From Actinospica robiniae DSM 44927 (GTDB taxonomy: Bacteria > Actinomycetota > Actinomycetes > Streptomycetales > Catenulisporaceae), in NCBI RefSeq assembly GCF_000504285.1, contig NZ_KI632511.1, forward strand, positions 62,001 to 126,000: a stretch of 64,000 nt of DNA. The letters run 5' to 3'. Within the stretch, counting starts at the first letter, position 1, and every line of letters begins with the position of its first letter. Of this stretch, positions 1-64,000 are shown piece by piece. Position numbers and translations under genes: made by a program. The notes below the pieces were generated by a model, which ran no database searches, was not told where the DNA came from, and was given only the letters and a program-made list of their open reading frames with translations.

Positions 1-73
1 CACGTCGATGTGGATCTCCACGGTGTGCATGCGGCCAGCATGCCAGGCGGAGGCCACACACGTCGAAGGCCAG

Positions 74-2632
74 CTAGAAGACTGCGGCCAAGTACGCTGC
101 AGTGCGGCTGTCCCGCGTACCAGCGACGTCCGCGGGCGTGCCGGCGGCGACGATCCGGCCTCCGTCGTCGCCGGCTCCAGGCCCGAGGTCGATCACCCAG
201 TCGGTCTGCGCCACGACACGCATATCGTGCTCGACGATGACGACCGTGTTGCCCGCGTCCACCAGTCCTTGCAGGTGACGCATCAGCCGGTCCGTATCGG
301 CGGGATGCAGGCCCGCGGTCGGTTCGTCGAGGATGTAGAGCGTGTCGCCTCGCTGAGCGCGTTGCAGTTCCGTGGCCAGTTTGACGCGTTGTGCCTCGCC
401 GCCGGACAACTCGGTCGCCGGCTGGCCCAGCCGGAGGTATCCGAGCCCGACATCACGCAGCACGGTCAGCGAGCGCATGACGCTCGCTTCCTGGGCGAAG
501 AAATCGCAGGCTTCGTCGATACTCGACGCTAGAACCTGGGCGATGTCGCGGCCGTTCCATTCGATCTCAAGCGTGGCAGCGTTATAGCGGCTGCCGTGGC
601 ACGTCGAGCAAGGCGCGTAGACGCTCGGCAGGAACAGCAGTTCGACCGTCACGAAGCCCTCACCTTCACAGGTGGGGCAGCGTCCCTGGGCGACGTTGAA
701 CGAGAATCTGCCGACGCCGTAGCGGCGCTGGCGGGCCTTGGGCGTGTCGGCGAAGAGCTTGCGCACGTGATCGAAGAGGCCGCTGTAGGTCGCCACGTTG
801 GAGCGCGGTGTGCGTCCGATCGGCTTCTGGTCCACGCGCACGACGCGTCGCACGTTTCCGAGGCCGCCAACGATGTGTCCCTCGGCGGTCTCCGAGGTCG
901 GCGCGAGCAGCGGATCCGCGTCGTCGTCCGGTCCAGCGTCCGAATCGTCGAGCGGACGGCCCAGGTGCCCGGCCACGAGTTCCGGAAGCGCCTGGCTCAC
1001 CAGGCTCGACTTCCCCGACCCGGAAACGCCGGTCACCGCTGTGAGACAAGCGAATGGGAACGCGACGTCGAGGCCGCGCAGGTTGTTGCGCGTGACGCCC
1101 TCGAGACGCAGCCATTCCCGCTGCCGCCGTGGCTCGCGCCGGACGACGGTGCCGGCCTGCGCGAACAGGTAGCGGCGAGTGGCGGAGGCCTCGACGTCGG
1201 CGAGCCCGGCGGGTGGCCCACTGTACAGCACCTCACCGCCCGCCTCTCCCGCCGCCGGCCCGATGTCGACCAACCAGTCCGCGGCCCTGACCACGTCCAT
1301 CGCATGTTCGACGACGAACACTGAGTTGCCGCTGTCCTTCAGGCCTTGGAGGATCACGAGCAGCGCGTCACCGTCCGCCGGGTGCAGGCCGGCCGAGGGT
1401 TCGTCCAGAACGTATACGACGCCGAACAAACGCGAGGACAGCTGGCTGGCGAGGCGCAGGCGTTGCAGCTCGCCCGACGACAACGTCGGCGTGGCGCGAT
1501 CGAGCGAGAGATAGCCGAGTCCGAGATCGACGATCGGTTTGAGGCGTTCGAGCAGTTCCGCGGCCAGTCTCCTTGCGGCGACGCGCTTTTCGCCGCGGAG
1601 GTCCGATCCGTGTCGTGCACTCGGCCGGGTTTCGCTCGTCACGCGCTTGAGCAGGTCCGCCAGCTCGGACAACGGCAGCCGTGTCAGCTCGGAGATGTCA
1701 AGCCCTTCGAAGTTCACTGACAAGGCTTCCGGCTTCAGCCGCTTCCCACCGCATGCCGGGCAGTCGCCGCCAGTCATGAACTGGGCCACGCGCGCCTTCA
1801 TCTTCGTGCTCTTACTGTTGGCGAAGGTGTGCAGCACGTAGCGCTTGGCACCCGTGAACGTGCCCTGATAGCTCGGCTCCATGCCCTCCTTGATCGCCGC
1901 CCTCGTCTCTTTGGGCGTGAAGCCCGCGTAGACGGGCGCGGTCGGCTGCTCGTCAGTGAACAGAATCCAGTCGCGCTGCTTCTTCGGCAGGTCACGCCAC
2001 GGCTTGTCGACGTCGTACCCGAGCGAGACCAGCACGTCCCGAAGGTTCTGCCCATGCCAAGCCCCCGGCCACCCGGCGATCGCGCGTTCCCGGATCGTCA
2101 GCGAGTCGTCCGGCACCAGCGACTGCTCGGTCACGTCGTACACGCGGCCAAGCCCATGACACGTCGGGCACGCCCCTTGGACGGTGTTCGGGGAGAAGTC
2201 CTCGGCGTAGAGCATCGGCTGATCCGGCGGATAGGACCCGGCCCGCGAGTAGAGCATGCGGACGAGGCTCGAGATGGTCGTCACGCTCCCGACCGAGGAA
2301 CGCGCGTTGCCCACGTTCCGCTGCTGCTGCAGCGCGACGGCCGGCGGCAGTCCGTCGATCGAGCCGACGTCGGGCGCACCGACCTGCTCGATGAGGCGAC
2401 GCGCGTACGGCGCCACCGACTCGAAATACCGCCGCTGCGCCTCCGCGTACAGCGTGCCGAACGCGAGCGAAGACTTGCCGGATCCGGAGATGCCCGTGAA
2501 CACCACGAGTGCGTCGCGCGGAATGTCGACATCGACGTTCTTGAGGTTGTGCTCGCGCGCGCCCCGTACGCGCACGGTTCCGTTCGCGCGTGGGTCAGCT
2601 GCCGACGCAACGGAGGAGCCGCTCTTCATCAT
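74..2632 (-). CDS. UvrA-like excinuclease ATPase (short UvrA paralogue)
   Basis: Twin ABC-ATPase of the UvrA family, which binds damaged or drug-modified DNA. Seen (852 aa from this start): first Walker [10 protein letters not shown] near residue 47, zinc-type CPTCHG near 155 and CPACGG further on, signature LSSGELQRL, Walker [12 protein letters not shown]; then a second set with [26 protein letters not shown] and [11 protein letters not shown]. It is about 100 aa shorter than housekeeping UvrA, and the space between the first Walker A and the first CxxC is too short for the usual UvrB-binding domain. That fits the UvrA2/DrrC-like paralogues linked to drug or DNA-adduct tolerance (known for the family; role here inferred). 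Start: the ATG has a G-rich Shine-Dalgarno (AGGGGGG) about 8 bases upstream; the next codon is also ATG. Transcribed toward the window edge. Confidence 0.93.
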
Positions 2633-2919
2633 GGAGAGACCCCCCTGTGGACAAGGCACTCGAACAGTACAATCCGACCTTAGAAGTGGCCCGCCGCCGC
2701 TGCACCCGGCGGCTCCGCGCAGGCTGCGCCATCCGGCTGAAGATCAATGGGCGCGCGGCGAAACTTTCTGCACACCGCACGCACAGGTCCAGCGTTCCCG
2801 CAGGCCTCCCGCAGCCCCGGGTCGCCGGGCGCCTCGGGCCGTTTCTCACCTCGGAACCGAGTGCTACACAACGGTACGGCGCTACCACCCGTGCCGCCGT
2901 CTCGTTTCAGGGAGTTGCG

Positions 2920-4599
2920 ATGCCGGTCCGAGCGCACCGATTTCGCGGCCTGCTGGCCGCATTGAGCGCCGTGGCGCTCGTGGCCACACTCGTGCCCGTG
3001 GTGCTGTTCTCCTCCTCGCCGCCGGCGCAGGCCCTGTCCAACGGACTGGCCGTCACCCCGCCGATGGGCTGGAACGACTGGAACGCCTTCGGCTGCAACG
3101 TGAGCGAGGCGCTGGTCGAACAGACCGCGCAGTACATGGTGACCTCCGGGATGAAGGCCGCCGGCTACGAGTATGTGAACATCGACGACTGCTGGATGAC
3201 CAGCAGCCGCGACGCCAGCGGCAACCTCGTCGCCGATCCGGCCAAGTTCCCCGACGGGATGAAGGCGGTGGCAGACTACGTACACAGCCTCGGCCTGAAG
3301 TTCGGGCTCTACGAAGAAGCCGGCACCGCGACCTGCGCCGGTTTCCCCGGCAGCCTCGGCCATGAGACGCAGGATGCGAACTTGTTTGCCTCCTGGGGCG
3401 TGGACTACCTCAAGTACGACAACTGCAACGGCGGAAGCGAGCCGACCCAGCAGCGGTACGACGCCATGCGCGACGCGCTGGCCGCGACCGGCCGCCCGAT
3501 CCTGTTCGCCCTCTGCGAATGGGGCGCCGACAGCGTGTGGACCTGGGGCGCCCAGACCGGCAACATGTGGCGCACCACCAGCGACATCAGCCCGAACTTC
3601 GGCAGCATGCTCAACAACTTCCACTCCAACGTGGCGCTCGCGCAGTACGCCGGCCCCGGAGGATGGAACGACCCTGACATGCTGGAGGTCGGCAACGGCA
3701 TGTCGGCCACCGAGGACCAGAGCGAGTTCTCGCTGTGGGCGCAGATGGCCGCCCCGCTCGTGTCCGGCACCGACCTGCGCAACGCGAGCGCCGCGACCAT
3801 GGCGATCTACCTGAACAAGGACGTGATCGCGGTGGACCAGGACCCGCTGGGCAAGCAGGGCACTGAGGTCTCCTCCTCCGGCGGCCTCGACGTGCTGGCC
3901 AAGCCGCTGTCCAACGGCGACGTTTCCGTGGTGCTGTTCAACGAGAACACCACTGCGGCCACCATCTCCACCACCGCCGCCGCGGTCGGACTGCCCAGCG
4001 CCTCGAGCTACACGCTGAACGACCTGTGGGCGCACACCAGCACCACCTCGAGCAGCAGCACCTTCAGCGCGAGCGTCCCCGCCCACGGCGTGGTCATGTA
4101 CAGGGTGACGGCGAAGGGCGCCACCTCGGCCTCGCCGTCGCCGTCGGTTTCCGCGTCCGCCTCGGTTTCCGCGTCGCCGTCGGGGTCGGCGAGCGCGACA
4201 CCCAGCCACAGCGCGACCCCGAGCCCGTCGGCGAGCTCCACGCCGACCAAGAGCCCGAGCCCGAGCGGCAGCGCGACCGGTTCAGCCACGTGCCACGTCA
4301 CCTACAGCACCCAGAGCGAGTGGGCCGGCGGCTTCGTCGCCGCCGTCACCGTCGCCGACACCGGCACCTCGGCCATCAACGGCTGGACACTGGCATTCAG
4401 CTTCCCAGGCGACCAGAAGATCACCAACGCCTGGAACGCGACGCTAAGCCAAAGCGGCGCCGCGGTCACGGCGACCGGCGCCAGCTACAACAACTCGCTC
4501 TCCCCCGGCACGAGCACGTCGCTCGGCTTCCAGGGCACGTGGACCAGCAGCGACGCAGTCCCGACCCACTTCACCCTCAACGGCGTCGCCTGTAGCTGA
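2920..4599 (+). CDS. Secreted GH27 alpha-galactosidase with C-terminal CBM2
   Basis: Hydrolyses terminal alpha-galactosides outside the cell. Seen (559 aa): a Sec signal peptide (basic [10 protein letters not shown], hydrophobic stretch, probable cut after PAQA near residue 38); a GH27 barrel beginning [14 protein letters not shown]; nucleophile Asp167 in YLKYDNC; acid/base Asp222 in TTSDIS; conserved WNDPDML; a small beta-sandwich domain to about residue 400; a Ser/Pro/Thr linker at about 405-455; and a CBM2 from about 457 to the end with a typical cellulose/xylan-binding pattern of Trp residues. Start chosen at the ATG with GGAG 5 bases upstream. Longer upstream reading frames lack a signal peptide. 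It stands alone, divergent from the UvrA gene. Substrate is likely galactomannan or galactoglucomannan, inferred from the CBM2. Confidence 0.95.
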
Positions 4600-4698
4600 A
4601 GCTGACGAAGCCCGGCGTGTCGGATCCGGGTCGCGCCATTCGTAACTAGGGTGGAAGGCCTCCATCGGGGCCGTCGCGACCACGGGAGATGACGACAG

Positions 4699-5523
4699 AT
4701 GCCGCACCCGCAAGCCAAGATCCACCGTATGGCCGAGCTCATCGAACCCATCGGCGCCGTCACCTTCTCGGACGTGCCCAATGAGGCCTTCCTGGCCCTG
4801 GGCATGCGCAACTACTGGGACGGCTACTTCGCCGGCCGCGCGGCTCCGCTGGGGCAGGCGCCGGCCGAGGTGGTGCACGCGGTCTTCTACAACTTCGCCG
4901 CCGGCGAGGTCGCCCGCCACATCCCTTGGGTCTGGGGCAAGACCACCCCGGAGGAGGCGATCGCGGTGCGCGAGCGGGGCAGCGCCGCTGCGCTGCGTCA
5001 GATGATCGGAGCGCTCGCCGACTCTCCCGGCCTGGTCCGGGCCGCCGACCTCGCCTGCCGGGCAGCGCTCAGCGCACCAACCGAAGGCCGGGCGCTCTAC
5101 GCCGGGCTCCGAGCGCTCGATGTGCCCGAAGAGCCGGTGGCCCGGCTCTGGCACGTCGCGACCCTGCTGCGCGAGCACCGCGGCGACGGCCACAACGCCG
5201 TCCTGCTGGCCCACGGCATCGGCGGCACCGAAGCACACGTCCTCCTCGCCCTGTCGCTCGGAATGAGAGCTGAGGAGTTCGGGCGCGTCCACCATCTGCC
5301 GAGGCCGCAGCTCGCCGCCGTCGTCGACGGTCTACGCGAGCGCGGCCTCGTCAACGCCGCCGGCGGGTTCACCGACACCGGCCGGGCGACGAGGGAGCGC
5401 ATCGAGGCCCTCACCGACGAATCGGCCGCGCCCGCGTACGACGTGCTCAGTGCCGAGGAGCTCGACGAACTGATCGCCGGACTCGAGCCGATCGCCGCCG
5501 CGGTGCAGGCCGCCGAGGACTGA
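4699..5523 (+). CDS. SalK/SCO6745-like helical regulatory protein
   Basis: A 274-aa soluble protein of the actinobacterial SCO6745/SalK group, which carries a C-terminal helix-turn-helix-like region; the molecular role of the family is not established. Seen: the start MPHPQAKIHRMAELIEPIG, the conserved FLALGMRNYWDGYFAGRAAPLG stretch (residues about 32-53, given here in shortened form only as a landmark), an Ala/Arg/Leu-rich helical middle, and a C-terminal winged-helix-like segment with FTDTGRATRERIEALTD near 220-236. A GGGAG sequence lies 12 bases before the ATG. Monocistronic, about 100 bp after the alpha-galactosidase. I recognise the family, not a specific function. Confidence 0.75.
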   Translation: MPHPQAKIHRMAELIEPIGAVTFSDVPNEAFLALGMRNYWDGYFAGRAAPLGQAPAEVVHAVFYNFAAGEVARHIPWVWGKTTPEEAIAVRERGSAAALRQMIGALADSPGLVRAADLACRAALSAPTEGRALYAGLRALDVPEEPVARLWHVATLLREHRGDGHNAVLLAHGIGGTEAHVLLALSLGMRAEEFGRVHHLPRPQLAAVVDGLRERGLVNAAGGFTDTGRATRERIEALTDESAAPAYDVLSAEELDELIAGLEPIAAAVQAAED

Positions 5524-5650
5524 GCGGTGCCGGCTCGGCCGCCCGCCTCCTGATGCCGCGCGGTCGCGCCGCAAAACGCTCGGCAGGTCAGATGCGGTGT
5601 GTCAGCTGCCCGTCAGTGCGCTATCAGCGGAGGGGTGCAGGCTTGAGTGC

Positions 5651-6457
5651 ATGACAGAGCTTCGTGCAACCTCCGCCGACGGCCACCCCGTTACCGCTCT
5701 CGTCGACGGCTCCGGACCGACGACCCTCCTGGTCGTCCACCCGGGCGGCAGCGACGCGTCCACCTGGGACGATGTCACCCGCCACCTCGCCGCCGAATTC
5801 CGCGTCGTCCGCATCCGCCGGCGCATCTACGCGGGGGGAGCCGAGATCGCGCTGCCGCACTCGATGGCCGTCGAGGCCGCAGACATCCTGGCGGTCGCGA
5901 GACTCCTGACTGCGCCTGTAGTGCTCGTCGGCCACTCCTCCGGCGCTGTCGCCGCGCTGGAGGCAGCGCTACTCGAGCCGTCCGCGTGCAACGGGCTGTT
6001 CCTCTATGAGCCGCCGATGCCCACCACGGAGTTGCTTTGCGGGCCCGCCGCAGCACACGCTCGCGCCGCGTTGGACGCTGGCGACCCCGTCGAAGCGATG
6101 CGGATCCACATGCGCGACATCGTCCGCATGCCCGCAGCCATCGTCGACGCCATGTTCGCCGACCCGGGCGCGCAAGGCCTCTTCGCCGCGTACGCAGCCG
6201 CACAGATCGCCGATGACGAAGCGATCGACGCACTCGGCGCCGGCATCGACCGCTTCACCACGCTCGACCTGCCGACAACCTTCCTCGAGGGCGACCTCAG
6301 TCCCGCCCACCTCCGCGAGCGCGTCGCCGACCTGGCGGCGACTCTGCCGAACGCGAAGGTCGTCACCCTCACCGGTCAAGGCCACATCGCCCACCTCACC
6401 GCATCCGAATCGCTCGCGAACGTGATCCGCGACGCGGTGAGCCGCCCTCAGCGGTAG
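5651..6457 (+). CDS. Alpha/beta hydrolase
   Basis: Cytoplasmic alpha/beta-hydrolase fold enzyme of 268 aa, substrate unknown. Seen: an oxyanion-type VHPGGSDASTWDDV near residue 30, the nucleophile elbow GHSSG (Ser near 97) in VVLVGHSSGAVAALE, an Asp-bearing FLEGDLSPAH near 218, and a final His in GQGHIAHLT near 245, which together make a full Ser-Asp-His triad. There is no signal peptide. The ATG was chosen because homology starts at once (MTELRATSADGHPV); a GGAGGGG sequence is about 15 bases upstream, rather far. Its 3' end overlaps a decayed gene on the other strand by 10 bases. Confidence 0.85.
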   Translation: MTELRATSADGHPVTALVDGSGPTTLLVVHPGGSDASTWDDVTRHLAAEFRVVRIRRRIYAGGAEIALPHSMAVEAADILAVARLLTAPVVLVGHSSGAVAALEAALLEPSACNGLFLYEPPMPTTELLCGPAAAHARAALDAGDPVEAMRIHMRDIVRMPAAIVDAMFADPGAQGLFAAYAAAQIADDEAIDALGAGIDRFTTLDLPTTFLEGDLSPAHLRERVADLAATLPNAKVVTLTGQGHIAHLTASESLANVIRDAVSRPQR

Positions 6458-6840
6458 CGAATCTCGCTCGGCGAGGCGTGAGGGCGCAGGTCACGGATGA
6501 CGACGCACCCCGGCGCGCTCAGCTCGGTGCAGTGCGGGCCGTGTAGCTCCAGTGAGTTCAGATCAGTGCTGATGGCCGCGCTTGAGCCGAAGTAGCTCGG
6601 ATCGAGCTCGAACGCTACGTGGGTACCGCAGCCGTCTCGAGCTTCGGCTTCCTCGGGCGGCCCGGCAGGGCGAATGCCGACGAGTTCCTGACGGAAGCCG
6701 CGTCCGTCCCTCCAGACTTCGACCACGGCACGCGAGCTCACGGCGGCCGCGGCGGCGCTGATCCAACGCTCGGACTCGAGGAGCGCTCCGTAGTAGCCGA
6801 GGCGAGTCGTCGAACTCCAGCACTTTGAGATCCGCCGTGG
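6448..6840 (-). pseudogene. Frameshifted C-terminal fragment resembling a GyrB-type (GHKL) ATPase protein
   Basis: One frame ends with VFELDP-like and LHGPHC segments (VAFELDPSYFGSS, DLNSLELHGPHCTEL, VVIRDLRP). Its upstream continuation, GALLESERWISAAAAAVSS, lies in the same frame, but the stretch before that (ATADLKVLEFDDS) is in another frame, so the reading frame breaks near 6790. The residues resemble the C-terminal half of the GyrB-like ATP-binding proteins found in actinobacteria; no ATP-binding N-terminus remains. I treat it as a remnant. The family assignment is from memory of sequence style and is uncertain. A short intact protein starting at GTG 6741 cannot be excluded. Confidence 0.4.
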
Positions 6841-6842
6841 CG

Positions 6843-8060
6843 TTACTCCGGGCGGACGGTCGCCCGGACCTCCGCCAACAGCGCCGGATAGTTCTCACCG
6901 TAGGCCGAAACGGCTGCGCTCACGGCCTTGACGGCGGCCTCGAGCGGGTCGGCTTCGGCGGCGTGGACGACGGCGGGCAAAGCCATATGGCGCTGGGAAA
7001 TCCTGATCGCAGGCGCAGGCGCCGGCCTTCGCGACGACGTGCTCAGGCGGAGCGGTTCGCCTCTCCCGGCTCGCGACGGGAGAGGTGGCTGGAAAGCAGG
7101 ACGCTGCGGCGGTATCGCGCGGCCGACGGTCTGGCGGGGCAGATCCGGATCGGCGCGGATCGCTCGGTGCAGGCGGTCGCGGTCGTCGAACGGCGGGGGC
7201 AACGCGTCGCCGGCTTCGAGAGCGTCGAGCGCTGCGGCGATCCAGCCGACGCCGGCGAGGCCGGCCGCCTCGCACGCGCGGCGGGCCGCCAGCAGCGCCA
7301 CGCTTCGCTGGGCTGCGGGTCCGGCGGCGTCGAGCGCGTGGACCAGTTCGGGATCGAAACGCAGCAGCGACTCAACGCAGCCACTGACCTGGCGCAGCCT
7401 CTCGCTGGGCAACTTCCCACCCCACTTCCACTCCTCCCGGGCGGTGCGGGCCTGCTCGTCCGCTTGCTCCTGGGTCTCCCGGGCAACGCGTTCGGCTTCG
7501 GCGCGCTCGGCGGCCGTCGGTGGCGGCGGCTGCTTGCGAGCGAACTCGTGCCAATACTCTGCGACCGACGAAGTCCGCCGGAGCAGCCGTTCGGGCTCTG
7601 GCGGGGCGGGCCAGAACTGCAGCAGATAACGGTCGAGTTGAGGGCCGTGCGTGCGGGTGTCCTTCAACCGGGCACCCTCCATGCCCTGCGCGCAGTACCG
7701 CACCCGGTAATCGATCTCGTCCAGCCCCAGCTCCCACGCGGCCGAGCCCGCCCACTGCACCAGCAGACTGCGTCCCGAGGCCGGGCGGAAGGAGACCTCA
7801 ACGGCTTCTTCCCAGGCCGGATCGAGCAGCGGCGGCTGATCGTGGACCTCGACGGTGAACCCGACGTTGCCCGTATGCAGCCCGGTCACCAGCCAAAGCG
7901 CGCCCGGATCCGCCCCACCGCACAATCCCACGCTCTGCCCGGCGAACGCCGCCTTCAGTTCGGGCCCGAACGAGTCGGGATCGCTGTTGACGTAGATCTG
8001 GCCGTAGTGGACGAACACCTCGCCGTCGACGACCGTCCGCATTTCAGTACCGTGTGCCAT
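6843..8060 (-). CDS. Hypothetical protein with central Glu/Ala/Arg-rich helical stretch
   Basis: I do not recognise this 405-aa protein. Seen: an N-terminal half that looks like a small beta-rich domain (FVHYGQIYVNSD, LWLVTGLHTGNVGFTVEVHD) with several Trp residues; then a charged coiled-coil-like segment (TAAERAEAERVARETQEQADEQ, shortened here to its first residues, at about 195-220); then an Ala-rich helical C-terminal half. No signal peptide or membrane segment. The N-terminal part reads like an immunity or SMI1-like cytosolic protein, but I see no diagnostic motif. Start uncertain: the ATG at 8060 (MAHGTEMRT) is preferred; two other ATGs lie up to 40 bases upstream. It is followed 3' by the GyrB-like remnant on the same strand. 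Confidence 0.6.
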   Translation of the reverse strand: MAHGTEMRTVVDGEVFVHYGQIYVNSDPDSFGPELKAAFAGQSVGLCGGADPGALWLVTGLHTGNVGFTVEVHDQPPLLDPAWEEAVEVSFRPASGRSLLVQWAGSAAWELGLDEIDYRVRYCAQGMEGARLKDTRTHGPQLDRYLLQFWPAPPEPERLLRRTSSVAEYWHEFARKQPPPPTAAERAEAERVARETQEQADEQARTAREEWKWGGKLPSERLRQVSGCVESLLRFDPELVHALDAAGPAAQRSVALLAARRACEAAGLAGVGWIAAALDALEAGDALPPPFDDRDRLHRAIRADPDLPRQTVGRAIPPQRPAFQPPLPSRAGRGEPLRLSTSSRRPAPAPAIRISQRHMALPAVVHAAEADPLEAAVKAVSAAVSAYGENYPALLAEVRATVRPE

Positions 8061-8213
8061 GTTCCGCAGAGTAACGGTGGGTGCTGACATCATGGTCAAC
8101 CTGGAGGGCGTGCGCGTGACGCAGGACTGCGGGCGGCGGCAAAGATACTGCAGGAACCAGTCCGAGCATCGGCGGGTGGTGACTGGGCGCCCGAGCCTCG
8201 ATCCTTGCCCCGC

Positions 8214-8251
8214 CTATCGAGATTCGATAGATTCCCATCGCAAATCGATGG
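8214..8251. promoter_or_regulatory. Two adjacent inverted repeats, candidate operators
   Basis: CTATCGA-GAT-TCGATAG (8214-8230) is a perfect 7-3-7 inverted repeat, and CCATCG-CAAAT-CGATGG (8235-8251) is a perfect 6-5-6 one. They share ATCGA cores and sit just before the Shine-Dalgarno of the DUF2975 gene. They are probably bound by the small XRE regulator encoded at the end of the same operon (inference). Confidence 0.6.
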
Positions 8252-8262
8252 AGAGTGGGGAC

Positions 8263-8748
8263 ATGGGAAACCTGGTCGTGCGCGCGTTGCGCGCGGTGCT
8301 CACCGTGGTGCTGACCGGCACCTGCCTTGTCCAGGCATTGATGGTCTGGGCGCTGGCCACCAAGCCGGTCGTGGGGTCGCTGCCGCTGACGCCGCTGCGC
8401 GTGGCCACCATCATCGGCATGGCGTCGGTCGAAGTCGCAGTGGTCTGCGTTTGGCGGCTGGTGACGATGGTGCGCCGCGGGACCGTCTTCTCCGACGCCG
8501 CTTTCCGCTACGTGGACGTCGTGATCGGCGCCATCGTGGCGGCAGCGCTCGTATGGTTCGCGGTCACGATCATCAACGCGCCCGGTCAGCGGGCGGATCC
8601 GGGCGTGACCGGCATCATGGGCGGGATCGGCGTGGCCATCCTCGGCGTCGCGCTCATCGTGTACGTGCTGCGGATGCTGCTCGCCCAGGCCGTCGCGCGC
8701 GAGGTGGAGGCGGCGCAGCTGCAGGCCGAGCTGGACGAGGTCATCTGA
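8263..8748 (+). CDS. DUF2975 membrane protein
   Basis: A 161-aa integral membrane protein with four predicted transmembrane segments (residues about 8-30, 45-65, 85-105, 120-142) and a charged C-terminal tail ending QLQAELDEVI. The DUF2975 family is regularly encoded next to a YozG-like Cro/C1 regulator, as here, and its function is unknown. Start: ATG with GAGAGTGGGG just upstream. The stop TGA overlaps the ATG of the regulator (ATGA), so the two are translationally coupled. Confidence 0.88.
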   Translation: MGNLVVRALRAVLTVVLTGTCLVQALMVWALATKPVVGSLPLTPLRVATIIGMASVEVAVVCVWRLVTMVRRGTVFSDAAFRYVDVVIGAIVAAALVWFAVTIINAPGQRADPGVTGIMGGIGVAILGVALIVYVLRMLLAQAVAREVEAAQLQAELDEVI

Positions 8749-8951
8749 TGCCGATCGTCGTCGACATCGACGTGATGCTGGCCAAGCGGAAGATGTCCGT
8801 GGGCGAACTCGCGGACCGCGTCGGGATCACGCCCGCCAACCTCGCGGTACTCAAGAACGGCCGCGCAAAGGCGGTGCGGTTCACGACGCTCGCAGCGCTC
8901 TGCGAGGTGCTCGATTGCCAGCCGGGCGATCTGCTGCGCTGGGAAGCCTGA
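8748..8951 (+). CDS. Small YozG-like XRE/Cro family transcriptional regulator
   Basis: A 67-aa stand-alone helix-turn-helix protein: MLAKRKMSVGELADRVGI, NLAVLKNGRAKAVRF and TLAALCEVLDCQPGDLL are the classic Cro/C1 helices and end motif (CxPGDLL). It overlaps the upstream DUF2975 stop codon by one base. Small regulators of this type pair with DUF2975 membrane proteins, perhaps as membrane-responsive switches (inference). The paired inverted repeats at 8214-8251 are its most likely targets. Confidence 0.9.
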   Translation: MPIVVDIDVMLAKRKMSVGELADRVGITPANLAVLKNGRAKAVRFTTLAALCEVLDCQPGDLLRWEA

Positions 8952-9008
8952 ACGCAGCCCGCGCGAAATGACGGCGGACCGCGTTCAGGAGGCTTCGATC
9001 AGTCGGAC

Positions 9009-9028
9009 GTGGCGGTCAGTGCCGCCAC
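9009..9028 (+). terminator. Stem-loop after the DUF2975 operon
   Basis: GTGGCGG-TCAGTG-CCGCCAC, a 7-bp GC stem 58 bases after the regulator stop. No U-tract; plausible actinobacterial terminator. The rest of 8952-9320 holds only a short GGAGCTGGAGC-type micro-repeat near 9068-9110 and no gene I can support. Confidence 0.4.
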
Positions 9029-9325
9029 CGATACTAGCCAGGGCGAAGGTGCCCGCGGCGGGCTGAGCTGGAGCTGGAGCTATACCTCGAGGAGCTGGAG
9101 CCGGAGCCGATACCGCTGACGGTCCAGGCCTGCAGAGCCGTGCCGGTGTCCGGCTGCTGCATCACCAGCGACCCACTCGCCGCCGAGGCGTCTGGAGCCC
9201 CTCGTCCAGGCCGACGGGCGCTCGTGGCGGCGAGTTTGATTGACCGGTGAACACGACGTCGCTGAGATCTTTCCGCCAGGCCGCGTCTACAGCTTCCGTT
9301 CAGGTGCAGTTCAGGATACTTACAG

Positions 9326-9379
9326 GTTGCATGCGCAACGGCAAATTCCTTGACATTATGACACCACGGACCCTAGCGT
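9326..9379 (+). promoter_or_regulatory. Promoter and operator of the LacI gene
   Basis: TTGACA (9350-9355) and TAGCGT (9374-9379), 18 bp apart, make a good sigma-70-type promoter. Just upstream, GTTGC-ATGC-GCAAC (9326-9339) is an inverted repeat of the size expected for a LacI-family operator, so autoregulation is likely (inference). Confidence 0.6.
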
Positions 9380-9416
9380 GGCCTGAAGCTGCTTGACCGA
9401 TAAACATGGAGTCCCG

Positions 9417-10424
9417 ATGGCGACGATGCAGGACGTGGCCGACCGGGCCGGTGTCACGAAACAGACCGTGTCCAACGTCATGGGGAACCGCGGGCGGGTG
9501 GGCCGCGAGACGGCGGCCCGGGTGCGGGCCGCGGTGAAAGAACTCGGATACACCCCGAACCTCGTCGCCCGCTCGCTGGCGACCGGCACCACCAAGACCC
9601 TGGGGATGCTCGTACCCACGCTGTCCGGCGGCTTCTACTCCGTGCTGGTCGAAGAGGTCGAAGACGTGCTGAACCGGCACGGCTACCATCTGCTGCTGTG
9701 CACGACCCACCTGGACGGCGAACGGGCGCGGCGCCACCTGGCCGGCCTGTCCAGCCGCAACGTCGACGCTCTGCTGATCGCCGGAGACCAGGACCTGCCC
9801 ACCCAACTGCCGGTGCTCGCGGAGGCGCCGTTCCCGGTGGCGCTGTGCGCCTGGGAGACGGAGGCTCCGGACGGGTACCCGGTCGTCACCATCGATTACG
9901 AGCGAGCCGGCTGTCTCGCCGGACGCCACTTGCGCGAGCTCGGCCACGAGCGCGTGGCGGTGATCGCCAGTCCGGCGCACGGCGCCCGGATCGAGGGTTT
10001 CCGCCGAGCCCTGGCCGCGGACGGAATCGTGCTCGCGGACGACGACGTCCACTTCGCGCCGGAGCCCACCTCCACCGGAGGCTTCCTCGCCGCCCAGGCC
10101 GCGTTCACCGCGGACCCGGAGGTGACCGCGCTCTTCGCCACCCACGACATCCTGGCGCTCGGCGCGATCGATGCGGCCAAGGAGTCCGGCCGCGCGATCC
10201 CTGGGGACGTCTCCATCGTCGGCCACGACGACAACGACGAGGCCTCCCTGGCCCGGCCGGCGCTGACCACGGTGGCCATCCCCAAGCGCGAGATGGCCCG
10301 GCTCGCGGCCGAGCAACTGCTGCGGATCCTGGCCGGCGCCGAGGAAGGCACCAACTCGCTGCACCTGCTGCGCCCGAGCCTGACGGTGCGGGCGAGCAGC
10401 GGGCCGGTCCGCGCCGCGCGCTGA
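9417..10424 (+). CDS. LacI family transcriptional regulator
   Basis: A 335-aa sugar-responsive repressor. Seen: N-terminal LacI helix-turn-helix (MATMQDVADRAGVTKQTVSN), hinge with GYTPNLVARSL, then a periplasmic-binding-protein-like sensor domain (TKTLGMLVPTLSGGFYS; DALLIAGDQD; HERVAVIASP; ALFATHDILALGAIDA; HDDNDEASLARPALTTV). Start: ATG at 9417 with GGAG 5 bases before; an upstream extension would precede the conserved helix-turn-helix. It converges on the sugar ABC transporter/oxidoreductase operon and may control it, but the operon itself lacks an obvious copy of the 9326 palindrome. Confidence 0.93.
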   Translation: MATMQDVADRAGVTKQTVSNVMGNRGRVGRETAARVRAAVKELGYTPNLVARSLATGTTKTLGMLVPTLSGGFYSVLVEEVEDVLNRHGYHLLLCTTHLDGERARRHLAGLSSRNVDALLIAGDQDLPTQLPVLAEAPFPVALCAWETEAPDGYPVVTIDYERAGCLAGRHLRELGHERVAVIASPAHGARIEGFRRALAADGIVLADDDVHFAPEPTSTGGFLAAQAAFTADPEVTALFATHDILALGAIDAAKESGRAIPGDVSIVGHDDNDEASLARPALTTVAIPKREMARLAAEQLLRILAGAEEGTNSLHLLRPSLTVRASSGPVRAAR

Positions 10425-10426
10425 CG

Positions 10427-10472
10427 ACTCGCCGCGGGGTCCGAATCGGTTGATTCAGGCCCCGCGGCGAGT
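10427..10472. terminator. Bidirectional terminator between convergent genes
   Basis: ACTCGCCGCGGGG (10427-10439) and CCCCGCGGCGAGT (10460-10472) form a perfect 13-bp stem with a 20-base loop, followed by CTTCGCTTTCTT. It separates the LacI gene from the convergent oxidoreductase gene. Confidence 0.8.
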
Positions 10473-10492
10473 CTTCGCTTTCTTATATCAGC

Positions 10493-11725
10493 TCACTCAT
10501 TACCGGCGAAATAGGCGGCAAGGTCGGGGTCGAGCGCCGGGACCGGCACGGGACGGCCGCCTTCCCGCAGGGAGGCCGTCGCGGCCACGCCGGCAGCCAC
10601 CGCCTCGCGCGCGGCCAGCGGCGAGATCTCGGTCGGGCCGCCTTCGCGGACGAAGCGCAGGAACTCGGCGACCAGCCTGAGGTCCGCGCCACCATGGCGT
10701 TCCTCGGAGTCCGGCTCGATCTGCAGGGTCAGGTCGGCTTCGGCCCGGTAGCCGGAGCGGTACTCGTTCCAAACCCGCACCACGGCCGGGTCGCCCTCGA
10801 TCCCGTCGCCGAAGTTCTCCAGCCGGCCGGCGTCGCCGATCACGGTGTAGTTGCGCCAGTAGTCCGGCGTGTAATGACATTGCTGGTAGCTCATGTACAC
10901 GCCGTTGTCGAGCCTGGCCGTCATCATGGTGAGGTCCTCGACGTCGATCGTCGGGTTCAGGTCCCGCAGCCGCGCGGGCGGCCAGGCCGTGCGGTCGAAC
11001 CACTCGGGCATCCGCTCCGCGGCGGGCGGTTCGCCCGCGCCGCGCCGGTGCGGGTTGTCGCCGTACACCGTCAGCGCGCCCAGTCCCACGACCTCGCGCG
11101 AGTACCCGCCGGCGAGCCAGTGGATGACGTCGATGTCGTGCGCGCCCTTCTGCAGCAGCAGGCCGGTGGTCTTATCCCGTTCGGCGTGCCAGTCCTTGAA
11201 GTAGTAGTCGCCGCCGTGGCCCACGAAGTGGCGGCACCAGACCGCGCGCACCTGGCCGATGGCGCCCTCGTCGATGAGCCGGCGCATCGTCCGCAGCGTC
11301 GGCAGATGCCGCAGGTTGTGGCCCACGTAGAGGCGCACGCCCTTGGCCTTCGCCGCGGCCAGCATCGCATCGCAGTCCTCGATGCTGATGGCCATCGGCT
11401 TCTCGACGAAGACCGCGACGCCCTGCTCGAGGAAGAACAGCACCGGCCCGGTGTGCACGTAGTCGGGAGTGAAGACGAACACGGCGTCGAGGTCGTCGCC
11501 GACCATGGCCTGGTAGTCGTCGTGGATCCTCGCCTCCGGACCGAACAGCCGGCGCGCGTCCGCGCGTCCGCGTTCGGTCGGATCGGCGCAGGAGACCACG
11601 CGCGAGTAGCCGGGCCGGTTCGCGTATTCGGCGAGTACGGCGCGTTGCCCCACGCCGACGACGCCCACACGCAGTTCACGGGCGGTGCTCATCTCAGGGG
11701 AAGTGCCTATCTCAGAGGTGCTCAT
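10493..11725 (-). CDS. Gfo/Idh/MocA family oxidoreductase
   Basis: A 410-aa NAD(P)-dependent sugar or inositol-type dehydrogenase. Seen: Rossmann motif VGVVGVGQRAVLAEYA near residue 20, the EKPMA motif (Lys near 113) conserved as the catalytic lysine region, GHNLRHLP, and a DIDVIHWLAGG segment corresponding to the DxxxH catalytic motif. Last gene of the sugar ABC operon, 10 bp after the second permease; it probably oxidises the imported sugar or a derivative (inference). Start: ATG at 11725 is used; an in-frame ATG at 11692 (MSTARELRVGV) is nearer to the Rossmann fold and is possible. Confidence 0.92.
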   Translation of the reverse strand: MSTSEIGTSPEMSTARELRVGVVGVGQRAVLAEYANRPGYSRVVSCADPTERGRADARRLFGPEARIHDDYQAMVGDDLDAVFVFTPDYVHTGPVLFFLEQGVAVFVEKPMAISIEDCDAMLAAAKAKGVRLYVGHNLRHLPTLRTMRRLIDEGAIGQVRAVWCRHFVGHGGDYYFKDWHAERDKTTGLLLQKGAHDIDVIHWLAGGYSREVVGLGALTVYGDNPHRRGAGEPPAAERMPEWFDRTAWPPARLRDLNPTIDVEDLTMMTARLDNGVYMSYQQCHYTPDYWRNYTVIGDAGRLENFGDGIEGDPAVVRVWNEYRSGYRAEADLTLQIEPDSEERHGGADLRLVAEFLRFVREGGPTEISPLAAREAVAAGVAATASLREGGRPVPVPALDPDLAAYFAGNE

Positions 11726-11735
11726 GGTGATGGGA

Positions 11736-12632
11736 TCAGCCCTTTGTTCCGGTCAGCGCGATGCCCTCGACGACACGGCGCTGCATGACGACGAACACGA
11801 TGATCAGCGGGAGTGTCGCCATCAGTGCCCCGGCCATCAGCACGGGGTAGTTTGTCAGGTACACACCCTGGAGGTTGGCCAGCCCGACGCTGAGCGTCAT
11901 CTTGCCCGGGTCGTCGTTCACGATCAACGGCCACAGCAGGTCGTTCCAGGACCAGATCATCGTCAGCAGGCCCAGGGCGAGCAGGCCCGGCCGGGCCAGC
12001 GGCAGCATGATGGACCAGAAGATCCGGACGGGTCCGGCGCCGTCGAGCCGCGCGGCCTCGTGCAGCTCAGGCGGCAGGGACAGGAAGAACTGGCGCAGCA
12101 GGAACGTGCCGAACGCGCTGAACATGCCGGGCAGGAACAGCGCCGGGATCGTGTTGAGCAGGTGCAGGTCCTGCATGATCTGGTACTGCGGGATCACCAG
12201 CAGCTGCGTGGGCACGAGCAGCACGGACAGGAACAGCGCGAACACGACGCCCCGGCCTCGGAACTTCAGCCACGCGAACGCGAACGCGGCCATCGAGCAG
12301 AACAGCAGCTGCGCAGCGGTCCGGGCGAGGGCGTTGATCACGCTGTTGACCAGCTCGCTGCCGAACGGCACCGCGTCGAGCACGTTGGTGTAGTTGCTCA
12401 GGTGCCAGCTCGAGGGCAGCAGCGTCGGCGGTACGGCCACTGATTCGGTCAGCGACTTGAACGAGGTCAGCAGCTCCCAGAGGAACGGTCCGGCCAGCAG
12501 CACGCTGGCGAGGATCAGGAAGCCGTGCGCCCCGATCGAGCCGAGCACGCGCCGGTTCGGCCGCTGCCGGGACGGCTCGTCGAGAGCCCGCGCCGCACCG
12601 GGCGGCCGCTGCGGGAGGGTCGAATCAGCCAT
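11736..12632 (-). CDS. Carbohydrate ABC transporter permease (MalG type)
   Basis: A 298-aa inner-membrane permease of the CUT1 class with six predicted transmembrane helices (first at about 33-55) and the cytoplasmic EAA loop motif (EAARLDGAGPVRIFWSIMLPLA, residues from about 189) that contacts the ATPase. Overlaps the upstream permease by 8 bp. No ATPase gene lies in the operon, so a shared MsiK-like ATPase encoded elsewhere is likely, as is common in actinobacteria (established for MsiK; inferred here). Confidence 0.94.
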   Translation of the reverse strand: MADSTLPQRPPGAARALDEPSRQRPNRRVLGSIGAHGFLILASVLLAGPFLWELLTSFKSLTESVAVPPTLLPSSWHLSNYTNVLDAVPFGSELVNSVINALARTAAQLLFCSMAAFAFAWLKFRGRGVVFALFLSVLLVPTQLLVIPQYQIMQDLHLLNTIPALFLPGMFSAFGTFLLRQFFLSLPPELHEAARLDGAGPVRIFWSIMLPLARPGLLALGLLTMIWSWNDLLWPLIVNDDPGKMTLSVGLANLQGVYLTNYPVLMAGALMATLPLIIVFVVMQRRVVEGIALTGTKG

Positions 12633-13626
12633 AGTGCACCCACCTCTTCTGCAGCCGGAACTGGAGGCCGGTGACCGCGATGATCACGAGCATCAGGGCG
12701 AAGGCCATGGCCGCTCCGTAGCCGCGGTTGTTGTCGATGAACGAGTCCTGATAGAAGAGGTAGATGACGCTCTGCGCCCGCGGCAGCGCCGGATTCTGTG
12801 GGCCGATCAGCACATAGACGAGGTCGAAGGTCTGCAGCGAACCGATCACCGAGTAGACCGTCACGAAGAAGATGCTCGGGGTGAGCAGCGGCAGGGTGAC
12901 CGAGAAGAATTGGCGCACCGGCCCCGCGCCGTCGAGCTCGGCCGCCTCGTAGTAGGTGCGCGGGATCCCCTGGATCCCGGCCATCAGGACGACCATGTTG
13001 TAGCCGACGGTCGACCAGATCCCCACGATCGCCACCGCGATCAGCACGGTGTGCGGGTCGCTGATCCAGTACGGGCCCTTGATCCCGACCTTGCGCAGCA
13101 GCTCGTCGATCAGCCCGTAGTCGCCGTTGTAGAGCCAGCGCCAGACGATCGCGACCGCCGCCGGCATGGTGATCACCGGCAGGAACATCAGCGTGCGGTA
13201 GACGCTCACGCCCCGGCGCCCGCGCCGGCCGAGCACCTGCGCGAGGATCAGCGAGACCGGGATGCCGAGCAGGCCGAGCAGGCAGTACCACAGGGTGTTG
13301 AGGAAGGCCGAGCCGAGCGCCGGATCGTGCAGCAGGGCGCGGTAGTTGGCCAGGCCGGTGAAGGTGTGCCCGCCGAACGGGCCCCAGGAGGTGAAGCTGT
13401 AGTAGAGCGTCTGGAAGACCGGCCAGATGTAGAACACGCCGAGGCCGATGCCCATGGGCGCCAGGAAGAACACCGCCCACCAGCCCGAGGTCGCCGGGCC
13501 GCGGCCGCGCCGACGTTCGCCCGCGGCCGGGGCCGCGCCCCCTTTCGGGGACGCGGCGCGGCGGCGCAGGGGGCTGCGGGACCCGATCGGGTCGCCCGCC
13601 ACCCGCGGCGTGGCCGTGTCGGTCAC
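12625..13626 (-). CDS. Carbohydrate ABC transporter permease (MalF type)
   Basis: A 333-aa CUT1 permease: a basic Ala/Arg-rich cytoplasmic N-terminus of about 45 aa, six predicted transmembrane helices, and the EAA motif EAAELDGAGPVRQFFSVTLP near residue 215. Start: the GTG at 13626 overlaps the TGA of the binding-protein gene (GTGA), so translation is coupled; a longer reading frame would run inside the binding-protein gene. Confidence 0.94.
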   Translation of the reverse strand: MTDTATPRVAGDPIGSRSPLRRRAASPKGGAAPAAGERRRGRGPATSGWWAVFFLAPMGIGLGVFYIWPVFQTLYYSFTSWGPFGGHTFTGLANYRALLHDPALGSAFLNTLWYCLLGLLGIPVSLILAQVLGRRGRRGVSVYRTLMFLPVITMPAAVAIVWRWLYNGDYGLIDELLRKVGIKGPYWISDPHTVLIAVAIVGIWSTVGYNMVVLMAGIQGIPRTYYEAAELDGAGPVRQFFSVTLPLLTPSIFFVTVYSVIGSLQTFDLVYVLIGPQNPALPRAQSVIYLFYQDSFIDNNRGYGAAMAFALMLVIIAVTGLQFRLQKRWVHYG

Positions 13627-14882
13627 GACCCTTCCTTCGCGAGCGCCTGGTTCATCTGGGTGGCCAGCTGCGCGGCCACCGTCGGCGTCGGCTCGCTCAG
13701 GTTCCAGGCTTTGGCCAGCAGGTTCGCCTCGAGGGTGTTCCAGGCGGCGGTGTCCTTCGATATCGGGTAGGGCACCGCGTACGGGAGCTCGTCGAGGAAG
13801 GACTGCAGGTTGTACTGCGGGTAGGACTTGACCCAAGCCTGCTGCGTGTCGTTGAAGGCGGGGATCACCGTGCCGGTGCCGGCCTCGATGTCGGCGGCCT
13901 GCTGCGAGCCGAGGAACTGGACGAACTTCTCAGCCTGCTGAGGGTGCGCGGTCTTGGCGTAGACGACGTTGGCGAGGCCGTGGATCACCGTCGCGCGCTT
14001 GACGCCCTCCGGCAGGACGGTGACGTCGACGTTGTCCTTGGTGTTGGCGTTCTGGGCGAAGGCGTTCGCGTCCCAGGAGCCGCCCCAGTACATGGCGAGC
14101 TTGCCGGATTCGAACATGTCGATCGTGGCGGTGTCGTTCATCTGCGCCAGGCTCGGCGATTCGCCCTTGCCGATCAGGTTCGTCCAGAACTCCAGACCGG
14201 AGATCGAGGCGGGCGAGCCGTAGCCCGAGCTCTTGCCGTCCGCCGAGATGACCTGGCCGCCGGCCTGGAAGATCGTGTCGTAGTAGTCTTCCTGGCCCTC
14301 GAGCGTCGCGCCTACCGCGTAGACGCCCTTGGCCTTGTTCGTGAGCTTGGCCGCCGCCGACTGGAAGTCGGCCCAGGTCCAGTTCGCGGTGGGATCGGCC
14401 ACGCCGGCGGCCTTGAACAGGGCCTTGTTGTACCAGAGGCCGACGGTGTCGAAGTCCTTCGGCACTCCGTAGAGCGTGTTGTCATAGGTGTAGAGGGAGA
14501 CGAGCGAGGACGGATAGTCCGCGGTCTTGATGGACGCCGAGGTCAGTGACATGAGCTGGCCGTTGGCGGCGTAGAGCTGGAAGTTGGGGCCGTTCATCCA
14601 GAACACGTCGGGCGCCGAGCCGCCCGAGGCCGCGGTCTGCAGCTTGGTGAAGTAGTCCGCGTACGGGGTGAGCTGGATCTTCACGGTGATATCCGGGTTC
14701 TGCTGCTCGAACGCCGTGATGATCTTCTGCATGGCCGGCTGCTGGGTCTGGTCCCAGATGGCGTAACTGAGCGTGGTCTTGCCGCCGCTCGAAGTTGACG
14801 TCTTCGAACTCGAACATGCCGCGGCCGCCGTGGCGACCAAGGCGAGTGACGCTGCCAGCGCCGCGATCTTCTTCGATCTCAT
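13623..14882 (-). CDS. Sugar ABC transporter substrate-binding lipoprotein
   Basis: A 419-aa extracellular solute-binding protein of family 1. Seen: lipoprotein signal with lipobox AAAAC (Cys near residue 23) followed by a Ser/Thr-rich tether; FEQQNPDITVKI and PDVFWMNG early; WYNKALFKAAGV and WTWADFQSAAAKLT in the middle; GGSWDANAFAQN toward the C-terminus. Conserved aromatic residues suggest an oligosaccharide ligand. First gene of the operon binding protein-MalF-MalG-oxidoreductase. AAGGGTG lies 8 bases before the ATG. Confidence 0.95.
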   Translation of the reverse strand: MRSKKIAALAASLALVATAAAACSSSKTSTSSGGKTTLSYAIWDQTQQPAMQKIITAFEQQNPDITVKIQLTPYADYFTKLQTAASGGSAPDVFWMNGPNFQLYAANGQLMSLTSASIKTADYPSSLVSLYTYDNTLYGVPKDFDTVGLWYNKALFKAAGVADPTANWTWADFQSAAAKLTNKAKGVYAVGATLEGQEDYYDTIFQAGGQVISADGKSSGYGSPASISGLEFWTNLIGKGESPSLAQMNDTATIDMFESGKLAMYWGGSWDANAFAQNANTKDNVDVTVLPEGVKRATVIHGLANVVYAKTAHPQQAEKFVQFLGSQQAADIEAGTGTVIPAFNDTQQAWVKSYPQYNLQSFLDELPYAVPYPISKDTAAWNTLEANLLAKAWNLSEPTPTVAAQLATQMNQALAKEGS

Positions 14883-15180
14883 CGTCGTGCACCCTTCTCA
14901 AGCCCGCTGGATACGGACCCGGGCGCGTCCGCGGCCGCAGTTCCGCGCTGGACATCGAAAAATCCTTCGAGGTCCGGGGGAAGAACGTCGGACAGGTGCG
15001 GCGATGGTGGCTCGCCCGGGGGATGTACACCGACCTTAGGTGCGTGTTGGTGCGGCCACAAGGCCAATATTGAGCATTTTCGAGCAAATACATTACGGTT
15101 CGGCCAAGCCCTGAGTGAGACTCAGCGGTTTCGTCGCGGCCGGTGCCGAGGACGCGGCGGCAGGGGTCGGTTCGCGGTCC
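14883..15180 (-). promoter_or_regulatory. Promoter region of the sugar ABC operon with TGAGCA/TCGAGCA repeats
   Basis: No gene. TTGAGCA (15070-15076) is followed directly by TTTTCGAGCA (15077-15086), a direct repeat about 190 bp before the binding-protein start. Related TCGAGCA sites occur upstream of the spherulin-4-like gene (18323-18402). Candidate binding sites for the neighbouring ROK regulator, by inference only. Confidence 0.4.
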
Positions 15181-16371
15181 TCAGGCTGCGAGCTGACCCG
15201 GAGCCGCGAGCGCCTCGGAGGCGGCGGGGTCGAAATAGCGCTGCTGCACAGCGTCGAGGGCCACGCGTACCGCGCCGAGGGCGACCCACTCCGCGTCCAG
15301 CGGCGAGGCCACGACGCGCGGCAGCCGCACGCACACCCGCTCCAGCTCGGACACCAGCTGGCCGAGGACGAGGTCCGCGGAACGCGAGATGCCGCCGCCG
15401 AGCACGACGAGCTCCGGATCGAAGGTCAACACGAGTGCGGCGATGCCGGACGACAGGGCCCGTACATAGCGCTGGGTCGCGGCCAGCGCCGCCTCGTCGC
15501 CCTCCCGCGCCCGGGCGAAGACATGCTGGGGCAGCTGCTCCTGCGGGGCATCCGGCGCGAGCCCGGGGAATCCGAGCAGGTGCATCGGCGCCTCGGCCCA
15601 GCCGGCGGAGGGCAGCGCGCCGATCTCGCCGGCGGCGCCGGAGTGGCCGCGCAGCATCTTGCCGCCCACGATGATGCCCGTGCCGGTGCGTAGCCCGGCG
15701 TGCACGTAGACCATGTCCTCGACGCCGCGGCCGACCCCACGCCACTGCTCGGCCAGCGCGGCGGCGCGTCCGTCGTTCTCCACGACGACCGGGCAGCCCA
15801 CCTTCTCGGCGAAGGCTCCTGCGATGTCCACCCCGGTCCAGCCCGGCAGCGCGACGGAGAGCATCACCCGGCCGGCGTGGTCGATGACACCGGTGCTGGC
15901 GACTCCGAGATGCCACAGCTTCGCCGGGGTCGTACCCGCCTCGGCGCACGCATCCTGCAGCGCGGCGTGGGCACGTTCGAGCCGTTCGGCCGGCGGGGCA
16001 GCCGGAGAGACGGTCAGCCGGCTGCGCCCCAGGACCGTGCCGTCAAGGTCGGTGACCAGGCCGGTCACGGTGTGCGCGCCGATGTCGAGGCCGGCGATCA
16101 GCCCGGCCTCGGCGTGGAAGCGGAAGCGGCGGGCGGGGCGGCCGACCGAACGACCGCCATCGCCGAGTTCCTCCGGCGTCCGCGCCTCGACCCAGCCCAT
16201 CTCGACGAGCTCGTCGGCGAGCGACTGGACGATCGGGCGCGAGAGGCCGGTCTTGGTCGCGAGGACGGTCAACGGGGTCGGCCCCGCCTCGCGCAGCGCG
16301 TCGATGACGGCCAGCAGCCGGACGCGGCGCAGCAGAACCGGCTCCTGCCCGGCGGCTCCAGGATCTCCCAC
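15181..16371 (-). CDS. ROK family transcriptional regulator
   Basis: A 396-aa repressor: N-terminal winged helix (LLAVIDALREAGPTPLTVLA; LSRPIVQSLADELVEMGWVE) followed by a ROK sugar-kinase-like fold with the phosphate motif DIGAHTVTGLVTDLDG, VVENDGRAAALAEQW, GTGIIVGGKMLRGHSGAAGEIG and LVVLGGGI. The Cys-rich zinc motif (CxCGxxGCxE) that normally follows AGEIG is absent: the sequence continues LPSAGWAEAPMHLLG. So this is a metal-free, probably non-kinase ROK. Start: GTG with GAGGAGGGG about 7 bases upstream. It lies between the ABC operon and the spherulin-like gene and probably senses their sugar. Confidence 0.92.
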   Translation of the reverse strand: MGDPGAAGQEPVLLRRVRLLAVIDALREAGPTPLTVLATKTGLSRPIVQSLADELVEMGWVEARTPEELGDGGRSVGRPARRFRFHAEAGLIAGLDIGAHTVTGLVTDLDGTVLGRSRLTVSPAAPPAERLERAHAALQDACAEAGTTPAKLWHLGVASTGVIDHAGRVMLSVALPGWTGVDIAGAFAEKVGCPVVVENDGRAAALAEQWRGVGRGVEDMVYVHAGLRTGTGIIVGGKMLRGHSGAAGEIGALPSAGWAEAPMHLLGFPGLAPDAPQEQLPQHVFARAREGDEAALAATQRYVRALSSGIAALVLTFDPELVVLGGGISRSADLVLGQLVSELERVCVRLPRVVASPLDAEWVALGAVRVALDAVQQRYFDPAASEALAAPGQLAA

Positions 16372-16537
16372 GGATCTACCCCTCCTCGCGCGACCTGCCC
16401 CGATCCGCCGTGCGTCCCGGCGACAGGCGTCGGGCACGGCGGGTCAGGCGCCCGCTGCCAATTATTACTCTAGATCGCAAATATAAGGGGCGCGGGGTCG
16501 GTTCGGGAAGGGCGGGTCGGCCGGGACAGCACAGGCA

Positions 16538-16575
16538 GCCCGTGTGCCCGGTCCGCGCGGACCGGGCACACGGGC
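16538..16575. terminator. 38-bp perfect palindrome, terminator
   Basis: Left arm GCCCGTGTGCCCGGTCCGC at 16538-16556 is exactly complementary to 16557-16575. It lies 21 bases beyond the stop codon of the spherulin-4-like gene (minus strand) and also faces the ROK promoter. Very stable hairpin; no U-tract. Confidence 0.75.
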
Positions 16576-16596
16576 TTCGCCCTCAGAGTGCGCTAC

Positions 16597-18207
16597 TCAG
16601 CTCTGGCCGAAGGTGAGCGGCGAAGAGTAGCTGGTGTTCGCGTTGAACTCGGCCTGTTCGGTCGCGGCCGGGCTGCTCAGGGCACTGAGCGGCACCGTCC
16701 ACGTGTAGGTGTTGCCGCTGACGGTCATCTGCGGGTTCACCCCGCTCACCGCGCTCCAGCCCCAGCACCCGCACGCGCTGCGGTACAGCGTGTTGTTCTC
16801 GAGCATGTAGTCGGCGCCGAGCTTGCTCGTCGACGGAGAAGGGAGCTGATAGCCGGTGGCCGTGTTGGCGTCGGTGTTGATGAAGACGTGGTGCAGGCTG
16901 GTCGTGGTGTTGAAGGTCGCCTGGAAGTATTCGTACGTGCTGTACTTGCACGCCGTCAGGCTGGTCAGCGCCCCGGATCCGGCCGACGTGGTGCACGAGG
17001 TGCCGCCACCGCCGCTCGCGGCCTGAGTCGTCACCGTGAGCGGCGCGCTGGCAGCGGAGACGACGCCCTCGGCGCCGGTCGCCTTCACCGTGAACGAGTA
17101 GGCCGTGCTCGGGCTCAGATTGTTGAGAGCGACACTCGTGGTCGACCCGTTGGTCGTGGCCACGGCCGAGCCGCCCGCGTAAACCGCGTAGGACGAGACG
17201 CCCGCGCTGTCCGTCGACGCGGTCCATGACAGAGTCAGGCTCGTCGAGGTGACGTTCGCCGCCTGGAGGTTCGTCGGTGCGGTCGGCGAGGTGCCGCCGC
17301 CACCGCCGCTGCTGCCCGCGCCGGCCTGGCTGATCTCATCGTTCCAGTAGGCGCTGGCCGGCAGGGTGTCCCAGGGGTTGGGCAGATTGTCCGAGGTGAC
17401 GTAGACGTAGCCGACGTCGTTCTGCTTGCTGCGCGCGATCGCCGACTCCATGTCGGCCTGGGTCGGCGTGTCGTACACCAGATTCCAGAACGCGCTCGGG
17501 TTGTTCGCGTTCAGCTCCCACGCCGGCGCGGTCCACGTGCTGTAGCTGGCGTAGGTGCCTTCGAACATGACGAGGATGTCCGCGGCCTGCGCGTAGCACT
17601 GGTCCGCCACGGCGCCCGGGTTGTCCGCCGTCAGCGCACCGGCGTGGTTCTGCTTCGTGTACGTGTTGACGGCGATGTAGAGGTTGACGTACGCGTTGTT
17701 CGTACCGCAGACGTTCTGCGCGTCGTCGAAGAAGATGCCGCCGAGGCCGTAGCTGCCGTACCAGCTGTACCAGTTGGCGATGTCGCCTTCGACCTGCGTC
17801 GTCCAGGCCGCGCTGGTGGTCGAGCCGCCGCGGGTGGTGCGGCCGGTGGTGCCGAAGTAGCCGGTGTCGACGTAGCCGATCACCTTGATGCCGGCGCTGG
17901 TGGCTGCCTGGATCGCGTTGGCATAGCCCTGATCGAACGCGGTCCCGGGGCCGCTGTTCGGGTTGGCGATGGCGACTCCCCCGTTGGGAGCGCTCTGGTC
18001 GAGCTGGGTCCAGTAGGTCGAACCCGGGCTGGCGTTCGGATTGAAGTACGCGGGGACGCCGACGTGCTGGACGGTCGTGCTCTGGGCCTGCGCCGTGGCG
18101 GGCGCGAGGAAGGCTGCTGCGACGAGCACGGCCGTGACCGCGGCGAGGGCCGCCGCGGCGCGCCGATGCAGTCCGAGCCGGGCGGCTCGGGCGCGGTGGA
18201 TGAGCAT
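16597..18207 (-). CDS. Secreted spherulin-4-like glycosidase-type protein with Fn3 domain
   Basis: A 536-aa secreted protein. Seen: signal peptide (basic MLIHRARAARLGLHRR, hydrophobic Ala/Val stretch, cut near ATAQAQ at about 42); a spherulation-specific family 4 barrel (VGVPAYFNPN, VAIANPNSGPG, KVIGYVDTGYFG, GIFFDDAQ, DILVMFEGTY), a fold related to glycosidases that includes endo-alpha-galactosaminidase-type enzymes; a Gly/Ser linker; an Fn3 domain (about 305-390); and a C-terminal Cys-containing beta domain. The FFDDA acidic pair is the probable catalytic region. Start: ATG with AGGAGG 6-7 bases upstream. Monocistronic, flanked by the 38-bp terminator. Confidence 0.87.
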   Translation of the reverse strand: MLIHRARAARLGLHRRAAAALAAVTAVLVAAAFLAPATAQAQSTTVQHVGVPAYFNPNASPGSTYWTQLDQSAPNGGVAIANPNSGPGTAFDQGYANAIQAATSAGIKVIGYVDTGYFGTTGRTTRGGSTTSAAWTTQVEGDIANWYSWYGSYGLGGIFFDDAQNVCGTNNAYVNLYIAVNTYTKQNHAGALTADNPGAVADQCYAQAADILVMFEGTYASYSTWTAPAWELNANNPSAFWNLVYDTPTQADMESAIARSKQNDVGYVYVTSDNLPNPWDTLPASAYWNDEISQAGAGSSGGGGGTSPTAPTNLQAANVTSTSLTLSWTASTDSAGVSSYAVYAGGSAVATTNGSTTSVALNNLSPSTAYSFTVKATGAEGVVSAASAPLTVTTQAASGGGGTSCTTSAGSGALTSLTACKYSTYEYFQATFNTTTSLHHVFINTDANTATGYQLPSPSTSKLGADYMLENNTLYRSACGCWGWSAVSGVNPQMTVSGNTYTWTVPLSALSSPAATEQAEFNANTSYSSPLTFGQS

Positions 18208-18452
18208 GGGATTCCTCCTGGAGCAAGGTTGGGTGGAACCAGGCGGAGCGATGACCTGGACCGGACCTCTGCACAGCGGAGGCGCGGCCAGCAAAACGCG
18301 GTCAGCGTACAGCGCTCGAAGATGCTCGACAACAGGCAAAAATGCGCAGTTTCGAGCATTGCGGGACCGTCGGCCGAGCCGATCAGCGCGCTTTTTCGAG
18401 CAGCCGGCCGACAGATCGTGGCGGCGATGACGAGGCGGACGTGGCGATGACC
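18208..18452 (-). promoter_or_regulatory. Promoter region of the spherulin-like gene with three TCGAGCA sites
   Basis: Contains TGCTCGA (18323-18329, inverted), TTTCGAGCA (18350-18358) and TTTTTCGAGCA (18392-18402), matching the TTTTCGAGCA element before the ABC operon. Spacing between the three is irregular (about 27 and 43 bp). Confidence 0.4.
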
Positions 18453-18496
18453 GGCGAGGCCCGCCCGGCGACATCTGCCGCCGGACGGGCCTCGTC
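18453..18496 (-). terminator. Terminator of the GH71/GH99-like gene
   Basis: GGCGAGGCCCGCCCGGCG (18453-18470) pairs with CGCCGGACGGGCCTCGTC (18479-18496): an 18-bp stem with two mismatched or wobble positions and an 8-base loop, 26 bases beyond the stop codon. Confidence 0.75.
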
Positions 18497-18522
18497 TCCA
18501 GTTGCCTCAGCGCCCTGCCGTC

Positions 18523-20142
18523 TCAGTGTCCTGCGGTTCCGGTGCTCCACAGGACGGTTCCGGCCGAGTTGTATATGACGGTGTTGCCATCGTTCTGCAC
18601 GGAGAGGTAGGCGCCGTTGTCGCCGGCGGTGTTGCTGGCCCACAGCGGGCTGCCGGAGGCGTTGTAGATGACGAAGTTGCCGTCGCCCTGCATGATCGCC
18701 TTGGCGCTGGCCTGGCCGGCGGTGCCCGAGGCCCACAGCGCGGTGCTGCCCTGGTAGAGCACGAGGTTGCCGTCGCCGCCGAGGATCAGTTGGAACCGGC
18801 CGTCGCACGAGGTGATGGACTGGTTCACGGTGATCTGCTGGTTGCCGGTCATCTGGCCGCACCCGGGGGTGGCGCCACCGGTGGAGGAGCCGGGGTTGGG
18901 CACGGTGGGCCGGGTGGCGGTGAGCGCGATCTGGCCCTTGAGCATCCGGCCGCCGTCGTTCGTCAGGCGCATGTAGTAGTCGGCGGAGCAGGCGGTGCCG
19001 TCCTCATCCAGGGAGAGCAGGCCGGAGCCGGCGGGCACGGCGGCTTGGGTGGCGGCGGTGTGCAGGATCTGGTTGCCCTCGCCGTACTCGTCGAACATCG
19101 AGATGTAAATACCCTGAGCGCCGACGCGCACCATGTTGTAGAACTGGCCCCACATGAAGTCGCCGTGCGCGCGCTGGCGGGCGGAGAGGTCCCCGGGCAG
19201 AACACACGGCTGGTAGTCGATCCCGTTGCCGTTGCAGGAGGACTGGTCGCCGACGTTGACGTTGTTGTAGAAGTTGTTCGAATCCGCGACCGTCCCGATC
19301 CGCCCGACCATCCACGGCGAGATCATGTTGAAGGCGTTGTACACGCTGGAGTACCCGGCCCGCGAGTCGCTCACGCCGGTGCGCCAGTACGTGGGGACGC
19401 CGCCCATCACGTAGCAGCCCTGGCTCTTGAACCAGTCGATCACGGACAGGCAATCGGAGGCGGACCAGGGGTGGTTGGAGTCGTTGAAGCCGAAGCCCCA
19501 GATACCGACGACGGGCTTGCCGTTCTGGTGCGCGTAGGCGGATGACGACGTGTACTGCTTCATGTTGGCCGTCCAGTCGGCCGGCATCTCGGTGGCCATG
19601 TTCGTCCACCCGCTCGCGTCGTACATGATGTAGAACTTCCGGCCGTTGGCCTGCGCGGCGGTGTTCACCCTGGCCGTCACCGCGTTGCGGGTCGGTCCTT
19701 CGGAGCCGTTCGGGTCGAACCGCTGCAGCGCCGCGGTGTCACACCCGTTCGCCGCCATCAGCGCGAAATGCTCGTTGACCGTGGACTGGTCGTAGGAGGA
19801 GAACAGCGTGGCCTGGGATCCGTTGCCGAGATTCGCGTACCCGGTCTCATAACCCTTGCTGTAGACCGTCATGTCCGGCCAGGCTTTGATGTTGTTGTTG
19901 CTCGGGGACGGAGCCTGCCCCCAGTTGTCGCTCCAGTGCCACCAGCCGTTGATCGGCGCCCCGTCGCCGATGCACGCGAACCAGCCCTGATAGCCGACGG
20001 TGATCTTGCCGACCACGTCGCCGGCGGGCGAGGCGGCGCTGGCCGGGCTGGTCAGGGCGGAGATGAGCTCGGTTGCGCCCACGGCCGCGACCGTGGTGCC
20101 GGCGAGCGCGGTGGACAGAAGCCTGCGTCGAGAGATCGTCAT
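18523..20142 (-). CDS. Secreted GH71/GH99-like protein with bulb-type lectin repeats
   Basis: A 539-aa exported protein. Seen: twin-arginine signal (TISRRRLLSTALAGTT, cut near ASAASPAG); a barrel beginning KITVGYQGWFACIGDG with WHWSDNWG, AALQRFDPN, KFYIMYDASGW and ISMFDEYGEGNQI, in the style of GH71/GH99-like proteins often annotated as xylosidase/arabinosidase; a short Pro/Gly linker near 418-428; and a C-terminal mannose-binding bulb-lectin domain with three QxDxN-like repeats (LGGDGNLVLY, MQGDGNFVIY, VQNDGNTVIY). It probably acts on a mannan or alpha-glucan cell-wall polysaccharide (inference). GAGGAA precedes the ATG by 6 bases. Confidence 0.87.
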   Translation of the reverse strand: MTISRRRLLSTALAGTTVAAVGATELISALTSPASAASPAGDVVGKITVGYQGWFACIGDGAPINGWWHWSDNWGQAPSPSNNNIKAWPDMTVYSKGYETGYANLGNGSQATLFSSYDQSTVNEHFALMAANGCDTAALQRFDPNGSEGPTRNAVTARVNTAAQANGRKFYIMYDASGWTNMATEMPADWTANMKQYTSSSAYAHQNGKPVVGIWGFGFNDSNHPWSASDCLSVIDWFKSQGCYVMGGVPTYWRTGVSDSRAGYSSVYNAFNMISPWMVGRIGTVADSNNFYNNVNVGDQSSCNGNGIDYQPCVLPGDLSARQRAHGDFMWGQFYNMVRVGAQGIYISMFDEYGEGNQILHTAATQAAVPAGSGLLSLDEDGTACSADYYMRLTNDGGRMLKGQIALTATRPTVPNPGSSTGGATPGCGQMTGNQQITVNQSITSCDGRFQLILGGDGNLVLYQGSTALWASGTAGQASAKAIMQGDGNFVIYNASGSPLWASNTAGDNGAYLSVQNDGNTVIYNSAGTVLWSTGTAGH

Positions 20143-20518
20143 GGTAGTTCCTCAAACGCGCGAAGCGTGTGTGTGGGTGAGTGAGGGTTCTGCAGGCGGA
20201 TGAACATGTGGGGTGTCCGCGTCGCCAACGTAGCAGCGCTATTCAGCTGGATACAGTCAAAACTTCACCAAGACAACCGTTTCCCAAAGGAGCCCGAGGA
20301 TATGGCTCTAAACAGGTCAGTTCCGGAACCTGCCAGCCGCTTTCGGCCGGATCGAGTTCGCGGCGGGAGTGGGTAATTCAGTTCGCCAGAGTTCAGAATT
20401 GGTGGAGCGTGTCGGGAGCCGCACCGCGTCCAGGGCCGCGGTCGCGCTGATCAGGGCGAGGGTGAGCGGGTGGGACAGGATACTTCGCTTCACTGCGACT
20501 CCTGAGTTGGTAAAGCTT
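20143..20518 (-). other. Intergenic region, GH71/GH99-like promoter
   Basis: 376 bp between the GH31 stop and the GH71/GH99-like start, both on the minus strand. No gene I can support, no TCGAGCA or GAATCGATTC copy seen; a short GTGTGTGTGGGTGAGTGAGGG stretch lies just before the start codon region (20165-20184). Confidence 0.4.
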
Positions 20519-22522
20519 TCACGGGTACAGCGGGGTGTCGGCGCCGTCGCGCACGAACAGCGGGATCGACTCCAGCGGCGCGTCCACCGTGATGTAGCCG
20601 CCGCCGGCGTGTCGGTTGCCAGAGCCGGTGTGCGTCCATTCCGCTCCGGCCGGCAGGTACACGCGGCGCTGCCGGGCGCCGAACTCGGTGACCGGGGCGA
20701 CCAGGATGTCCGGACCGAACAGGTACTGGTCCTCGACCTTCCAAGCCTCCGGATCGTCGGGGAACGCGAGCAGCAGCGGGCGCATCAGCGGGATGCCGGT
20801 GCGTTCGCCCTCACGCAGGTGGGAGTGGATGTAGGGGCGCAGCCGCTCGCGCAGGTGCAGGAGGGGGGTGATCGCCGCGTACGCCGTCTCGCCGAAGGAC
20901 CACACTTCGTTCGGCCCGCCGCTCTCCCCCACCGGGCCGTGGCTGCCGCGCGGCTCGCGGTGGCCGTGCAGGCGCATGATCGGGCAGAAGGCGCCGAACT
21001 GGAACCAGCGCACGATCAGTTCCCTGAATTCAGGGTCCTCAGGGTCGCCGCCGTGGAAGCCGCCGATGTCGGTGTTCCACCAGGGAATTCCGCTCAGCGC
21101 CACGTTGAGTCCGGCACGGATCGAGTCGGCGAGCGAGGGGAACGTCGCGGGGATGTCGCCGGACCACAGGGCCGCGCCGTAGCGCTGGGAGCCGGCCCAC
21201 GCCGAGCGGATCAGCGAGAGCACCGCGTCTTGGCCGGCGCGGCGCTGGTGCTCGTAGACGCCGCGAGCATGCTCGCGCGGGTAGAGGTTCGCCACTTCGT
21301 GGCCGGTGCCGGCGGCGAAGTTGAGGTGCTGCGGGCCGGGGCGCACCTCGGGTTCGCACGCGTCGAGCCAGAGTGCGCGGATGCCGAGTCTGGCGTATCC
21401 GGCCTCGACCTTCTCCCAGAGGAAGTCGCGGGCGCGCGGATCGGTGGCGTCGTAGAACGCGACGCCGATCTCGGCGGGCGTCGTTCCGTCGGGCCAGTTT
21501 CCGATCGCGGCGGTGCCGCTGGCGGTCTCCGCGAGCATCCCGGCGTCGCGCATCGGTATGTAGTTCTCTGACAGGGGGCTGACTGACGGCCAGACGGAGA
21601 CCGCCGGCTCCACGCCGAGCGCGCGCAGTTCCTCAACCATGGCCTGCGGATCCGGCCAGGCCTCGGCGTCGAAGTCCCAGTCGCCGAGGTGGCGCCAGTG
21701 GAGGTAGTCGATGACGAGCACGGCAAGCGGCAGGCCCCGACGCGCGTATTCGCGAGCGATCTCAAGGAATTCGGCTTGGTCGCGGTAGCGCAGCTTGCTC
21801 TGCCAGAACCCTGAGGCCCACTCGGGCATCGCCGAGGGAAAGCCGGTGGCCCCCGCGTACGCGGTCATGATCGCGGCGGGCGTCTCACCGACGGTGAGCC
21901 AGTAGTCGATCTGCCGGGCCTTGTCCGCGACCCAGCGGGTGCCGTTGCCGGCGAACTCGACCCGGCCGACCGCCGGGTTGTTCCAGAGCATGCCGTAGCC
22001 GCGGCTGGACAGGACGAAGGGGATGGAGACCTCGCCGTTGCGCTGGGCGAGCTCGATGACCATGCCCTTCTGGTCGAGTCGGCCGTGCCCGTGTTGTCCG
22101 AGCCCGTATATGCGCTCGTCCGGGTAGGCGGCGAAGCGCTGCTCGACCCGATGCAACCCGCCCTCGCCGGCCTCGAAATGGCGCGAACCGGGATACCAGA
22201 AGTGGGCGGGCGCCTCGCCGACGACGACCTCGCCGGTGACGTCGTCGAAGAACGAGACCAGCCCGTTCGCCCCGGCGATCTCGACCCGGACGCGGCCGTT
22301 GACGAGCGTGGCGCGGCCACCGTCGGCGTCGATCTCGATCCGGCTCGCGCCGGGCTCGGGGGCAGGTGGGCAGGCCTCGAGCGCGCCGGGCAGCTCCGGC
22401 TGGATCCGGTAGAGGCCCGCGCGCACCCGGACGCTGTCCGCGCCCCACGGCTGGACGGTCAAGATGTGCTGGCCGTTGCGCCAGGTCAGGGTGTCGTCGG
22501 CGACGAAGAACGGGGTTAGCAC
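20519..22522 (-). CDS. GH31 family glycosidase (alpha-xylosidase/alpha-glucosidase)
   Basis: A 667-aa cytoplasmic retaining alpha-glycosidase. Seen: N-terminal beta-sandwich (to about 225), barrel with SGFWQSKLRYRDQAEF, the nucleophile Asp387 in LWLDACEPEV, acid/base Asp456 in LWSGDIPAT, GIPWWNTDIGGF and RWFQFGAFCPIMRLHGHR, then a C-terminal beta domain (YLFGPDILVAPV, VYLPAGAEW). The YRDQAEF and LDACEPE patterns lean toward the YicI/alpha-xylosidase branch. No signal peptide, so it cleaves imported oligosaccharides. Start: GTG with AGGAGA 8-9 bases upstream. A short lipoprotein-like reading frame overlaps its first codons, and a LacI regulator with matching operators lies upstream. Confidence 0.95.
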   Translation of the reverse strand: MLTPFFVADDTLTWRNGQHILTVQPWGADSVRVRAGLYRIQPELPGALEACPPAPEPGASRIEIDADGGRATLVNGRVRVEIAGANGLVSFFDDVTGEVVVGEAPAHFWYPGSRHFEAGEGGLHRVEQRFAAYPDERIYGLGQHGHGRLDQKGMVIELAQRNGEVSIPFVLSSRGYGMLWNNPAVGRVEFAGNGTRWVADKARQIDYWLTVGETPAAIMTAYAGATGFPSAMPEWASGFWQSKLRYRDQAEFLEIAREYARRGLPLAVLVIDYLHWRHLGDWDFDAEAWPDPQAMVEELRALGVEPAVSVWPSVSPLSENYIPMRDAGMLAETASGTAAIGNWPDGTTPAEIGVAFYDATDPRARDFLWEKVEAGYARLGIRALWLDACEPEVRPGPQHLNFAAGTGHEVANLYPREHARGVYEHQRRAGQDAVLSLIRSAWAGSQRYGAALWSGDIPATFPSLADSIRAGLNVALSGIPWWNTDIGGFHGGDPEDPEFRELIVRWFQFGAFCPIMRLHGHREPRGSHGPVGESGGPNEVWSFGETAYAAITPLLHLRERLRPYIHSHLREGERTGIPLMRPLLLAFPDDPEAWKVEDQYLFGPDILVAPVTEFGARQRRVYLPAGAEWTHTGSGNRHAGGGYITVDAPLESIPLFVRDGADTPLYP

Positions 22523-22674
22523 GAGACTCTCCTGTGTTCCGGGAGTAGAGGTGGGGTTTCAGTCCTCGGTGGCGGCGCTGCCGATGGCGAGGACGAGCAG
22601 GCGGACAGCACGGTCAACGCGACCGATGCGGCGGAGACGACCGCCCAGGTGCGGCGGCTGGACGACTCTGTCAT
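22516..22674 (-). pseudogene. Lipoprotein signal-peptide stub, probable remnant of a substrate-binding protein
   Basis: A 52-codon frame starting at ATG 22674 reads MTESSSRRTWAVVSAASVAL then TVLSAC and a Ser/Pro/Ala tether: a textbook lipoprotein leader with lipobox LSAC (Cys near 26). It then runs into an unrelated tail and stops inside the first codons of the GH31 gene. LacI-binding protein-permeases-GH31 is a standard operon order, so this looks like the surviving 5' end of a deleted binding-protein gene (inference). It could still be expressed as a leader that couples translation to the GH31 gene. Confidence 0.5.
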
Positions 22675-22684
22675 GGCCTTCACC

Positions 22685-22702
22685 TTTCGAATCGATTCGA
22701 AA
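22685..22702. promoter_or_regulatory. LacI-type operator of the GH31 operon
   Basis: TTTCGAATCGATTCGAAA is an 18-bp perfect palindrome 11 bases before the lipoprotein-stub start. Variants with the same right half (ACTGATTCGAC) sit upstream of the LacI gene, which links the two promoters. Confidence 0.8.
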
Positions 22703-22762
22703 CTGCACTAGAGAGGCTGCCGCCCCCGGGTGGGCCGAAGAGCAGACAGCGGCGAAGGGAAG

Positions 22763-23788
22763 TCAGGAGCGCTCGGACCGGCTCGGCGCCGATCCGGTGG
22801 TGTCGCGGATCTTGAGCGTCGGCGGCAGGATCGTCACCGAGGCGACCGGTTCGGCGTTGACCTGCCCGGCCAGCAGCCGGACGGCGGTCCGGGCCAGTTC
22901 CTCCACCGGCAGCGACGCCGAGGTGGCGGGCAGGTGCAGCCGCTCGGCCTCGTCGTCCGGGCAGACCGCGACCACCGAGACGTCGTGCGGCACCCGCAGC
23001 CCGAGGCCGGCCAGCCGGTCGAGCACCAGCGGCAGGGCCCGCTCGTTGTACACGATCAAGCCGGTCAGATCGTGCACCTTGGCGAACAGCTGGTCCACGG
23101 CCCGCACCACGTCGCCAGGCTGGCCGTCGCAGGCCGTCCAGGCGGTGCGAGCCCGTGCGGCCCGCAGGGTCGAGAGCGCGCCGTCCCGGGCGTGCACCGC
23201 GTACGCGACGCCGCGGCGGAAGGTGGCGGAGGACTGCCCGATGTAGCCGACGCCGCGGTGCCCGAGCTCGAGCAGGTGCTCGGCGCACAGCCGGCCGGCC
23301 AACCCGGTGTCGAAGTCCACATAGGGCAGCCGGGCGCTGTCGTCAGGTGTCCCGACCAGCACGGCCGAGCACTTGAGCGAGCCGAGCAGCGCCACCCGCG
23401 GGTCTTTGCGCTGGACCTCCATCAGCATCACGCCGTCGACCTGCGAGCCGACCACCGAGTCCCGGATCGCGGCCTCGCCGTCGTCGTCGGTCAGCATCAG
23501 CATCTTGAAACCGAGGTCCTGTGCCGCGGTCAGCGCCGCCCACACGTAGGGCATCTGCACCTGGTTCTGCGGGCCGTGCACCATCGGCAACGCCATGGCG
23601 ATCACGCCGTTGCGCCCGCTGCGGATCGAGCGTGCCCCGGCGTGCGGTCGGTACTGCAGCTCCTCGATCGCCCGCTCCACTCGGCGCCGGGTGTCCGGCG
23701 AGATCGAGCGGGCGCCGGAGAGCACGTACGACACGGTGCTGCGAGAGACCCCCGCCAGCTTCGCCACGTCAGCGATCGTGACCGCCAT
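22763..23788 (-). CDS. LacI family transcriptional regulator of the GH31 locus
   Basis: A 341-aa repressor: helix-turn-helix MAVTIADVAKLAGVSRSTVSY at the N-terminus (first residues given), hinge LQYRPHAGARSIRSG, sensor domain with GVIAMALPM, VDGVMLMEVQRKD, SAVLVGTPDD, GYIGQSSATFRRG and LTGLIVYNERALPLVLD. Start: ATG at 23788 with GGGAGCC about 4-10 bases upstream, right at the helix-turn-helix. Encoded directly before the GH31 gene on the same strand; it most likely represses the GH31 operon through 22685-22702 and itself through 23813-23827 and 23924-23937. Confidence 0.94.
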   Translation of the reverse strand: MAVTIADVAKLAGVSRSTVSYVLSGARSISPDTRRRVERAIEELQYRPHAGARSIRSGRNGVIAMALPMVHGPQNQVQMPYVWAALTAAQDLGFKMLMLTDDDGEAAIRDSVVGSQVDGVMLMEVQRKDPRVALLGSLKCSAVLVGTPDDSARLPYVDFDTGLAGRLCAEHLLELGHRGVGYIGQSSATFRRGVAYAVHARDGALSTLRAARARTAWTACDGQPGDVVRAVDQLFAKVHDLTGLIVYNERALPLVLDRLAGLGLRVPHDVSVVAVCPDDEAERLHLPATSASLPVEELARTAVRLLAGQVNAEPVASVTILPPTLKIRDTTGSAPSRSERS

Positions 23789-23812
23789 CCGAGGCTCCCT
23801 TCCGCATCGTTG

Positions 23813-23937
23813 TTGAACTGATTCGACGGGCAGGGACGGTAGCATCCGCCTCCACAGCCCCGCAAGAGGCGTATTCACCCAGTTGGCAGGCGCGAATCGC
23901 GCGTGGATCCCCTCAGCAGGACCGGAACTGATTCGAC
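23813..23937. promoter_or_regulatory. Two LacI operators before the regulator gene
   Basis: TTGAACTGATTCGAC (23813-23827) lies 25 bp and GGAACTGATTCGAC (23924-23937) about 136 bp upstream of the LacI start. Both share GAACTGATTCGAC and resemble the GH31 operator at 22685. Two spaced sites could allow looping (inference). Confidence 0.65.
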
Positions 23938-23982
23938 AAGCGCGTGAGCAGCGCGCATCTGGCGCTGCCCGTCTCCGGTGGA

Positions 23983-25458
23983 TCAGGCTTCTGGGTTCGC
24001 CCACTCCGCGACCTGGCCCATGCGGTGCATCAGCGATTGGTGCGAGGCCTCGGCCGCTGCTCGAATCTCGGCCGCCTGCGCGCGATAGTCGAGCAGGCGC
24101 TCGCCGGCCGAGCGGATCAGGGTGCTGTGCTCGGCCTTGCGGTCGACGGCGCGGCGGAGCTGGTCGGCGGCGTACTTGCGGTTGCCGCGGGCACCGGCCT
24201 CAGCAGCCCGGCGCTCGATTTCCGCGCAGATCCGGTCGATCTCCGCGTCCGGGGAACGGTCGTAGGCCAGCGTGAGCGTGTCGTCTTCCAGGCTGACCGT
24301 CATCTCCGCCGGCGGCTGCGGGCACGCGTCGGCGAGCAGGGACTCGGCGAGTTCCGCCACCGGTCGGCACAGAGCGGCGCGGGCGAGGTCGCGTCGTGCG
24401 GCGAGCTCGGGGTCTGCGGCCAGCAGGTCGGCGACCACCACTTCCGGTCCGTAGCCGGCCGGGTCGTCCCACCGCGGCGCGGCAGGCGGGGCGATCTTGG
24501 TGCGGGTGAGGATCTCGAGCTCCGCGGCTCTGCGCAGGAGCGGACCCTCCTCCGGGCTGCCCTCGTCGATCAGCATGTTGATGACCGGCTCGCACGCGGC
24601 GACGTCCGCCGCCGCGGCCGGGGCGTTCGGGTCGTCCGGCTCGGCACCGTACCAGCGTTCCAGCCGGACCAGGCTCGTGGCCGCCGCAGCGGCGGACTTG
24701 AGCGCCGCCTCGATCGCCGCCGATCGCGGTACGCGCGGGCCGAAAGTCGGCCGCGGGAAGGGCCCGAACTCGACCGGGCTCTGACCGCGTCGCGCCTCGA
24801 CGGCCGCGCGCAGGTCTGCCGCCGAGATGGACGCGACGAGCGCCTCCAGCCAGCTCGCCAGAGCCGTGCGTGCAGCAGGTCCGTAGTGCCCGTCGGCGAG
24901 GGCGCACCACAGGTGTCGCGCCGCCACGGTGACGACCCCGTCCGCCGACGGCGGGGGCAGAGCGGCGGCGAGGTATGGCCCGGCGAGCTGCGCGGCGCCG
25001 CCGAGCCGCAGCCCGAGAGCGAGGAAGAGCGCAGTACGCTCCGCATCGCGCTCGCAAGCCGCCGCAACCTGTGGCTCGGCGCCCGGATCGGCGCGCAGCA
25101 GCAGGGCCAATCCGGAAGCGGCGAGAGGAAGCCAGTACCCTGGCACGTCGCCCGAATCGCGCAGCAGTACGGAATCCTGGCTGGGAACCAGGCTTTTGAT
25201 GAAGGTGCGGGCTGCTGCTCTTGCGGCGGCTGCCGGAAGGAAGCGGGCGAGTTCAGTCCGGACATCGCCGAGCTCGACGAACGCCTCGAAAGCCCGCGTG
25301 AGGAACTCGACCTGCCGGGTCAGGTCGTCGATCCGCTGGTCCGCGTCCAGCACCGAACGGCGGATCCGCTCATCAGACCTCGCCGCGTCCTCGCCCGCCT
25401 CCTGCACGAGCCGACGAGCGTAACGAGGCTCGGATTCGAAGAAACCCTGCGATGACAA
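23983..25458 (-). CDS. Hypothetical helical protein
   Basis: I do not recognise this 491-aa protein. Seen: a charged helical N-terminus (YARRLVQEAGEDAARSDERI; DADQRIDDLTRQVEFLTRAF) with coiled-coil character at about residues 25-65, an Ala/Leu-rich all-helical middle with a few Trp and Cys, and a C-terminal coiled-coil-like part (residues about 400-480). No signal peptide, membrane segment or nucleotide-binding motif. Start: TTG at 25458 with GGGAGAGG about 7 bases upstream; it gives full-length coding character. Monocistronic. Confidence 0.65.
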   Translation of the reverse strand: MSSQGFFESEPRYARRLVQEAGEDAARSDERIRRSVLDADQRIDDLTRQVEFLTRAFEAFVELGDVRTELARFLPAAAARAAARTFIKSLVPSQDSVLLRDSGDVPGYWLPLAASGLALLLRADPGAEPQVAAACERDAERTALFLALGLRLGGAAQLAGPYLAAALPPPSADGVVTVAARHLWCALADGHYGPAARTALASWLEALVASISAADLRAAVEARRGQSPVEFGPFPRPTFGPRVPRSAAIEAALKSAAAAATSLVRLERWYGAEPDDPNAPAAAADVAACEPVINMLIDEGSPEEGPLLRRAAELEILTRTKIAPPAAPRWDDPAGYGPEVVVADLLAADPELAARRDLARAALCRPVAELAESLLADACPQPPAEMTVSLEDDTLTLAYDRSPDAEIDRICAEIERRAAEAGARGNRKYAADQLRRAVDRKAEHSTLIRSAGERLLDYRAQAAEIRAAAEASHQSLMHRMGQVAEWANPEA

Positions 25459-25552
25459 TGGCCTGCCTCTCCCCCGGGAGTCTGAGCTGGCTGTCAGTAT
25501 ACAGACGCGCCTAGCAGCAGCTCCCTGGGCCCCGGCTGCTGTGCAGGCCGGC

Positions 25553-26083
25553 CTACTGCGCCGGGAAAAGCTGCTTGGTGTAGTACACCAGTGTCCATGT
25601 CCACTCCGGGCGAGTCTCCCGGGCGGTTTCCCGGTAGCCGAGTGCGCGGTAGAACGCCATCGCTTCAGGCATGTTCGTCGCCGTGTCCAAAGACATCTCG
25701 CGAAAGCCGTGGTCTGCGGCGCGTGATTCGAGCCCTTCCATCAGCGCGCGACCGACGCCAGTCCGGCGCAGCGCGGGGTGGATCCGCACCCGCAGGACTT
25801 CGGCCTGCCCGCGGGAGTTAGGGCGGAATCCGCCCATGCCGACAGGGTGCCCGTGGTGTTCTGCGACGAGAAAGACCCCACCGGGTCCGATGAAATGGGC
25901 GGGGATGTCGGCCAAGTCCGCGAACTGACTCGGTGCTGCGCGCGCGGCAGGCAGCTCGATCGGCACGGTCGCGTCGGCGGTGTGTCCGACGTTCGGCAGG
26001 GTGCTGAGAGTCCAGAGCGCGGGAGCGTCGCCCGGACGATAATCTCTGATCGTTGCCACCTCGCCGAGGGTTGCATCGAACAT
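25553..26083 (-). CDS. GNAT family N-acetyltransferase
   Basis: A 176-aa acetyl-CoA-dependent acetyltransferase. Seen: ATIRDYRPGDAPALWTL at the start, VFLVAEHHGHPVGMGGF (beta4), the acetyl-CoA loop RRTGVGRALMEGLE (R/QxxGxG/A form) after VRIHPALR, and AMAFYRALGYRE near the end. Substrate unknown. ATG 26083 (MFDATLGEVATI) is preferred over ATG 26113, which adds ten residues. Confidence 0.87.
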   Translation of the reverse strand: MFDATLGEVATIRDYRPGDAPALWTLSTLPNVGHTADATVPIELPAARAAPSQFADLADIPAHFIGPGGVFLVAEHHGHPVGMGGFRPNSRGQAEVLRVRIHPALRRTGVGRALMEGLESRAADHGFREMSLDTATNMPEAMAFYRALGYRETARETRPEWTWTLVYYTKQLFPAQ

Positions 26084-26236
26084 GACCGTAGGCCACCCGT
26101 TTTCCCCGGGCATCCGTTACGGCCGTAGCGATCCGCCCTGTCTCGTCTGCCTGAATCCCGCACGCGTGAGCAGAATCGCGGGCACAATGGGCCCCGTTGG
26201 CACATCGGCAGTCCGATGCTGTGGGGTGGGGTTTTC

Positions 26237-26683
26237 ATGGATCCGAATCTGCTCGAAGCCGTCATGGGCCCGATCTGGGCCGCGCTCGGCGCGATCGGTC
26301 ACAAAGCGCTGACCGACGCGGAGGACGACGCGGCGAAGGGCATCGTCGGCCTCGGCCACAAGCTGCTCGCACGTCTGCGCCGGCGCGGCGGCTCGACCGA
26401 TCCCGCGCGGGCGCAGCTCGAGGCCGCGGCTGTCGACGTCGCCAACGCGCCGGACGACGAGGACTTCCGCGCGGCCCTGCGCGGCCAGGTCAAGAAGGCC
26501 CTGGCCGGCACGGACAGCGTGGACGACCCGTCGCTCGTCGAGGACCTGACGAAGCTGCTGGAGGCTGCGGGCGTGCAGGTCTCAGCCGAGGGCGCCGGGT
26601 CAGTGGCGGTCCACCACAACGAGGGCATCATCTCCACCGGCAAGCACGCGAAGAACTCGATCAATCGCTGGGGCAGGGCGTGA
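26237..26683 (+). CDS. Small hypothetical protein with a C-terminal beta-like repeat motif
   Basis: A 148-aa protein I cannot assign. Seen: an N-terminal amphipathic region (NLLEAVMGPIWAALGAIGHK), a basic segment LLARLRRRGGS, a helical Ala-rich middle, and a C-terminus SVAVHHNEGIISTGKHAKNS of the GxxSVAVxxNxGIIxTG type seen at the ends of some actinobacterial adaptor-like proteins (recalled, not checked). ATG at 26237 chosen. Its TGA overlaps the GTG of the next acetyltransferase gene, so they form an operon. Confidence 0.65.
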   Translation: MDPNLLEAVMGPIWAALGAIGHKALTDAEDDAAKGIVGLGHKLLARLRRRGGSTDPARAQLEAAAVDVANAPDDEDFRAALRGQVKKALAGTDSVDDPSLVEDLTKLLEAAGVQVSAEGAGSVAVHHNEGIISTGKHAKNSINRWGRA

Positions 26684-27249
26684 CCGAGACGGAGATCTCC
26701 TTCGCGGACAAAGCGACCCTCGTCGGCAACCTTGTACTCCTGCGACCCGTCGGCGTCGCGGACGTGCCGGGACTGCTCGAGTTGCTGCGGGATCCGGAGA
26801 GCGCGCGCATGACCGGTACGCACATGGACTCCGAGCCCGACGCCCGGGCTGCCGAGGACTGGTACGCCACGCGCGCCGAGCACGACGACCGGCTCGACCT
26901 GGCCATCGTCGAGCGCGCAGGCGGCGCGTACGTGGGCGAAGTGGTGCTCAATGAACTCGACCCCGTCAACCGCTCGTGCGGCTTCCGCATCTGCCTAGTC
27001 GGCCCGCGCGCGTTCGGCCGCGGCTTCGGGTCGGAGGCGACGCGGCTCGCGCTGACGCACGCCTTCGAGACCGTCGGAGTCAACCGCGTCGAACTCGAGG
27101 TTTACGCGTTCAACCCGCGCGCCCGGCACGTCTACGAGCAGGCGGGCTTCGTCCACGAGGGCACGAAGCGCCAGGCGCTCCGGTGGGACGGTGAGTGGGT
27201 GGACGCGCACCTGATGGCGCTGCTCGCGAGCGACTGGAAAACGTTGTAA
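26680..27249 (+). CDS. RimJ/RimL-type GNAT acetyltransferase
   Basis: A 189-aa acetyltransferase of the protein/amino-acid-N-acetylating RimL-like group: LVLLRPVGVADVPGLLEL, GAYVGEVVLNELDPVNRSCG, RAFGRGFGSEATRLAL (acetyl-CoA loop), VNRVELEVYAFNPRARHVYE and QAGFVHEGTKRQA. Start: GTG at 26680 overlapping the previous stop (GTGA). Target unknown; the coupled partner gene hints at a shared role. Confidence 0.88.
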   Translation: MTETEISFADKATLVGNLVLLRPVGVADVPGLLELLRDPESARMTGTHMDSEPDARAAEDWYATRAEHDDRLDLAIVERAGGAYVGEVVLNELDPVNRSCGFRICLVGPRAFGRGFGSEATRLALTHAFETVGVNRVELEVYAFNPRARHVYEQAGFVHEGTKRQALRWDGEWVDAHLMALLASDWKTL

Positions 27250-27322
27250 GCCACTGGATGCCTCGCTAGGGTGGCCGGATGGCTGACGGGCTGACGGGCA
27301 GCGGGCGGAGTGATGGGTCCTC

Positions 27323-27550
27323 ATGACGGGGTTCGCCACGCGATCCACGCTGCCTGGCGTGGTGGGAGACGACACGGCCGTGACCATCCTGCCCGCAGCG
27401 GAGTTCGCCGAGCAACTGGCCGCGGCACAAGCCATGCTCGCATGGGCCGAGAAGCATCCCAACGCAGCCTGCGAATACCGCGAGGTCTGGGCAAAACACG
27501 TCCGCGGCATGCAGGCAGCTTCCGCACGCCGCACGGCGCGGGCCTCCTAA
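27323..27550 (+). CDS. Small hypothetical protein
   Basis: A possible 75-aa protein: MTGFATRSTLPGVVGDD, then an amphipathic helical part (FAEQLAAAQAMLAWAEKHP) and a basic tail. GGAGTGATGGG lies 8-18 bases before the ATG. No match I recognise; supported only by length, a plausible ribosome site and residue composition. Confidence 0.35.
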   Translation: MTGFATRSTLPGVVGDDTAVTILPAAEFAEQLAAAQAMLAWAEKHPNAACEYREVWAKHVRGMQAASARRTARAS

Positions 27551-27635
27551 GCCACCGCCCGTGCGGTGCGGCGGCGTCGCGCCCTCGCCCCGTCCCCGTT
27601 GCCCGGGACCGGAGCGAAGGCGCGAGCACCTGGCC

Positions 27636-29309
27636 TCAGCCGAAGTAGCCGGTATAGGTGGTGGCGAACTGGTTGCCGCTGAACACATCCCAGTTGATGG
27701 ACCACGCCATCAGGCCGCCCAGAGCCGGGTAGGTGCCGAGCGGCTTGTAGCCGCCGCAACTGCTGCCCTTCGTCAGGCAGTTGAGCGCGCTGTCGAGGTC
27801 GGAGGCGCTGACGGCGCCGTTGCCGGCGTACTGGTCGGCGGGCAGGCCGATGGTGACTTGGCTCGGGCTGAGCGCGGGGAAGGTCTCGCCGGTGCCGGCC
27901 ACGGTGAAGCCGTGCAGCAGCATGTCCGTCATCGCGGTCAGGAAGTCCTCGCCGCCGGTGTTGTAGTACTGCCCGTCCAGCCCCATCGTGGGTCCGGAGT
28001 TGTAGTCCTGCACGTCCAGCAGGTTCAGCTGGTTGCGCAGGCCGTAGATGACCGGGAGCCACGCGCCGGCCCGGCGGTCGGACGCGCCGGTGCTGTTGCC
28101 GCCGTAGTACTGGTAGCCGGTCTGGACGAAGAACACCTGCGGCGCCATCGCGACGATGAATCCGGACCCGTACTTGGCCTTGAGCTGCTGCACGGCCGAG
28201 ATCAGGTTCACCACAGCCGGCGTGGTCGGGTGGGTGATGTCGTTGTCGCCGCTGTTGAGCGTCAGGGACTGGTTCTCGAAGTCCAGGTCGACGCCGTTGA
28301 GGCCGTAGGTGTCGACGATCGAGCTGACCGTGTTGACGAACTCGGTCGCGTCGGACGCGCTGTTCAGGGTCACCTGGCCGTTCGCCCCGCCGATGGAGAT
28401 CAGCACCTTGCGGCCCTGGGACTGCACTGTCTTGACCCCGGCGATCAGCTGCGCCTGTGTCTGCGCGCCCGCGCATTCGCTCGCCGGGCACGGGGTGAAG
28501 GTGATGTCACCGGCACCGTTCGAGTCGGCGAAGGCGAGGGCGATCACGTTCCACGCCGCCGGGGCGTCCTGGATGTTCACATTGCCGGCCCCGTTGGAGA
28601 AGCTCGAGTGCAGGTAGCCGACCAGCGAGTGCGCGGGCAGGCCGCCGGTCCCGCCGCCACCGGTGCCGGTGGAGGTCGGCGACGCGCTGGCCGAGGCACT
28701 CGGCGACGGGCTCGCGGACTTGCTCGGCGACGCCGACGGGCTGGCCGAAGGGCTGGCGGATGCCGTGGTCGGGGAGACCGACGGGCTCGAGCCCGCGCCG
28801 GCCGGGCCGGTCAGCGCCAGGTTGTCGGCGTAGTAGGTGCCCTGGCCGTACCAGCCGTGGGTGAAGACCGTCACCGAGGTCTGCGACGCGGTGGTGGTGA
28901 AGGTGGTCGACAGCGCCGCCCAGGAGGAGGCCGAGGGCGTCCAGGTGGAGGTGCCGCCGACGATGCCGAGGTAAACGTAGGCGCCCTCGACCTCGCCGGA
29001 CAGGGTGCAGGAGGTGTTCGGCTGGACCGAGACGGTCTGGGTGCACTGCGCGTCGTCGGAGCTGCTCGCGGCGCCCGCCAGAGCGTGGGTGTCACCGGTG
29101 TAGACCGGACTGGTGACCACGGAGCCGGTACCCGCGTCGCAGGTCCAGCCGGTCAGGTCGCCGGTGCCGAAGCTGCCGTTGACCAGGATGTTGGTGCTCG
29201 CCGCCTGAGCTTGGGTGGCGAAGACGGCGCCGGTGACGGCGAGCGCCGCGACGGCTGTGGCCGCGAGCGCGGCGCGGGTGCGCTTGCCGGGCGCGGGTGT
29301 GGATGCCAT
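27636..29309 (-). CDS. Secreted GH18 chitinase with N-terminal carbohydrate-binding domain
   Basis: A 557-aa extracellular chitinase. Seen: signal peptide (GKRTRAALAATAVAALAVTG, cut near AQAAS at about 37); a CenC/CBM16-like beta-sandwich (about 38-165; NILVNGSFGTGDLTGW); a Ser/Pro/Ala linker (about 166-215); a GH18 barrel with LVGYLHSSFSNG, KVLISIGGANG, the catalytic DxDxE as DLDFE (Asp341, Asp343, Glu345), IVAMAPQVFFVQ, LDVQDYNSG and GGLMAWSINWD. This type matches bacterial GH18 chitinases of the ChiD/ChiA-like class of streptomycetes. Start: ATG 29309; AAGGGA lies 12-17 bases upstream, so GTG at 29330 is an alternative. A DasR-type site lies 72 bp upstream. Confidence 0.94.
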   Translation of the reverse strand: MASTPAPGKRTRAALAATAVAALAVTGAVFATQAQAASTNILVNGSFGTGDLTGWTCDAGTGSVVTSPVYTGDTHALAGAASSSDDAQCTQTVSVQPNTSCTLSGEVEGAYVYLGIVGGTSTWTPSASSWAALSTTFTTTASQTSVTVFTHGWYGQGTYYADNLALTGPAGAGSSPSVSPTTASASPSASPSASPSKSASPSPSASASASPTSTGTGGGGTGGLPAHSLVGYLHSSFSNGAGNVNIQDAPAAWNVIALAFADSNGAGDITFTPCPASECAGAQTQAQLIAGVKTVQSQGRKVLISIGGANGQVTLNSASDATEFVNTVSSIVDTYGLNGVDLDFENQSLTLNSGDNDITHPTTPAVVNLISAVQQLKAKYGSGFIVAMAPQVFFVQTGYQYYGGNSTGASDRRAGAWLPVIYGLRNQLNLLDVQDYNSGPTMGLDGQYYNTGGEDFLTAMTDMLLHGFTVAGTGETFPALSPSQVTIGLPADQYAGNGAVSASDLDSALNCLTKGSSCGGYKPLGTYPALGGLMAWSINWDVFSGNQFATTYTGYFG

Positions 29310-29380
29310 GGGTGGGGCGGGTCCCTTCACGAGTGCGGCCGGGCGCCACGTCGCGCCGGGGAAGTGCCGCACCAAGGATG

Positions 29381-29396
29381 ATTGGACTAGACCAAT
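29381..29396. promoter_or_regulatory. DasR-responsive element (dre) candidate
   Basis: ATTGGACTAGACCAAT, matching 13-14 of 16 positions of the dre consensus ACTGGTCTAGACCACT recalled from streptomycetes, including the core CTAGACCA. It lies just upstream of the chitinase gene, where DasR control by N-acetylglucosamine is well known. Confidence 0.75.
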
Positions 29397-29466
29397 ATCG
29401 CGGTCAATCCCGTTACCTTAAGAGACAGTCAAGTGAGGCTTGCGGAAGTCTGCGGGCGCTCGGCGC

Positions 29467-29505
29467 GGTCATGTGGCTGAGGGCGTTCACCTCAGCCACA
29501 TGACC
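29467..29505 (-). terminator. Terminator of the sedolisin gene
   Basis: GGTCATGTGGCTGAGG (29467-29482) and CCTCAGCCACATGACC (29490-29505) form a perfect 16-bp stem with a 7-base loop, about 60 bases beyond the protease stop codon. Confidence 0.8.
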
Positions 29506-29564
29506 TGAACGACGAACACTCCATCGTCGCCTTCACAGCTGCAGAACCCGTGTGCCGCGTGGAC

Positions 29565-31196
29565 CTACGGGAGCGTCCAGTGCTGGGCGCCGGTGCCGTT
29601 GCAGGTCCAGATCTGCAACTGGGTTCCTTCCGTGGTGCTGGAGCCGGGATCGTCGAGGCAGAGCCCGGATTCGGGGTTGACCAGCGAACCGTTCGCGCCC
29701 GCAGTCCACTGCTGCGCGCCGGTTCCGTTGCACGACCAGTACTGGACCTTCGTACCGGCCGAGGTGCCGCTGGAGGTCACGTCGAGGCAGCCACCCAGCA
29801 CTTGGAGCGTGCCGTTGGCCGCCACCGTCCAACTCTGGGCGGCGGTGCCGTTGCAGTTCCAAATCTGGACCGGGGATCCAGACGAGGTGCTCGAGTTGCT
29901 GTCGTCCACGCACAGGCTCGAGGAGACGCCCGAGACGATCGGACCGGTGGCACCGCCGGAACCGCCCGAGCCGCCGGAGCCCGAGCCGTTGAACGCGCCG
30001 AGCCCGTTGGGGGTGCCCAGGCCGGTCGGGCCGTCATAGCCGGACCCGGCCGTGCACAGGTACGACGGGCTGCACGAGCCGTCGGAACCGGAGGTGATGT
30101 CGTTCAGCGAACCGGAGTGCGCGTACAGGACGGAGGCTGCGGCGGAGGACGGTGCGCCGGCGAGTGCGAACACCGACGCGATGATCGGCGAGGAGACACT
30201 GGTGCCGCCGACCACACCCCAGCCGCCCTGGCCGTAGCTGTCGTAGAAGGCAACGCCCGTACCCGGATCCGCCACCGCGGACACGTCCGCGACGGTGCGC
30301 CGGGAGCAACCGGAATCTGCCTGCCAGGACGGCTTCGACTCCCAACTGGAGCAGCCCGCACCCGCGCCCGACCACGTCGTCTCGCTCCAGCCGCGCGAGG
30401 TCGAGGAGTTGCGGTTCAGGCTGGTGCCGCCGGCCGCGACCACGTACCTCGAGCTGGCCGGGAAGCTGACGCCGTATCCGCTGTCGCCCGAGCTGGCCAC
30501 ATCGACCACGCCGGCGTGGTTGAAGTCGGCGTCGGCGCCCGAGTCGCCCGACCCGTCGTTCGTGCCCCAGCTGTTCGAGATGAAGTGGGCACCGAGGCTC
30601 ACGGCCACGTTCTGTGCGCCTTCGAGATCGGTCGACTCGACGACCAGGATGTGGCAGTTCGGGCAGATCGCCGAGACCATCTCCACGTCGAGCGAAGCCT
30701 CACCGCCCCAGCCGGTGTCCCCGGGCGGGTAGTTGCCCTGCTGCCCGGATCCGTTGACCTTGCGGAAGCAGCCGTTCGCGGTGGTGCAGGAGGGCAGTCC
30801 GTACTGGGCGCGGTAGACGCCGAGATCGGATTCGAGGTTCGGGTCGTCGGCCGCCTCCATCAGCGCGACGGTCGCGCCGGAGCCGTCCGCCGAGGCGGCG
30901 GAGGCGAGGTTGTAGGCACTGCGCAGATCGCTGGGTCCGTAGCCGGACGGGGTCGCGTCGGGCTTGAGCGCCTGGGCGGAAACCGGCGCGACGTCCGTGC
31001 GGATGATGGCGTAGCAGACCGGGCCGTCGGGCTCGAGCGGCTTCGCGCAGGCGTGCTTGGTGGTGATCGTCTTCGCGGCTGCGGCGGCCGGGTGGGACTG
31101 GCCGCCGCCGGTCGCGGCGCTCGCTGCGGTCGGGGTCAGGAAGGCCGACCCGACGGCCGCGGCGATCGCCACCGCCAGGAGAAAGGGTCGCTGCAT
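29565..31196 (-). CDS. Secreted sedolisin-type (S53/S8-like) serine-carboxyl protease with ricin-type lectin domain
   Basis: A 543-aa exported protease. Seen: signal peptide (cut near ASAATGG at about 28); catalytic Glu166 and Asp170 in GWGGEASLDVEM, Asp238 in SSGDSG, and Ser333 in GGTSVSSP, the Glu-Asp-Asp-Ser layout of sedolisins, which act at acid pH; several Cys pairs. After a Gly/Ser linker (about 425-435) there is a CBM13/ricin B domain with three QxW repeats (VQIWNCNG, VQYWSCNG, LQIWTCNG). The propeptide is short, like that of bacterial S53 relatives without a long prodomain. GAGGA lies 9 bases before the ATG. Monocistronic. Confidence 0.92.
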   Translation of the reverse strand: MQRPFLLAVAIAAAVGSAFLTPTAASAATGGGQSHPAAAAAKTITTKHACAKPLEPDGPVCYAIIRTDVAPVSAQALKPDATPSGYGPSDLRSAYNLASAASADGSGATVALMEAADDPNLESDLGVYRAQYGLPSCTTANGCFRKVNGSGQQGNYPPGDTGWGGEASLDVEMVSAICPNCHILVVESTDLEGAQNVAVSLGAHFISNSWGTNDGSGDSGADADFNHAGVVDVASSGDSGYGVSFPASSRYVVAAGGTSLNRNSSTSRGWSETTWSGAGAGCSSWESKPSWQADSGCSRRTVADVSAVADPGTGVAFYDSYGQGGWGVVGGTSVSSPIIASVFALAGAPSSAAASVLYAHSGSLNDITSGSDGSCSPSYLCTAGSGYDGPTGLGTPNGLGAFNGSGSGGSGGSGGATGPIVSGVSSSLCVDDSNSSTSSGSPVQIWNCNGTAAQSWTVAANGTLQVLGGCLDVTSSGTSAGTKVQYWSCNGTGAQQWTAGANGSLVNPESGLCLDDPGSSTTEGTQLQIWTCNGTGAQHWTLP

Positions 31197-31566
31197 GTCG
31201 AAAATCCTCGTGGGTGGTGTGGCGTGAATGAGGAGATGTGCGCGCTGCGCCCGCATCCGGGGATCCCTGGGCGGATGGACGCTCGTGGCAGGACGCTGAC
31301 TTGCACGCCCCGGGACGAAGCGATCGGGCAGGCACGGAGGAAGGCCCGCGTGTGGGCACGGAACCCGCCTGGCCCGACGTGGATCCGCGGTTGCGGTCGA
31401 GTGGGCGGCGGGAGCGATCACAGCGTGACAACGTTGTCATCGACTCTCGCTGACTTGATTGATGCACCGGCCCGCGGCCTTGTCAACGGAGTCCGGGGAA
31501 ATTCGTGGCTCGGGGGCGACTCAGCACACGACCTCCGCGCAGCTGTCCACATCTAGACTTCGCCGC

Positions 31567-32091
31567 ATGAGATTGGTCGACCTCGAGATCGCTCGTCAGC
31601 CCTGGGACGATATCCCTTGCGGCTGCAGCCAGTCCGCCCGTCACCTCGCCGACCTCCTGCGACGCGCAGCTCAGAGTGCTGAAATAGAGCTGAAAGGCGC
31701 AACGGAATGCCACGTGTGGAGCCCGGTAGTGCTCTACTCGCCGGCACCCGCCGTAGCCGAGGTGGCGCTGGCCGCCCTCGCCGACGACTTATCGCAGCAG
31801 GCGCACGAGCAGTTCCTCGAGCTGCTCAACTCGCTTGTCCACGGCGAGGGCACCGACCTGCCGGAAGCGTGCGAGCGGCTCGCGAGCCGCGGCATTTGGC
31901 TGCTGTACAGGGAGCTGGCATTGGATCGCTCCATCAACGCGACGGCCACGGCCTTCGAACTGCTTGCGACGCTGGAACCGGACCGCGACCGGCTGCGGCG
32001 GGCGCAGATCGCGCTCGGGGAATCTCTGCCGTGGGACTACCGTCCCGGGATGCTCAACGACCCCCTCGACAGCTCCGCCACGGACGAATGA
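31567..32091 (+). CDS. Hypothetical protein
   Basis: I do not recognise this 174-aa soluble protein. Seen: an N-terminal MRLVDLEIARQPWDDIPCGC with two Cys, a helical SARHLADLLRRAAQSAEI, a beta-like SPVVLYSPAPAVAEVAL, and an acidic helical C-terminal half (FELLATLEPDRDRLRRAQI). No membrane segment. The ATG was chosen because the upstream frame crosses the sedolisin promoter region. Monocistronic, facing the epimerase gene. Confidence 0.6.
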   Translation: MRLVDLEIARQPWDDIPCGCSQSARHLADLLRRAAQSAEIELKGATECHVWSPVVLYSPAPAVAEVALAALADDLSQQAHEQFLELLNSLVHGEGTDLPEACERLASRGIWLLYRELALDRSINATATAFELLATLEPDRDRLRRAQIALGESLPWDYRPGMLNDPLDSSATDE

Positions 32092-32107
32092 ACCGGCCGA
32101 CTGAGGC

Positions 32108-33082
32108 TCACGAGTCGGCGTGCCTTCTACGCGCGACGAGTTCGTCTGCCGCGGCCGGCCAGCGCTCGTAGTCGAACGCGAACCCCGCTTCGAGGAGCCT
32201 CGTCGGCACCACTCTCCGGCTCTTGAGCAGCAGCTCGACATCCGAACGGAGCACGAACGCGCCGACCTGCGCCATCCACTCCGTCGCCGGCAGGCCAACC
32301 GGCCGCCGCCAGGCCTTTCGCAGGATCCGCATGAACTCGCGCTGCGGCAACGGTCCGGGCGCGGCCAGGTTGACCGGGCCGTCGAGGCGGTCGTCGGCAA
32401 TGAGGTGGCATACCGCGCGGACGAAATCGTGCTCGTGGATCCAGGAGACGTACTGGGCGCCGCCCGCGACGGGGCCTCCGAGGCCGAGCCGGGCCAGCCA
32501 GGAAAGGTAGTCGAAGATGCCGGCGCGGTCCGGGCTCATGACCATCGCCGAGCGCAGTGCGACGCGGCGGGTGCCGGGCGTGTCGGCTTCGCGCTGCGCC
32601 TGCTCCCAGGCGCGGGCGATGCGGACGCTGTACTCCCAATAGTCCGGCACCCCGGCCTCGTTGCCACCGATCACGCCGGTCGCTTCGTCGTTCGGCGCGT
32701 CGAAACGGTGGGCGTAGATCGTGGCGGTGGAGGCCTGGAGCCAGATCGCGGGCGGGGCGTCGCAGCGCGCGATGGCCTCGCCGATCACCTCGGCGGAGTG
32801 CACGCGCGAGTCCATCATGGCTTGCAGGTTCGCCTCGTTGTACCGACAGCTGACGCTGCGCCCGGCGAGGTTGATCACGGCGTCGGCGCCCTCGAGTTCC
32901 CTCGTCCACGCGCCGAGGTTCCGCCCGTCCCACGCGACCTCGTGCGTCCGGGCCGTCCGGGTCGCCTGAGCCGTCCGGTCCGGCTGACGGGTGAGGATGA
33001 CGACGTCGTGGCCCTGCGCGGCCAGGGACCTGCGCAGCAGCGTGCCGACCTGCCCGGTGCCGCCGGGAATGACAACCTTCAT
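32108..33082 (-). CDS. TIGR01777 family NAD(P)-dependent epimerase/dehydratase
   Basis: A 324-aa SDR-fold protein: nucleotide motif VIPGGTGQVGTLLRRSLAAQG, DAVINLAGRSV, QASTATIYAHRFD, YSVRIARAWEQA, RSAMVMSPD, YVSWIHEHDFVRAV and a typical C-terminal DUF1731 segment (RVVPTRLLEAGFAFDYERW). Product unknown; relatives are the YfcH/SulA-type proteins. ATG 33082 has GGGGG 5-9 bases upstream. Divergent from the DUF1990 gene across a palindrome. Confidence 0.92.
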   Translation of the reverse strand: MKVVIPGGTGQVGTLLRRSLAAQGHDVVILTRQPDRTAQATRTARTHEVAWDGRNLGAWTRELEGADAVINLAGRSVSCRYNEANLQAMMDSRVHSAEVIGEAIARCDAPPAIWLQASTATIYAHRFDAPNDEATGVIGGNEAGVPDYWEYSVRIARAWEQAQREADTPGTRRVALRSAMVMSPDRAGIFDYLSWLARLGLGGPVAGGAQYVSWIHEHDFVRAVCHLIADDRLDGPVNLAAPGPLPQREFMRILRKAWRRPVGLPATEWMAQVGAFVLRSDVELLLKSRRVVPTRLLEAGFAFDYERWPAAADELVARRRHADS

Positions 33083-33122
33083 GGAAACCCCCTTCATTGC
33101 CGAACTCAGCGTAGCAGCAGAA

Positions 33123-33136
33123 TTGAACGCGTTCAA
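33123..33136. promoter_or_regulatory. TTGAAC palindrome between divergent genes
   Basis: TTGAACGCGTTCAA is a perfect 14-bp palindrome overlapping a possible -35 (TTGAAC) with TAGGGT (33147-33152) 18 bp on, directed at the DUF1990 gene. The half-sites TTGAA and GTTCAA recur in the TetR/MFS intergenic region (34292-34325). Confidence 0.65.
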
Positions 33137-33158
33137 AAAGTGGCATAGGGTGGGCCGC

Positions 33159-33722
33159 ATGGCAGAATTCAGCTACCCGGAGGTCGGGGCGACGCGCGAC
33201 GGCGGCCCCCTGCCCGCAGGATACAAGCACGTCAAGTACCGAGCACAGGTCGGGCGAGGCCGCGACGCGTTCGAGCAGGCGTCGAGCATGGTGCTGGAGT
33301 GGCGGATGCACGCCGCGTTGCACCTGCGCCCGCGGCCGGAACGGCCACGGGCCGAGCCCGGCAGCCGGGTCCAGCTCGCGCTCGGGCCGATCCGGGCTCA
33401 GTGCGCCGTGGTCTGGGCGCTGGACGAGCCGCGGCGCCGCGGCTTCGCCTACGGAACGTTGCCGGGCCACCCGGAGTGCGGCGAGGAGGCCTTCCTCATC
33501 GAGTGGGACGACCACGATGACGTCTGGCTGACGATCACGGTATTCAGTACCGGCGCGGCTTGGTATACCCGTGCGATCGGCCCGTTGGTGCCGTGGTTCC
33601 AGCGGCTCTACGCGGTCTGCTGCGCGGCAGTCGTGCGACGCGCGGCGAATTCAGCGGGCAGTGCGGGTGGTGCGGGCGAGCACTGCGCGACCGGGGCGCG
33701 GGCCGAACATGACGGCGCGTAG
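33159..33722 (+). CDS. DUF1990 family protein
   Basis: A 187-aa protein of the DUF1990 family (function unknown): FSYPEVGATRDGGPLPAGYK, GRGRDAFEQASSMVLEWRMH, GSRVQLALGPIRAQCAVVW, RRGFAYGTLPGHPECGEEAF, WLTITVFSTGAAWYTRAIGP. The last 24 residues (Ala/Gly-rich) are read from DNA that overlaps the convergent TetR gene by 72 bases and are probably an extension. DUF1990 genes often accompany epimerase or redox genes; here it is divergent from the TIGR01777 gene. Confidence 0.88.
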   Translation: MAEFSYPEVGATRDGGPLPAGYKHVKYRAQVGRGRDAFEQASSMVLEWRMHAALHLRPRPERPRAEPGSRVQLALGPIRAQCAVVWALDEPRRRGFAYGTLPGHPECGEEAFLIEWDDHDDVWLTITVFSTGAAWYTRAIGPLVPWFQRLYAVCCAAVVRRAANSAGSAGGAGEHCATGARAEHDGA

Positions 33723-34286
33723 GGCCGGGGTGTACATGCGGATGATCTCATCGGAATTCATCGAGGCGATCGGCTCGAGGCGCAACAGGTAGCGGGTGAA
33801 GATCAGTCCGCCCATCTGCGCGCCGAAAAGCGCCGCCCGGCGCCGGCCCTCGACCCCGCCGAGGCGCTCGGCGAGGTGGGCGAGCAGTTCGCCGTGCATC
33901 GCCTCGCGCACGAGCTCGCCCATCCCCGGGTCGAGCACGACCCCGCGCAGCATCGCGACCAGCGGCTCGCCGGTGCACGGGTCGTCCCACGCCTGCAGCA
34001 GCGCGGTCAGCGCCCGTTCGGGCAAAGTGGCCAGGTCGCCGGGCAGTTCCTGGCGGGCGACCTCGAGCGGATTGGCCGTCAGCGCCAGCGCGGCGCCGAA
34101 CAATCCGCGCTTGGAGCCGAAGAAGTAGCTGATCAGCGCGGCGTCCACGTCCGCTTCGGCGGCCACGGCGCGCATCGTGGTGCCTCCGTAGCCGTTGGCC
34201 AGGAACAGGCGCCGGGCCGTCTCGAGGATCTGCTCGCGCGTGTCCGGTCCCCCGGCCCTGCGCCCGCGCCCGGGCGATTTATTCAT
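33651..34286 (-). CDS. TetR family transcriptional regulator
   Basis: A 211-aa repressor: helix-turn-helix TREQILETARRLFLANGYGG, TTMRAVAAEADVDAALISYF and FGSKRGLFGAAL, followed by a helical ligand domain of the tetR_C_17-like type. Divergent from the MFS exporter gene, so it most likely represses that pump and is relieved by a drug ligand. ATG 34286 is the start that keeps the basic tail MNKSPGRGRRAGG. Confidence 0.93.
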   Translation of the reverse strand: MNKSPGRGRRAGGPDTREQILETARRLFLANGYGGTTMRAVAAEADVDAALISYFFGSKRGLFGAALALTANPLEVARQELPGDLATLPERALTALLQAWDDPCTGEPLVAMLRGVVLDPGMGELVREAMHGELLAHLAERLGGVEGRRRAALFGAQMGGLIFTRYLLRLEPIASMNSDEIIRMYTPALRAVMFGPRPGRAVLARTTRTAR

Positions 34287-34291
34287 CACGG

Positions 34292-34325
34292 TTGAAATGG
34301 TGGGCCCGCCGGAGCGAACGTTCAA
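34292..34325. promoter_or_regulatory. Candidate TetR operator in the MFS/TetR intergenic region
   Basis: TTGAA (34292-34296) and GAACGTTCAA (34316-34325) use the same TTGAAC/GTTCAA half-sites as the palindrome at 33123-33136. Placement between the divergent starts fits a shared operator. Confidence 0.45.
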
Positions 34326-34377
34326 GCACGGCCCGCCCGGGCCGGCGCCGAAACCCCGCACCGTCAAGGAGACCGAG

Positions 34378-35916
34378 ATGCCATCCGCAGCCGTACCGAT
34401 CCCCGCGCCCGGCCCCGTCGGAGTAGGTGGTGGGCGCGCCGACGCCGGCCCGGTACGCCACGGCCCTGTGCTCGCGGTGACGTGTCTGGCCCTGGGCACC
34501 GTCGTCGCGGCGATGGCGTCGCTGAACGTCGCGCTGCCCTCGATCGCCCGCGAGACGCACGCCGGGCTGACGCAGCTGACCTGGATCATCGACGCCTACA
34601 GTCTGGTGTTCGCCTCGCTGCTGCTGCCGGGCGGCGCGCTCGGGGACCGGTTCGGGCGTCGTAGGACCCTGTTGATCGGTCTAACGGTGTTCGGCCTGGC
34701 GTCGGGAGCGGCGGTGTTCACCGCCACCCCGGCTGTGCTGATCGCGATCCGTTGCGTGCTCGGCTTCGGCGGGGCGCTGGTGATGCCGGCCACGCTGTCC
34801 ACGATCACCAGCACCTTCCCGCGCGAGCAGCGCGCACGCGCAGTGAGCGTGTGGGCGGCCGTGGCCGGGGCGAGTGCGATCGTGGGCGTGCTGACCACCG
34901 GCGCACTGCTGACGCAGTGGTCGTGGCGCTCGGTGTTTCTGCTCAACGTCGTGCTCGCCGCGGCCGCGCTCGTCGGCACCATCGCGGTCGTGCCCGAGTC
35001 GGCCGACCCGGACGCCCCGCGCGTCGACGTGGTCGGAGCGTTGATCTCAGTGGTCGGGCTGTGCGCGCTGGTCTACTCGGTGATCGAGGCGCCCGAACGC
35101 GGCTGGGCCAGCCCGGCCACCCTCGGCGGCCTCGGCGGCGGGCTGGTGGTCATGGCCGTGTTCGTGGCCTGGGAACTGCGCCGGCGCGACCCCCTGCTCG
35201 ATCCGCGGCTGTTCAAGAACCCGGCGTTCGCGGCCGGCACCGCCTCGATCACGTTGCAGTTCTTCGCCTTCTTCGGCTTCATCTTCGTGATCATGCAGTA
35301 CCTGCAGCTGGTGCGCGGCGACGACCCGCTGCCGGCCGCCGTCAGCGTGCTGCCGATGGCGGCCGGGCTCATCCCGGCCTCCCGCCTGGCCCCGCGGGCC
35401 AGCGAGAAGTTCGGCGCCCGCGCCTGCTGCGCGCTCGGGCTCACGCTCGCGGCGCTCGCCCTGGCCTGGCTCGCGCAGATGAACGCCACCACCGCGTACT
35501 GGCACCTCGCCGTCGGACTCGTACCGCTCGGGGTCGGGATGGGGCTGGCGATGACGCCCGCGACCACCGCCGTCACCGACGCCCTGCCGCCCGCGCTCCA
35601 GGGCGTGGGCAGCGCGGTCAACGACCTGTCCCGCGAGGTCGGCGGCGCCCTGGGCATCGCCGTGCTCGGCAGCGTGCTGAGCGCCGTCTACCGGGCGAAC
35701 CTCCCGCTGCCGCACATGCCCGTCGCCGCGGCCGACGCCGCCCGCTCCTCCCTCGCGGTGGCCGCTAACATGGGCGGCCCGGTCCGCGCCCAGGCCCAAA
35801 GCGCCTTCCTCGCCGGGATGCAGTCAGCGCTGCTCAGTGCCAGCGCAGCCGCACTGCTCGGCGCGGTCGTGGTGGGAGTGCTGCTGCGCCGCCGCAACGC
35901 CGGGACGGCGCAGTAG
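34378..35916 (+). CDS. MFS drug exporter, DHA2 (14-helix) family
   Basis: A 512-aa proton-driven efflux protein with 14 predicted transmembrane helices. Seen: motif A GDRFGRRRTLLIGLTVFG after helix 2, LTWIIDAYSLVFASLLLPGGALG in helix 1-2, motif C-like AVAGASAIVGVLTTGALL in helix 5, and a late PALQGVGSAVNDLSREVGGALG (first part given) typical of DHA2 pumps. AAGGAGA 6 bases before the ATG. Divergent from its TetR regulator. Confidence 0.94.
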   Translation: MPSAAVPIPAPGPVGVGGGRADAGPVRHGPVLAVTCLALGTVVAAMASLNVALPSIARETHAGLTQLTWIIDAYSLVFASLLLPGGALGDRFGRRRTLLIGLTVFGLASGAAVFTATPAVLIAIRCVLGFGGALVMPATLSTITSTFPREQRARAVSVWAAVAGASAIVGVLTTGALLTQWSWRSVFLLNVVLAAAALVGTIAVVPESADPDAPRVDVVGALISVVGLCALVYSVIEAPERGWASPATLGGLGGGLVVMAVFVAWELRRRDPLLDPRLFKNPAFAAGTASITLQFFAFFGFIFVIMQYLQLVRGDDPLPAAVSVLPMAAGLIPASRLAPRASEKFGARACCALGLTLAALALAWLAQMNATTAYWHLAVGLVPLGVGMGLAMTPATTAVTDALPPALQGVGSAVNDLSREVGGALGIAVLGSVLSAVYRANLPLPHMPVAAADAARSSLAVAANMGGPVRAQAQSAFLAGMQSALLSASAAALLGAVVVGVLLRRRNAGTAQ

Positions 35917-35945
35917 CGCGACGGGTCGTGCTGGCGACGTCGGAC

Positions 35946-36782
35946 CTACCCGCTGAAGACGGCCTGCTCTACCCCTTGGTGGTCCGAGCAGGCGCCGCGG
36001 ATACCGCCGGACATACTGAAATCACCATCGTTACATTCGACCATGTAGCCTTTGCCGTTCCAGAAGCTGGCAATGCACTGGAAGTAGCTGCAGACGTCGG
36101 AGGCGGGGCTGGTGAGGTGGCCACCGGTGCCGCAGAAGCTGTAGCCGTAAGGGTTCTTCGGCGCGCCGCACGTGGACTTTTCCGCCGCAGCCTGCGTAGT
36201 CGCCGCGTGCGTGGTCGGAGTCTTTGTGGTGGGAGCCTTTGTGGTCGCAGCGTGCGTGGTCGCAGCATGCGTGGCTTGAGTCGTCGACGCCGCGGCCTTG
36301 CTCGGAGACGGTTTGACGGCACTGGGTGACGGCAAGGCCGAGGGCGACTGGGACGGCGCGACCGCGGTGGTGGCAGCTGTCGCGATCGGGCTGGTCGAGT
36401 TCTGGCCGGCCGCAGGGCTGAGAGAAACTGTGGTCGGGGGCGTGGACGTCGTGCCCGTCATCAGGAGGATGAGCGCCCAGACGGCCGTCGCGCCGGATAT
36501 GAGACCACGCCGCCTGACCGACCAGTCCCCCCGGAGCCACAACAGCACGAGCCCGACCGGGAAGACGAAGATCAGAAGCAGCGTCACATAGCGGGTCCGC
36601 CCGTACCAGGGCATTGTCGTCGAACGCTGCGGGGCGAACGACGTACCCGGCCGCTCGTCGTCGCCCACCCACATCCGCCAGCCGGACGGCGGCTCAGGCC
36701 ACGACGGATCGGGGCGCCAGCCCGGAGGCGGGGTCCAGCCCTCCGGCGGTTGCGGCCAGCCCGGCGGCGAATTGAACCTCAT
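35946..36782 (-). CDS. Membrane-anchored protein with Pro/Trp-rich N-terminus and Cys-rich C-terminal domain
   Basis: A 278-aa protein. Seen: N-terminal Pro/Trp repeats of the DUF2510-like style (SPPGWPQPPEGWTPPPGWRP), two transmembrane segments near residues 67-85 and 93-110, a Thr/Ser/Ala/Pro-rich outside stalk (TTHAATTKAPTTKTPTT), and a Cys-rich end with CGAPKNPYGYSFCGTGGH, VCSYFQCIASFWNGKGYMV, ECNDGDFSMSGG and GACSDHQGV (six Cys). The DGxxSxSGGxxGACSxHxGV end is a recurring actinobacterial extracellular domain related to DUF3761. Role unknown. GAGGGG precedes the ATG. Confidence 0.8.
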   Translation of the reverse strand: MRFNSPPGWPQPPEGWTPPPGWRPDPSWPEPPSGWRMWVGDDERPGTSFAPQRSTTMPWYGRTRYVTLLLIFVFPVGLVLLWLRGDWSVRRRGLISGATAVWALILLMTGTTSTPPTTVSLSPAAGQNSTSPIATAATTAVAPSQSPSALPSPSAVKPSPSKAAASTTQATHAATTHAATTKAPTTKTPTTHAATTQAAAEKSTCGAPKNPYGYSFCGTGGHLTSPASDVCSYFQCIASFWNGKGYMVECNDGDFSMSGGIRGACSDHQGVEQAVFSG

Positions 36783-36900
36783 TGATGAACCCCTCCATGG
36801 CCAAATGCACTGACAGCCGTGAACCGCGCAGACGTGCACCAGGTGTGGTCAGCGACGCCTGGCGGACTGCGCTGGAGAGGCTATCGGTGCACGCATATGG

Positions 36901-36929
36901 TTAGTCAAGCCTTAGTCATGACTTAACCA
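36901..36929. promoter_or_regulatory. Three 11-bp direct repeats (TTAGTCA type)
   Basis: TTAGTCA at 36901, TTAGTCA at 36912 and TTAACCA at 36923: heptamers with exactly 11-bp period, the pattern bound by SARP or OmpR/PhoB-type regulators. About 120 bp upstream of the Cys-rich-tailed membrane protein gene. The rest of 36783-37029 holds no gene. Confidence 0.6.
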
Positions 36930-37029
36930 AGCCGCGGCTGGGGATCGGGCGCGCGCGGCGCTCGCGCAGGTGAGGTCAATCAGGGGCCATATACGCACCA
37001 AGACACTGGGCCGCGCTGTCTCAGCCCCA

Positions 37030-37284
37030 GTGGGAAGAGTCTGGCGGGTCTTGAAGGGTAGCCAACTGGTAGGGCGGATCACGATCGACGGTTCCGACTT
37101 TCCCTGGCTGGAAGGAGGTCTTCGAGCCTGAGCCGACCATGAGGCTTGGGAGGCCGCCTACGACGTGATCTCGAAGTCGATGGCCATGGAGTCGCCGGAC
37201 GGCCCGGTCGCGGAGTTTCTGCTGCATATCAAGGGAGGCCGCGCCTGGTTCCGTTGGAACGATGAGCCATTCGCATCTGACTGA
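37030..37284 (+). pseudogene. Gene remnant interrupted by an in-frame stop
   Basis: From GTG 37030 one frame reads VGRVWRVLKG, then GRITIDGSDFPWLEGGLRA, a TGA at 37129-37131, then HEAWEAAYDVISKSM, GPVAEFLLHIKGGRAWFRWN and a stop at 37284. Both halves look coding and lie in the same frame, and the style matches a family of small actinobacterial proteins (IxxDxxDFPWL near the start, AEFLLHIxxxRAWFRW at the end); the middle is also shorter than I would expect. Best read as a degenerate gene next to the repeat element. Confidence 0.55.
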
Positions 37285-37292
37285 CTAACGCG

Positions 37293-37706
37293 AAGTGATG
37301 ATCGGCTTAGGGCTCGGGGCGTGGTGGCCTGCCGGGTCGGGGTGGTCGTCGGGGTGTGGGCGGCCGCTTCGCGTCGCCTGGTTCGTCTGACCACCCCGCC
37401 CACCCGTTGCGTTCGCGGGTGAGCTGCGGTTTCAAGCTTTCGCCTCCGGCGCGGGCCCTTCCCTCGGAGAGAATGCCGGGGCTTCGTGGGTGCCGGCGTT
37501 GGCGGGGCGGGCTGTTGTTCGGGATGGTGGGGTAGCGGGGGCGTGCTCTCTCCTCGGCCGGTCCCCGGAGGCAATCAGGAACCTGCCGGGAGCTCAAGCG
37601 GCGGAGATTTCCGCTCATGCTCGATCTTGCATCGCGCCGCTTGACCTCCCGACAGAACCCTGATCGGGCTTCGCCTGCCCGACCGAGGAGAGAACACACC
37701 CCCTCA
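37293..37706. repeat. Left ~415-bp arm of a large inverted repeat
   Basis: Runs from AAGTGATGATCGGCTT to about CCCCCTCAGG and is complementary, with scattered mismatches and small indels, to 38405-38820 across its whole length. Shared landmarks: GTGGCCTGCCGGGTCGGGG, GTGGGCGGCCGCTTCGCGTC, CGCCTCCGGCGCGGGCCCTT, CCGGAGGCAATCAGG. No reading frame in it matches a known protein. Confidence 0.85.
37548..37691. repeat. Nested palindrome in the left arm
   Basis: Inner arms of about 57 bp: CTCTCCTCGG...CCGGGAGCTCAAGCGGCG (37548-37603) against CGCCGCTTGACCTCCCGACA...CCGAGGAGAG (37634-37691), imperfectly paired, around a 30-bp loop that is not shared with the other arm. Confidence 0.7.
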
Positions 37707-37869
37707 GGGAGCAGCGCGAGCTGCGCTCAGGCCGAGTCCCGTCCCGCGGGCCCGGTCGCGCTCGATGCGGAAGGATTCTGCATCGCCGTCCCGGGTCGCT
37801 CGTTCCTTCTCTCCTACTTCAACGCCGGGGAGCGCGCCCGAGTTCCCGGAAACTCCAGTATTTTTCCTT

Positions 37870-37887
37870 ATCCGGCGAAAGCCGGAT
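37870..37887. other. Perfect stem with GAAA tetraloop
   Basis: ATCCGGC-GAAA-GCCGGAT inside the core of the repeat element. A GNRA-capped 7-bp stem suggests a structured RNA or a terminator, though no clean U-tract follows on either strand (TTTT comes 5 bases later on the plus strand). Confidence 0.5.
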
Positions 37888-38007
37888 CCGCGGCTTTTGT
37901 CGGTGGTGGCGTCTAGCATGGAAGAGTACAGGGGATCGGCACGTGCGACGGGAGGGTGGTGGACGGGATGGCCGCGCAGACAGCGTCAGAATTGTGGCCG
38001 AAAGCGG

Positions 38008-38411
38008 TGCAGAAACTCCCCTCGGCGTGCGACCGGGCCACGCGATCCCGCGCAGTCTCTGAACACCGGGCGAATCCGACCGGGGCGATGCAGAACTCCA
38101 CCGCAGGCACGACCGGAGCACCGACGCCTCCGCCCGGATCGAGGACCAGGTTGGCCGGACCGGGGCGATGCAGAATCCTTCCGGATCGAACACGGCTGGC
38201 CTGCGGGATTCTGCCGCGAGCTCTGGGATCGGGGTGGATCGCACGAGGGCGGTGCAGAATCTCACATCAGGCGCGACCGAGCACCGACGCGTTCGCGCGG
38301 ATCAAGGGTCGGGATGGTCGGATCAGGGTGATGCAGAATCCTTCCGCACCGAGCACGACCGGGCCACAGGACGGGATCCGGCCCGAGCGCAGCTCACACC
38401 GGACCTCAGGG
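38008..38411. repeat. Five ~80-bp degenerate tandem units sharing TGCAGAA
   Basis: TGCAGAA begins at 38008, 38089, 38169, 38253 and 38332 (steps of 81, 80, 84, 79 bp). Units two and four are close relatives (ACGACCGGAGCACCGACGC versus GCGACCGAGCACCGACGCG), and units three and five share AATCCTTCCG. An inverted copy (GGAAGGATTCTGCATCGCC) is at 37769-37787. All reading frames across it look like chance products. Confidence 0.75.
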
Positions 38412-38820
38412 GGTGGGCTCTCTCCTCGGTCGGGCAGGCGAAGCCCGATCAGGGTTCTGCCGGGAGGTCAAGCGGCGCCCTGCAGGATTCACCATCAACG
38501 GAATCCACCGCCGCTTGACCTCCCGACAGGTCCCTGATTGCCTCCGGGGACCGACCGAGGAGAGAGCACACCCCCGGCACCCGACCACCCCGAACCCCAG
38601 CCCGCCCCGCCACGCCAGCACCCACACGACCCCGGCAATCTCTCCGAGGGAAGGGCCCGCGCCGGAGGCGAGATCTTGAAACTCCAGCCCACCCCGCCAA
38701 CGCAACGGGTGGGCGGGTTTACAGGCGAAACGGACGACGCGAAGCGGCCGCCCACACCAAGACGACCACCCCGACCCGGCAGGCCACCGAACCCCACAAG
38801 CCCCAAGCCGATCACAACTT
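38405..38820. repeat. Right ~415-bp arm of the large inverted repeat
   Basis: Inverse partner of 37293-37706. It contains its own nested palindrome (38420-38575): GTTCTGCCGGGAGGTCAAGC against GCCGCTTGACCTCCCGACAG around a 32-bp loop different from that in the left arm. Ends with CCCCAAGCCGATCACAACTT 22 bases before the redoxin stop codon. Confidence 0.85.
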
Positions 38821-38842
38821 CGCAGTAGAGCAGTGAACCGCT

Positions 38843-39355
38843 TCAGTCCCCTGCCACCGCGGCCGGGGTGGGCAGTGCGAGCGGGGTGTGGCCGGCGGCC
38901 TTGATGCGGCCGTCTTCGAGCAGGTAGAACGTGGGGAAGGCGCGGCCTTGCAGCGCGGCGACGAGGTCGGTCGCGGCTTGGCCGGTAACCAGGGTGGTGA
39001 CGTCGCCGAGGGCGGCAGTCAGCTCGTCGAGATGGCCGCCTTCGCCTTGGACGGCGACGAGGATGTCGGCGGGGCCGCCGGGCAGGTTGCGGGCGTAGCC
39101 GACGGTGGCGTCGAGGGCGGACATACAGGCACTACAGTTGGTTGACATCATTGCAACGATCTTCGTGCCATGCTTTAGCGCCGCGTTGTCGGCGGGGACC
39201 TCGCCGATCGCGCTGCCGATCGGCAGCAGCTTCTCGGTGTCCCTGCCGAGACGGGAGGAGACCTCGCGCAGCCTGCGGATGACGGCGTCGACGAGGATGA
39301 GGTTGAGCACGCACAGGACGCCCACCACGATCACGGCGGCAGTGAGAATCGGCAT
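38843..39355 (-). CDS. Membrane-anchored thioredoxin-like protein (TlpA/MauD-like redoxin A)
   Basis: A 170-aa thiol-disulfide oxidoreductase. Seen: an N-terminal transmembrane anchor (PILTAAVIVVGVLCVLNLIL) followed by a charged IRRLREVSSRLGRD segment, then a thioredoxin-like fold with the redox motif CSAC in MMSTNCSACMSAL (Cys near 74 and 77) and a cis-Pro loop in RAFPTFYLLEDGRIKAAG. Its gene lies at the edge of the Cys-rich peptide locus and is divergent from the S26 peptidase A gene. Its promoter (39418-39471) has the same SARP-type design as that of the second peptide gene, so it probably shapes disulfides in these peptides. Closely similar to redoxin B at 47677. Confidence 0.9.
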   Translation of the reverse strand: MPILTAAVIVVGVLCVLNLILVDAVIRRLREVSSRLGRDTEKLLPIGSAIGEVPADNAALKHGTKIVAMMSTNCSACMSALDATVGYARNLPGGPADILVAVQGEGGHLDELTAALGDVTTLVTGQAATDLVAALQGRAFPTFYLLEDGRIKAAGHTPLALPTPAAVAGD

Positions 39356-39417
39356 GAGGAGGGATCCCTTCCACAGTGGCGCCGGCCGCGGTTGACGGCT
39401 TGCGCGGCGGGGCCATC

Positions 39418-39471
39418 AGCATGTGTCGACCGGCTACCGGGCCGTTACCAGTCCACTACCGGTCCGTTGAC
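39418..39471 (-). promoter_or_regulatory. SARP-type promoter of redoxin A
   Basis: On the minus strand, heptamers GGTAGTG, GGTAACG and GGTAGCC lie at 11-bp steps (plus-strand 39454-39460, 39443-39449, 39432-39438; a weak fourth at 39465-39471), followed by 8 bp and CATGCT (39418-39423) as a -10. An identical layout is seen at 52985-53038. The site is also within 50 bp of the S26 peptidase A start on the other strand. Confidence 0.8.
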
Positions 39472-39520
39472 GAGGGCCTTGAGCCTCAGGGCGGAGTTGC
39501 GGGAACGTGGGGGCGTGCCC

Positions 39521-40063
39521 ATGCTGCAGGCCGCGCTCGTCGGCGCGGGAATAGTCGTCTTGGCGTTAGCCGCGGTCGCCGCCACGGTTCGGCGCAGGCT
39601 GACGGTCGTGCTGGTGGACGGCGAGAGCATGAGCCCCGCTCTGTCCTCCGGGGACCAGGTGCTCGTCGCGCGCTCTAGCCGCTCCACCCGGATCTCGGTC
39701 GGCGACGTGGTGGTGTTCCGGTACGCGAGCGGGCCTGAGGAGAAGCTGATCAAGCGGGTGGCCGCCGTCCCCGGGGACCTCGTGCCGCGGAACGTGCTGG
39801 GCGCTGTGGACGCGCAGCCCGGGACGCGGGTGCCGCAGGGGTTCCTCGTCGTGATCGGCGACGGCGTGCAGAGTACGGATTCACGGGATTTCGGCTACCT
39901 GGCTGCCGATCAGGTGACCGGCGTCGTGCTGCGCCGGCTCTCCGGATCCGGGCGGCGGGTCTCGATCCCGGCCCGGGCGGACGCCCGCGCGGACACCCGG
40001 CCGGCCGCCCGCCCGGCTCACGGCGTCGCGCCCTCCGGATCGAGGCCCGACGCGGCGCCGTGA
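39521..40063 (+). CDS. S26 signal-peptidase-like protein A
   Basis: A 180-aa type I signal-peptidase-like membrane protease. Seen: N-terminal transmembrane helix (ALVGAGIVVLALAAVAATV), box B DGESMSPALSSGD with the nucleophile Ser, box D KRVAAVPGD with the general-base Lys, and box E GDGVQSTDSRDFGY. The C-terminus is Arg/Ala/Pro-rich and overlaps the convergent SARP A gene by 46 bases. In this locus it is a candidate for cutting the A-x-A leaders of the Cys-rich peptides (inference). ATG 39521 used; GTG 39515 possible. Confidence 0.88.
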   Translation: MLQAALVGAGIVVLALAAVAATVRRRLTVVLVDGESMSPALSSGDQVLVARSSRSTRISVGDVVVFRYASGPEEKLIKRVAAVPGDLVPRNVLGAVDAQPGTRVPQGFLVVIGDGVQSTDSRDFGYLAADQVTGVVLRRLSGSGRRVSIPARADARADTRPAARPAHGVAPSGSRPDAAP

Positions 40064-40827
40064 CGGATCACGGCGGCAAGCCGCTGGAGCGCCGGGCCCG
40101 GGCTGACGCCGAGTTCGTCGCGCAGGCGGGAGCGCCCGGACTCGTAGCAGGCGAGCGCGGCGTGCCGCTGGCCGAGGCGCAGGTAGGCGCGGATGAGGAT
40201 CTCCCGTGCGCGCTCGTCGAGTGGATAGGCGTCGACTTCGGGGCCGAGCTGTTCGATCGCGCGCAGCGCCCGGCCGAGCCTGAGCTCGAACCAGGCCCGA
40301 TCCTGCACCGCGATGGACCGCAGACCGTGGATCCGCACCACGTGGCGTTGCACGTGCTCGCTCGATATGTCCGCGAACGCGGGTCCGCGCCAGCATCCGA
40401 GCGCCCGGTCGAGCACCTCGCAGGCCTGCTCGATGTCGTCGGCAGCGGAGAGTGCGGCGGCGTGCCGGACCGCGGCGGTGAACTCGTCCAGGTCGCACCG
40501 GTAGTACTCGGTCTGCAGCCGATAGCCCGGCGGCCTCGTCACCAGCAGCTCCGCCGCCCGCACGGGACGCAGCAGCTTCCGCAGGGTACAGATATGCCCC
40601 TGCACCTTGAGTACCGCCGAGGGGGGCGGGCACTCGCCCCAGACCCCTTCGATGAGGCGCTCGGTCGGGACGAGGGTTCCGGCCCCGAGCAGAAGCAGCG
40701 CGAAGACGGTGCGGGTCTGCGGGCCGCGCAGCAGCAGCCGCTCGCCGCCGCGGTCGAACACCTCGAGCGGGCCGAGCACGGAGATCTGGACGGCCTCGTC
40801 CGCGGGGGCCGGGGCGTACACGCTCAT
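40018..40827 (-). CDS. SARP family transcriptional activator A (short)
   Basis: A 269-aa Streptomyces antibiotic regulatory protein: OmpR-like winged helix (VQISVLGPLEVFDRGGERLL; LVPTERLIEGVWGECPPPSA; KVQGHICTLRKLL) and a bacterial transcriptional activation domain (YYRCDLDEFTAAVRHAAAL; AYPLDERAREILIRAYLRLG; ELGVSPGPALQRL). No ATPase part. Its ATG overlaps the TGA of ABC exporter A (ATGA), so both are one operon. It is a good candidate to bind the GGTA 11-bp repeats at 39432 and 52999. Confidence 0.93.
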   Translation of the reverse strand: MSVYAPAPADEAVQISVLGPLEVFDRGGERLLLRGPQTRTVFALLLLGAGTLVPTERLIEGVWGECPPPSAVLKVQGHICTLRKLLRPVRAAELLVTRPPGYRLQTEYYRCDLDEFTAAVRHAAALSAADDIEQACEVLDRALGCWRGPAFADISSEHVQRHVVRIHGLRSIAVQDRAWFELRLGRALRAIEQLGPEVDAYPLDERAREILIRAYLRLGQRHAALACYESGRSRLRDELGVSPGPALQRLAAVIRHGAASGLDPEGATP

Positions 40828-42770
40828 CGGTGGCCTCCGCTCGAGTCGGCGGGCGTGAGCTGGTAGCCGGCGGCCTGGGTGCGGAACAGCTCCGCGTAGA
40901 CGCCGTCGGCGAGCATCAGGCTCTCGTGGTCGCCGCGTTCCACGATCCGACCCTCGCGCAGCACCACGATCTGGTCCGCCCCTCTGACCGCGGCCAGCCG
41001 ATGCGAGATCAGCAGGCTGGTCCGCCCGGCGCGCAGCTCGCCGATCCTGGTGTGGATCTGCCCTTCCGCCACGGCGTCGAGACCCGAGGAGGGTTCGTCC
41101 AGGACGAGCAGGTCGGCGTCGCGACGCAGCAGGGCGCGGGCGAGTGCGACGCGTTGCCACTGGCCGCCGGAGAGGCTGGTGCCGGGCGTCGGACGGGCCG
41201 GGCCGGGGGCGGCGGCTCGGCGGACCGAAGCGGCTCCGGCCGAGGAGGCGCCGACGGCCTGGGTCGGCCCGGACGAGGTGCCGGGCGTGGCGAACATGCG
41301 CCCGAGCATCGTGTCGTAGCCCTCGGGCAGGGCGGCCAACTCGGCGTCGATGCCCGCGGCGTTCGCGGCCGCCCGGATCCGGTCGAGGTCCGGCGGTCCG
41401 GGCTCCAGCGTCGAGACCTCGCCGACGCCGATGTTCTCGCCGGCAGTCATCGCGTAGGTCATGTAGTCCTGGAACAACACGCCCACGCGCCGACGCAGCG
41501 CCTCGGGGTCCAGCTGCCGGATATCGATGCCGTCCCACGTGATCACGCCGCGTTCGGGCTCGTACATCCGGCACAGGAGTTTGACCAGCGTGCTCTTGCC
41601 GGCTCCGTTGAGTCCGACCAGGGCGGTGGACGTGCCGGCCGGCAGGGTCAGGTCCGCGGCCCGCAGCACCCAATCGCGGTCGGCGTGATAGCGGAACCAG
41701 ACGTCGCGCACTTCGATGCCGATCCGCAGCGGTCCCGGATCGGTCGGGGCCGCGGCGACGTCGTCGGGTGGCGCGCCGACGATCCCGTGGTAGACCTCGT
41801 ATAGAGCCAGCGCCGGACCGAGGCTGGTCACCTGCATCAGCAGGCCGGCCAGCGCGGCCTGGACCCCGGCGAGTGCGGCCAGCAGCAGCGCGAGGCTTCC
41901 GACCGGAGCGTGCCCGGTGGTGATCCGGTCGGCGGCGCCGAAGAGGGCTGCCGCGGCCACGCAGGCCGTCAGCAGGGCCAGCCCGCTCTCGGTCCACACG
42001 GTCGCCCGGTCGACCGCGCGATCCTTCCGCTGGCCGGCGGTGACCTCGTTGAGCAGCCGGCGGCGCAGCAGCGGCCCGAGCCCGAAGAGCCGGATCTCCG
42101 TGCCGGCGCGCGCATCGAGCATCAGCATGCTGTAGAACAGCTGCCGCCGCATCAGGGGGCTCATTGCCCGCTGCACCGCTTCGCGGCGGCCGGACAGTCG
42201 CAGCTGCGCGATCAGGGCCGGCACGGAGGAGGCCAGCACCAGCCAGGTGACCTCCGGCGAGACGGTCCACAGGCTGACCAGATAGCCGGCAGTGGTGATC
42301 GCCGGCTGCGCCGCGCCGATCAGCCCGTGCACCAGCTGGGTGATCCCGGAGGTGATCGACTGCTGGGCCAGGCGTACCCGGTCCTGGTACGCCGGATCCT
42401 CGAGCTCGCCGATGCCGACCGGGGCGAGAACGGCGCCGAACAGCCGCGACATCCCGCGTACGGTGGCGCGCCGGCCGAGCTCGCGGTCGGCGTACCGGTC
42501 GGCGTACTGGGCCACCGCCATCACGAGTCCGACCAGGCACAGCAGGGCCAGCGGGAGGGTGAGTCCGCGCATGCCGGAGTCACTGACCATCCGGTTGACC
42601 ACGACCATGGTCAGCCAGGCGACGGCGACGGGCGAGGCGCCGCCGACGAGCGTGGTGGTAAGTTTCACCGCCAGGGCCGTCGGCGCGGCGCCGGCGAGGT
42701 CCGCGCAAGCGAGCAGCAGCAGACGTGCCCGCCCTCGGCGCGACCGCGGGTAATCAGGCTCTTGCGACAC
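40824..42770 (-). CDS. ABC exporter A (fused membrane and ATPase domains)
   Basis: A 648-aa half-transporter of the exporter type with about six transmembrane helices (to about residue 310) and a C-terminal ATPase: Walker A GLNGAGKST, Q-loop GVLFQDYMTYA, signature LSGGQWQRV, Walker B LLVLDEPSSGLD, H-loop ISHRLAAVR. Unusual: a Gly/Ser/Ala/Pro insert of about 45 aa (ATPGTSSGPTQAVGASS onward) right before the signature. There is no N-terminal C39 peptidase domain, so leader removal must be done by another enzyme. GTG 42770 with GGAAGG upstream; upstream frame residues are non-conserved. Confidence 0.92.
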   Translation of the reverse strand: MSQEPDYPRSRRGRARLLLLACADLAGAAPTALAVKLTTTLVGGASPVAVAWLTMVVVNRMVSDSGMRGLTLPLALLCLVGLVMAVAQYADRYADRELGRRATVRGMSRLFGAVLAPVGIGELEDPAYQDRVRLAQQSITSGITQLVHGLIGAAQPAITTAGYLVSLWTVSPEVTWLVLASSVPALIAQLRLSGRREAVQRAMSPLMRRQLFYSMLMLDARAGTEIRLFGLGPLLRRRLLNEVTAGQRKDRAVDRATVWTESGLALLTACVAAAALFGAADRITTGHAPVGSLALLLAALAGVQAALAGLLMQVTSLGPALALYEVYHGIVGAPPDDVAAAPTDPGPLRIGIEVRDVWFRYHADRDWVLRAADLTLPAGTSTALVGLNGAGKSTLVKLLCRMYEPERGVITWDGIDIRQLDPEALRRRVGVLFQDYMTYAMTAGENIGVGEVSTLEPGPPDLDRIRAAANAAGIDAELAALPEGYDTMLGRMFATPGTSSGPTQAVGASSAGAASVRRAAAPGPARPTPGTSLSGGQWQRVALARALLRRDADLLVLDEPSSGLDAVAEGQIHTRIGELRAGRTSLLISHRLAAVRGADQIVVLREGRIVERGDHESLMLADGVYAELFRTQAAGYQLTPADSSGGHR

Positions 42771-43114
42771 TGAGGTCCTTCCCCACACGATGGGCCGACA
42801 CGGCGAGGCCCGCACAGCAGGACGCCGCGTCAGTCGCGGTTTGACAGGGAACGAATTCGCCGCCGCGGTGGGGTGCCGAGCTCGAAAGGCGCGGTCGGCG
42901 CGGTCGGCCGGAGAGAGCGGGAATCGCGCCGTGGCCGATGCCGGCGAGCCGTCGAGCTCACGCCATCAGCACACGAATCTTCGGCCCGGATGAGGCGGGT
43001 GGCGCCTCGCCGGACCGTGCTCGCTCAGTGTCCGGCGCCCCGGCGGGTCACCGGGACGCCGCAGGTGTTGCGCGGTTCCCCGGCCGTGCGGCGGTGCGAG
43101 TCTGGAGTGACGCG
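42771..43114. other. Divergent intergenic region
   Basis: No gene and no GDRMLG-type precursor in either strand that I could find. A TTGACA lies at 42841-42846 on the plus strand without a convincing -10 at the right distance. Confidence 0.4.
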
Positions 43115-43143
43115 GCGCAATCCGCGCGCAACGCGAGCGCAAC
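43115..43143 (+). promoter_or_regulatory. Three 11-bp direct repeats before SARP B
   Basis: GCGCAAT (43115), GCGCAAC (43126) and GCGCAAC (43137): exact 11-bp period, 51-80 bp before the SARP B start, with TATCGT (43158-43163) as a possible -10. Typical SARP recognition spacing but a different heptamer from GGTAACG. Confidence 0.65.
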
Positions 43144-43193
43144 GCGCCCCGGCTTTGTATCGTCGAGCTCGAAGATGCTCCGGCGATTGAGCG

Positions 43194-46100
43194 GTGGTGG
43201 CTTTGAGGTTCGGGTTGCTGGGGCCGTTGATGCTGGCCGATGGGGCTGGTGATGAAGCGGTGCCGGTGGACGGGGCGCGGCTGCGGGTGCTCTTCGCCGC
43301 TTTGCTGCTTCGGGCCAACGCGGCGGTCTCGACGGAGGAGCTCGCGGAGACCGTGTGGGACGGCGATCCCCCGCCCGGTGCCGCCCGTACGCTGCGCAGC
43401 CATGTCGGACGGCTGCGCCGGCTGCTGGGCCCCGAGGGCGAGCGGGTGGAGGCGCGGGCACCGGGCTACCTGATCCGGGTGGAGCCGCAGGAGCTGGACG
43501 TGCTCGAGTTCGAGCGGCTGTGCCGGGCCGTGGGCGCGTCGCGGCGCGAACACGCGTGGAAGGCGGCCGAGGACGCCGCCGACGAGGCGCTGCGTCTCTG
43601 GCGCGGCGATCCGCTGGTGGACGTGCCCAGCCAGCTGCTGCGCGACAACGTGGTGCCGTGGCTCGAGCGGATGCGGATCGAGCTCGTCGAGGACCGCGCC
43701 GAGGCGGGACTGAGTCTGGGCCGGCACGAGGCTCTGGTGGCGGACCTGCGCGAGACGGTGGCGGCCTACCCGCTGCGGGAACGGCTGCGCGGCCAGTTGA
43801 TGCTCGCGCTGCACCTCAGCGGGCGGCGGGCCGAGGCGCTGGCCGCGTATCAGGACGCGCGCAGGGAGCTCGTGGCGAAACTCGGGGCCGAGCCCGGCCC
43901 GCACCTGCGGGGCCTGCACGAACGGATCCTGGCCGACGAGGTCGAGGAGGTCGTGCCGTCCGATGCCGCGAAATCCGCGGGCACGCCGAAGCGGGTGACG
44001 CCGCGTCAGTTGCCCGCCGCGGCAGGGTATTTCACCGGCCGCCGCGAGGAACTGGACCGCATCATCGGCCTGGTCGACCCGCCGCGATCCGCTGACGTGC
44101 CGGGCGGCACGGTGGTGATCTCCGCCATCGACGGGATGGCCGGCGTCGGCAAGACCGCGCTGGCGGTGCACGCGGCGTACCGGCTGGCCGATGCGTTCCC
44201 CGACGGGCACCTGTTCGTCGACCTGCACGGCCATACCAAGGGTGTCCCGCCACGTGAGCCGGCCGCCGCCCTGGGCACGCTGCTCCAGGCCCTGGGTATG
44301 CCCGCGCCGCAGATCCCGGCGGATCTCGAAGCGTGCGCCGCGCTGTACCGGGACCGCCTGGCCGGATCCAGGACCCTCATCGTGCTGGACAACGCGCTGG
44401 ACGAGGCGCAGGTGCGTCCGCTGCTGCCCGGCGCACCCGGCTGCCTGGTCCTGATCACCAGCCGGCGCAGGCTCAAGGGCCTGCACGACGCCCAGGTGGT
44501 CGCCCTGGACGTGCTGCCCGAGCGGGATGCGGTCGGCCTGCTGCGGACGCTGATCTCATCGGTGGACGCCACGGCCGACGAGCCGACCCTGACCGAGATC
44601 GCCGAACTCTGCGGGCGGCTGCCCCTCGCACTGCGCATCGTCGGTGCCCTCCTGCGCCACCGTCCGGCGTGGACCGCGCACTACCTGGCCGGTCTCCTGC
44701 GCGACGAGCGCGGGCGGCTGGCCACCCTGGCCGACGGCGACCACGATCTCGCCGTCGTGCTCGACGTGTCCTATCTCGGCCTCGGTGAGCAGCATCGGCG
44801 GCTGTTACGCCGGCTGGCCCTGCTGCCCGGCCCGGACTTCGACGCCTTCACCGCCGCAGCCCTGCTCGGCTCCGACTACGTCGCCGCGGCCAGGCAGTTG
44901 GAGGACCTGGTCGATCACAGCCTGCTGATCGCGTATCTGCCCGGCCGCTATCGACTCCATGATCTGATTCGCGCCTACGCCCGAGGGCTGTCCGAGGCCG
45001 ATCCGGAGCCCGAGCGCGCCGACGCGCTGGACCGGCTGCTGCACTATTACGCGCACACCGCGCTGCGCGCCTCAGTCCCCATCGCCCGGCACCCCCGGCC
45101 CGGGCCGACGGGATCCGCGCCGATCCACTCCCCCGCCTTGTCCGACCCCGACGCGGCCCGCGCGTGGCTGCGCGCCGAGCGCGAGAACCTCGAGGCGGCG
45201 CATACGCTCGCCCGGTCCCTGGGCCTCGATCGCCACGCCGTCGCCCTGGCCGCCGGAATGGCCGAGATCCTGCAGACCGACGGCCCTCTCACCCGTTCCC
45301 TGGACCTGCACCAGGCCGCCGTCGAAACCGCCGAGCGCCGGGGCTGGGCCGCCGCGCACGCCACCGCGCTCGGTGAGCTGGGCAGCGTGCGCCGGCTGAC
45401 CGGAGACCTTTCGGGGGCCGCGCAGGCCGAGACGCGCGCCCTGGAGATCTGGCGTGCCGTCGGAGATCGCCACGGTGAGGCGGCCGCACTGACCGAGCTG
45501 GGCAAGGTGTGGTGTCTGACCGGGGATTATCCCGGCGCCACGGCAGTGCACGCGCGCGCGTTGGAGATCTACCGGGAGATCGGGCAACGACTGGGCGAGG
45601 CCGCGGCCCTGGCCGAGCTGGGCCGGGTGCGGCTGCTGACCGGGGACTACCTGGAGGCCGCCGAGAAGTGCACGCTCGGCCTCACCCTGTTCGGCGAGAT
45701 CGGCCATCCCCTGGGCGAGGCCGACTGCCTGATCGGCTTGGGTCGGGTGCGGCTGGTGATGGGCGAACTGCCCGGAGCCGGGGACGCCCTGGCCCGGGCC
45801 CTGGAGATCTACCGCGCGGTCGGACACCGCCACGGCGAAGCCAGTGCCCTGATTCTGTCCGGGAACGTGCGGCGGCTGACGGGCGATCTGTCCGGCGCCG
45901 CCGACGTGGCGGCACTGGCCCTCGAGATCTACCGGGAGATCGGCCACCACCACGGCCAGGCCGACGCCCTCGGCGATCTGGGGCGCGTGCGGGTGGCGAC
46001 GGGAGACCCGTCGGGCGCCGAGGACGCGTTCGCCAGGGCCCTGGAGATCTACCGCACGATCGGCCACCGCCACGGCCAGGGCAATGTCCTGATCGAGCTG

Positions 46101-46598
46101 GGCGGCGTGCGGCGGCTGAACGCGGACCTGTCCGGCGCCGCCGACGCCGCGACCCTCGCCCTCGAGATCTACCACGGGATCGGCCACCGCCACGGCGAAG
46201 GCTCCGCGCTGGTCGAGCTCGGGCGGGTGCAGCTGGCCGCCGGGGACCCGCCCGGCGCCCGGGACACGATCGCCCGGGCACTGGAGATCTTCAGCGAGAC
46301 CGGCAACCGCAACGCCGAGGCCTGGTCCCTGAACTTCTACGCCGCGGCCGTCGCCGCCGGCGGCGACCAGGCCGGCGCGCTCACGCTCTACGAGCGGGCC
46401 CGAGCCGTGAATCAGGAGCTGGACAAGCCCGACGACGAGGCCCTCGCCCACGAAGGGCTGGGCGAATGCCGGCTGTCTCTGGGCGAGACCGAATCAGGCC
46501 TCGATGATCTGCGCCGGGCCCTCGCCCTCTATGAACGATTGGGGATGACTCCTGACGCCGAGCGGATTCGGCAGCGGCTCGCGGCGTGCCATGCGTAG
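43194..46598 (+). CDS. AfsR-like SARP regulator B with NB-ARC ATPase and TPR repeats
   Basis: A 1134-aa three-part regulator. Seen: SARP DNA-binding and activation domains (LRFGLLGPLMLADGAGDE; RTLRSHVGRLRRLLG; KLGAEPGPHLRGLHERIL, to about 250); NB-ARC ATPase with Walker A GMAGVGKTAL (near 315), Walker B TLIVLDNALDEAQV, CLVLITSRRRL and GRLPLALRIVGALL; then about ten TPR units of 40 residues (about 715-1115) with a repeated ALEIYREIGHRHGEA pattern. Two adjacent valine/GTG codons open the frame; GTG 43194 is used. It is divergent from exporter A and lies upstream of the MauE/peptide operon, so it is a likely master activator. Confidence 0.94.
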   Translation: MVALRFGLLGPLMLADGAGDEAVPVDGARLRVLFAALLLRANAAVSTEELAETVWDGDPPPGAARTLRSHVGRLRRLLGPEGERVEARAPGYLIRVEPQELDVLEFERLCRAVGASRREHAWKAAEDAADEALRLWRGDPLVDVPSQLLRDNVVPWLERMRIELVEDRAEAGLSLGRHEALVADLRETVAAYPLRERLRGQLMLALHLSGRRAEALAAYQDARRELVAKLGAEPGPHLRGLHERILADEVEEVVPSDAAKSAGTPKRVTPRQLPAAAGYFTGRREELDRIIGLVDPPRSADVPGGTVVISAIDGMAGVGKTALAVHAAYRLADAFPDGHLFVDLHGHTKGVPPREPAAALGTLLQALGMPAPQIPADLEACAALYRDRLAGSRTLIVLDNALDEAQVRPLLPGAPGCLVLITSRRRLKGLHDAQVVALDVLPERDAVGLLRTLISSVDATADEPTLTEIAELCGRLPLALRIVGALLRHRPAWTAHYLAGLLRDERGRLATLADGDHDLAVVLDVSYLGLGEQHRRLLRRLALLPGPDFDAFTAAALLGSDYVAAARQLEDLVDHSLLIAYLPGRYRLHDLIRAYARGLSEADPEPERADALDRLLHYYAHTALRASVPIARHPRPGPTGSAPIHSPALSDPDAARAWLRAERENLEAAHTLARSLGLDRHAVALAAGMAEILQTDGPLTRSLDLHQAAVETAERRGWAAAHATALGELGSVRRLTGDLSGAAQAETRALEIWRAVGDRHGEAAALTELGKVWCLTGDYPGATAVHARALEIYREIGQRLGEAAALAELGRVRLLTGDYLEAAEKCTLGLTLFGEIGHPLGEADCLIGLGRVRLVMGELPGAGDALARALEIYRAVGHRHGEASALILSGNVRRLTGDLSGAADVAALALEIYREIGHHHGQADALGDLGRVRVATGDPSGAEDAFARALEIYRTIGHRHGQGNVLIELGGVRRLNADLSGAADAATLALEIYHGIGHRHGEGSALVELGRVQLAAGDPPGARDTIARALEIFSETGNRNAEAWSLNFYAAAVAAGGDQAGALTLYERARAVNQELDKPDDEALAHEGLGECRLSLGETESGLDDLRRALALYERLGMTPDAERIRQRLAACHA
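45360..46330 (+). repeat. 120-bp DNA-level repeats in the TPR region
   Basis: Eight successive ~120-bp units inside the SARP B gene, each with a CTGGAGATCTACCG-like and GGCCACCGCCACGG-like stretch. DNA identity between neighbours is high enough to suggest recent tandem duplication or gene conversion. Confidence 0.7.
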
Positions 46599-46732
46599 GT
46601 GCTGAAACTTTCGCACCGCGGCGTCCGTGGGACGGGCGCGCAGTCATCGACGGGCAATCTCCGGTGTATCCCGGCGCGATAGCGTTGCCCGCTCTTGCGC
46701 GCCGCGTCCTCGTTCCCAAGGAGATCGCCGTG

Positions 46733-47266
46733 ATGTATCTGCTGCTCGGCACCCGCTCGCTACTCGGGTGCGTGTTCCTGGTCTCGTTCGTGGGCAAGGC
46801 GTGGGGACGCACGCGCTATGACGGCTACCTGGCCGCGACCCGCCGGCTGATGCCGCGGTGGGCGGCGTCCCGGATCCCGGCGCGCGCGGCGGCGCCCGGC
46901 ATCCTCGCCGCGGAGGCCGCCGTGCCGGTGCTGCTGGCCGTGCCCGCCTCAGTGCTCGCGGGCCTGGCACTCTCGTGTGTCCTGATGGCCGTCTTCGCCG
47001 CTGCCACCGCGGCCGCGCTGCGCCGCGGGGAGAACGCGCCGTGCCACTGCTTCGGCTTCTCGCAGCGCGAGCTCACCAGCGGGCATGTGACGCGCAACGT
47101 CGTGCTGGCAGTCCTCGCGTTGGCCGGTGTCATCGCCGGGACCTCGTCGGCCGCCCGCCCCGTCGCCGCGGTGGACGCGGCCGTGGTGGTGGCGCTGGCC
47201 GTCGTCTTCGCTCTGCTCTTCGCGATCGCCGACGACCTCGCCGACGTCTTCCGCTCCGCCGGCTGA
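46733..47266 (+). CDS. MauE/DoxX-like redox membrane protein
   Basis: A 177-aa membrane protein with about four transmembrane helices. Seen: LLGTRSLLGCVFLVSFVGKA in the first helix, AAPGILAAEAAVPVLLAVPA in the second, and the family's Cys pair in ENAPCHCFGFSQRELTSG (CxCFG). MauE helps form disulfides in the methylamine dehydrogenase small subunit, together with MauD, a CxxC redoxin (established); here it probably recycles the redoxins that oxidise the Cys-rich peptides (inference). First gene of the peptide operon; AAGGAG 6 bases before an in-frame GTG (46730) and 9 before this ATG. Confidence 0.9.
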   Translation: MYLLLGTRSLLGCVFLVSFVGKAWGRTRYDGYLAATRRLMPRWAASRIPARAAAPGILAAEAAVPVLLAVPASVLAGLALSCVLMAVFAAATAAALRRGENAPCHCFGFSQRELTSGHVTRNVVLAVLALAGVIAGTSSAARPVAAVDAAVVVALAVVFALLFAIADDLADVFRSAG

Positions 47267-47379
47267 ATCAGGGCCGTGTATCCGCGCGCGACGTGCGGTG
47301 TGCCGTGGCGCCCTAGCGTGGCGGATCGGTCGGCCGTATATCAGGAGCCGACCATAGTCGAGCGGAAGGAGTCGAGCGG

Positions 47380-47559
47380 ATGCTCAACCTGCTGGAGAGG
47401 ATGGGCGACCGGATGCTGGGCCGCTTCGTCCCGAGGGTGCCGGCCCACGCCACGCAGTGCAGCGCCGGAGGGTCCTGCGGGACCAACCGGGTCTGGTGCT
47501 ACTGCGAGTACCCGCCCGGAAGCAAGTACTGCGCCGCCGCCGGGGCCAAGTGCCTCTGA
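47380..47559 (+). CDS. Cys-rich precursor peptide 1 (six Cys)
   Basis: A 59-aa peptide. The leader (residues 1-24) is MLNLLERMGDRMLG then RFVPRVPAHA; it has no Sec-type hydrophobic core and ends A-x-A. The core (25-59) has Cys at 27, 33, 40, 42, 51 and 58, is rich in Gly, Ala and Tyr, and carries one WCYC motif. GDRMLG at 9-14, A-x-A at 22-24 and the first Cys at 27 are at the same positions in peptide 2 (52720), although the cores differ. AAGGAG 8 bases before the ATG. Located between the MauE gene and the redoxin, exporter and peptidase genes: the expected place for a RiPP-type precursor. Three disulfides are predicted. Not recognised from any known peptide class. Confidence 0.88.
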   Translation: MLNLLERMGDRMLGRFVPRVPAHATQCSAGGSCGTNRVWCYCEYPPGSKYCAAAGAKCL

Positions 47560-47568
47560 GTTAGGCCT

Positions 47569-47630
47569 GGCCGCAGTGCCTGCGGCCGTCCACGGAACGT
47601 CCGGGCCGGCCCCTGCGGCCGACCCGGACG
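47569..47630 (+). terminator. Two stem-loops after precursor peptide 1
   Basis: GGCCGCAG-TGC-CTGCGGCC (47569-47587) and a longer stem CGTCCGGGCCGGCC / GGCCGACCCGGACG (47598-47611 with 47617-47630). Placed between the precursor and the machinery genes, they may cut read-through so that the peptide is made in excess (inference), as in many bacteriocin operons. Confidence 0.7.
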
Positions 47631-47676
47631 GCCGATACCGACGTGAACGACAGACCCGGCCTCCGGAGGCTCCCCC

Positions 47677-48219
47677 ATGCACCCGCTGCTGATCGCCCTC
47701 GCCGTCTTCGCCTGCGCGGTGAGCGTCCTGAACCTCGTGCTCGTGCTCGGCGTCATACGGCGCCTGCGCGAGCACGCCGACCGGATCTCCCGGCTCTCCC
47801 CCGAGCCGCCGAACCCGATGCTCGCCGTCACCGAGCGGACGGATCCCTTCGACGCGGTGACCGTCGAGGGCGATCACGTCTCCCGGGCCGCGCTGTCGGG
47901 GCTGACGCTCGTCGGCGTCTTCTCGCCGAGCTGCCCGGCCTGCGAGGAGCGGCTTCCGCGATTCCTGGACTTCGCCCGCTCCTTCCCCGGCGGCCGCGAC
48001 CAGACCATCGCCATCGTGGTGGGCGAGCCGGACGAGGCGGCCGACCAGGTCGCCGTCCTGTCTCCGATAGCCCGGGTCGTGGTCGAGGACATGGAGGGCT
48101 CGATCACCAAAGCCTTGAAGGTCCGCGGTTTCCCCGCGTTCGGCATCCTCGACGACTCGGGCACCATGGTGTCCGCCGGGACGAACACGGACTGGCTCAG
48201 GATTCCGGCAGGAGTCTGA
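47677..48219 (+). CDS. Membrane-anchored thioredoxin-like redoxin B
   Basis: A 180-aa paralogue of redoxin A. Seen: N-terminal anchor (HPLLIALAVFACAVSVLNLV) followed by IRRLREHADRISRL, then the redox motif CPAC in FSPSCPACEERLPRF (Cys near 88 and 91), and GFPAFGILDDSGTMVSAG with the cis-Pro. It probably oxidises or isomerises disulfides of precursor peptide 1 on the outer face of the membrane, with MauE as its partner (inference). GGAGG lies 7-8 bases before the ATG; 8 bp separate it from exporter B. Confidence 0.9.
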   Translation: MHPLLIALAVFACAVSVLNLVLVLGVIRRLREHADRISRLSPEPPNPMLAVTERTDPFDAVTVEGDHVSRAALSGLTLVGVFSPSCPACEERLPRFLDFARSFPGGRDQTIAIVVGEPDEAADQVAVLSPIARVVVEDMEGSITKALKVRGFPAFGILDDSGTMVSAGTNTDWLRIPAGV

Positions 48220-48226
48220 GTCGGAA

Positions 48227-50140
48227 ATGCCATCGACGGCTGATTCAGAGCCCTTACGGGTGCCGAAGCTCGCCGCTCTGCGCACGGCGATTCAGGGCAC
48301 TGCGCGCGCGACAGCCGATGCAACGGCTCTCGCTTGGAGCGCCGGGCGCCATCTCGTTCTCGCCCAGGCCGCGGTCGCGTTGCTCGGCGCGGTGCTGCCG
48401 GTCGCCGCGGCCTGGCTGAGCAAGGACACGCTCGACCTGATCGCCGCGCCGGGCCGCCACAGCGGACTGCTCGCGGTCGGCTCCGCGCTGGCGGGGGCGG
48501 GACTGCTGATCGGCCTGCTCCCGCATGCCGAGCGGTACGCGCGCGAGGAGTCGCAGCGGCGCACCGGGCTGCTCGCCCAGGACCGCTTGTTCGCCGCCAT
48601 CGAAGACCTCGTCGGCCTGAGCAGGTTCGAAGACCCCGCGTTCATCGACCGGTTGCGCCTGGCGAACCAGGCCGGCGGCGTCGGGCCGGGCGCGGTGGTG
48701 ACCGGTGTGGTCGGCATCGGTCGCGGGGTACTGATGTCAGCGGGCTTCGTCATCTCACTCGCCGCGATCAGTCCGTGGGTCGCGGTGGCCGTCATGCTCT
48801 CCGCGGTGCCGGCGTTGATCGCCGAACTCGCCCTGGCCCGGCGGCGGGCCGCGACGATGTGGCGAATCGCGCCCTCGGTGCGGCGCGAACTGTTCTTCCA
48901 GCACCTGCTGACCTCCGTCCAGGCGGCCAAGGAGTTGCGACTGTTCGCGGCCGGCCGTCACCTGCGTGACCGGATGGCGGTCGAGCGCCGCTCGGCGAAC
49001 CTGGCCCAGCGGGACATGGACCGACGCGAGCTGGCCGGCCAGACCGGACTGGCCTTGGTCACCGCCGTCACGGCGGGCGCCGCGTTGCTCTGGGCCTTGG
49101 CGGCGGCCGGGCAGGGCCGGTTGACAGTCGGCGATGTATCGCTGCTGATCGGTTCCGTCGCGGGCATCCAGGGCGCGCTGTCGGGGCTGGTCACCGAGGT
49201 CTCGACCGCGCACCAGCAACTGCTGGTCTTCGGCCACTTCCGGGCCGTGCTGGCCGGCGGCCCCGATCTGCCGGTAGCCGCGAAGCCCTCCCCCACCCCC
49301 GCGCTGCGCCGTGGCATAGAACTCAGAGGCGTGTGGTTCCGCTACTCCGACGCTCATCCCTGGGCCCTGCGGGACGTGAACCTGAGCATCCCGTACGGCT
49401 CCTCGGTGGCGTTGATCGGCCGCAACGGCGCCGGGAAGAGCACCCTGGTCAAGTTGCTGTGCCGGCTCTACGACCCGCAGCGAGGCGCAGTGCTCTGGGA
49501 CGGGGTGGACGTGCGCGACCTCGACCCGGCCGAGCTGCGAGAGCGGATCGGCGCGGTGTTCCAGGACTTCATGTGCTACGACCTGACCGCCCTCGAGAAC
49601 ATCGCCCTCGGCGATCTCGGCCGCGCCACCGATCGCGAACGGATCCACGCCGCCGCACGCCGGGCCGCGATCCACGACACGGTCGCGGCGTTGCCCCGCG
49701 GCTACGACACGCCGCTGTCCCGGCTCTTTCCCGCCGACGACGACGATGACGAAAGCGGCGGGGCAGGCGGCGGGTCCGGCATGCCGCTGTCCGGCGGCCA
49801 GTGGCAGCGGCTCGCCCTGGCCCGCGCGTACCTGCGCGGCGAACGAGACGTGCTCATCCTGGACGAACCGAGCTCGGGGATCGACGCGGAAGCGGAGCAC
49901 GAGATTCACCTGCGCCTGCGCGAGCTCCGCGCCGGACGCACCAGCGTTCTGGTCTCGCACCGGCTCGGCGCCGTCCGGGACGCGGATCTGTTGGTGGTCC
50001 TGGAAAACGGGCAGATCGTGGAGCGCGGCACGCACGCCGAACTCATCGAGGCGGACGGCCGCTACGCCCGGATGTTCGAGACCCAGGCCCGGGCGTACGC
50101 GGTGGGCGCCGAATCTCCGGTGCGACAGGAGGTCGGGTGA
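48227..50140 (+). CDS. ABC exporter B (fused membrane and ATPase domains)
   Basis: A 637-aa half-transporter, paralogue of exporter A: six predicted transmembrane helices to about residue 315, ATPase with Walker A GRNGAGKST, Q-loop GAVFQDFMCYD, signature LSGGQWQRL, Walker B VLILDEPSSGID and H-loop VSHRLGAVR. It has the same kind of insert before the signature, here Asp-rich (FPADDDDDESGGAGGGSG). There is no C39 peptidase domain. Likely exports precursor peptide 1 or the processed core. One-base overlap with the next gene (TGATG). Confidence 0.93.
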   Translation: MPSTADSEPLRVPKLAALRTAIQGTARATADATALAWSAGRHLVLAQAAVALLGAVLPVAAAWLSKDTLDLIAAPGRHSGLLAVGSALAGAGLLIGLLPHAERYAREESQRRTGLLAQDRLFAAIEDLVGLSRFEDPAFIDRLRLANQAGGVGPGAVVTGVVGIGRGVLMSAGFVISLAAISPWVAVAVMLSAVPALIAELALARRRAATMWRIAPSVRRELFFQHLLTSVQAAKELRLFAAGRHLRDRMAVERRSANLAQRDMDRRELAGQTGLALVTAVTAGAALLWALAAAGQGRLTVGDVSLLIGSVAGIQGALSGLVTEVSTAHQQLLVFGHFRAVLAGGPDLPVAAKPSPTPALRRGIELRGVWFRYSDAHPWALRDVNLSIPYGSSVALIGRNGAGKSTLVKLLCRLYDPQRGAVLWDGVDVRDLDPAELRERIGAVFQDFMCYDLTALENIALGDLGRATDRERIHAAARRAAIHDTVAALPRGYDTPLSRLFPADDDDDESGGAGGGSGMPLSGGQWQRLALARAYLRGERDVLILDEPSSGIDAEAEHEIHLRLRELRAGRTSVLVSHRLGAVRDADLLVVLENGQIVERGTHAELIEADGRYARMFETQARAYAVGAESPVRQEVG

Positions 50141-50634
50141 TGCAGGGCACGTGGATGAGTATTCTGATTGCGACGTCGATCACCGTGCCGGCGCTAGCGA
50201 TCGGCTGGTATGCCGTATGGGTGCTGCGACGGAGGCTGGTGGTCGTCGACGTCCACGGAGCGAGCATGGAGCCCACGCTCCGACAGGGCGACCGCGTGTT
50301 GGTCAGACGGATACCCGCGGAATCCGTGCGCACCGGCGACATCGTCGTCATCGAGCGAAGTGGCGCCGGGGCGGCCGCGGAACAGCCGCTGCAGTTGGAT
50401 CGGCTGGATCGGCGCCGGGACTGGGCCATCAAGCGCGCGGCAGCCGTGGCCGGTGACCCGGTGCCGGCTTCGGTGGCGGCCGCGGCCGGTGTCACCCCGG
50501 GAACGGCGGTGCCCGCGGGATTCCTCGTCGTACTCGGCGACAATCCCTCCCGCAGCGCCGATTCTCGCGTCTGGGGCTATCTGCCCACGGAACGGCTGCT
50601 CGGCGTCGTCCGAAGAAGGCTGGACGGCCGATAG
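50140..50634 (+). CDS. S26 signal-peptidase-like protein B
   Basis: A 164-aa type I signal-peptidase-like protein: transmembrane helix at about 8-28, box B HGASMEPTLRQGD (Ser nucleophile), box D IKRAAAVAGDP (Lys), box E GDNPSRSADSRVWGY. Last gene of the operon MauE-peptide-redoxin-exporter-peptidase. AGGAGG is 7 bases before the ATG. Its 3' end overlaps the convergent SARP C gene by 58 bases, mirroring the peptidase A/SARP A overlap. Confidence 0.92.
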   Translation: MQGTWMSILIATSITVPALAIGWYAVWVLRRRLVVVDVHGASMEPTLRQGDRVLVRRIPAESVRTGDIVVIERSGAGAAAEQPLQLDRLDRRRDWAIKRAAAVAGDPVPASVAAAAGVTPGTAVPAGFLVVLGDNPSRSADSRVWGYLPTERLLGVVRRRLDGR

Positions 50635-52586
50635 CAGGACACGTCGACGTCCCGGGGCACGGGGCGTGTCCTCGCGCAGTGTCTTCCCGGTTCGTCCTGC
50701 TCCTCACCGCGGTCAAGCTGTTCGGCCGCGAAAAGGCGCATCAGCTCGCTGATCCGGTATCCGCCCGCGCCCGCGGGCTCGAGGAGGCGCGCGTCGGCCA
50801 GTCGACCGAGTGCGGCGGCGGCCGGCACGCGGTCGCAGCCGAGTATCCCAGCGGCCCGATCCGCATCGACGAACGTGCTCCCAGCCCGGCCCAGCCGGCC
50901 GAAAAGGCGCGCCGCCCGTTCCGCAGCGGCGCCGGCGGCGCCGGTGGCCTCGGTCAACGCGCGGTAGCTCACTGCGAAACTCGCACGCACGGACAAGCCG
51001 TCGCCGCACAGTTCGTCCAGGCGGCACCGCTCGTCCGCGAGGATCTCCGCGAAGGCGGTGACCGACCACTCCGGCCGTGCGGCCAACCGGGTGCCTGCGA
51101 TATGCAGCGCCAGCGGTAGTCCGCCGCAGGCGCGCACCAACGCATCGATCTGGTCCCGCTCGCCTTCCGTGCGCTGCTCGCCGCACAACGCGGCCAGCAA
51201 CCGCCGCGACTCGGCCAGGGGAAGCGGCGCCAGGTCGATCCGCATCGCCGAACCGAAGGTGGCCAACACGGACCTGCTGGTGATCAGGACGGGACACGGC
51301 GCCAACGCCTGTATCAGGGGGCTCACTTGCTCGGCGCTCGCCGCGTTGTCCAACACGACCAAGGGCTCGGCCCCTGCGGCCTCCCCGCGCAGTTCGCGCA
51401 GCCGGCGCAGCGCCACGGCCGGAGCCAGCGGCGCTCGGCCCATGGTCGTGCCACGCAGATCGAGCACGATGCAGCGCGCGTGCCCCAGCCCGTCGAGCAC
51501 GCGCGCCACTTTCGCCGCAAGCGCGGACTTCCCGATCCCGGCGCCGCCACTGATCACGGCGAGGCGCTGCGCGGCCGGAGCGTGCGGCGCGCTCGGAGCA
51601 GCCAGATGGTCGAGCAGGCGGGCCAGTTCATCCGCCCTTCCCACGAACAGCTCGTTCGCCGCGTCCTGCCCGGTACCGTTTATCTTTTCGGCCTGCTCAG
51701 CCACGACCGGTGTGAGTATCGCGCGCTCGCGCAACGACACAGAATGCTGAGACGCGAACCACGCCCCGTCCCTGGAAGCGGCGTGCAGCAACGGATCCCG
51801 GTGCAGGACGCGCCGGTAGAGCTCTGTCATCTCCGGCCCCGGCGCTATGCCGAGCTCCCGGCGCAAGACCTGCCGCGCCTGTTCGAAGGCTGATATGGCT
51901 GCCGCCGGATCCCCGCAACGGTAGTTCGCGACAATCAGTTGACACCAGAATCGCTCGCGTGTCGGGTGGGCGACGGCGAGCTCGTGCAGTCGGCCGACGA
52001 GCCGCTCGTGTTCGCCCAGCGCCAGCCGGGCCTGCATGAGGTGCTCCGTCGCACGGTGGCGCTGGTCCTCGAGCGCGGCCAGGCGGCCGGCAAGTCCCTG
52101 CGTCCGCGGCACGTCCTCGGCCGCCGCGCCACGCCAGAGACCCAGGGCGGACTCCAGGTACCCGGCCGCCGCAGCGGGATCGCCGGCCGACAACTCGAGC
52201 CCGCGACGCATCCGCTGGGCGAAGACGCAGATGTCCGACTCCTCGGCCGCCACCTGCAGCCGGTACCCCGAGGGCGTCGCCGTCAGCCGTCGTGCGCCGG
52301 CCGGCCCGAGCGCGCCGTCCAGAGCGGAACGCAGCCGACAGGCGTACGTGCGCAGATTCGCCGTCGCCGACGCCGGCGGCCGCTCCCAGATCAGCTCGGC
52401 CAGCCGCTCCAGCGTCACCACCCGATTGGCTTCGAGCAGCAGCACCGTGAGCAGCGCTTGCGGCCGGGCCCCCTTGATCCGGGTCGCGCAGTCCTCGTGC
52501 CACACCTGGACCGGCCCGAGAACGGCGATCCGCGTCCGTGCGGCCTCGGCCCCCGCGAGGTCCGCTGCCGATCGGGCCTTTTCCAT
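50577..52586 (-). CDS. SARP regulator C with NB-ARC ATPase domain
   Basis: A 669-aa AfsR-type regulator without TPRs: SARP winged helix (IAVLGPVQVWHEDCATRIKG; LERLAELIWERPPASATANL; YACRLRSALDGAL), activation domain (CVFAQRMRRGLELSAG; RRELGIAPGPEMTEL), then NB-ARC with Walker A ISGGAGIGKSALAA, LVVLDNAASAEQV, PVLITSRSVLATFG and CGGLPLALHIAGTRL. The C-terminal 30 residues, Arg/Ser-rich, come from the overlap with the peptidase gene. It follows precursor peptide 2 on the same strand beyond a strong hairpin. Confidence 0.93.
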   Translation of the reverse strand: MEKARSAADLAGAEAARTRIAVLGPVQVWHEDCATRIKGARPQALLTVLLLEANRVVTLERLAELIWERPPASATANLRTYACRLRSALDGALGPAGARRLTATPSGYRLQVAAEESDICVFAQRMRRGLELSAGDPAAAAGYLESALGLWRGAAAEDVPRTQGLAGRLAALEDQRHRATEHLMQARLALGEHERLVGRLHELAVAHPTRERFWCQLIVANYRCGDPAAAISAFEQARQVLRRELGIAPGPEMTELYRRVLHRDPLLHAASRDGAWFASQHSVSLRERAILTPVVAEQAEKINGTGQDAANELFVGRADELARLLDHLAAPSAPHAPAAQRLAVISGGAGIGKSALAAKVARVLDGLGHARCIVLDLRGTTMGRAPLAPAVALRRLRELRGEAAGAEPLVVLDNAASAEQVSPLIQALAPCPVLITSRSVLATFGSAMRIDLAPLPLAESRRLLAALCGEQRTEGERDQIDALVRACGGLPLALHIAGTRLAARPEWSVTAFAEILADERCRLDELCGDGLSVRASFAVSYRALTEATGAAGAAAERAARLFGRLGRAGSTFVDADRAAGILGCDRVPAAAALGRLADARLLEPAGAGGYRISELMRLFAAEQLDRGEEQDEPGRHCARTRPVPRDVDVSCYRPSSLLRTTPSSRSVGR

Positions 52587-52647
52587 GCGCCTCCTCGCGG
52601 CTGGACGTGGGCGGTCTGCGGCTCACGGCATCGGGGTCCCGGATCGC

Positions 52648-52686
52648 GGCATGTTGCCGCCGAGGCGAGCTCGGCGGCAACATGCC
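52648..52686 (-). terminator. Hairpin after precursor peptide 2
   Basis: GGCATGTTGCCGCCGA (52648-52663) pairs perfectly with TCGGCGGCAACATGCC (52671-52686) around a 7-base loop. It lies 34 bases beyond the peptide 2 stop codon and before SARP C, a layout that favours high peptide expression with limited read-through. Confidence 0.82.
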
Positions 52687-52719
52687 CGGCCACAGGGCCG
52701 GGAGAGAGCGGGGAGGCTC

Positions 52720-52929
52720 TCAGTTCGAGCAGGCGCTGTGCGTCCAGCAGAGAACTGCGGCCGCGTAGCAGTCGGTCTCGCAGATGTACTCACAGCCGGT
52801 CACGCCGTGGGAGTAGCAGCTCGTGGCGCAGGTCGGTCCGGAATGCGGGCAGTACACCGCCGCGGCGACTTCCTTGCCCAACAGCGCGCCGAGCATACGG
52901 TCACCGAACGAGCGCATGGCGGTCGTCAT
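52720..52929 (-). CDS. Cys-rich precursor peptide 2 (eight Cys)
   Basis: A 69-aa peptide. Leader 1-24: MTTAMRSFGDRMLG then ALLGKEVAAA, with GDRMLG at 9-14 and A-x-A at 22-24 exactly as in peptide 1. Core 25-69 with Cys at 27, 34, 38, 46, 50, 54, 61 and 67, rich in Tyr, Ala, Thr, His and Ser and nearly lacking Lys/Arg; four disulfides are predicted. AGGAGG 8-9 bases before the ATG. Driven by a SARP-type promoter (52985-53038) and followed by a strong hairpin. Not recognised from any known class. Confidence 0.87.
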   Translation of the reverse strand: MTTAMRSFGDRMLGALLGKEVAAAVYCPHSGPTCATSCYSHGVTGCEYICETDCYAAAVLCWTHSACSN

Positions 52930-52984
52930 ATGGCACCTCCTTCGTTCTCGGAGCCGAACGGCCGGGTCACCGCCGGCGGCTCAC

Positions 52985-53038
52985 AGCATGCGCCGCACGC
53001 CTACCGCGCGCTTACGGTCTCGTTACCGATCCGCTACC
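52985..53038 (-). promoter_or_regulatory. SARP-type promoter of precursor peptide 2
   Basis: On the minus strand, heptamers GGTAGCG, GGTAACG, CGTAAGC and GGTAGGC follow each other at exactly 11-bp steps (plus-strand starts 53032, 53021, 53010, 52999), then 8 bp and CATGCT (52985-52990). GGTAACG is identical to the middle repeat of the redoxin A promoter. Known SARPs bind heptamer repeats of 11-bp period whose last copy lies 8 bp from the -10. Confidence 0.85.
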
Positions 53039-53107
53039 TCACCGGGCCGGTACTGCCGCCCCCGGCCCCGACCCCGCGGTCCAGCGCGGAGGTAACGGTT
53101 ATCCGAC

Positions 53108-53526
53108 ATGATCGGGCGGCAGGAGCAAGCACTCGCGCTTTTCGAGCGGTGTGGCTTGGAGATCCTCGGATTCGACGAGTCCGCGGAGCTGCCGGCCGTC
53201 AGCAAACCGAGCTCTCGGCCCACCTCGCCGCCGCCGGCGGCGTCATGTGCGGCGTGACCAGCGAGGATTACGACATCTGGGTCCTCGTCGACTCCGAACG
53301 TCTGCACGCCCCGGACCCGGTCCTCGAGCCCATCGGCCCAACACCCTTCGCAGGAACGGGACTGGGCCCGCTGCAGATCTACAGCCTCTTCGGCCCGAGG
53401 CGGCTGCATCCGCCGTTCGACGATGGCTGGATGCTGCTGGGATTCTTCCGAAGTTCCGGAGCTCTCGCGCAGATCCATCGACTGCCGGCCTCGTTCGACG
53501 ACGAGGAAGCTCGCGCGGTGCAGTAA
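53108..53526 (+). pseudogene. Frameshifted hypothetical gene
   Basis: From ATG 53108 one frame reads MIGRQEQALALFERCGLE, then ILGFDESAELPAVS. A second frame, from about 53205, continues TELSAHLAAAGGVMCGVTSE, then DYDIWVLVDSERL and on to LLGFFRSSGALAQIHRLP and a stop at 53526. Both look coding and the lengths do not fit one frame, so a one- or two-base indel near 53200 is likely. A shorter protein from ATG 53245 is possible. Family unknown. Confidence 0.5.
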
Positions 53527-53527
53527 C

Positions 53528-54892
53528 TCAGCCCCAGGCTCCCTCGCGGCTCGTGAGGTCGGCCAGGGTCTCGCGCCGCTGGATGAGCCGGGCCAGTCCG
53601 TCGCGCACCGCGACCAGCGGCGGGCGGCCGACCAGGTTGTACGCCGAGGACATCGAGAGCTGATACGCGCCGGAGGCCGGGACCGCCAGCACGTCCCCGG
53701 CGCGCAGGTCCTCGGGCAGCTGCGCCTCGGGCGCGAGCACGTCGCCGGCCTCGCAGTGCCGTCCGACGACGCGGGTGGGACGCAGCGGCGCACCACCGTG
53801 CTGCGCGACCGGCCGGATCGTGTACGCGGCGTGGTACAGCGCCGGGCGCGGATTGTCGCTCATCCCGCCGTCGACCGCCGCGAACCGGATCCCGTGCGCG
53901 CTGGTCTTGACCGCCAGCACGCGGTAGAGCGCGATTCCGGCCGGGCCCACGATCGAGCGGCCCGGCTCGATCACCAGGCGTGGCACCGCCAGCCCGTGTT
54001 CGGCGCAGCGCTCGCGCAGCCGCGCCGTGACCGCGGCGGCGAACTCCCCCGGTCGCAGCGACGCGTCGCCCGGCCGGTAGCCGATCGCCTGGCCGCCGCC
54101 GAGGTCCAGTTCGGGCAGCTGGATCCCGTGCCGGACGTGCAGCTCGGCGAGGAAGGCCGTCAGCCGGTCGACGGCGGTGAGGTAGGGCTCGATCGTAGAG
54201 ATCTGCGACCCGAGATGGCAGTGCAGGCCGCACAGGCGCAGGTGTGCCTGGCCGAGTATGCGGGTGACGGCGTCGAGCGCGGAGCCGTCCGCGAGGCTGA
54301 GACCGAACTGCTGGTCCTCGATCCCGGTGCGCACCGCCTCGTGGTGGCCGACGGCTATGCCGGGGATCACGCGCACGTACACGCCTTGCGGCTGATACGG
54401 CCGGTGCCGGCCGGCGAGCGAGGCCAGGTGCGCGATCTCGGTGAACCCGTCGATGACGATTCGGCCGACGTGTTCGCGCGTCGCGGTCTCGAGCTCCTCG
54501 TGGGTCTTGGCCACCCCGTGCAGCACGATCCGTTCCGGTTCGAAGCCGGCGTCCAGTGCGAGGGCGAGCTCGTTGGCCGAGCACACGTCCACCCCGAGGC
54601 CCTCCTCCCGCACCCACCGCGCGAGCGTCGGACTGAAGAACGCCTTCGCCGCGTAGCGCACCGAATCCTGCGGCAGAGCCCGTGCATACGCAGCCGCACG
54701 CGAGCGGAACTCCGCTTCGTCGAGCACGTACAACGGGGTCCCGAAACGCTCGACGAGTTCGCCCAGATCGACGCCGCCCACGACGATGCGTCCCGCCTGC
54801 TCGCGCGCTCCGGCCGGCCACGGCGAGCCGAGCACCGCGCCCGTCTCGCGCTCGTCGGACTCCTCCCCGAGCAACTCCACCCGCAGACTCAT
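53528..54892 (-). CDS. lysA: Diaminopimelate decarboxylase-like PLP enzyme
   Basis: A 454-aa fold-type III PLP decarboxylase, expected to turn meso-diaminopimelate into lysine. Seen: PLP-Lys83 in YAAKAFFSPTL, GLGVDVCSANEL, GLHCHLGSQI, LDLGGGQAIGY, LVIEPGRSIVGPAG, and the substrate-side Cys in GRHCEAGDVLAPE, then AYQLSMSSAYNLVGRPP. It starts with an extra acidic-rich stretch of about 35 aa. The ATG overlaps the stop of the upstream SAV_915-like gene (ATGA). Because a housekeeping lysA is usually next to thrA/hom, this copy may serve a special pathway; the symbol marks the family. Confidence 0.88.
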   Translation of the reverse strand: MSLRVELLGEESDERETGAVLGSPWPAGAREQAGRIVVGGVDLGELVERFGTPLYVLDEAEFRSRAAAYARALPQDSVRYAAKAFFSPTLARWVREEGLGVDVCSANELALALDAGFEPERIVLHGVAKTHEELETATREHVGRIVIDGFTEIAHLASLAGRHRPYQPQGVYVRVIPGIAVGHHEAVRTGIEDQQFGLSLADGSALDAVTRILGQAHLRLCGLHCHLGSQISTIEPYLTAVDRLTAFLAELHVRHGIQLPELDLGGGQAIGYRPGDASLRPGEFAAAVTARLRERCAEHGLAVPRLVIEPGRSIVGPAGIALYRVLAVKTSAHGIRFAAVDGGMSDNPRPALYHAAYTIRPVAQHGGAPLRPTRVVGRHCEAGDVLAPEAQLPEDLRAGDVLAVPASGAYQLSMSSAYNLVGRPPLVAVRDGLARLIQRRETLADLTSREGAWG

Positions 54893-55260
54893 CGCAGTTC
54901 TCCCAGCAACGCGGCCGCCGCGCCTGCCGCGGCACAGACCGCCAGCGCCCCGGCCATCTGCGGGTCCATCCGGCGCGCCGGCCGGGCGACCGGCGCCGCG
55001 GCGAACACCGGATCGACCTGGATCTGCTCCACCCCGCGCGCCGCCGCCAGCTCCCGAAGCACCCGCCGGGCCAGCGGCAGCACGGTGTAATCCGGCCCGA
55101 GCACTCGTTGCAGCGCGCCGGCGTCGGTGAAACCGACCGCGCACCGCGCCCCGTGCCGGTCCCGGAACAACGCCAACCTCACCCCGCAGCCCGACTCGCG
55201 CATCGGCACGTACAGCCGACGGCCGTTCAAGGTATCCGGAGGCTCCTCGATCTCGCGCAT
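54889..55260 (-). CDS. SAV_915-like small protein
   Basis: A 123-aa protein: LYVPMRESGCGVRLALFRDR, GARCAVGFTDAGALQRVLG, LPLARRVLRELAAARGVEQI and QVDPVFAAAP, followed by an Ala-rich possible transmembrane end. This matches the SseB/SAV_915-type small proteins of streptomycetes that I recall as neighbours of decarboxylase-like genes. Function unknown. GGGAGCC precedes the ATG; coupled to the LysA-like gene by a 4-base overlap. Confidence 0.75.
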   Translation of the reverse strand: MREIEEPPDTLNGRRLYVPMRESGCGVRLALFRDRHGARCAVGFTDAGALQRVLGPDYTVLPLARRVLRELAAARGVEQIQVDPVFAAAPVARPARRMDPQMAGALAVCAAAGAAAALLGELR

Positions 55261-55585
55261 GGCGCTGGCTCCCTGTCGTATGAAACCGCCGGTAGGCGGC
55301 CTGACAGTTCGAAGCTAGACCCGCCGATTGATCGCGGCACCGCTCCTCACACGATCTCTACGCCGCCCCCGCCGCTCGCTCACGCGTTCCTGCCGCCCCC
55401 ACACAGGCGCGCACACGTCCGCCGCCCTAGGCCTCGGCCGACGCCGCGGCCCTCTCGTTCAGCCTTCGAGGCGGCGCGCTGCTCACGGTTCGGAAGGAAG
55501 GAAACGCGTTCGAACGGCACGATGACTCCCCAGGCGAATGACAGGCCTCTGCGAAGAGGATCCGTTCCGTCGGCCGCGCGGCTTG
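55261..55585. other. Intergenic region without recognisable gene
   Basis: 325 bp between the SAV_915-like gene start and the EamA stop. GC-rich Pro/Arg-type reading frames only; nothing supported. CACCCCGGCTTGTCACCCCGG near 55588-55608 is a short direct repeat (shown up to its 20-base limit in part: CACCCCGGCTTGT). Confidence 0.35.
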
Positions 55586-56578
55586 TCACCCCGGCTTGTC
55601 ACCCCGGCGGCACCAGTCCCTGCAGCAGCAGGGTGAGGGTGAAGTCAGGGTTCGCATGTCGGTTTCGAGCAGAGCCTGGGCGCGCACGTCTCGGCCGCCG
55701 GTTGCGGCGCGCGGAGTGAGTTGCCCGGCGAGCATCGCGGCGACCGCGAGTACGAACCCGGCAAGCTGGATCAGGTTGAGAGACTGGCCGAGGAAGATAG
55801 CGCCGAGGGCTGCCGCAATGAGCGGAGAAAGCGGGCTGAGCAGCGCCGTGGCCGTCACCGGCAGGCGGCGGATGCCGGAGAACCAGATCGTGTAGGTGAG
55901 CAGCCCGCCGATCAGCCCGAGCCACAGATATCCGGCGATGCCACGCCCGTCGATATGCGCGGGGACACCCTCTATCGCGAAGGTGGGGATCAGCAGCACC
56001 AGGCCGCCTGCGGTGAGCTGCCACCCGGCCAGTCCGAGGGCGCTGACACCTTCGGGGCGGCCCCAGCGCTTCGTCAAGACGACTCCGAGCGCCATCGACG
56101 CCGCACCGGCCATGCCCGCGAGGACGCCGGTCGGGTCGAGCGCGGCATCGGGGCCGAGCACGGCCATCCCGACCCCGGTGACGCCGACGGCGCCCCAGCC
56201 CACTCGCCAGACGGAGAAGCGTTCGCGAAGGACGAGGACGACCAGCACGGCGACGATGATCGGCTGGGTCGCACCCAGCGTCGCGGCGACCCCGCCGGGC
56301 AGGCGCTGCGCCGTCAGGAACAGCAGCGGGAAGAACGCCCCGATGTTCAGCGTCCCGAGCACCAGCGCCTTCCACCACCACGAGCCATGCGGCAGCGCGC
56401 GGGAGCAGATCAGGGCGATGATCCCGGCCGGGAGCGAACGCATCAACCCGGCGAAGAGGGGGTGCCCGCCGGGCAGGAACTGGGTCGTGACGATATAGGT
56501 CGTGCCCCACACCGCCGGAGCTATCGCCGTCATGGCCGTGATCCCGGCCCTGCCGCCACCGGCGGCGCTCTCTCTCAT
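55586..56578 (-). CDS. EamA/DMT family transporter
   Basis: A 330-aa ten-helix permease: two EamA halves (AIAPAVWGTTYIVTTQFLPG to about residue 140; GVLAGMAGAASMALGVVLTK onward) with TLGATQPIIVAVLVVLVLRE in helix 4-5 and LLSPLSPLIAAALGAIFLGQ near the end, as in metabolite exporters of the RhaT/YdcZ style. The last 25 residues (SPCCCRDWCRRGDKPG) are unusual and may follow a frameshift. Divergent from the LysR gene, its probable regulator. ATG 56578 used; GTG 56587 possible. Confidence 0.88.
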   Translation of the reverse strand: MRESAAGGGRAGITAMTAIAPAVWGTTYIVTTQFLPGGHPLFAGLMRSLPAGIIALICSRALPHGSWWWKALVLGTLNIGAFFPLLFLTAQRLPGGVAATLGATQPIIVAVLVVLVLRERFSVWRVGWGAVGVTGVGMAVLGPDAALDPTGVLAGMAGAASMALGVVLTKRWGRPEGVSALGLAGWQLTAGGLVLLIPTFAIEGVPAHIDGRGIAGYLWLGLIGGLLTYTIWFSGIRRLPVTATALLSPLSPLIAAALGAIFLGQSLNLIQLAGFVLAVAAMLAGQLTPRAATGGRDVRAQALLETDMRTLTSPSPCCCRDWCRRGDKPG

Positions 56579-56662
56579 CGCAGTCACGACTTCATCGTGC
56601 GGGCACACCGATTGATGAGTCCAACACATTCTCTTCAGTGCATCTATGACTAGAATCGATGA

Positions 56663-57526
56663 ATGGAGTTCCAGCAGCTGAGGTACGTGATCGCTCTCGC
56701 CGAGGAGGCCAGCTTCACTCGCGCCGCCGCCCGCTGCCACGTGGTGCAGTCCGCGCTGAGCCACCAGATCAAAGCCCTCGAGAACGAACTCGGGGTCGCG
56801 CTCTTCGCCCGCACCAGCCGTCGAGTCGAACTCACCAGCGCCGGTCAGGCGTTCCTGCCCGCCGCCCGGGCCAGCCTCGAAGCCGCCGAACGGGCCGCCG
56901 ACGACGCGGCCGCCGCATCCGGCCTGGTCCGGGGCCGTCTGAGCATCGGGGTGATCCCGACCGTCACCGCCATCGACCTTCCCGCAGCGCTACGCACCTT
57001 CCGGCAGGCGCATCCGCAAGTGAAGATCGTCCTCCGGGTCGCAGGCAGCGACGAACTCGAAACGGCTGTCACCGGCGGCGAACTCGACATCGCAGTGCTC
57101 GGCCTCGCGGCCGGCCGCAAGCCGCAGGCAGTCGCCTGGCGGAACCTCGGCACAGACCGGCTCGTCGCCGTCGTCAGCCGCGACCACCCCCTCGCCGGGC
57201 GCAAGAGGGTCAGCCTCGAAGACCTCTCCGGCGAGACGTTCACCGACTTCCCTTCAGGAACTCCGGGCCGTGCGCAGAGCGACCTCGCCTTCACCGCCGC
57301 CGGGATTCATCGGGAGGTCGCCTTCGAGGCGCTCGCCACGGACCTCATGATCGGCCTCGTACGCGAAGGGCTGGCGATCACGCTCCTGCCGTCTCGCTAC
57401 GTACCCGCCGATCCCGCCCTCGCCACGATCAAGATCACCGATGGGCCGACCCGCACCGAATACCTCGCCTGGAACGCCCTCAACCCCAGCCCGGCAGCGC
57501 AAGCCTTCATCACTACTGCCGAATGA
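56663..57526 (+). CDS. LysR family transcriptional regulator
   Basis: A 287-aa regulator: winged helix MEFQQLRYVIALAEEASFTR, AAARCHVVQSALSHQIKALE, NELGVALFARTSRRVELTSA, then an effector domain (GRLSIGVIPTVTAIDLPAAL; HPLAGRKRVSLEDLSGE; GLVREGLAITLLPSRYV). Divergent from the EamA gene with an 84-bp gap, the classic LysR layout for control of a neighbouring exporter. Confidence 0.94.
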   Translation: MEFQQLRYVIALAEEASFTRAAARCHVVQSALSHQIKALENELGVALFARTSRRVELTSAGQAFLPAARASLEAAERAADDAAAASGLVRGRLSIGVIPTVTAIDLPAALRTFRQAHPQVKIVLRVAGSDELETAVTGGELDIAVLGLAAGRKPQAVAWRNLGTDRLVAVVSRDHPLAGRKRVSLEDLSGETFTDFPSGTPGRAQSDLAFTAAGIHREVAFEALATDLMIGLVREGLAITLLPSRYVPADPALATIKITDGPTRTEYLAWNALNPSPAAQAFITTAE

Positions 57527-57534
57527 CCAGGTGT

Positions 57535-58551
57535 TTATAGAAACTCCAGGACATCACCCCGCCGCGGGAACAGGAGCCGGTCGACTTTACGATCGTGCTT
57601 CTCCTCGCAGCGCAGCTCGTAGGCCCGGAACAGCAGACCGGCCCGTCGGGCGAGCGCGGCGAACTGCTCCCAGTCGTTGAGCACGACGCCGAAGTCCACC
57701 ACGACATAACCCTGCGCATCGAGCAGACGCAGCCTGTTGACCGGCCGCGGGCCGATGTCTCTGGCGAAGTAAGGCGCCCCCGCGTCGAGGCTCGCCGAGC
57801 AGACCATCTCGGCGACCTCGCGAGGCAAGTCGCGAGCCACCCCGGTGACCGGGTGCGCTCTGCGCACGCACAACCGCTCGCCCGTCCACTCGAGTGTGCA
57901 CTCCTCGCCGAGGATCTTGCGGATCTTGACGCTGCGCGGTGAGGGTACGGCCGGGCCGGGCAGGCGTTCGTGCAACGGATCCGGCCTGCCGGCGGCGCCG
58001 AGGTCGGGATTGAACGGGATCACGCCGAACGCGTTGCCCGCGGACAGTTCCCTGACGATCTCACTGGTGATCTCGGATCTGCGCAGCGCGCGCGGGGCGC
58101 AACGCAGGGCCACCCGGCCGGTCAACAGCACGGTCGGGCACAAGGCCACGCAGACGAGCGCACCGACCCACACGACATGTGACGCGGCGCCGGCTCCTTC
58201 GCTCTCCAGCGCGCGTCCTGCCAGCAGGCCCAGGATGCCGAGGAGCAGCGGACTGACTCCGGCGCGCCAGATGATCCGCTTCCACGCCTCGGCCCCCAAC
58301 GCCTCCGAGTATCGCGTGCGCTCGAACCGGCGCCACACCCGCAGCGGTACGGCGAGCCCGAGAACGACGAATCCGAGCCCGATATCGTGCCAGACACGAT
58401 CTTGCGCAGCCAGCGGAGTGCGGCCGAGGCCGACGAACTCCAGCGCGATCCCGACCAGCGCGATCGCCCCGCCCACGAGGTAGGTCCGCCGACGAGCGCC
58501 CAGGAGGCGCGACACCAGCGACGAGCGCCGTGATACCCCTATGTCCCCCAC
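57535..58551 (-). CDS. Hypothetical membrane protein
   Basis: A 338-aa protein I do not recognise. Seen: four hydrophobic segments in the first half (YLVGGAIALVGIALEFVGLG; DIGLGFVVLGLAVPLRVW; GVSPLLLGILGLLAG; VVWVGALVCVALCPTVLLTG), then a soluble C-terminal half with a conserved-looking VVVDFGVVLNDWEQFAALAR and a charged end. GTG 58551 is chosen as start (GGAG about 13 bases before); a longer frame would run into the next promoter region. Convergent with the LysR gene. Confidence 0.65.
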   Translation of the reverse strand: MGDIGVSRRSSLVSRLLGARRRTYLVGGAIALVGIALEFVGLGRTPLAAQDRVWHDIGLGFVVLGLAVPLRVWRRFERTRYSEALGAEAWKRIIWRAGVSPLLLGILGLLAGRALESEGAGAASHVVWVGALVCVALCPTVLLTGRVALRCAPRALRRSEITSEIVRELSAGNAFGVIPFNPDLGAAGRPDPLHERLPGPAVPSPRSVKIRKILGEECTLEWTGERLCVRRAHPVTGVARDLPREVAEMVCSASLDAGAPYFARDIGPRPVNRLRLLDAQGYVVVDFGVVLNDWEQFAALARRAGLLFRAYELRCEEKHDRKVDRLLFPRRGDVLEFL

Positions 58552-58787
58552 AACACCATGGTGCTCCCCGAACCGGGGCCATGCCAGCGGCGGCAGCCAA
58601 TCCCTGCGCGACCGTCGGCCGTTCGTCCCCGGCCGCATTTCCGGGGGCGAACGGCGCACTCGGGCGCACGCAGTGGCGTGCAACGCGCGTAGTTGCGTTG
58701 CACAGCTACCGGCCGTTTCGCGGTGGCATGCTCCCAGTGACCGATCGTCATGAAGAAGACGCCGTGGAAAGGGACAGGAAGCTTCCC

Positions 58788-58907
58788 ATGAGCTTGCCGT
58801 CAGGGGTGTCGCACCCGCGCCGCAGCCGCAGCCGCGAGGGATCGCCCGGCCGCGACCGCGCCCGGGTCCTCAGCGCGAGCCGCATAGCGCCGACGACGGC
58901 CTGGTGA
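58788..58907 (+). CDS. Short basic leader ORF coupled to the terpene genes
   Basis: A 39-aa frame MSLPSGVSHPRRSRSREGSP then GRDRARVLSASRIAPTTAW, with AGGAAG 6-7 bases before the ATG. Its TGA (58905-58907) overlaps the GTG start of the prenyl synthase (58904), so it may be a translated leader that couples ribosomes into the operon. It could instead be an N-terminal region that is out of frame through an indel. Confidence 0.4.
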   Translation: MSLPSGVSHPRRSRSREGSPGRDRARVLSASRIAPTTAW

Positions 58908-59995
58908 TCGCCTCGGTCGGCTCCCCCGGAGTACCCGTCCTCGACCTCGATCTCTTCCGGGCCCGCGTCGAGGCAAGGATCGAACAGTTCCTCGATGCCA
59001 AGGCACGTGCCGTCGACACCCAGCGGCTTCCGGCCCCGGCGGTGGAGTCGCTGCGCGCTTTCTTCCGCGCCGGCGGCAAACGGCTGCGTCCACTGATATG
59101 CGCCTGCGGCTGGCTGGCCGCACGGGGCGGGCGCGAGACGGCGAGCCTGATTCGGGTCGGAGCGGCGCTGGAGATGTTCCACGCTTTCGCGCTGATCCAC
59201 GACGACGTGATGGACCGCTCCGACCGACGACGCGGCCGACCCACCGTCCACCGGCTGCTGGAGTCGGACTTCTCCCGTTCCCACCCCGCGGGTGACTCCG
59301 CGCGTCTCGGCGAGAGCGCCGCGATCCTCGTCGGCGACCTGTCCCTGGTCTGGTCGGACGAGCTGGTCCACACCGCAGGGCTCGAACCCGCGGTCTTCAT
59401 GCGCGTGCTCGAGCTCATCGACCGGATGCGCTCAGAGCTGATGTTCGGTCAGTACCTCGACCTGACCGCCGACGCCCGGAACGGCGCCGGGCCCGAATTG
59501 CCGTTGACCGTCATCCGGTACAAGACCGCGAAGTACACCGTCGAACGGCCCTTGCAGATCGGCGCCGCCCTCGCCGGGGCCGGCGAGGGCCTCTTGGCCG
59601 ATCTGAGCGCGATCGCGCTTCCGCTCGGCGAGGCCTTCCAGCTGCGCGACGACCTGTTGGGCACCTTCGGCGACCCGGAGGTGACCGGCAAGTCCCAGCT
59701 CGACGACCTGCGGGCGGGCAAGTACACCGCGCTGATCGCGCTGGCTCTCGGCGACGCGGACCCAGGCCAGGCCGCGGTATTGCGTGGTGTCCTGGGCAAC
59801 GAGGCGATCAGCGACGCCGACGCCGACCGAGCCCGGCAGGTCCTGGACGAGACGGGCGCCGCCGCCCGGGTCGAGCAGATGATCGCCGACCGGTACCGCC
59901 GGACCTTGACCGCCCTCGATCGAGCCGCGCTGCCCGCCGACGCGGACCAGGCGCTTCGGTCCCTGGCCCACGACGCCGTCTGGAGACGGTCGTGA
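58904..59995 (+). CDS. Polyprenyl diphosphate synthase (GGPP synthase-like)
   Basis: A 363-aa trans-prenyltransferase making the linear isoprenoid diphosphate. Seen: GGKRLRP at 57-63, first Asp-rich motif HDDVMDRSD with Asp100, Asp101 and Asp104, second motif DDLLGTFGD, and KTAKYTVERPLQIG. The residues before the first motif (MFHAFALIHDD) match streptomycete GGPP synthases more than FPP synthases, so C20 is favoured. The GTG overlaps the leader ORF stop; the stop overlaps a GTG in front of the P450 gene. First enzyme of a three-gene terpene operon. Confidence 0.9.
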   Translation: MIASVGSPGVPVLDLDLFRARVEARIEQFLDAKARAVDTQRLPAPAVESLRAFFRAGGKRLRPLICACGWLAARGGRETASLIRVGAALEMFHAFALIHDDVMDRSDRRRGRPTVHRLLESDFSRSHPAGDSARLGESAAILVGDLSLVWSDELVHTAGLEPAVFMRVLELIDRMRSELMFGQYLDLTADARNGAGPELPLTVIRYKTAKYTVERPLQIGAALAGAGEGLLADLSAIALPLGEAFQLRDDLLGTFGDPEVTGKSQLDDLRAGKYTALIALALGDADPGQAAVLRGVLGNEAISDADADRARQVLDETGAAARVEQMIADRYRRTLTALDRAALPADADQALRSLAHDAVWRRS

Positions 59996-60096
59996 GCGCC
60001 CCCGAGCCGCCGAAGCCGTCAGACCCGCCGAACCCGCCGAAGCCGCCGGATCCGCCGGATCCGCCGAAGCCTCGACGACGCTTGAAAGGAGCACCG

Positions 60097-61443
60097 ATGG
60101 CCAAGGTGCCGGCCGACATCCCGGCCGCCCCCGGCGCGCTTCCCCTGGCCGGCCATCTCAGACAGCTGCTGCGCGACCCGCTGGGCTTCGTCTCGGGCCT
60201 GCCGGCGCACGGCGACCTGGTCCGGGTCCGGTTCGGCCCGATGACCATCGTCGTGGTCTGCGACCTCGAGACGACGCTCCGGGTACTGCGGGACGATCGG
60301 ATCTTCGACAAGGGCGGGCTGCTCTACGACCGGAGCCGGGTGGTGCTCGGCAACGGCCTGATCACCTGTCCACACGCGGACCACCGCCGGCAGCGCCGGG
60401 TCCTGCAGCCCGCCTTCAGCTCCGAGCGCCTCAGCCGGTACGCGCCGGTGATGACCGCACATGCGCGCGAGGCCGCCGAACAGTGGCACGACGGCCAGAT
60501 CATCGATGTGAACAAGCTGATGATGCAGCTCACCGAGCGGATCATCGCCGAGGTGATGTTCTCCGACGCGCTGGCGCCCGCGGCACTGAGTACCGCGCTG
60601 GACGACCTCGGCGTCGTCATCCCCGGCATCATACGGAGCATGATCATGCCGCCGCAGCTGGCCTGGCTGCCCACCCCCGCCGACCGCCGCTTCCGCCGCG
60701 CCCACACCCGGCTGCGGGCCACCCTCGGCGAGATCATCGCCGAGCGCCGCGCCGACCACGCCGACCGGGGCGACCTGTTCTCCGCGATGCTGTCCACGGC
60801 GGCCGCGAGCCGGGAAGACGACGACGGCCCGCTGACCGACACCGAGGCGATCGACCAGGCCGTCAGCTTCTTCGTGGCCGGCACCGAGACGACCTCCTCC
60901 GGCCTCGCCTGGGCGCTCTACGCACTGGGACGCCATCCGGAGATCTGCGAGCGGGTGCGGGCCGAGGTCGACGAGGTTCTGGGCGGCAGGCCCGGCACCT
61001 ACGCCGACGTCCCCCGGTTGGAACTCACCGGACGGGTGGTCACCGAGGCGCTTCGGGCCTGGCCGCCGGCCGGCTGGCTGCTCACCCGCACGGTCGCCCG
61101 CGACGTCCGACTCGGCGGTCACGATCTGCCTGCCGGCACCACGCTCGGCTACAGCCCCTACGTCATCCACCACCGCCCCGACCTCTACCCGGCACCCGAC
61201 CGCTTCGCGCCCGAGCGCTGGGACGCCGCGCACCGGCCGCGCCGTGAAGCGTTCATCGCCTTCGGCTTCGGCGCCCGCAGGTGCATCGGAGATCAGTTCG
61301 CGTTCGCCGAGGTCGTACTCGCTCTGGCGGTCCTCGTCGCCCGCTGGCGCTTCGAGCCGCTGCCCGGCCCCGACGTACGCCCGTCCGTCGCCGCGGGCCT
61401 CGCTCCACACCGGCTTCGCATGCGCGTCGCCGACCACCGCTGA
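60097..61443 (+). CDS. Cytochrome P450
   Basis: A 448-aa haem monooxygenase. Seen: I-helix oxygen motif FFVAGTETTSSGL, ExxR in VVTEALRAWPP, PERW in FAPERWD, and the haem-Cys loop FGFGARRCIGDQFAFAEV. Similar in style to bacterial terpene-oxidising P450s. Start: ATG 60097 with AAAGGAG 6-12 bases upstream. An in-frame GTG at 59992 overlaps the synthase stop and would add 35 residues, mostly Pro-Pro-Lys/Asp repeats (59998-60080), so a longer form is possible. It probably oxidises the hydrocarbon made by the cyclase downstream. Confidence 0.93.
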   Translation: MAKVPADIPAAPGALPLAGHLRQLLRDPLGFVSGLPAHGDLVRVRFGPMTIVVVCDLETTLRVLRDDRIFDKGGLLYDRSRVVLGNGLITCPHADHRRQRRVLQPAFSSERLSRYAPVMTAHAREAAEQWHDGQIIDVNKLMMQLTERIIAEVMFSDALAPAALSTALDDLGVVIPGIIRSMIMPPQLAWLPTPADRRFRRAHTRLRATLGEIIAERRADHADRGDLFSAMLSTAAASREDDDGPLTDTEAIDQAVSFFVAGTETTSSGLAWALYALGRHPEICERVRAEVDEVLGGRPGTYADVPRLELTGRVVTEALRAWPPAGWLLTRTVARDVRLGGHDLPAGTTLGYSPYVIHHRPDLYPAPDRFAPERWDAAHRPRREAFIAFGFGARRCIGDQFAFAEVVLALAVLVARWRFEPLPGPDVRPSVAAGLAPHRLRMRVADHR

Positions 61444-61498
61444 ACCTCCCCGGACCGGGCGGGAAGACCGCCCGTCCCCTGACCGATAGGGACGGCCG

Positions 61499-62551
61499 AT
61501 GTCGGCAACGGAGATCACCCACCTCTTCGACCTGCCGGAGCTGCAGCTCATTCCCGGCGAACGCGCGGCGCCCTGGGGCCCGCAGCTCGACGCGTCGCTC
61601 ATCGCGTTCGTGCGCGCCACAGGGCTTCTGACGACCGAAACAGCGCTCGACTACTACACCACGCAGCACTTCGGAACGATGTGCGCCTACGTGGTGCCGG
61701 GCGCCGTCACGCAGGCGCGCCGCGAGATCTACGGCAAGCTCATGGCCTGGTTCTTCATCTACGACGACTGGGCCGAGCAATTGGGCCGCCATCTGCTGCC
61801 CGAGGACGTGGCCGGCATGGTCGACGATATCCAGACCTGGTTCGCGGACGACGAGGACGACGTCCGCCGCTTCGACCTGCCCGCGGCGCGCAGCATGCGC
61901 ACCATCTGGGCGCAGATCCGGGAGGACACCTCGCCCCAGTGGCGTGACCGGCTGCGCGAAGAGCTCGGAATGTATCTGCGGACCGCCGTGGAGGAAGCGC
62001 GATTGGTCCGCAGCGGCCGCGTCAATCCGCTCGGCGCGGCAAGCGAGCTACGCCCTTTGGCCAGCGCCGCGCGGCCCGTCTACACCATGGCCGAGTACGC
62101 GTACGGCATCGAGCTCACCCCCGAGACTGTCCGGCACCCGCTCCTGCGCAAAGCCGATTCGGTGGGCACCGCCGCGATCGCCTACGCCAATGACATCATC
62201 GGCTTGAAAGCGGATCTGCTGCGCGGCATCCGGGACAACCTCGTGCTGTCCCTGCAGCACGAGCACGGCGGCACGCTACAGGCGAACGTCGAGCGGGCCG
62301 CCGCGAAGTTCCACCAGAAGGCCGCCGAGTTCCTCGACGTGCAGGAGCAGTTCCGCAGCGGCTCCGGCCTCTGCGACGCGACGATCGCCGGCCGGGCCGA
62401 TGTGGCGACGTACCTACAGATCCTGGAGGACTGGCTTTTCGAGGGCGTCAAGTGGCAGCTGCGCGAGACCGACCGCTACGACACCACGGTGCGGCTGACG
62501 GATCGGGAGAATCCGAACCAGCTTCTGCTGCTGAGCGGCGCGGCTGCGTAG
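61499..62551 (+). CDS. Class I terpene cyclase, variant NSE motif
   Basis: A 350-aa bacterial terpene synthase. Seen: Asp-rich motif FFIYDDWAEQ with Asp89 and Asp90 (DDxxE form), a pyrophosphate-sensor Arg region before the NSE motif, the NSE motif as NDIIGLKAD (Asn231, Gly235, Asp239, in place of Asn-Ser-Glu), and the late RY pair (Arg326, Tyr327). The Gly and Asp replacements are unusual but keep one acidic ligand. With a C20-type synthase next door, the product is probably a diterpene (inference). AGGGAC before the ATG; 55 bp after the P450. Confidence 0.9.
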   Translation: MSATEITHLFDLPELQLIPGERAAPWGPQLDASLIAFVRATGLLTTETALDYYTTQHFGTMCAYVVPGAVTQARREIYGKLMAWFFIYDDWAEQLGRHLLPEDVAGMVDDIQTWFADDEDDVRRFDLPAARSMRTIWAQIREDTSPQWRDRLREELGMYLRTAVEEARLVRSGRVNPLGAASELRPLASAARPVYTMAEYAYGIELTPETVRHPLLRKADSVGTAAIAYANDIIGLKADLLRGIRDNLVLSLQHEHGGTLQANVERAAAKFHQKAAEFLDVQEQFRSGSGLCDATIAGRADVATYLQILEDWLFEGVKWQLRETDRYDTTVRLTDRENPNQLLLLSGAAA

Positions 62552-62553
62552 CA

Positions 62554-63330
62554 TCACTCCTCCGACTTCGCAGCGGGCTTATACGGCGGGGCCACACCCC
62601 AGCCCCAGTGCGGGATGGGTGCGTCGTAGGCCTCGCGGCCGGGCTGCGAGTTGATCTCGGCGAGGCGGGTGCCCCATTCGACGTACGAGGCGAACGCCGC
62701 GCGGAACGAGGGATCCGTGGGCAGCTCGACCCGGTCCGCCGCGTCCATCAGCAGATTGACCCACCGCCGCCGTTGCTGCTCGGTGATGTGCTTGCCGAGG
62801 TGGCGGCTGACCATGTGCCGGTAGTCTCCGCGTTCCGTGCTGTAGTTCTCCGGGCCGCCGAAGACCTCGCCGAGCCAGAGCGCGACGAAATGCGGGTGGT
62901 GCTCGTCCATGTCCTTGAACAGCGGATAGAGCAGTTCGTCCTTGAGCACCTCGCCGTAGAAGGACCGGGTGAGCCGCTCGAGCGCTTCGGCGCCGCCGAG
63001 CCATTCGTAGAGGCTGGGGATCGATCCGCCCTGGCCGGCCACGGCGGTCGGGGTGTAGTGCCGCATCTCCTGGATGTTCGAGATGTAGGGCTTGATGGCT
63101 TCCAGGAACGGCGGGAAGTGCTCACTGGCCCGGAAGCCCTGCAGATGCCCTGCCGTGGACGTCCAGGTGATGCGCAGGATGTAGGACTCGAGGTCCTCGT
63201 CGCAGCGGGAGAGCTCGTAGTCCACACACTCCGGCGCCTCGGCCAGCTGCCCCGCGGCTCGCCCGTAGGCCTGCTCGAACCCCTCGGCGGCTTCGGCTGG
63301 GATCTGGTAACGGATGTATTCGACGGTCAT
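62554..63330 (-). CDS. ABM-truncated haemoglobin fusion protein
   Basis: A 258-aa two-domain protein: an N-terminal antibiotic-biosynthesis-monooxygenase fold (residues 1-95; VEYIRYQIPAEAAEGFEQAY, SYILRITWTSTAGHLQGF) and a group II truncated haemoglobin (about 105-240; SLYEWLGGAEALERLTRSFY, YPLFKDMDEHHPHF, proximal His in HMVSRHLGKHIT, RRWVNLLMDAADR). Such chimeras have been described in streptomycetes, with a suspected role in oxidative chemistry. AAGGGG 7-8 bases before the ATG. Converges on the terpene operon 2 bp past its stop, and is divergent from a TetR gene. Confidence 0.92.
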   Translation of the reverse strand: MTVEYIRYQIPAEAAEGFEQAYGRAAGQLAEAPECVDYELSRCDEDLESYILRITWTSTAGHLQGFRASEHFPPFLEAIKPYISNIQEMRHYTPTAVAGQGGSIPSLYEWLGGAEALERLTRSFYGEVLKDELLYPLFKDMDEHHPHFVALWLGEVFGGPENYSTERGDYRHMVSRHLGKHITEQQRRRWVNLLMDAADRVELPTDPSFRAAFASYVEWGTRLAEINSQPGREAYDAPIPHWGWGVAPPYKPAAKSEE

Positions 63331-63384
63331 GACAAGCCCCTTCGGGCGTCGGCTCGCGGCCCCGTTGGCCCCGCGTCCATTCCA

Positions 63385-63403
63385 ATACAATACAGTATTG
63401 TAT
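63385..63403. promoter_or_regulatory. Perfect 19-bp palindrome, TetR operator
   Basis: ATACAATAC-A-GTATTGTAT between the divergent globin-fusion and TetR genes; AT-rich in a GC-rich genome and overlapping both promoter regions. Confidence 0.85.
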
Positions 63404-63424
63404 CACCGAAGCTAAGATGGGAAC

Positions 63425-64000
63425 GTGAACCGACAGCGACCCGCGGCCGAACCTGCGTCCTCCTCGGCCCAGGCCCGTTCGGGGCGGAGCCGCGACAGCA
63501 CGATCGACGAACGGATTCTGACTGCCGCGAGGCGTCAGCTCTCCGTGCTCGGCTTCGAGGGGATGTCGATCGCCTCGGTGGCCCAGGAGGCCGGGACGAC
63601 GCGGCAGGCGCTGTATCGGCGGTGGGCGGACAAGGCGCAGCTGGCTTGCGACGCCGTCGCGGCCATCAGCGAGGAACGCGGCGGATCGGGCGCCCCACAG
63701 GATCCGTTCGACGCGCTCGTCGCGGAGCTGACGGACTTCCAGCGGGGTGTGTCCCGGCCGGGGCGGCTGTCCCTCGTCGGCACGATGCTGCAGGAGACCA
63801 CCGGCCCCGAAGTGCTCGAGCGCTACCGCGCCACGGTCATCCATCCGCGCCGGCAGCGGCTCGCCGCCGTCCTGCGCGCCGCGCAGCAGCTCGGCATGAT
63901 CGACGCGGACGCGGATCTGACCGTCGCCGTGACGATGTGCACCGGCAACTGGTACGGCCGGGCCCTGGCCGGCGAACCGATACCAGAAGACTGGCCCCGG
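63425..64000 (+). CDS. TetR family regulator (3' end beyond the window)
   Basis: The first 192 codons of a TetR repressor: a polar N-terminal extension of about 24 residues, helix-turn-helix STIDERILTAARRQLSVLGF, MSIASVAQEAGTTRQALYRR and WADKAQLACDAV, then a helical ligand domain of the TetR_C_16-like style (GTMLQETTGPEVLERYR). Start: GTG 63425. It probably controls itself and the ABM-globin gene through the 63385-63403 palindrome. No stop codon before base 64000. Confidence 0.9.
   Translation, partial: MNRQRPAAEPASSSAQARSGRSRDSTIDERILTAARRQLSVLGFEGMSIASVAQEAGTTRQALYRRWADKAQLACDAVAAISEERGGSGAPQDPFDALVAELTDFQRGVSRPGRLSLVGTMLQETTGPEVLERYRATVIHPRRQRLAAVLRAAQQLGMIDADADLTVAVTMCTGNWYGRALAGEPIPEDWPR

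What the first reader, a model, noticed from the sequence alone, without database searches (positions are those of the whole stretch)
47380..52929. Two Cys-rich peptides share an identical leader plan: a candidate new ribosomal-peptide family
Peptide 1 (47380-47559) and peptide 2 (52720-52929, opposite strand) share GDRMLG at residues 9-14, A-x-A at 22-24 and the first Cys at 27, while their cores have different lengths, sequences and Cys counts (6 and 8). A conserved leader with a hypervariable Cys core is the hallmark of a processed peptide family. The leader lacks a Sec-type hydrophobic core. I know no class with this leader.
Basis: partly seen in the sequence, partly recalled or inferred. 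Interest (0 to 1): 0.93.

Follow-up and report, generated by a model that had tools for sequence, protein, structure and literature searches.

The report
Leader-guided disulfide peptide family in actinobacteria
Soil actinobacteria carry many copies of a small gene set that appears to make disulfide-stapled peptides: each peptide starts with the same short tag while the active part varies greatly, and the family libraries consulted here do not know the peptides.

Summary
A leader matrix built only from other genomes ranks the two peptides first and second among 1,148 small-ORF starts in the window. They belong to a real family: 89 distinct precursors were collected, nine of them in this genome. 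The leader is constant (D-15, P-7, A-x-A at -3/-1); cores carry 4, 6 or 8 Cys in 88 of 89, in 13 Cys frameworks. In loci brought in by the peptide profile, MauE + redoxin + ABC exporter + S26 protease lie beside it in 18 of 20 and 17 of 18. No other gene family (ORFs of 70+ codons) was seen in more than 5 of 46 loci. Three paralogues in this genome have leader dN = 0 but core dN > dS. Best reading: SARP-controlled, leader-guided, disulfide-rich secreted peptides; oxidation by MauE/redoxin and leader removal by S26 are inferred. The leader's C-terminal half resembles the Ni-SOD propeptide. No Pfam or NCBIfam family matched (25 precursors scanned). Prior art: decRiPPter (2020) flagged three MauE-containing Streptomyces candidate families with Cys-rich precursors. 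Product, disulfides and activity are unproven.

The parts
46733..47266 (+). MauE-like membrane protein (CHCF motif), presumed disulfide-generating partner
   Evidence: PF07291 74.5 bits, cut-off 27; CxCF in 44 of 45 homologues found in the loci, CRCL in the other
47380..47559 (+). precursor peptide 1: leader 1-24, core 25-59 with 6 Cys
   Evidence: profile match 60 bits (the profile holds this sequence)
47677..48219 (+). membrane-anchored thioredoxin-fold (MauD-like) protein with CPAC
   Evidence: AhpC-TSA and Redoxin, both below cut-off; MauD TIGR02661 18.8 bits, cut-off 188.6; CxxC in 45 of 45 homologues
48227..50140 (+). ABC exporter half-transporter (membrane + ATPase domains; no peptidase-C39 match listed)
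   Evidence: PF00005 99.8 bits, PF00664 15.4 bits below cut-off
50140..50634 (+). S26-family protease with N-terminal membrane segment; presumed leader peptidase
   Evidence: PF10502 71.3 bits; TIGR02227 71.3 bits over cut-off, TIGR02754 Ni-SOD protease 43.3 bits under cut-off 63.25
50577..52586 (-). SARP (BTAD) regulator with NB-ARC-like ATPase region
   Evidence: PF03704 130.9 bits; NB-ARC below cut-off
52720..52929 (-). precursor peptide 2: leader 1-24 (lacks the Pro at 18), core 25-69 with 8 Cys
   Evidence: profile match 44.1 bits (the profile holds this sequence)
43194..46598 (+). SARP/AfsR-type regulator with TPR repeats, upstream of mauE
   Evidence: PF03704 132.8 bits, TPR matches
38843..39355 (-). 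second redoxin of the same family (CSAC), part of a second, partial gene set
   Evidence: 141 bits to the cluster redoxin model; no NCBIfam match at 1e-3
39521..40063 (+). second S26 protease
   Evidence: TIGR02227 82.3 bits, TIGR02754 45.7 bits
40018..40827 (-). third SARP regulator (BTAD type)
   Evidence: AfsR/SARP NCBIfam matches 125.5 and 108.3 bits, under cut-off; frame
40824..42773 (-). second ABC exporter of the same family (start codon uncertain)
   Evidence: 756 bits to the cluster ABC model

Best explanation
The window holds one of seven loci found in this genome for a family of leader-guided, disulfide-rich secreted peptides. SARP regulators switch the locus on (inferred). The ribosome makes a precursor with a conserved leader of about 24 residues (shown as sequence) and a hypervariable core with, almost always, an even number of Cys (shown). 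The MauE membrane protein and the membrane-anchored CxxC redoxin oxidise the core to disulfides (inferred from co-occurrence and family function). The S26 protease cuts after the A-x-A at -3/-1, as the Ni-SOD protease does with a similar propeptide (inferred). The ABC half-transporter exports the peptide (inferred). The mature peptides most likely act outside the cell as antagonists such as antibiotics or inhibitors, because in recent duplicates the core changes amino acids faster than silent sites while the leader is frozen (rates shown, function inferred).
For: Leader matrix from other genomes picks exactly these two ORFs. Nine precursors in this genome. Gene set beside peptides in loci brought in by the profile: 18 of 20 and 17 of 18. 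No other gene family of 70+ codons seen in more than 5 of 46 loci, so no other modifying enzyme is constant. Core Cys 6 (64), 8 (22), 4 (2), 7 (1) of 89, against 51 even and 29 odd among 80 other small ORFs with at least 4 Cys in the loci. CxxC in 45 of 45 redoxins and CxCF in 44 of 45 MauE. Six of this genome's eight MauE genes and seven of its nine S26 genes lie in these loci, one of the seven in the window's second set. Three paralogues: leader dN 0 with dS 0.19-0.35, core dN 0.36-0.44 with dS 0.29-0.34; Fisher p 1e-6 and 2e-7 for the two comparisons tested. The commonest Ni-SOD propeptide of genus g4 (which I take to be Streptomyces) scores on the leader matrix as high as only 4 of 30,029 control 12-mers ending [AV]-x-A.
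Against: No product, disulfide, cleavage site or activity has been measured. One precursor has 7 core Cys (L203). Core dN > dS is seen in one set of three paralogues; in six Microbispora pairs core dN stays below dS. The Ni-SOD resemblance is uneven: own-genome SodN leader 7.4 bits (88 of 30,029 as high), G004 3.0 (448), G003 -16.9 (23,052). S26 matches the signal peptidase I model better than the Ni-SOD protease model, and the S26 tree is unresolved. No immunity gene of 70+ codons recurs. An orphan precursor copy (L052) has no MauE, redoxin or S26 within 8 kb, two of eight MauE genes have no leader-like peptide nearby, and loci L065, L133, L137 and L199 lack the peptide or a partner. Many loci come from a few genera, so the counts are not independent.
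Confidence: 0.8

Rival explanations
1. Ordinary Sec-exported Cys-rich peptides: an unusual short signal peptide cut by an extracytoplasmic signal peptidase, with MauE/redoxin oxidising the peptide outside and the ABC gene serving immunity or other export.
For: A-x-A at the presumed cut; S26 best matched by signal peptidase I models; MauE and MauD of methylamine dehydrogenase are thought to work outside the membrane (recalled).
Against: No hydrophobic core in the leader: an Asp, mostly followed by Arg, sits in its middle (D at -15 in 82 of 89). The genome has two ordinary signal peptidases elsewhere, so a dedicated one would be redundant.
Confidence: 0.12
2. The core is modified by more than disulfides, as a conventional RiPP (thioethers or other rings), with the redox pair only protecting or reducing thiols.
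For: Conserved leader and variable core are RiPP hallmarks; many cores also hold Ser/Thr (sequences).
Against: No modifying enzyme besides the redox pair was seen in more than 5 of 46 loci; even Cys number in 88 of 89.
Confidence: 0.08
3. Metal-handling peptides (metallothionein- or nickel-hook-like) whose Cys bind metal; the leader and S26 protease would be borrowed from Ni-SOD maturation.
For: Leader resemblance to the Ni-SOD propeptide and partial match of S26 to the Ni-SOD protease.
Against: A dedicated CxxC redoxin and MauE point to oxidised, not metal-bound, thiols; very variable Cys spacing (13 frameworks).
Confidence: 0.06
4. Remnant of methylamine dehydrogenase maturation (MauE/MauD acting on a MauA-like subunit).
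For: MauE and MauD-like genes.
Against: No MauA (PF02975) match in 41 genomes, though no control genome rang, so absence is not shown; none of 25 scanned precursors matches PF02975 at E up to 0.1.
Confidence: 0.01

Closest known systems
MauE-containing candidate RiPP families of decRiPPter (PLoS Biol 2020, PMC7794033; section 7 read whole, passages elsewhere, start of the abstract in a listing)
   Same: mauE (in one family also mauD) beside a predicted Cys-rich precursor in Streptomyces, proposed to modify the precursor
   Different: There three families with precursors of at least 8 Cys, no leader described in the text read and no mechanism; here a defined leader, 89 precursors mostly with 6 Cys, and S26 and ABC as near-constant partners, spread over several families. 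Whether theirs carry the same leader could not be checked (supplement not available).
Actifensin family (J Bacteriol 2020, PMC6989792; passages read)
   Same: actinobacterial precursor with leader and a 6-Cys core, disulfides inferred there from a 6 Da mass difference, ABC transporter genes, several copies per locus
   Different: 32-residue leader with a conserved G-x-E before the mature peptide, defensin-like Cys pattern, subtilisin-like protease and LuxR regulator; the passages read name no MauE, redoxin or S26
Nickel superoxide dismutase maturation (SodN propeptide + SodX protease)
   Same: short non-Sec leader, in genus g4 (taken to be Streptomyces) MLSRLFAPKVKVSA before HC, with P-7 and A-1 as here; S26-type protease gene next to sodN
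   Different: product is an enzyme; no MauE, redoxin or exporter known for it (recalled); the SodX of L087-L090 lack a clear membrane segment
Methylamine dehydrogenase maturation (MauE/MauD)
   Same: pairing of MauE with MauD for a small multi-disulfide subunit (role as told in PMC7794033; MauD as membrane-anchored thioredoxin-fold protein recalled)
   Different: substrate is an enzyme subunit; no MauA found here, without a ringing control
Bactofencin A (review PMC7616364, passages read)
   Same: small gene set with a thioredoxin-domain protein hypothesised to help disulfide formation
   Different: a bacteriocin of Ligilactobacillus salivarius with an immunity protein; the passage names no MauE or S26

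Membership tests
Leader-guided ribosomal peptide (RiPP-type) family | conserved leader, variable core | tested here: met
   P-7 85 of 89, A-3 85 of 89, D-15 82 of 89; 13 Cys frameworks; leader dN 0 against core dN 0.36-0.44 in three paralogues (all)
Leader-guided ribosomal peptide (RiPP-type) family | co-located processing and export genes | tested here: met
   all four in 18 of 20 and 17 of 18
Leader-guided ribosomal peptide (RiPP-type) family | enzymatic modification and leader removal shown on the product | not testable with these tools
   needs mass spectrometry
decRiPPter MauE candidate families | mauE beside a Cys-rich precursor in Streptomyces | tested here: met
   L129, L130 and L140 (family f2, genus g4, which I take to be Streptomyces; names withheld) hold MauE and precursor. 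Criterion
decRiPPter MauE candidate families | precursor with at least 8 Cys | tested here: not met
   22 of 89 have 8 core Cys, 64 have 6; P0001 has 6, P0002 has 8
decRiPPter MauE candidate families | same precursor sequences | not testable with these tools
   their S2 Table was not available
Actifensin / defensin-like bacteriocins | 32-residue leader with G-x-E before the mature peptide, one defensin-like Cys pattern | tested here: not met
   leader of about 24 residues ending A-x-A and 13 frameworks,
Sec signal-peptide secreted peptides | hydrophobic core in the leader | tested here: not met
   read directly from sequences; charged residues in mid-leader; no signal-peptide program was available
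Peptidase-C39 (double-Gly) bacteriocins | C39 domain on the ABC exporter and GG leader end | tested here: not met
   no C39 among the Pfam matches of the window's first ABC; A-3 in 85 of 89 leaders
Ni-SOD protease (SodX, TIGR02754) | score over curated cut-off | tested here: not met
   43.3 and 45.7 bits against 63.25
Signal peptidase I family S26 | TIGR02227 / PF10502 over cut-off, Ser-Lys dyad | tested here: met
   71.3 and 82.3 bits against 47 for the window's two. SM motif in 42 of 45 cluster hits and, in those 42, a following [KR]R motif (the Lys itself was not checked apart from Arg)
MauE (PF07291) | score over gathering cut-off | tested here: met
   74.5 bits against 27
MauD (TIGR02661) | score over curated cut-off | tested here: not met
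   18.8 bits against 188.6
Knottin / inhibitor cystine knot | C-C-CC-C-C framework with knotted pairing | tested here: inconclusive
   framework in 25 of 89; model of a Microbispora member pLDDT 75, no fold match at E <= 0.001, VIA Z at most 2.7; pairing unknown; that this is the knottin framework is recalled

The most novel reading that the evidence does not exclude
One constant leader and one generic machine (MauE, tethered redoxin, tethered S26, ABC) serve actinobacteria as a platform on which very different disulfide frameworks can be evolved, much as venom peptide superfamilies do. All the chemistry takes place at the cytoplasmic face before export: the leader looks like the propeptide of a cytosolic enzyme (Ni-SOD), and in most tethered S26 and the redoxins a basic stretch follows the membrane segment. 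That would be disulfide formation and signal-peptidase-type cleavage on the inside of the membrane.
Probability: 0.25. Interest if true: 0.9.

Novelty: new variant of a known kind. Interest (0 to 1): 0.74.

Why it matters
It gives a searchable signature (leader D-15, P-7, A-x-A; four partner genes) for a family that no Pfam or NCBIfam model matched here, with up to nine precursors in one genome and 13 Cys frameworks in all. If the machine is as promiscuous as the cores suggest, it is a bacterial route to genetically encoded multi-disulfide peptides, a scaffold class much wanted for drugs. The frozen leader and fast core of one set of recent duplicates point to a role in conflict, which can be tested directly.

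Tried and rejected
MauA kinship: one core (L051) reminded me of the methylamine dehydrogenase light chain; no PF02975 match in 25 scanned precursors at E up to 0.1 nor in 41 genomes (where no control rang). Dropped.

Single-sequence searches with P0001 or P0002 gave only weak hits besides themselves; the family became clear through the redoxin and then the profile.

Structure: the model of P0001 is useless (pLDDT 48.8). The Microbispora model (pLDDT 75, pTM 0.44) has a helical leader and a core with two strands; Foldseek and VIA-align gave no convincing match, which shows nothing either way. No PDB sequence matched profiles A3 and A1 at E up to 1.

S26 as a close SodX relative: the tree is unresolved. 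The scores are biased, since four SodX sequences (L087-L090, 75-80 bits) had entered the model; the twelve of genus g4 that had not score 54.5-66.8 bits, the two LepB 48.3 and 56.4. I therefore claim resemblance only.

Topology: by hydropathy and net charge, 38 of 42 cluster S26 have an N-terminal membrane segment; the C-terminal side is more positive in 26, less in 5, equal in 7. Suggestive, not proof; start codons were picked by a ribosome-site rule.

Cys parity control: the first control (23 even, 15 odd) still held this genome's precursors; one search repeats it without them, one count a stop codon: 51 even, 29 odd of 80 (8 and 10 in this genome's loci).

Plasmid search with MauE: no match. 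Literature: ten searches in the open-licence library. Five gave more papers than were listed and I saw only the top of them. In what I saw only PMC7794033 is close prior art. Subscription papers were not searchable, so a later naming of this family cannot be excluded. A review on RiPP leader proteases does not contain the terms S26 or signal peptidase (PMC10885120, term search only).

Rows dropped or not examined: one non-own precursor (the second of L134) was left out of the leader matrix because its spacing did not fit. Three S26 hits without the SM motif were dropped. Of 55 places, nine are this genome's own; I fetched 18 further loci chosen by hand. Several unexamined low-scoring rows lie in long open frames or contain a stop and may be false.
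Full report
Observation. The two ORFs exist as described, and the shared leader plan is not chance. I built a 24-column matrix from 44 unique leaders, none from this genome, and scored 1,148 small-ORF starts in the window. P0001 (40.4 bits) and P0002 (35.5) came first and second; the next unrelated ORF had 7.1, and none of 5,740 shuffles reached P0002.

Family in this genome. The assembly is a single contig of 9.9 Mb. The window's redoxin has six paralogues there, one of them in the window. Fetching the surrounding DNA and listing small Cys-rich ORFs showed seven more precursors: L047, L048, L049, two in L050, L051 and L052. The profile search later gave the same nine. Of seven loci (window and L047-L052), six hold MauE, redoxin, ABC and S26 within 8 kb of the peptide; L052 is an orphan copy. 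Six of the genome's eight MauE genes and seven of its nine S26 genes (the other two are adjacent ordinary signal peptidases) lie in these loci, one S26 in the window's second set. The regions of the other two MauE genes (L188, L189) show no leader-like peptide.

Family elsewhere. The redoxin search hit 20 of 296 class genomes, this one included. Of 20 loci fetched from it, 19 hold a precursor (L065 does not), and 17 of the 19 have all four partners. A profile of 25 of the 31 precursors then known (A1) found 21 of 394 class genomes and 36 of 293 order genomes, this genome counted in both. The fair test of co-occurrence is in loci that the profile brought in and that were not used to build it. 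Of 20 such loci (L122-L141), 18 hold all four partners (L133 and L137 do not). Some of these had also been seen by the redoxin search, but eleven, L122-L132, come from genomes outside one search's matched list, and all eleven have all four. Of 18 further loci from the order search (L190-L207), 17 have all four; L199 lacks S26. Many loci are from a few genera, so these are not independent draws. SARP regulators are near in 12 of 20, 5 of 7 and 15 of 19 loci of the three sets. Named carriers from the genome collection are Microbispora in 16 of 19 loci, plus Streptosporangium carneum, Nonomuraea deserti and Phytomonospora endophytica; this scan used a narrow subset (A2) and so shows only near relatives.

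Anatomy. Over 89 distinct precursors, the leader has Pro at -7 in 85, Ala at -3 in 85 and Asp at -15 in 82. Ala at -1 was required by the method. Core Cys counts are 6 (64), 8 (22), 4 (2) and 7 (1, L203), in 13 frameworks, of which C-C-CC-C-C makes 25. Other small ORFs of the loci with at least four Cys and a ribosome site were 51 even and 29 odd (an earlier control still held precursors). The precursors are related, so the sign-test value printed overstates independence.

Selection. The three MANPF... paralogues of this genome (two in L050, one in L052) have leader dN 0 with dS 0.19-0.35, but core dN 0.36-0.44 with dS 0.29-0.34. Leader and core differ in amino-acid change with p about 1e-6 and 2e-7 in the two comparisons tested. 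In six Microbispora pairs the core also mostly changes faster than the leader (leader dN 0-0.02, core dN 0.013-0.222) but stays below dS (0.048-0.427). So fast core evolution after duplication is shown in one case; a general arms race is inference.

Machine. MauE homologues carry CxCF in 44 of 45; redoxins carry CxxC in 45 of 45 and a membrane segment followed by a basic, RRLR-like stretch (read by eye in the rows; exact RRLR in 26 of 45). The ABC is a half-transporter; its Pfam matches include no C39 peptidase. Apart from these genes and SARP, no gene family occurs in more than 5 of 46 loci, by blastp at 1e-8 with ORFs of at least 70 codons within 7 kb of the peptides. So redox chemistry, one protease and one exporter are what the loci share; a small immunity gene would have been missed.

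Link to Ni-SOD. The Ni-SOD propeptide, read from the genomes, is MLSRLFAPKVKVSA (or close variants) before HC in genus g4, which I take to be Streptomyces, and MRIFAAKTTASA in this genome. On the last 12 leader columns three g4 forms score 13.5, 12.3 and 6.3 bits, reached by 4, 15 and 132 of 30,029 control 12-mers ending [AV]-x-A. This genome's form scores 7.4 (88 as high), G004's 3.0 (448), and G003's -16.9 (23,052). Cluster S26 enzymes of the window match both the signal peptidase I model (over cut-off) and the Ni-SOD protease model (under cut-off); the tree cannot place them. I read this as the same way of cutting a short non-Sec leader after A-x-A, with common descent possible but unproven.

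Topology. Of 42 cluster S26 scored, 38 have a membrane segment; the side after it is more positive than the side before it in 26, less in 5. The two ordinary signal peptidases show a basic stretch before theirs (sequence). The positive-inside rule would put the S26 active site in the cytoplasm. Caution: I recall that MauD proteins show the same Arg-rich pattern although they are thought to be periplasmic, so the rule may fail here.

Second set in the window. A redoxin (38843-39355), an S26 (39521-40063), a SARP (40018-40827) and an ABC (40824-42773) form a second, partial set without a detected MauE or precursor. P0002, beside a SARP at 52.7 kb, may be served by either set.

Known and new. No Pfam or NCBIfam family matches the precursors (25 members scanned; weak unrelated hits only) and no PDB sequence does. 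The nearest report is decRiPPter: three candidate families with mauE, one also with mauD, each with a precursor of at least 8 Cys, thought to modify the precursor (PMC7794033). The family as defined here, with its leader, even-Cys tendency, S26 link and spread, I did not find in ten searches of the open library, some with capped listings. I rate it a new variant of a known kind: a leader-guided peptide class with disulfides as its only evident chemistry.

Noticed in passing
window 38843-42773: Second, partial gene set of the same kind (redoxin, S26, SARP, ABC) without a detected MauE or precursor.
   Followed up: partly
window 37500-38612: Stretch with two 209-nt arms, 88% complementary, 695 nt apart, and inner direct repeats spaced about 80 nt; origin unknown.
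   Followed up: no
L052:9523-9735 (G000:C1, about 8.41 Mb): Orphan third copy of the MANPF precursor, 3.9 Mb from its two paralogues and without MauE, redoxin or S26 within 8 kb.
   Followed up: partly
L203:7668-7850: The only precursor of 89 with an odd core Cys number (7); could be a dimer, a sequencing error or an exception to the disulfide rule.
   Followed up: no
window 43194-46598: AfsR-like SARP with TPR repeats, 637 bits to the NCBIfam model of a cyclophane-RiPP TPR protein (under its cut-off 1125).
   Followed up: no
L067:8326-11193 and four other loci: A large membrane-protein-like frame (955 codons) recurs beside the peptide set in 5 of 46 loci; not analysed.
   Followed up: no
P0002, window 52720-52929: Weak Pfam match of the core to pollen allergen Ole e 6 (E 0.0089, under cut-off), probably by Cys spacing alone.
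   Followed up: no
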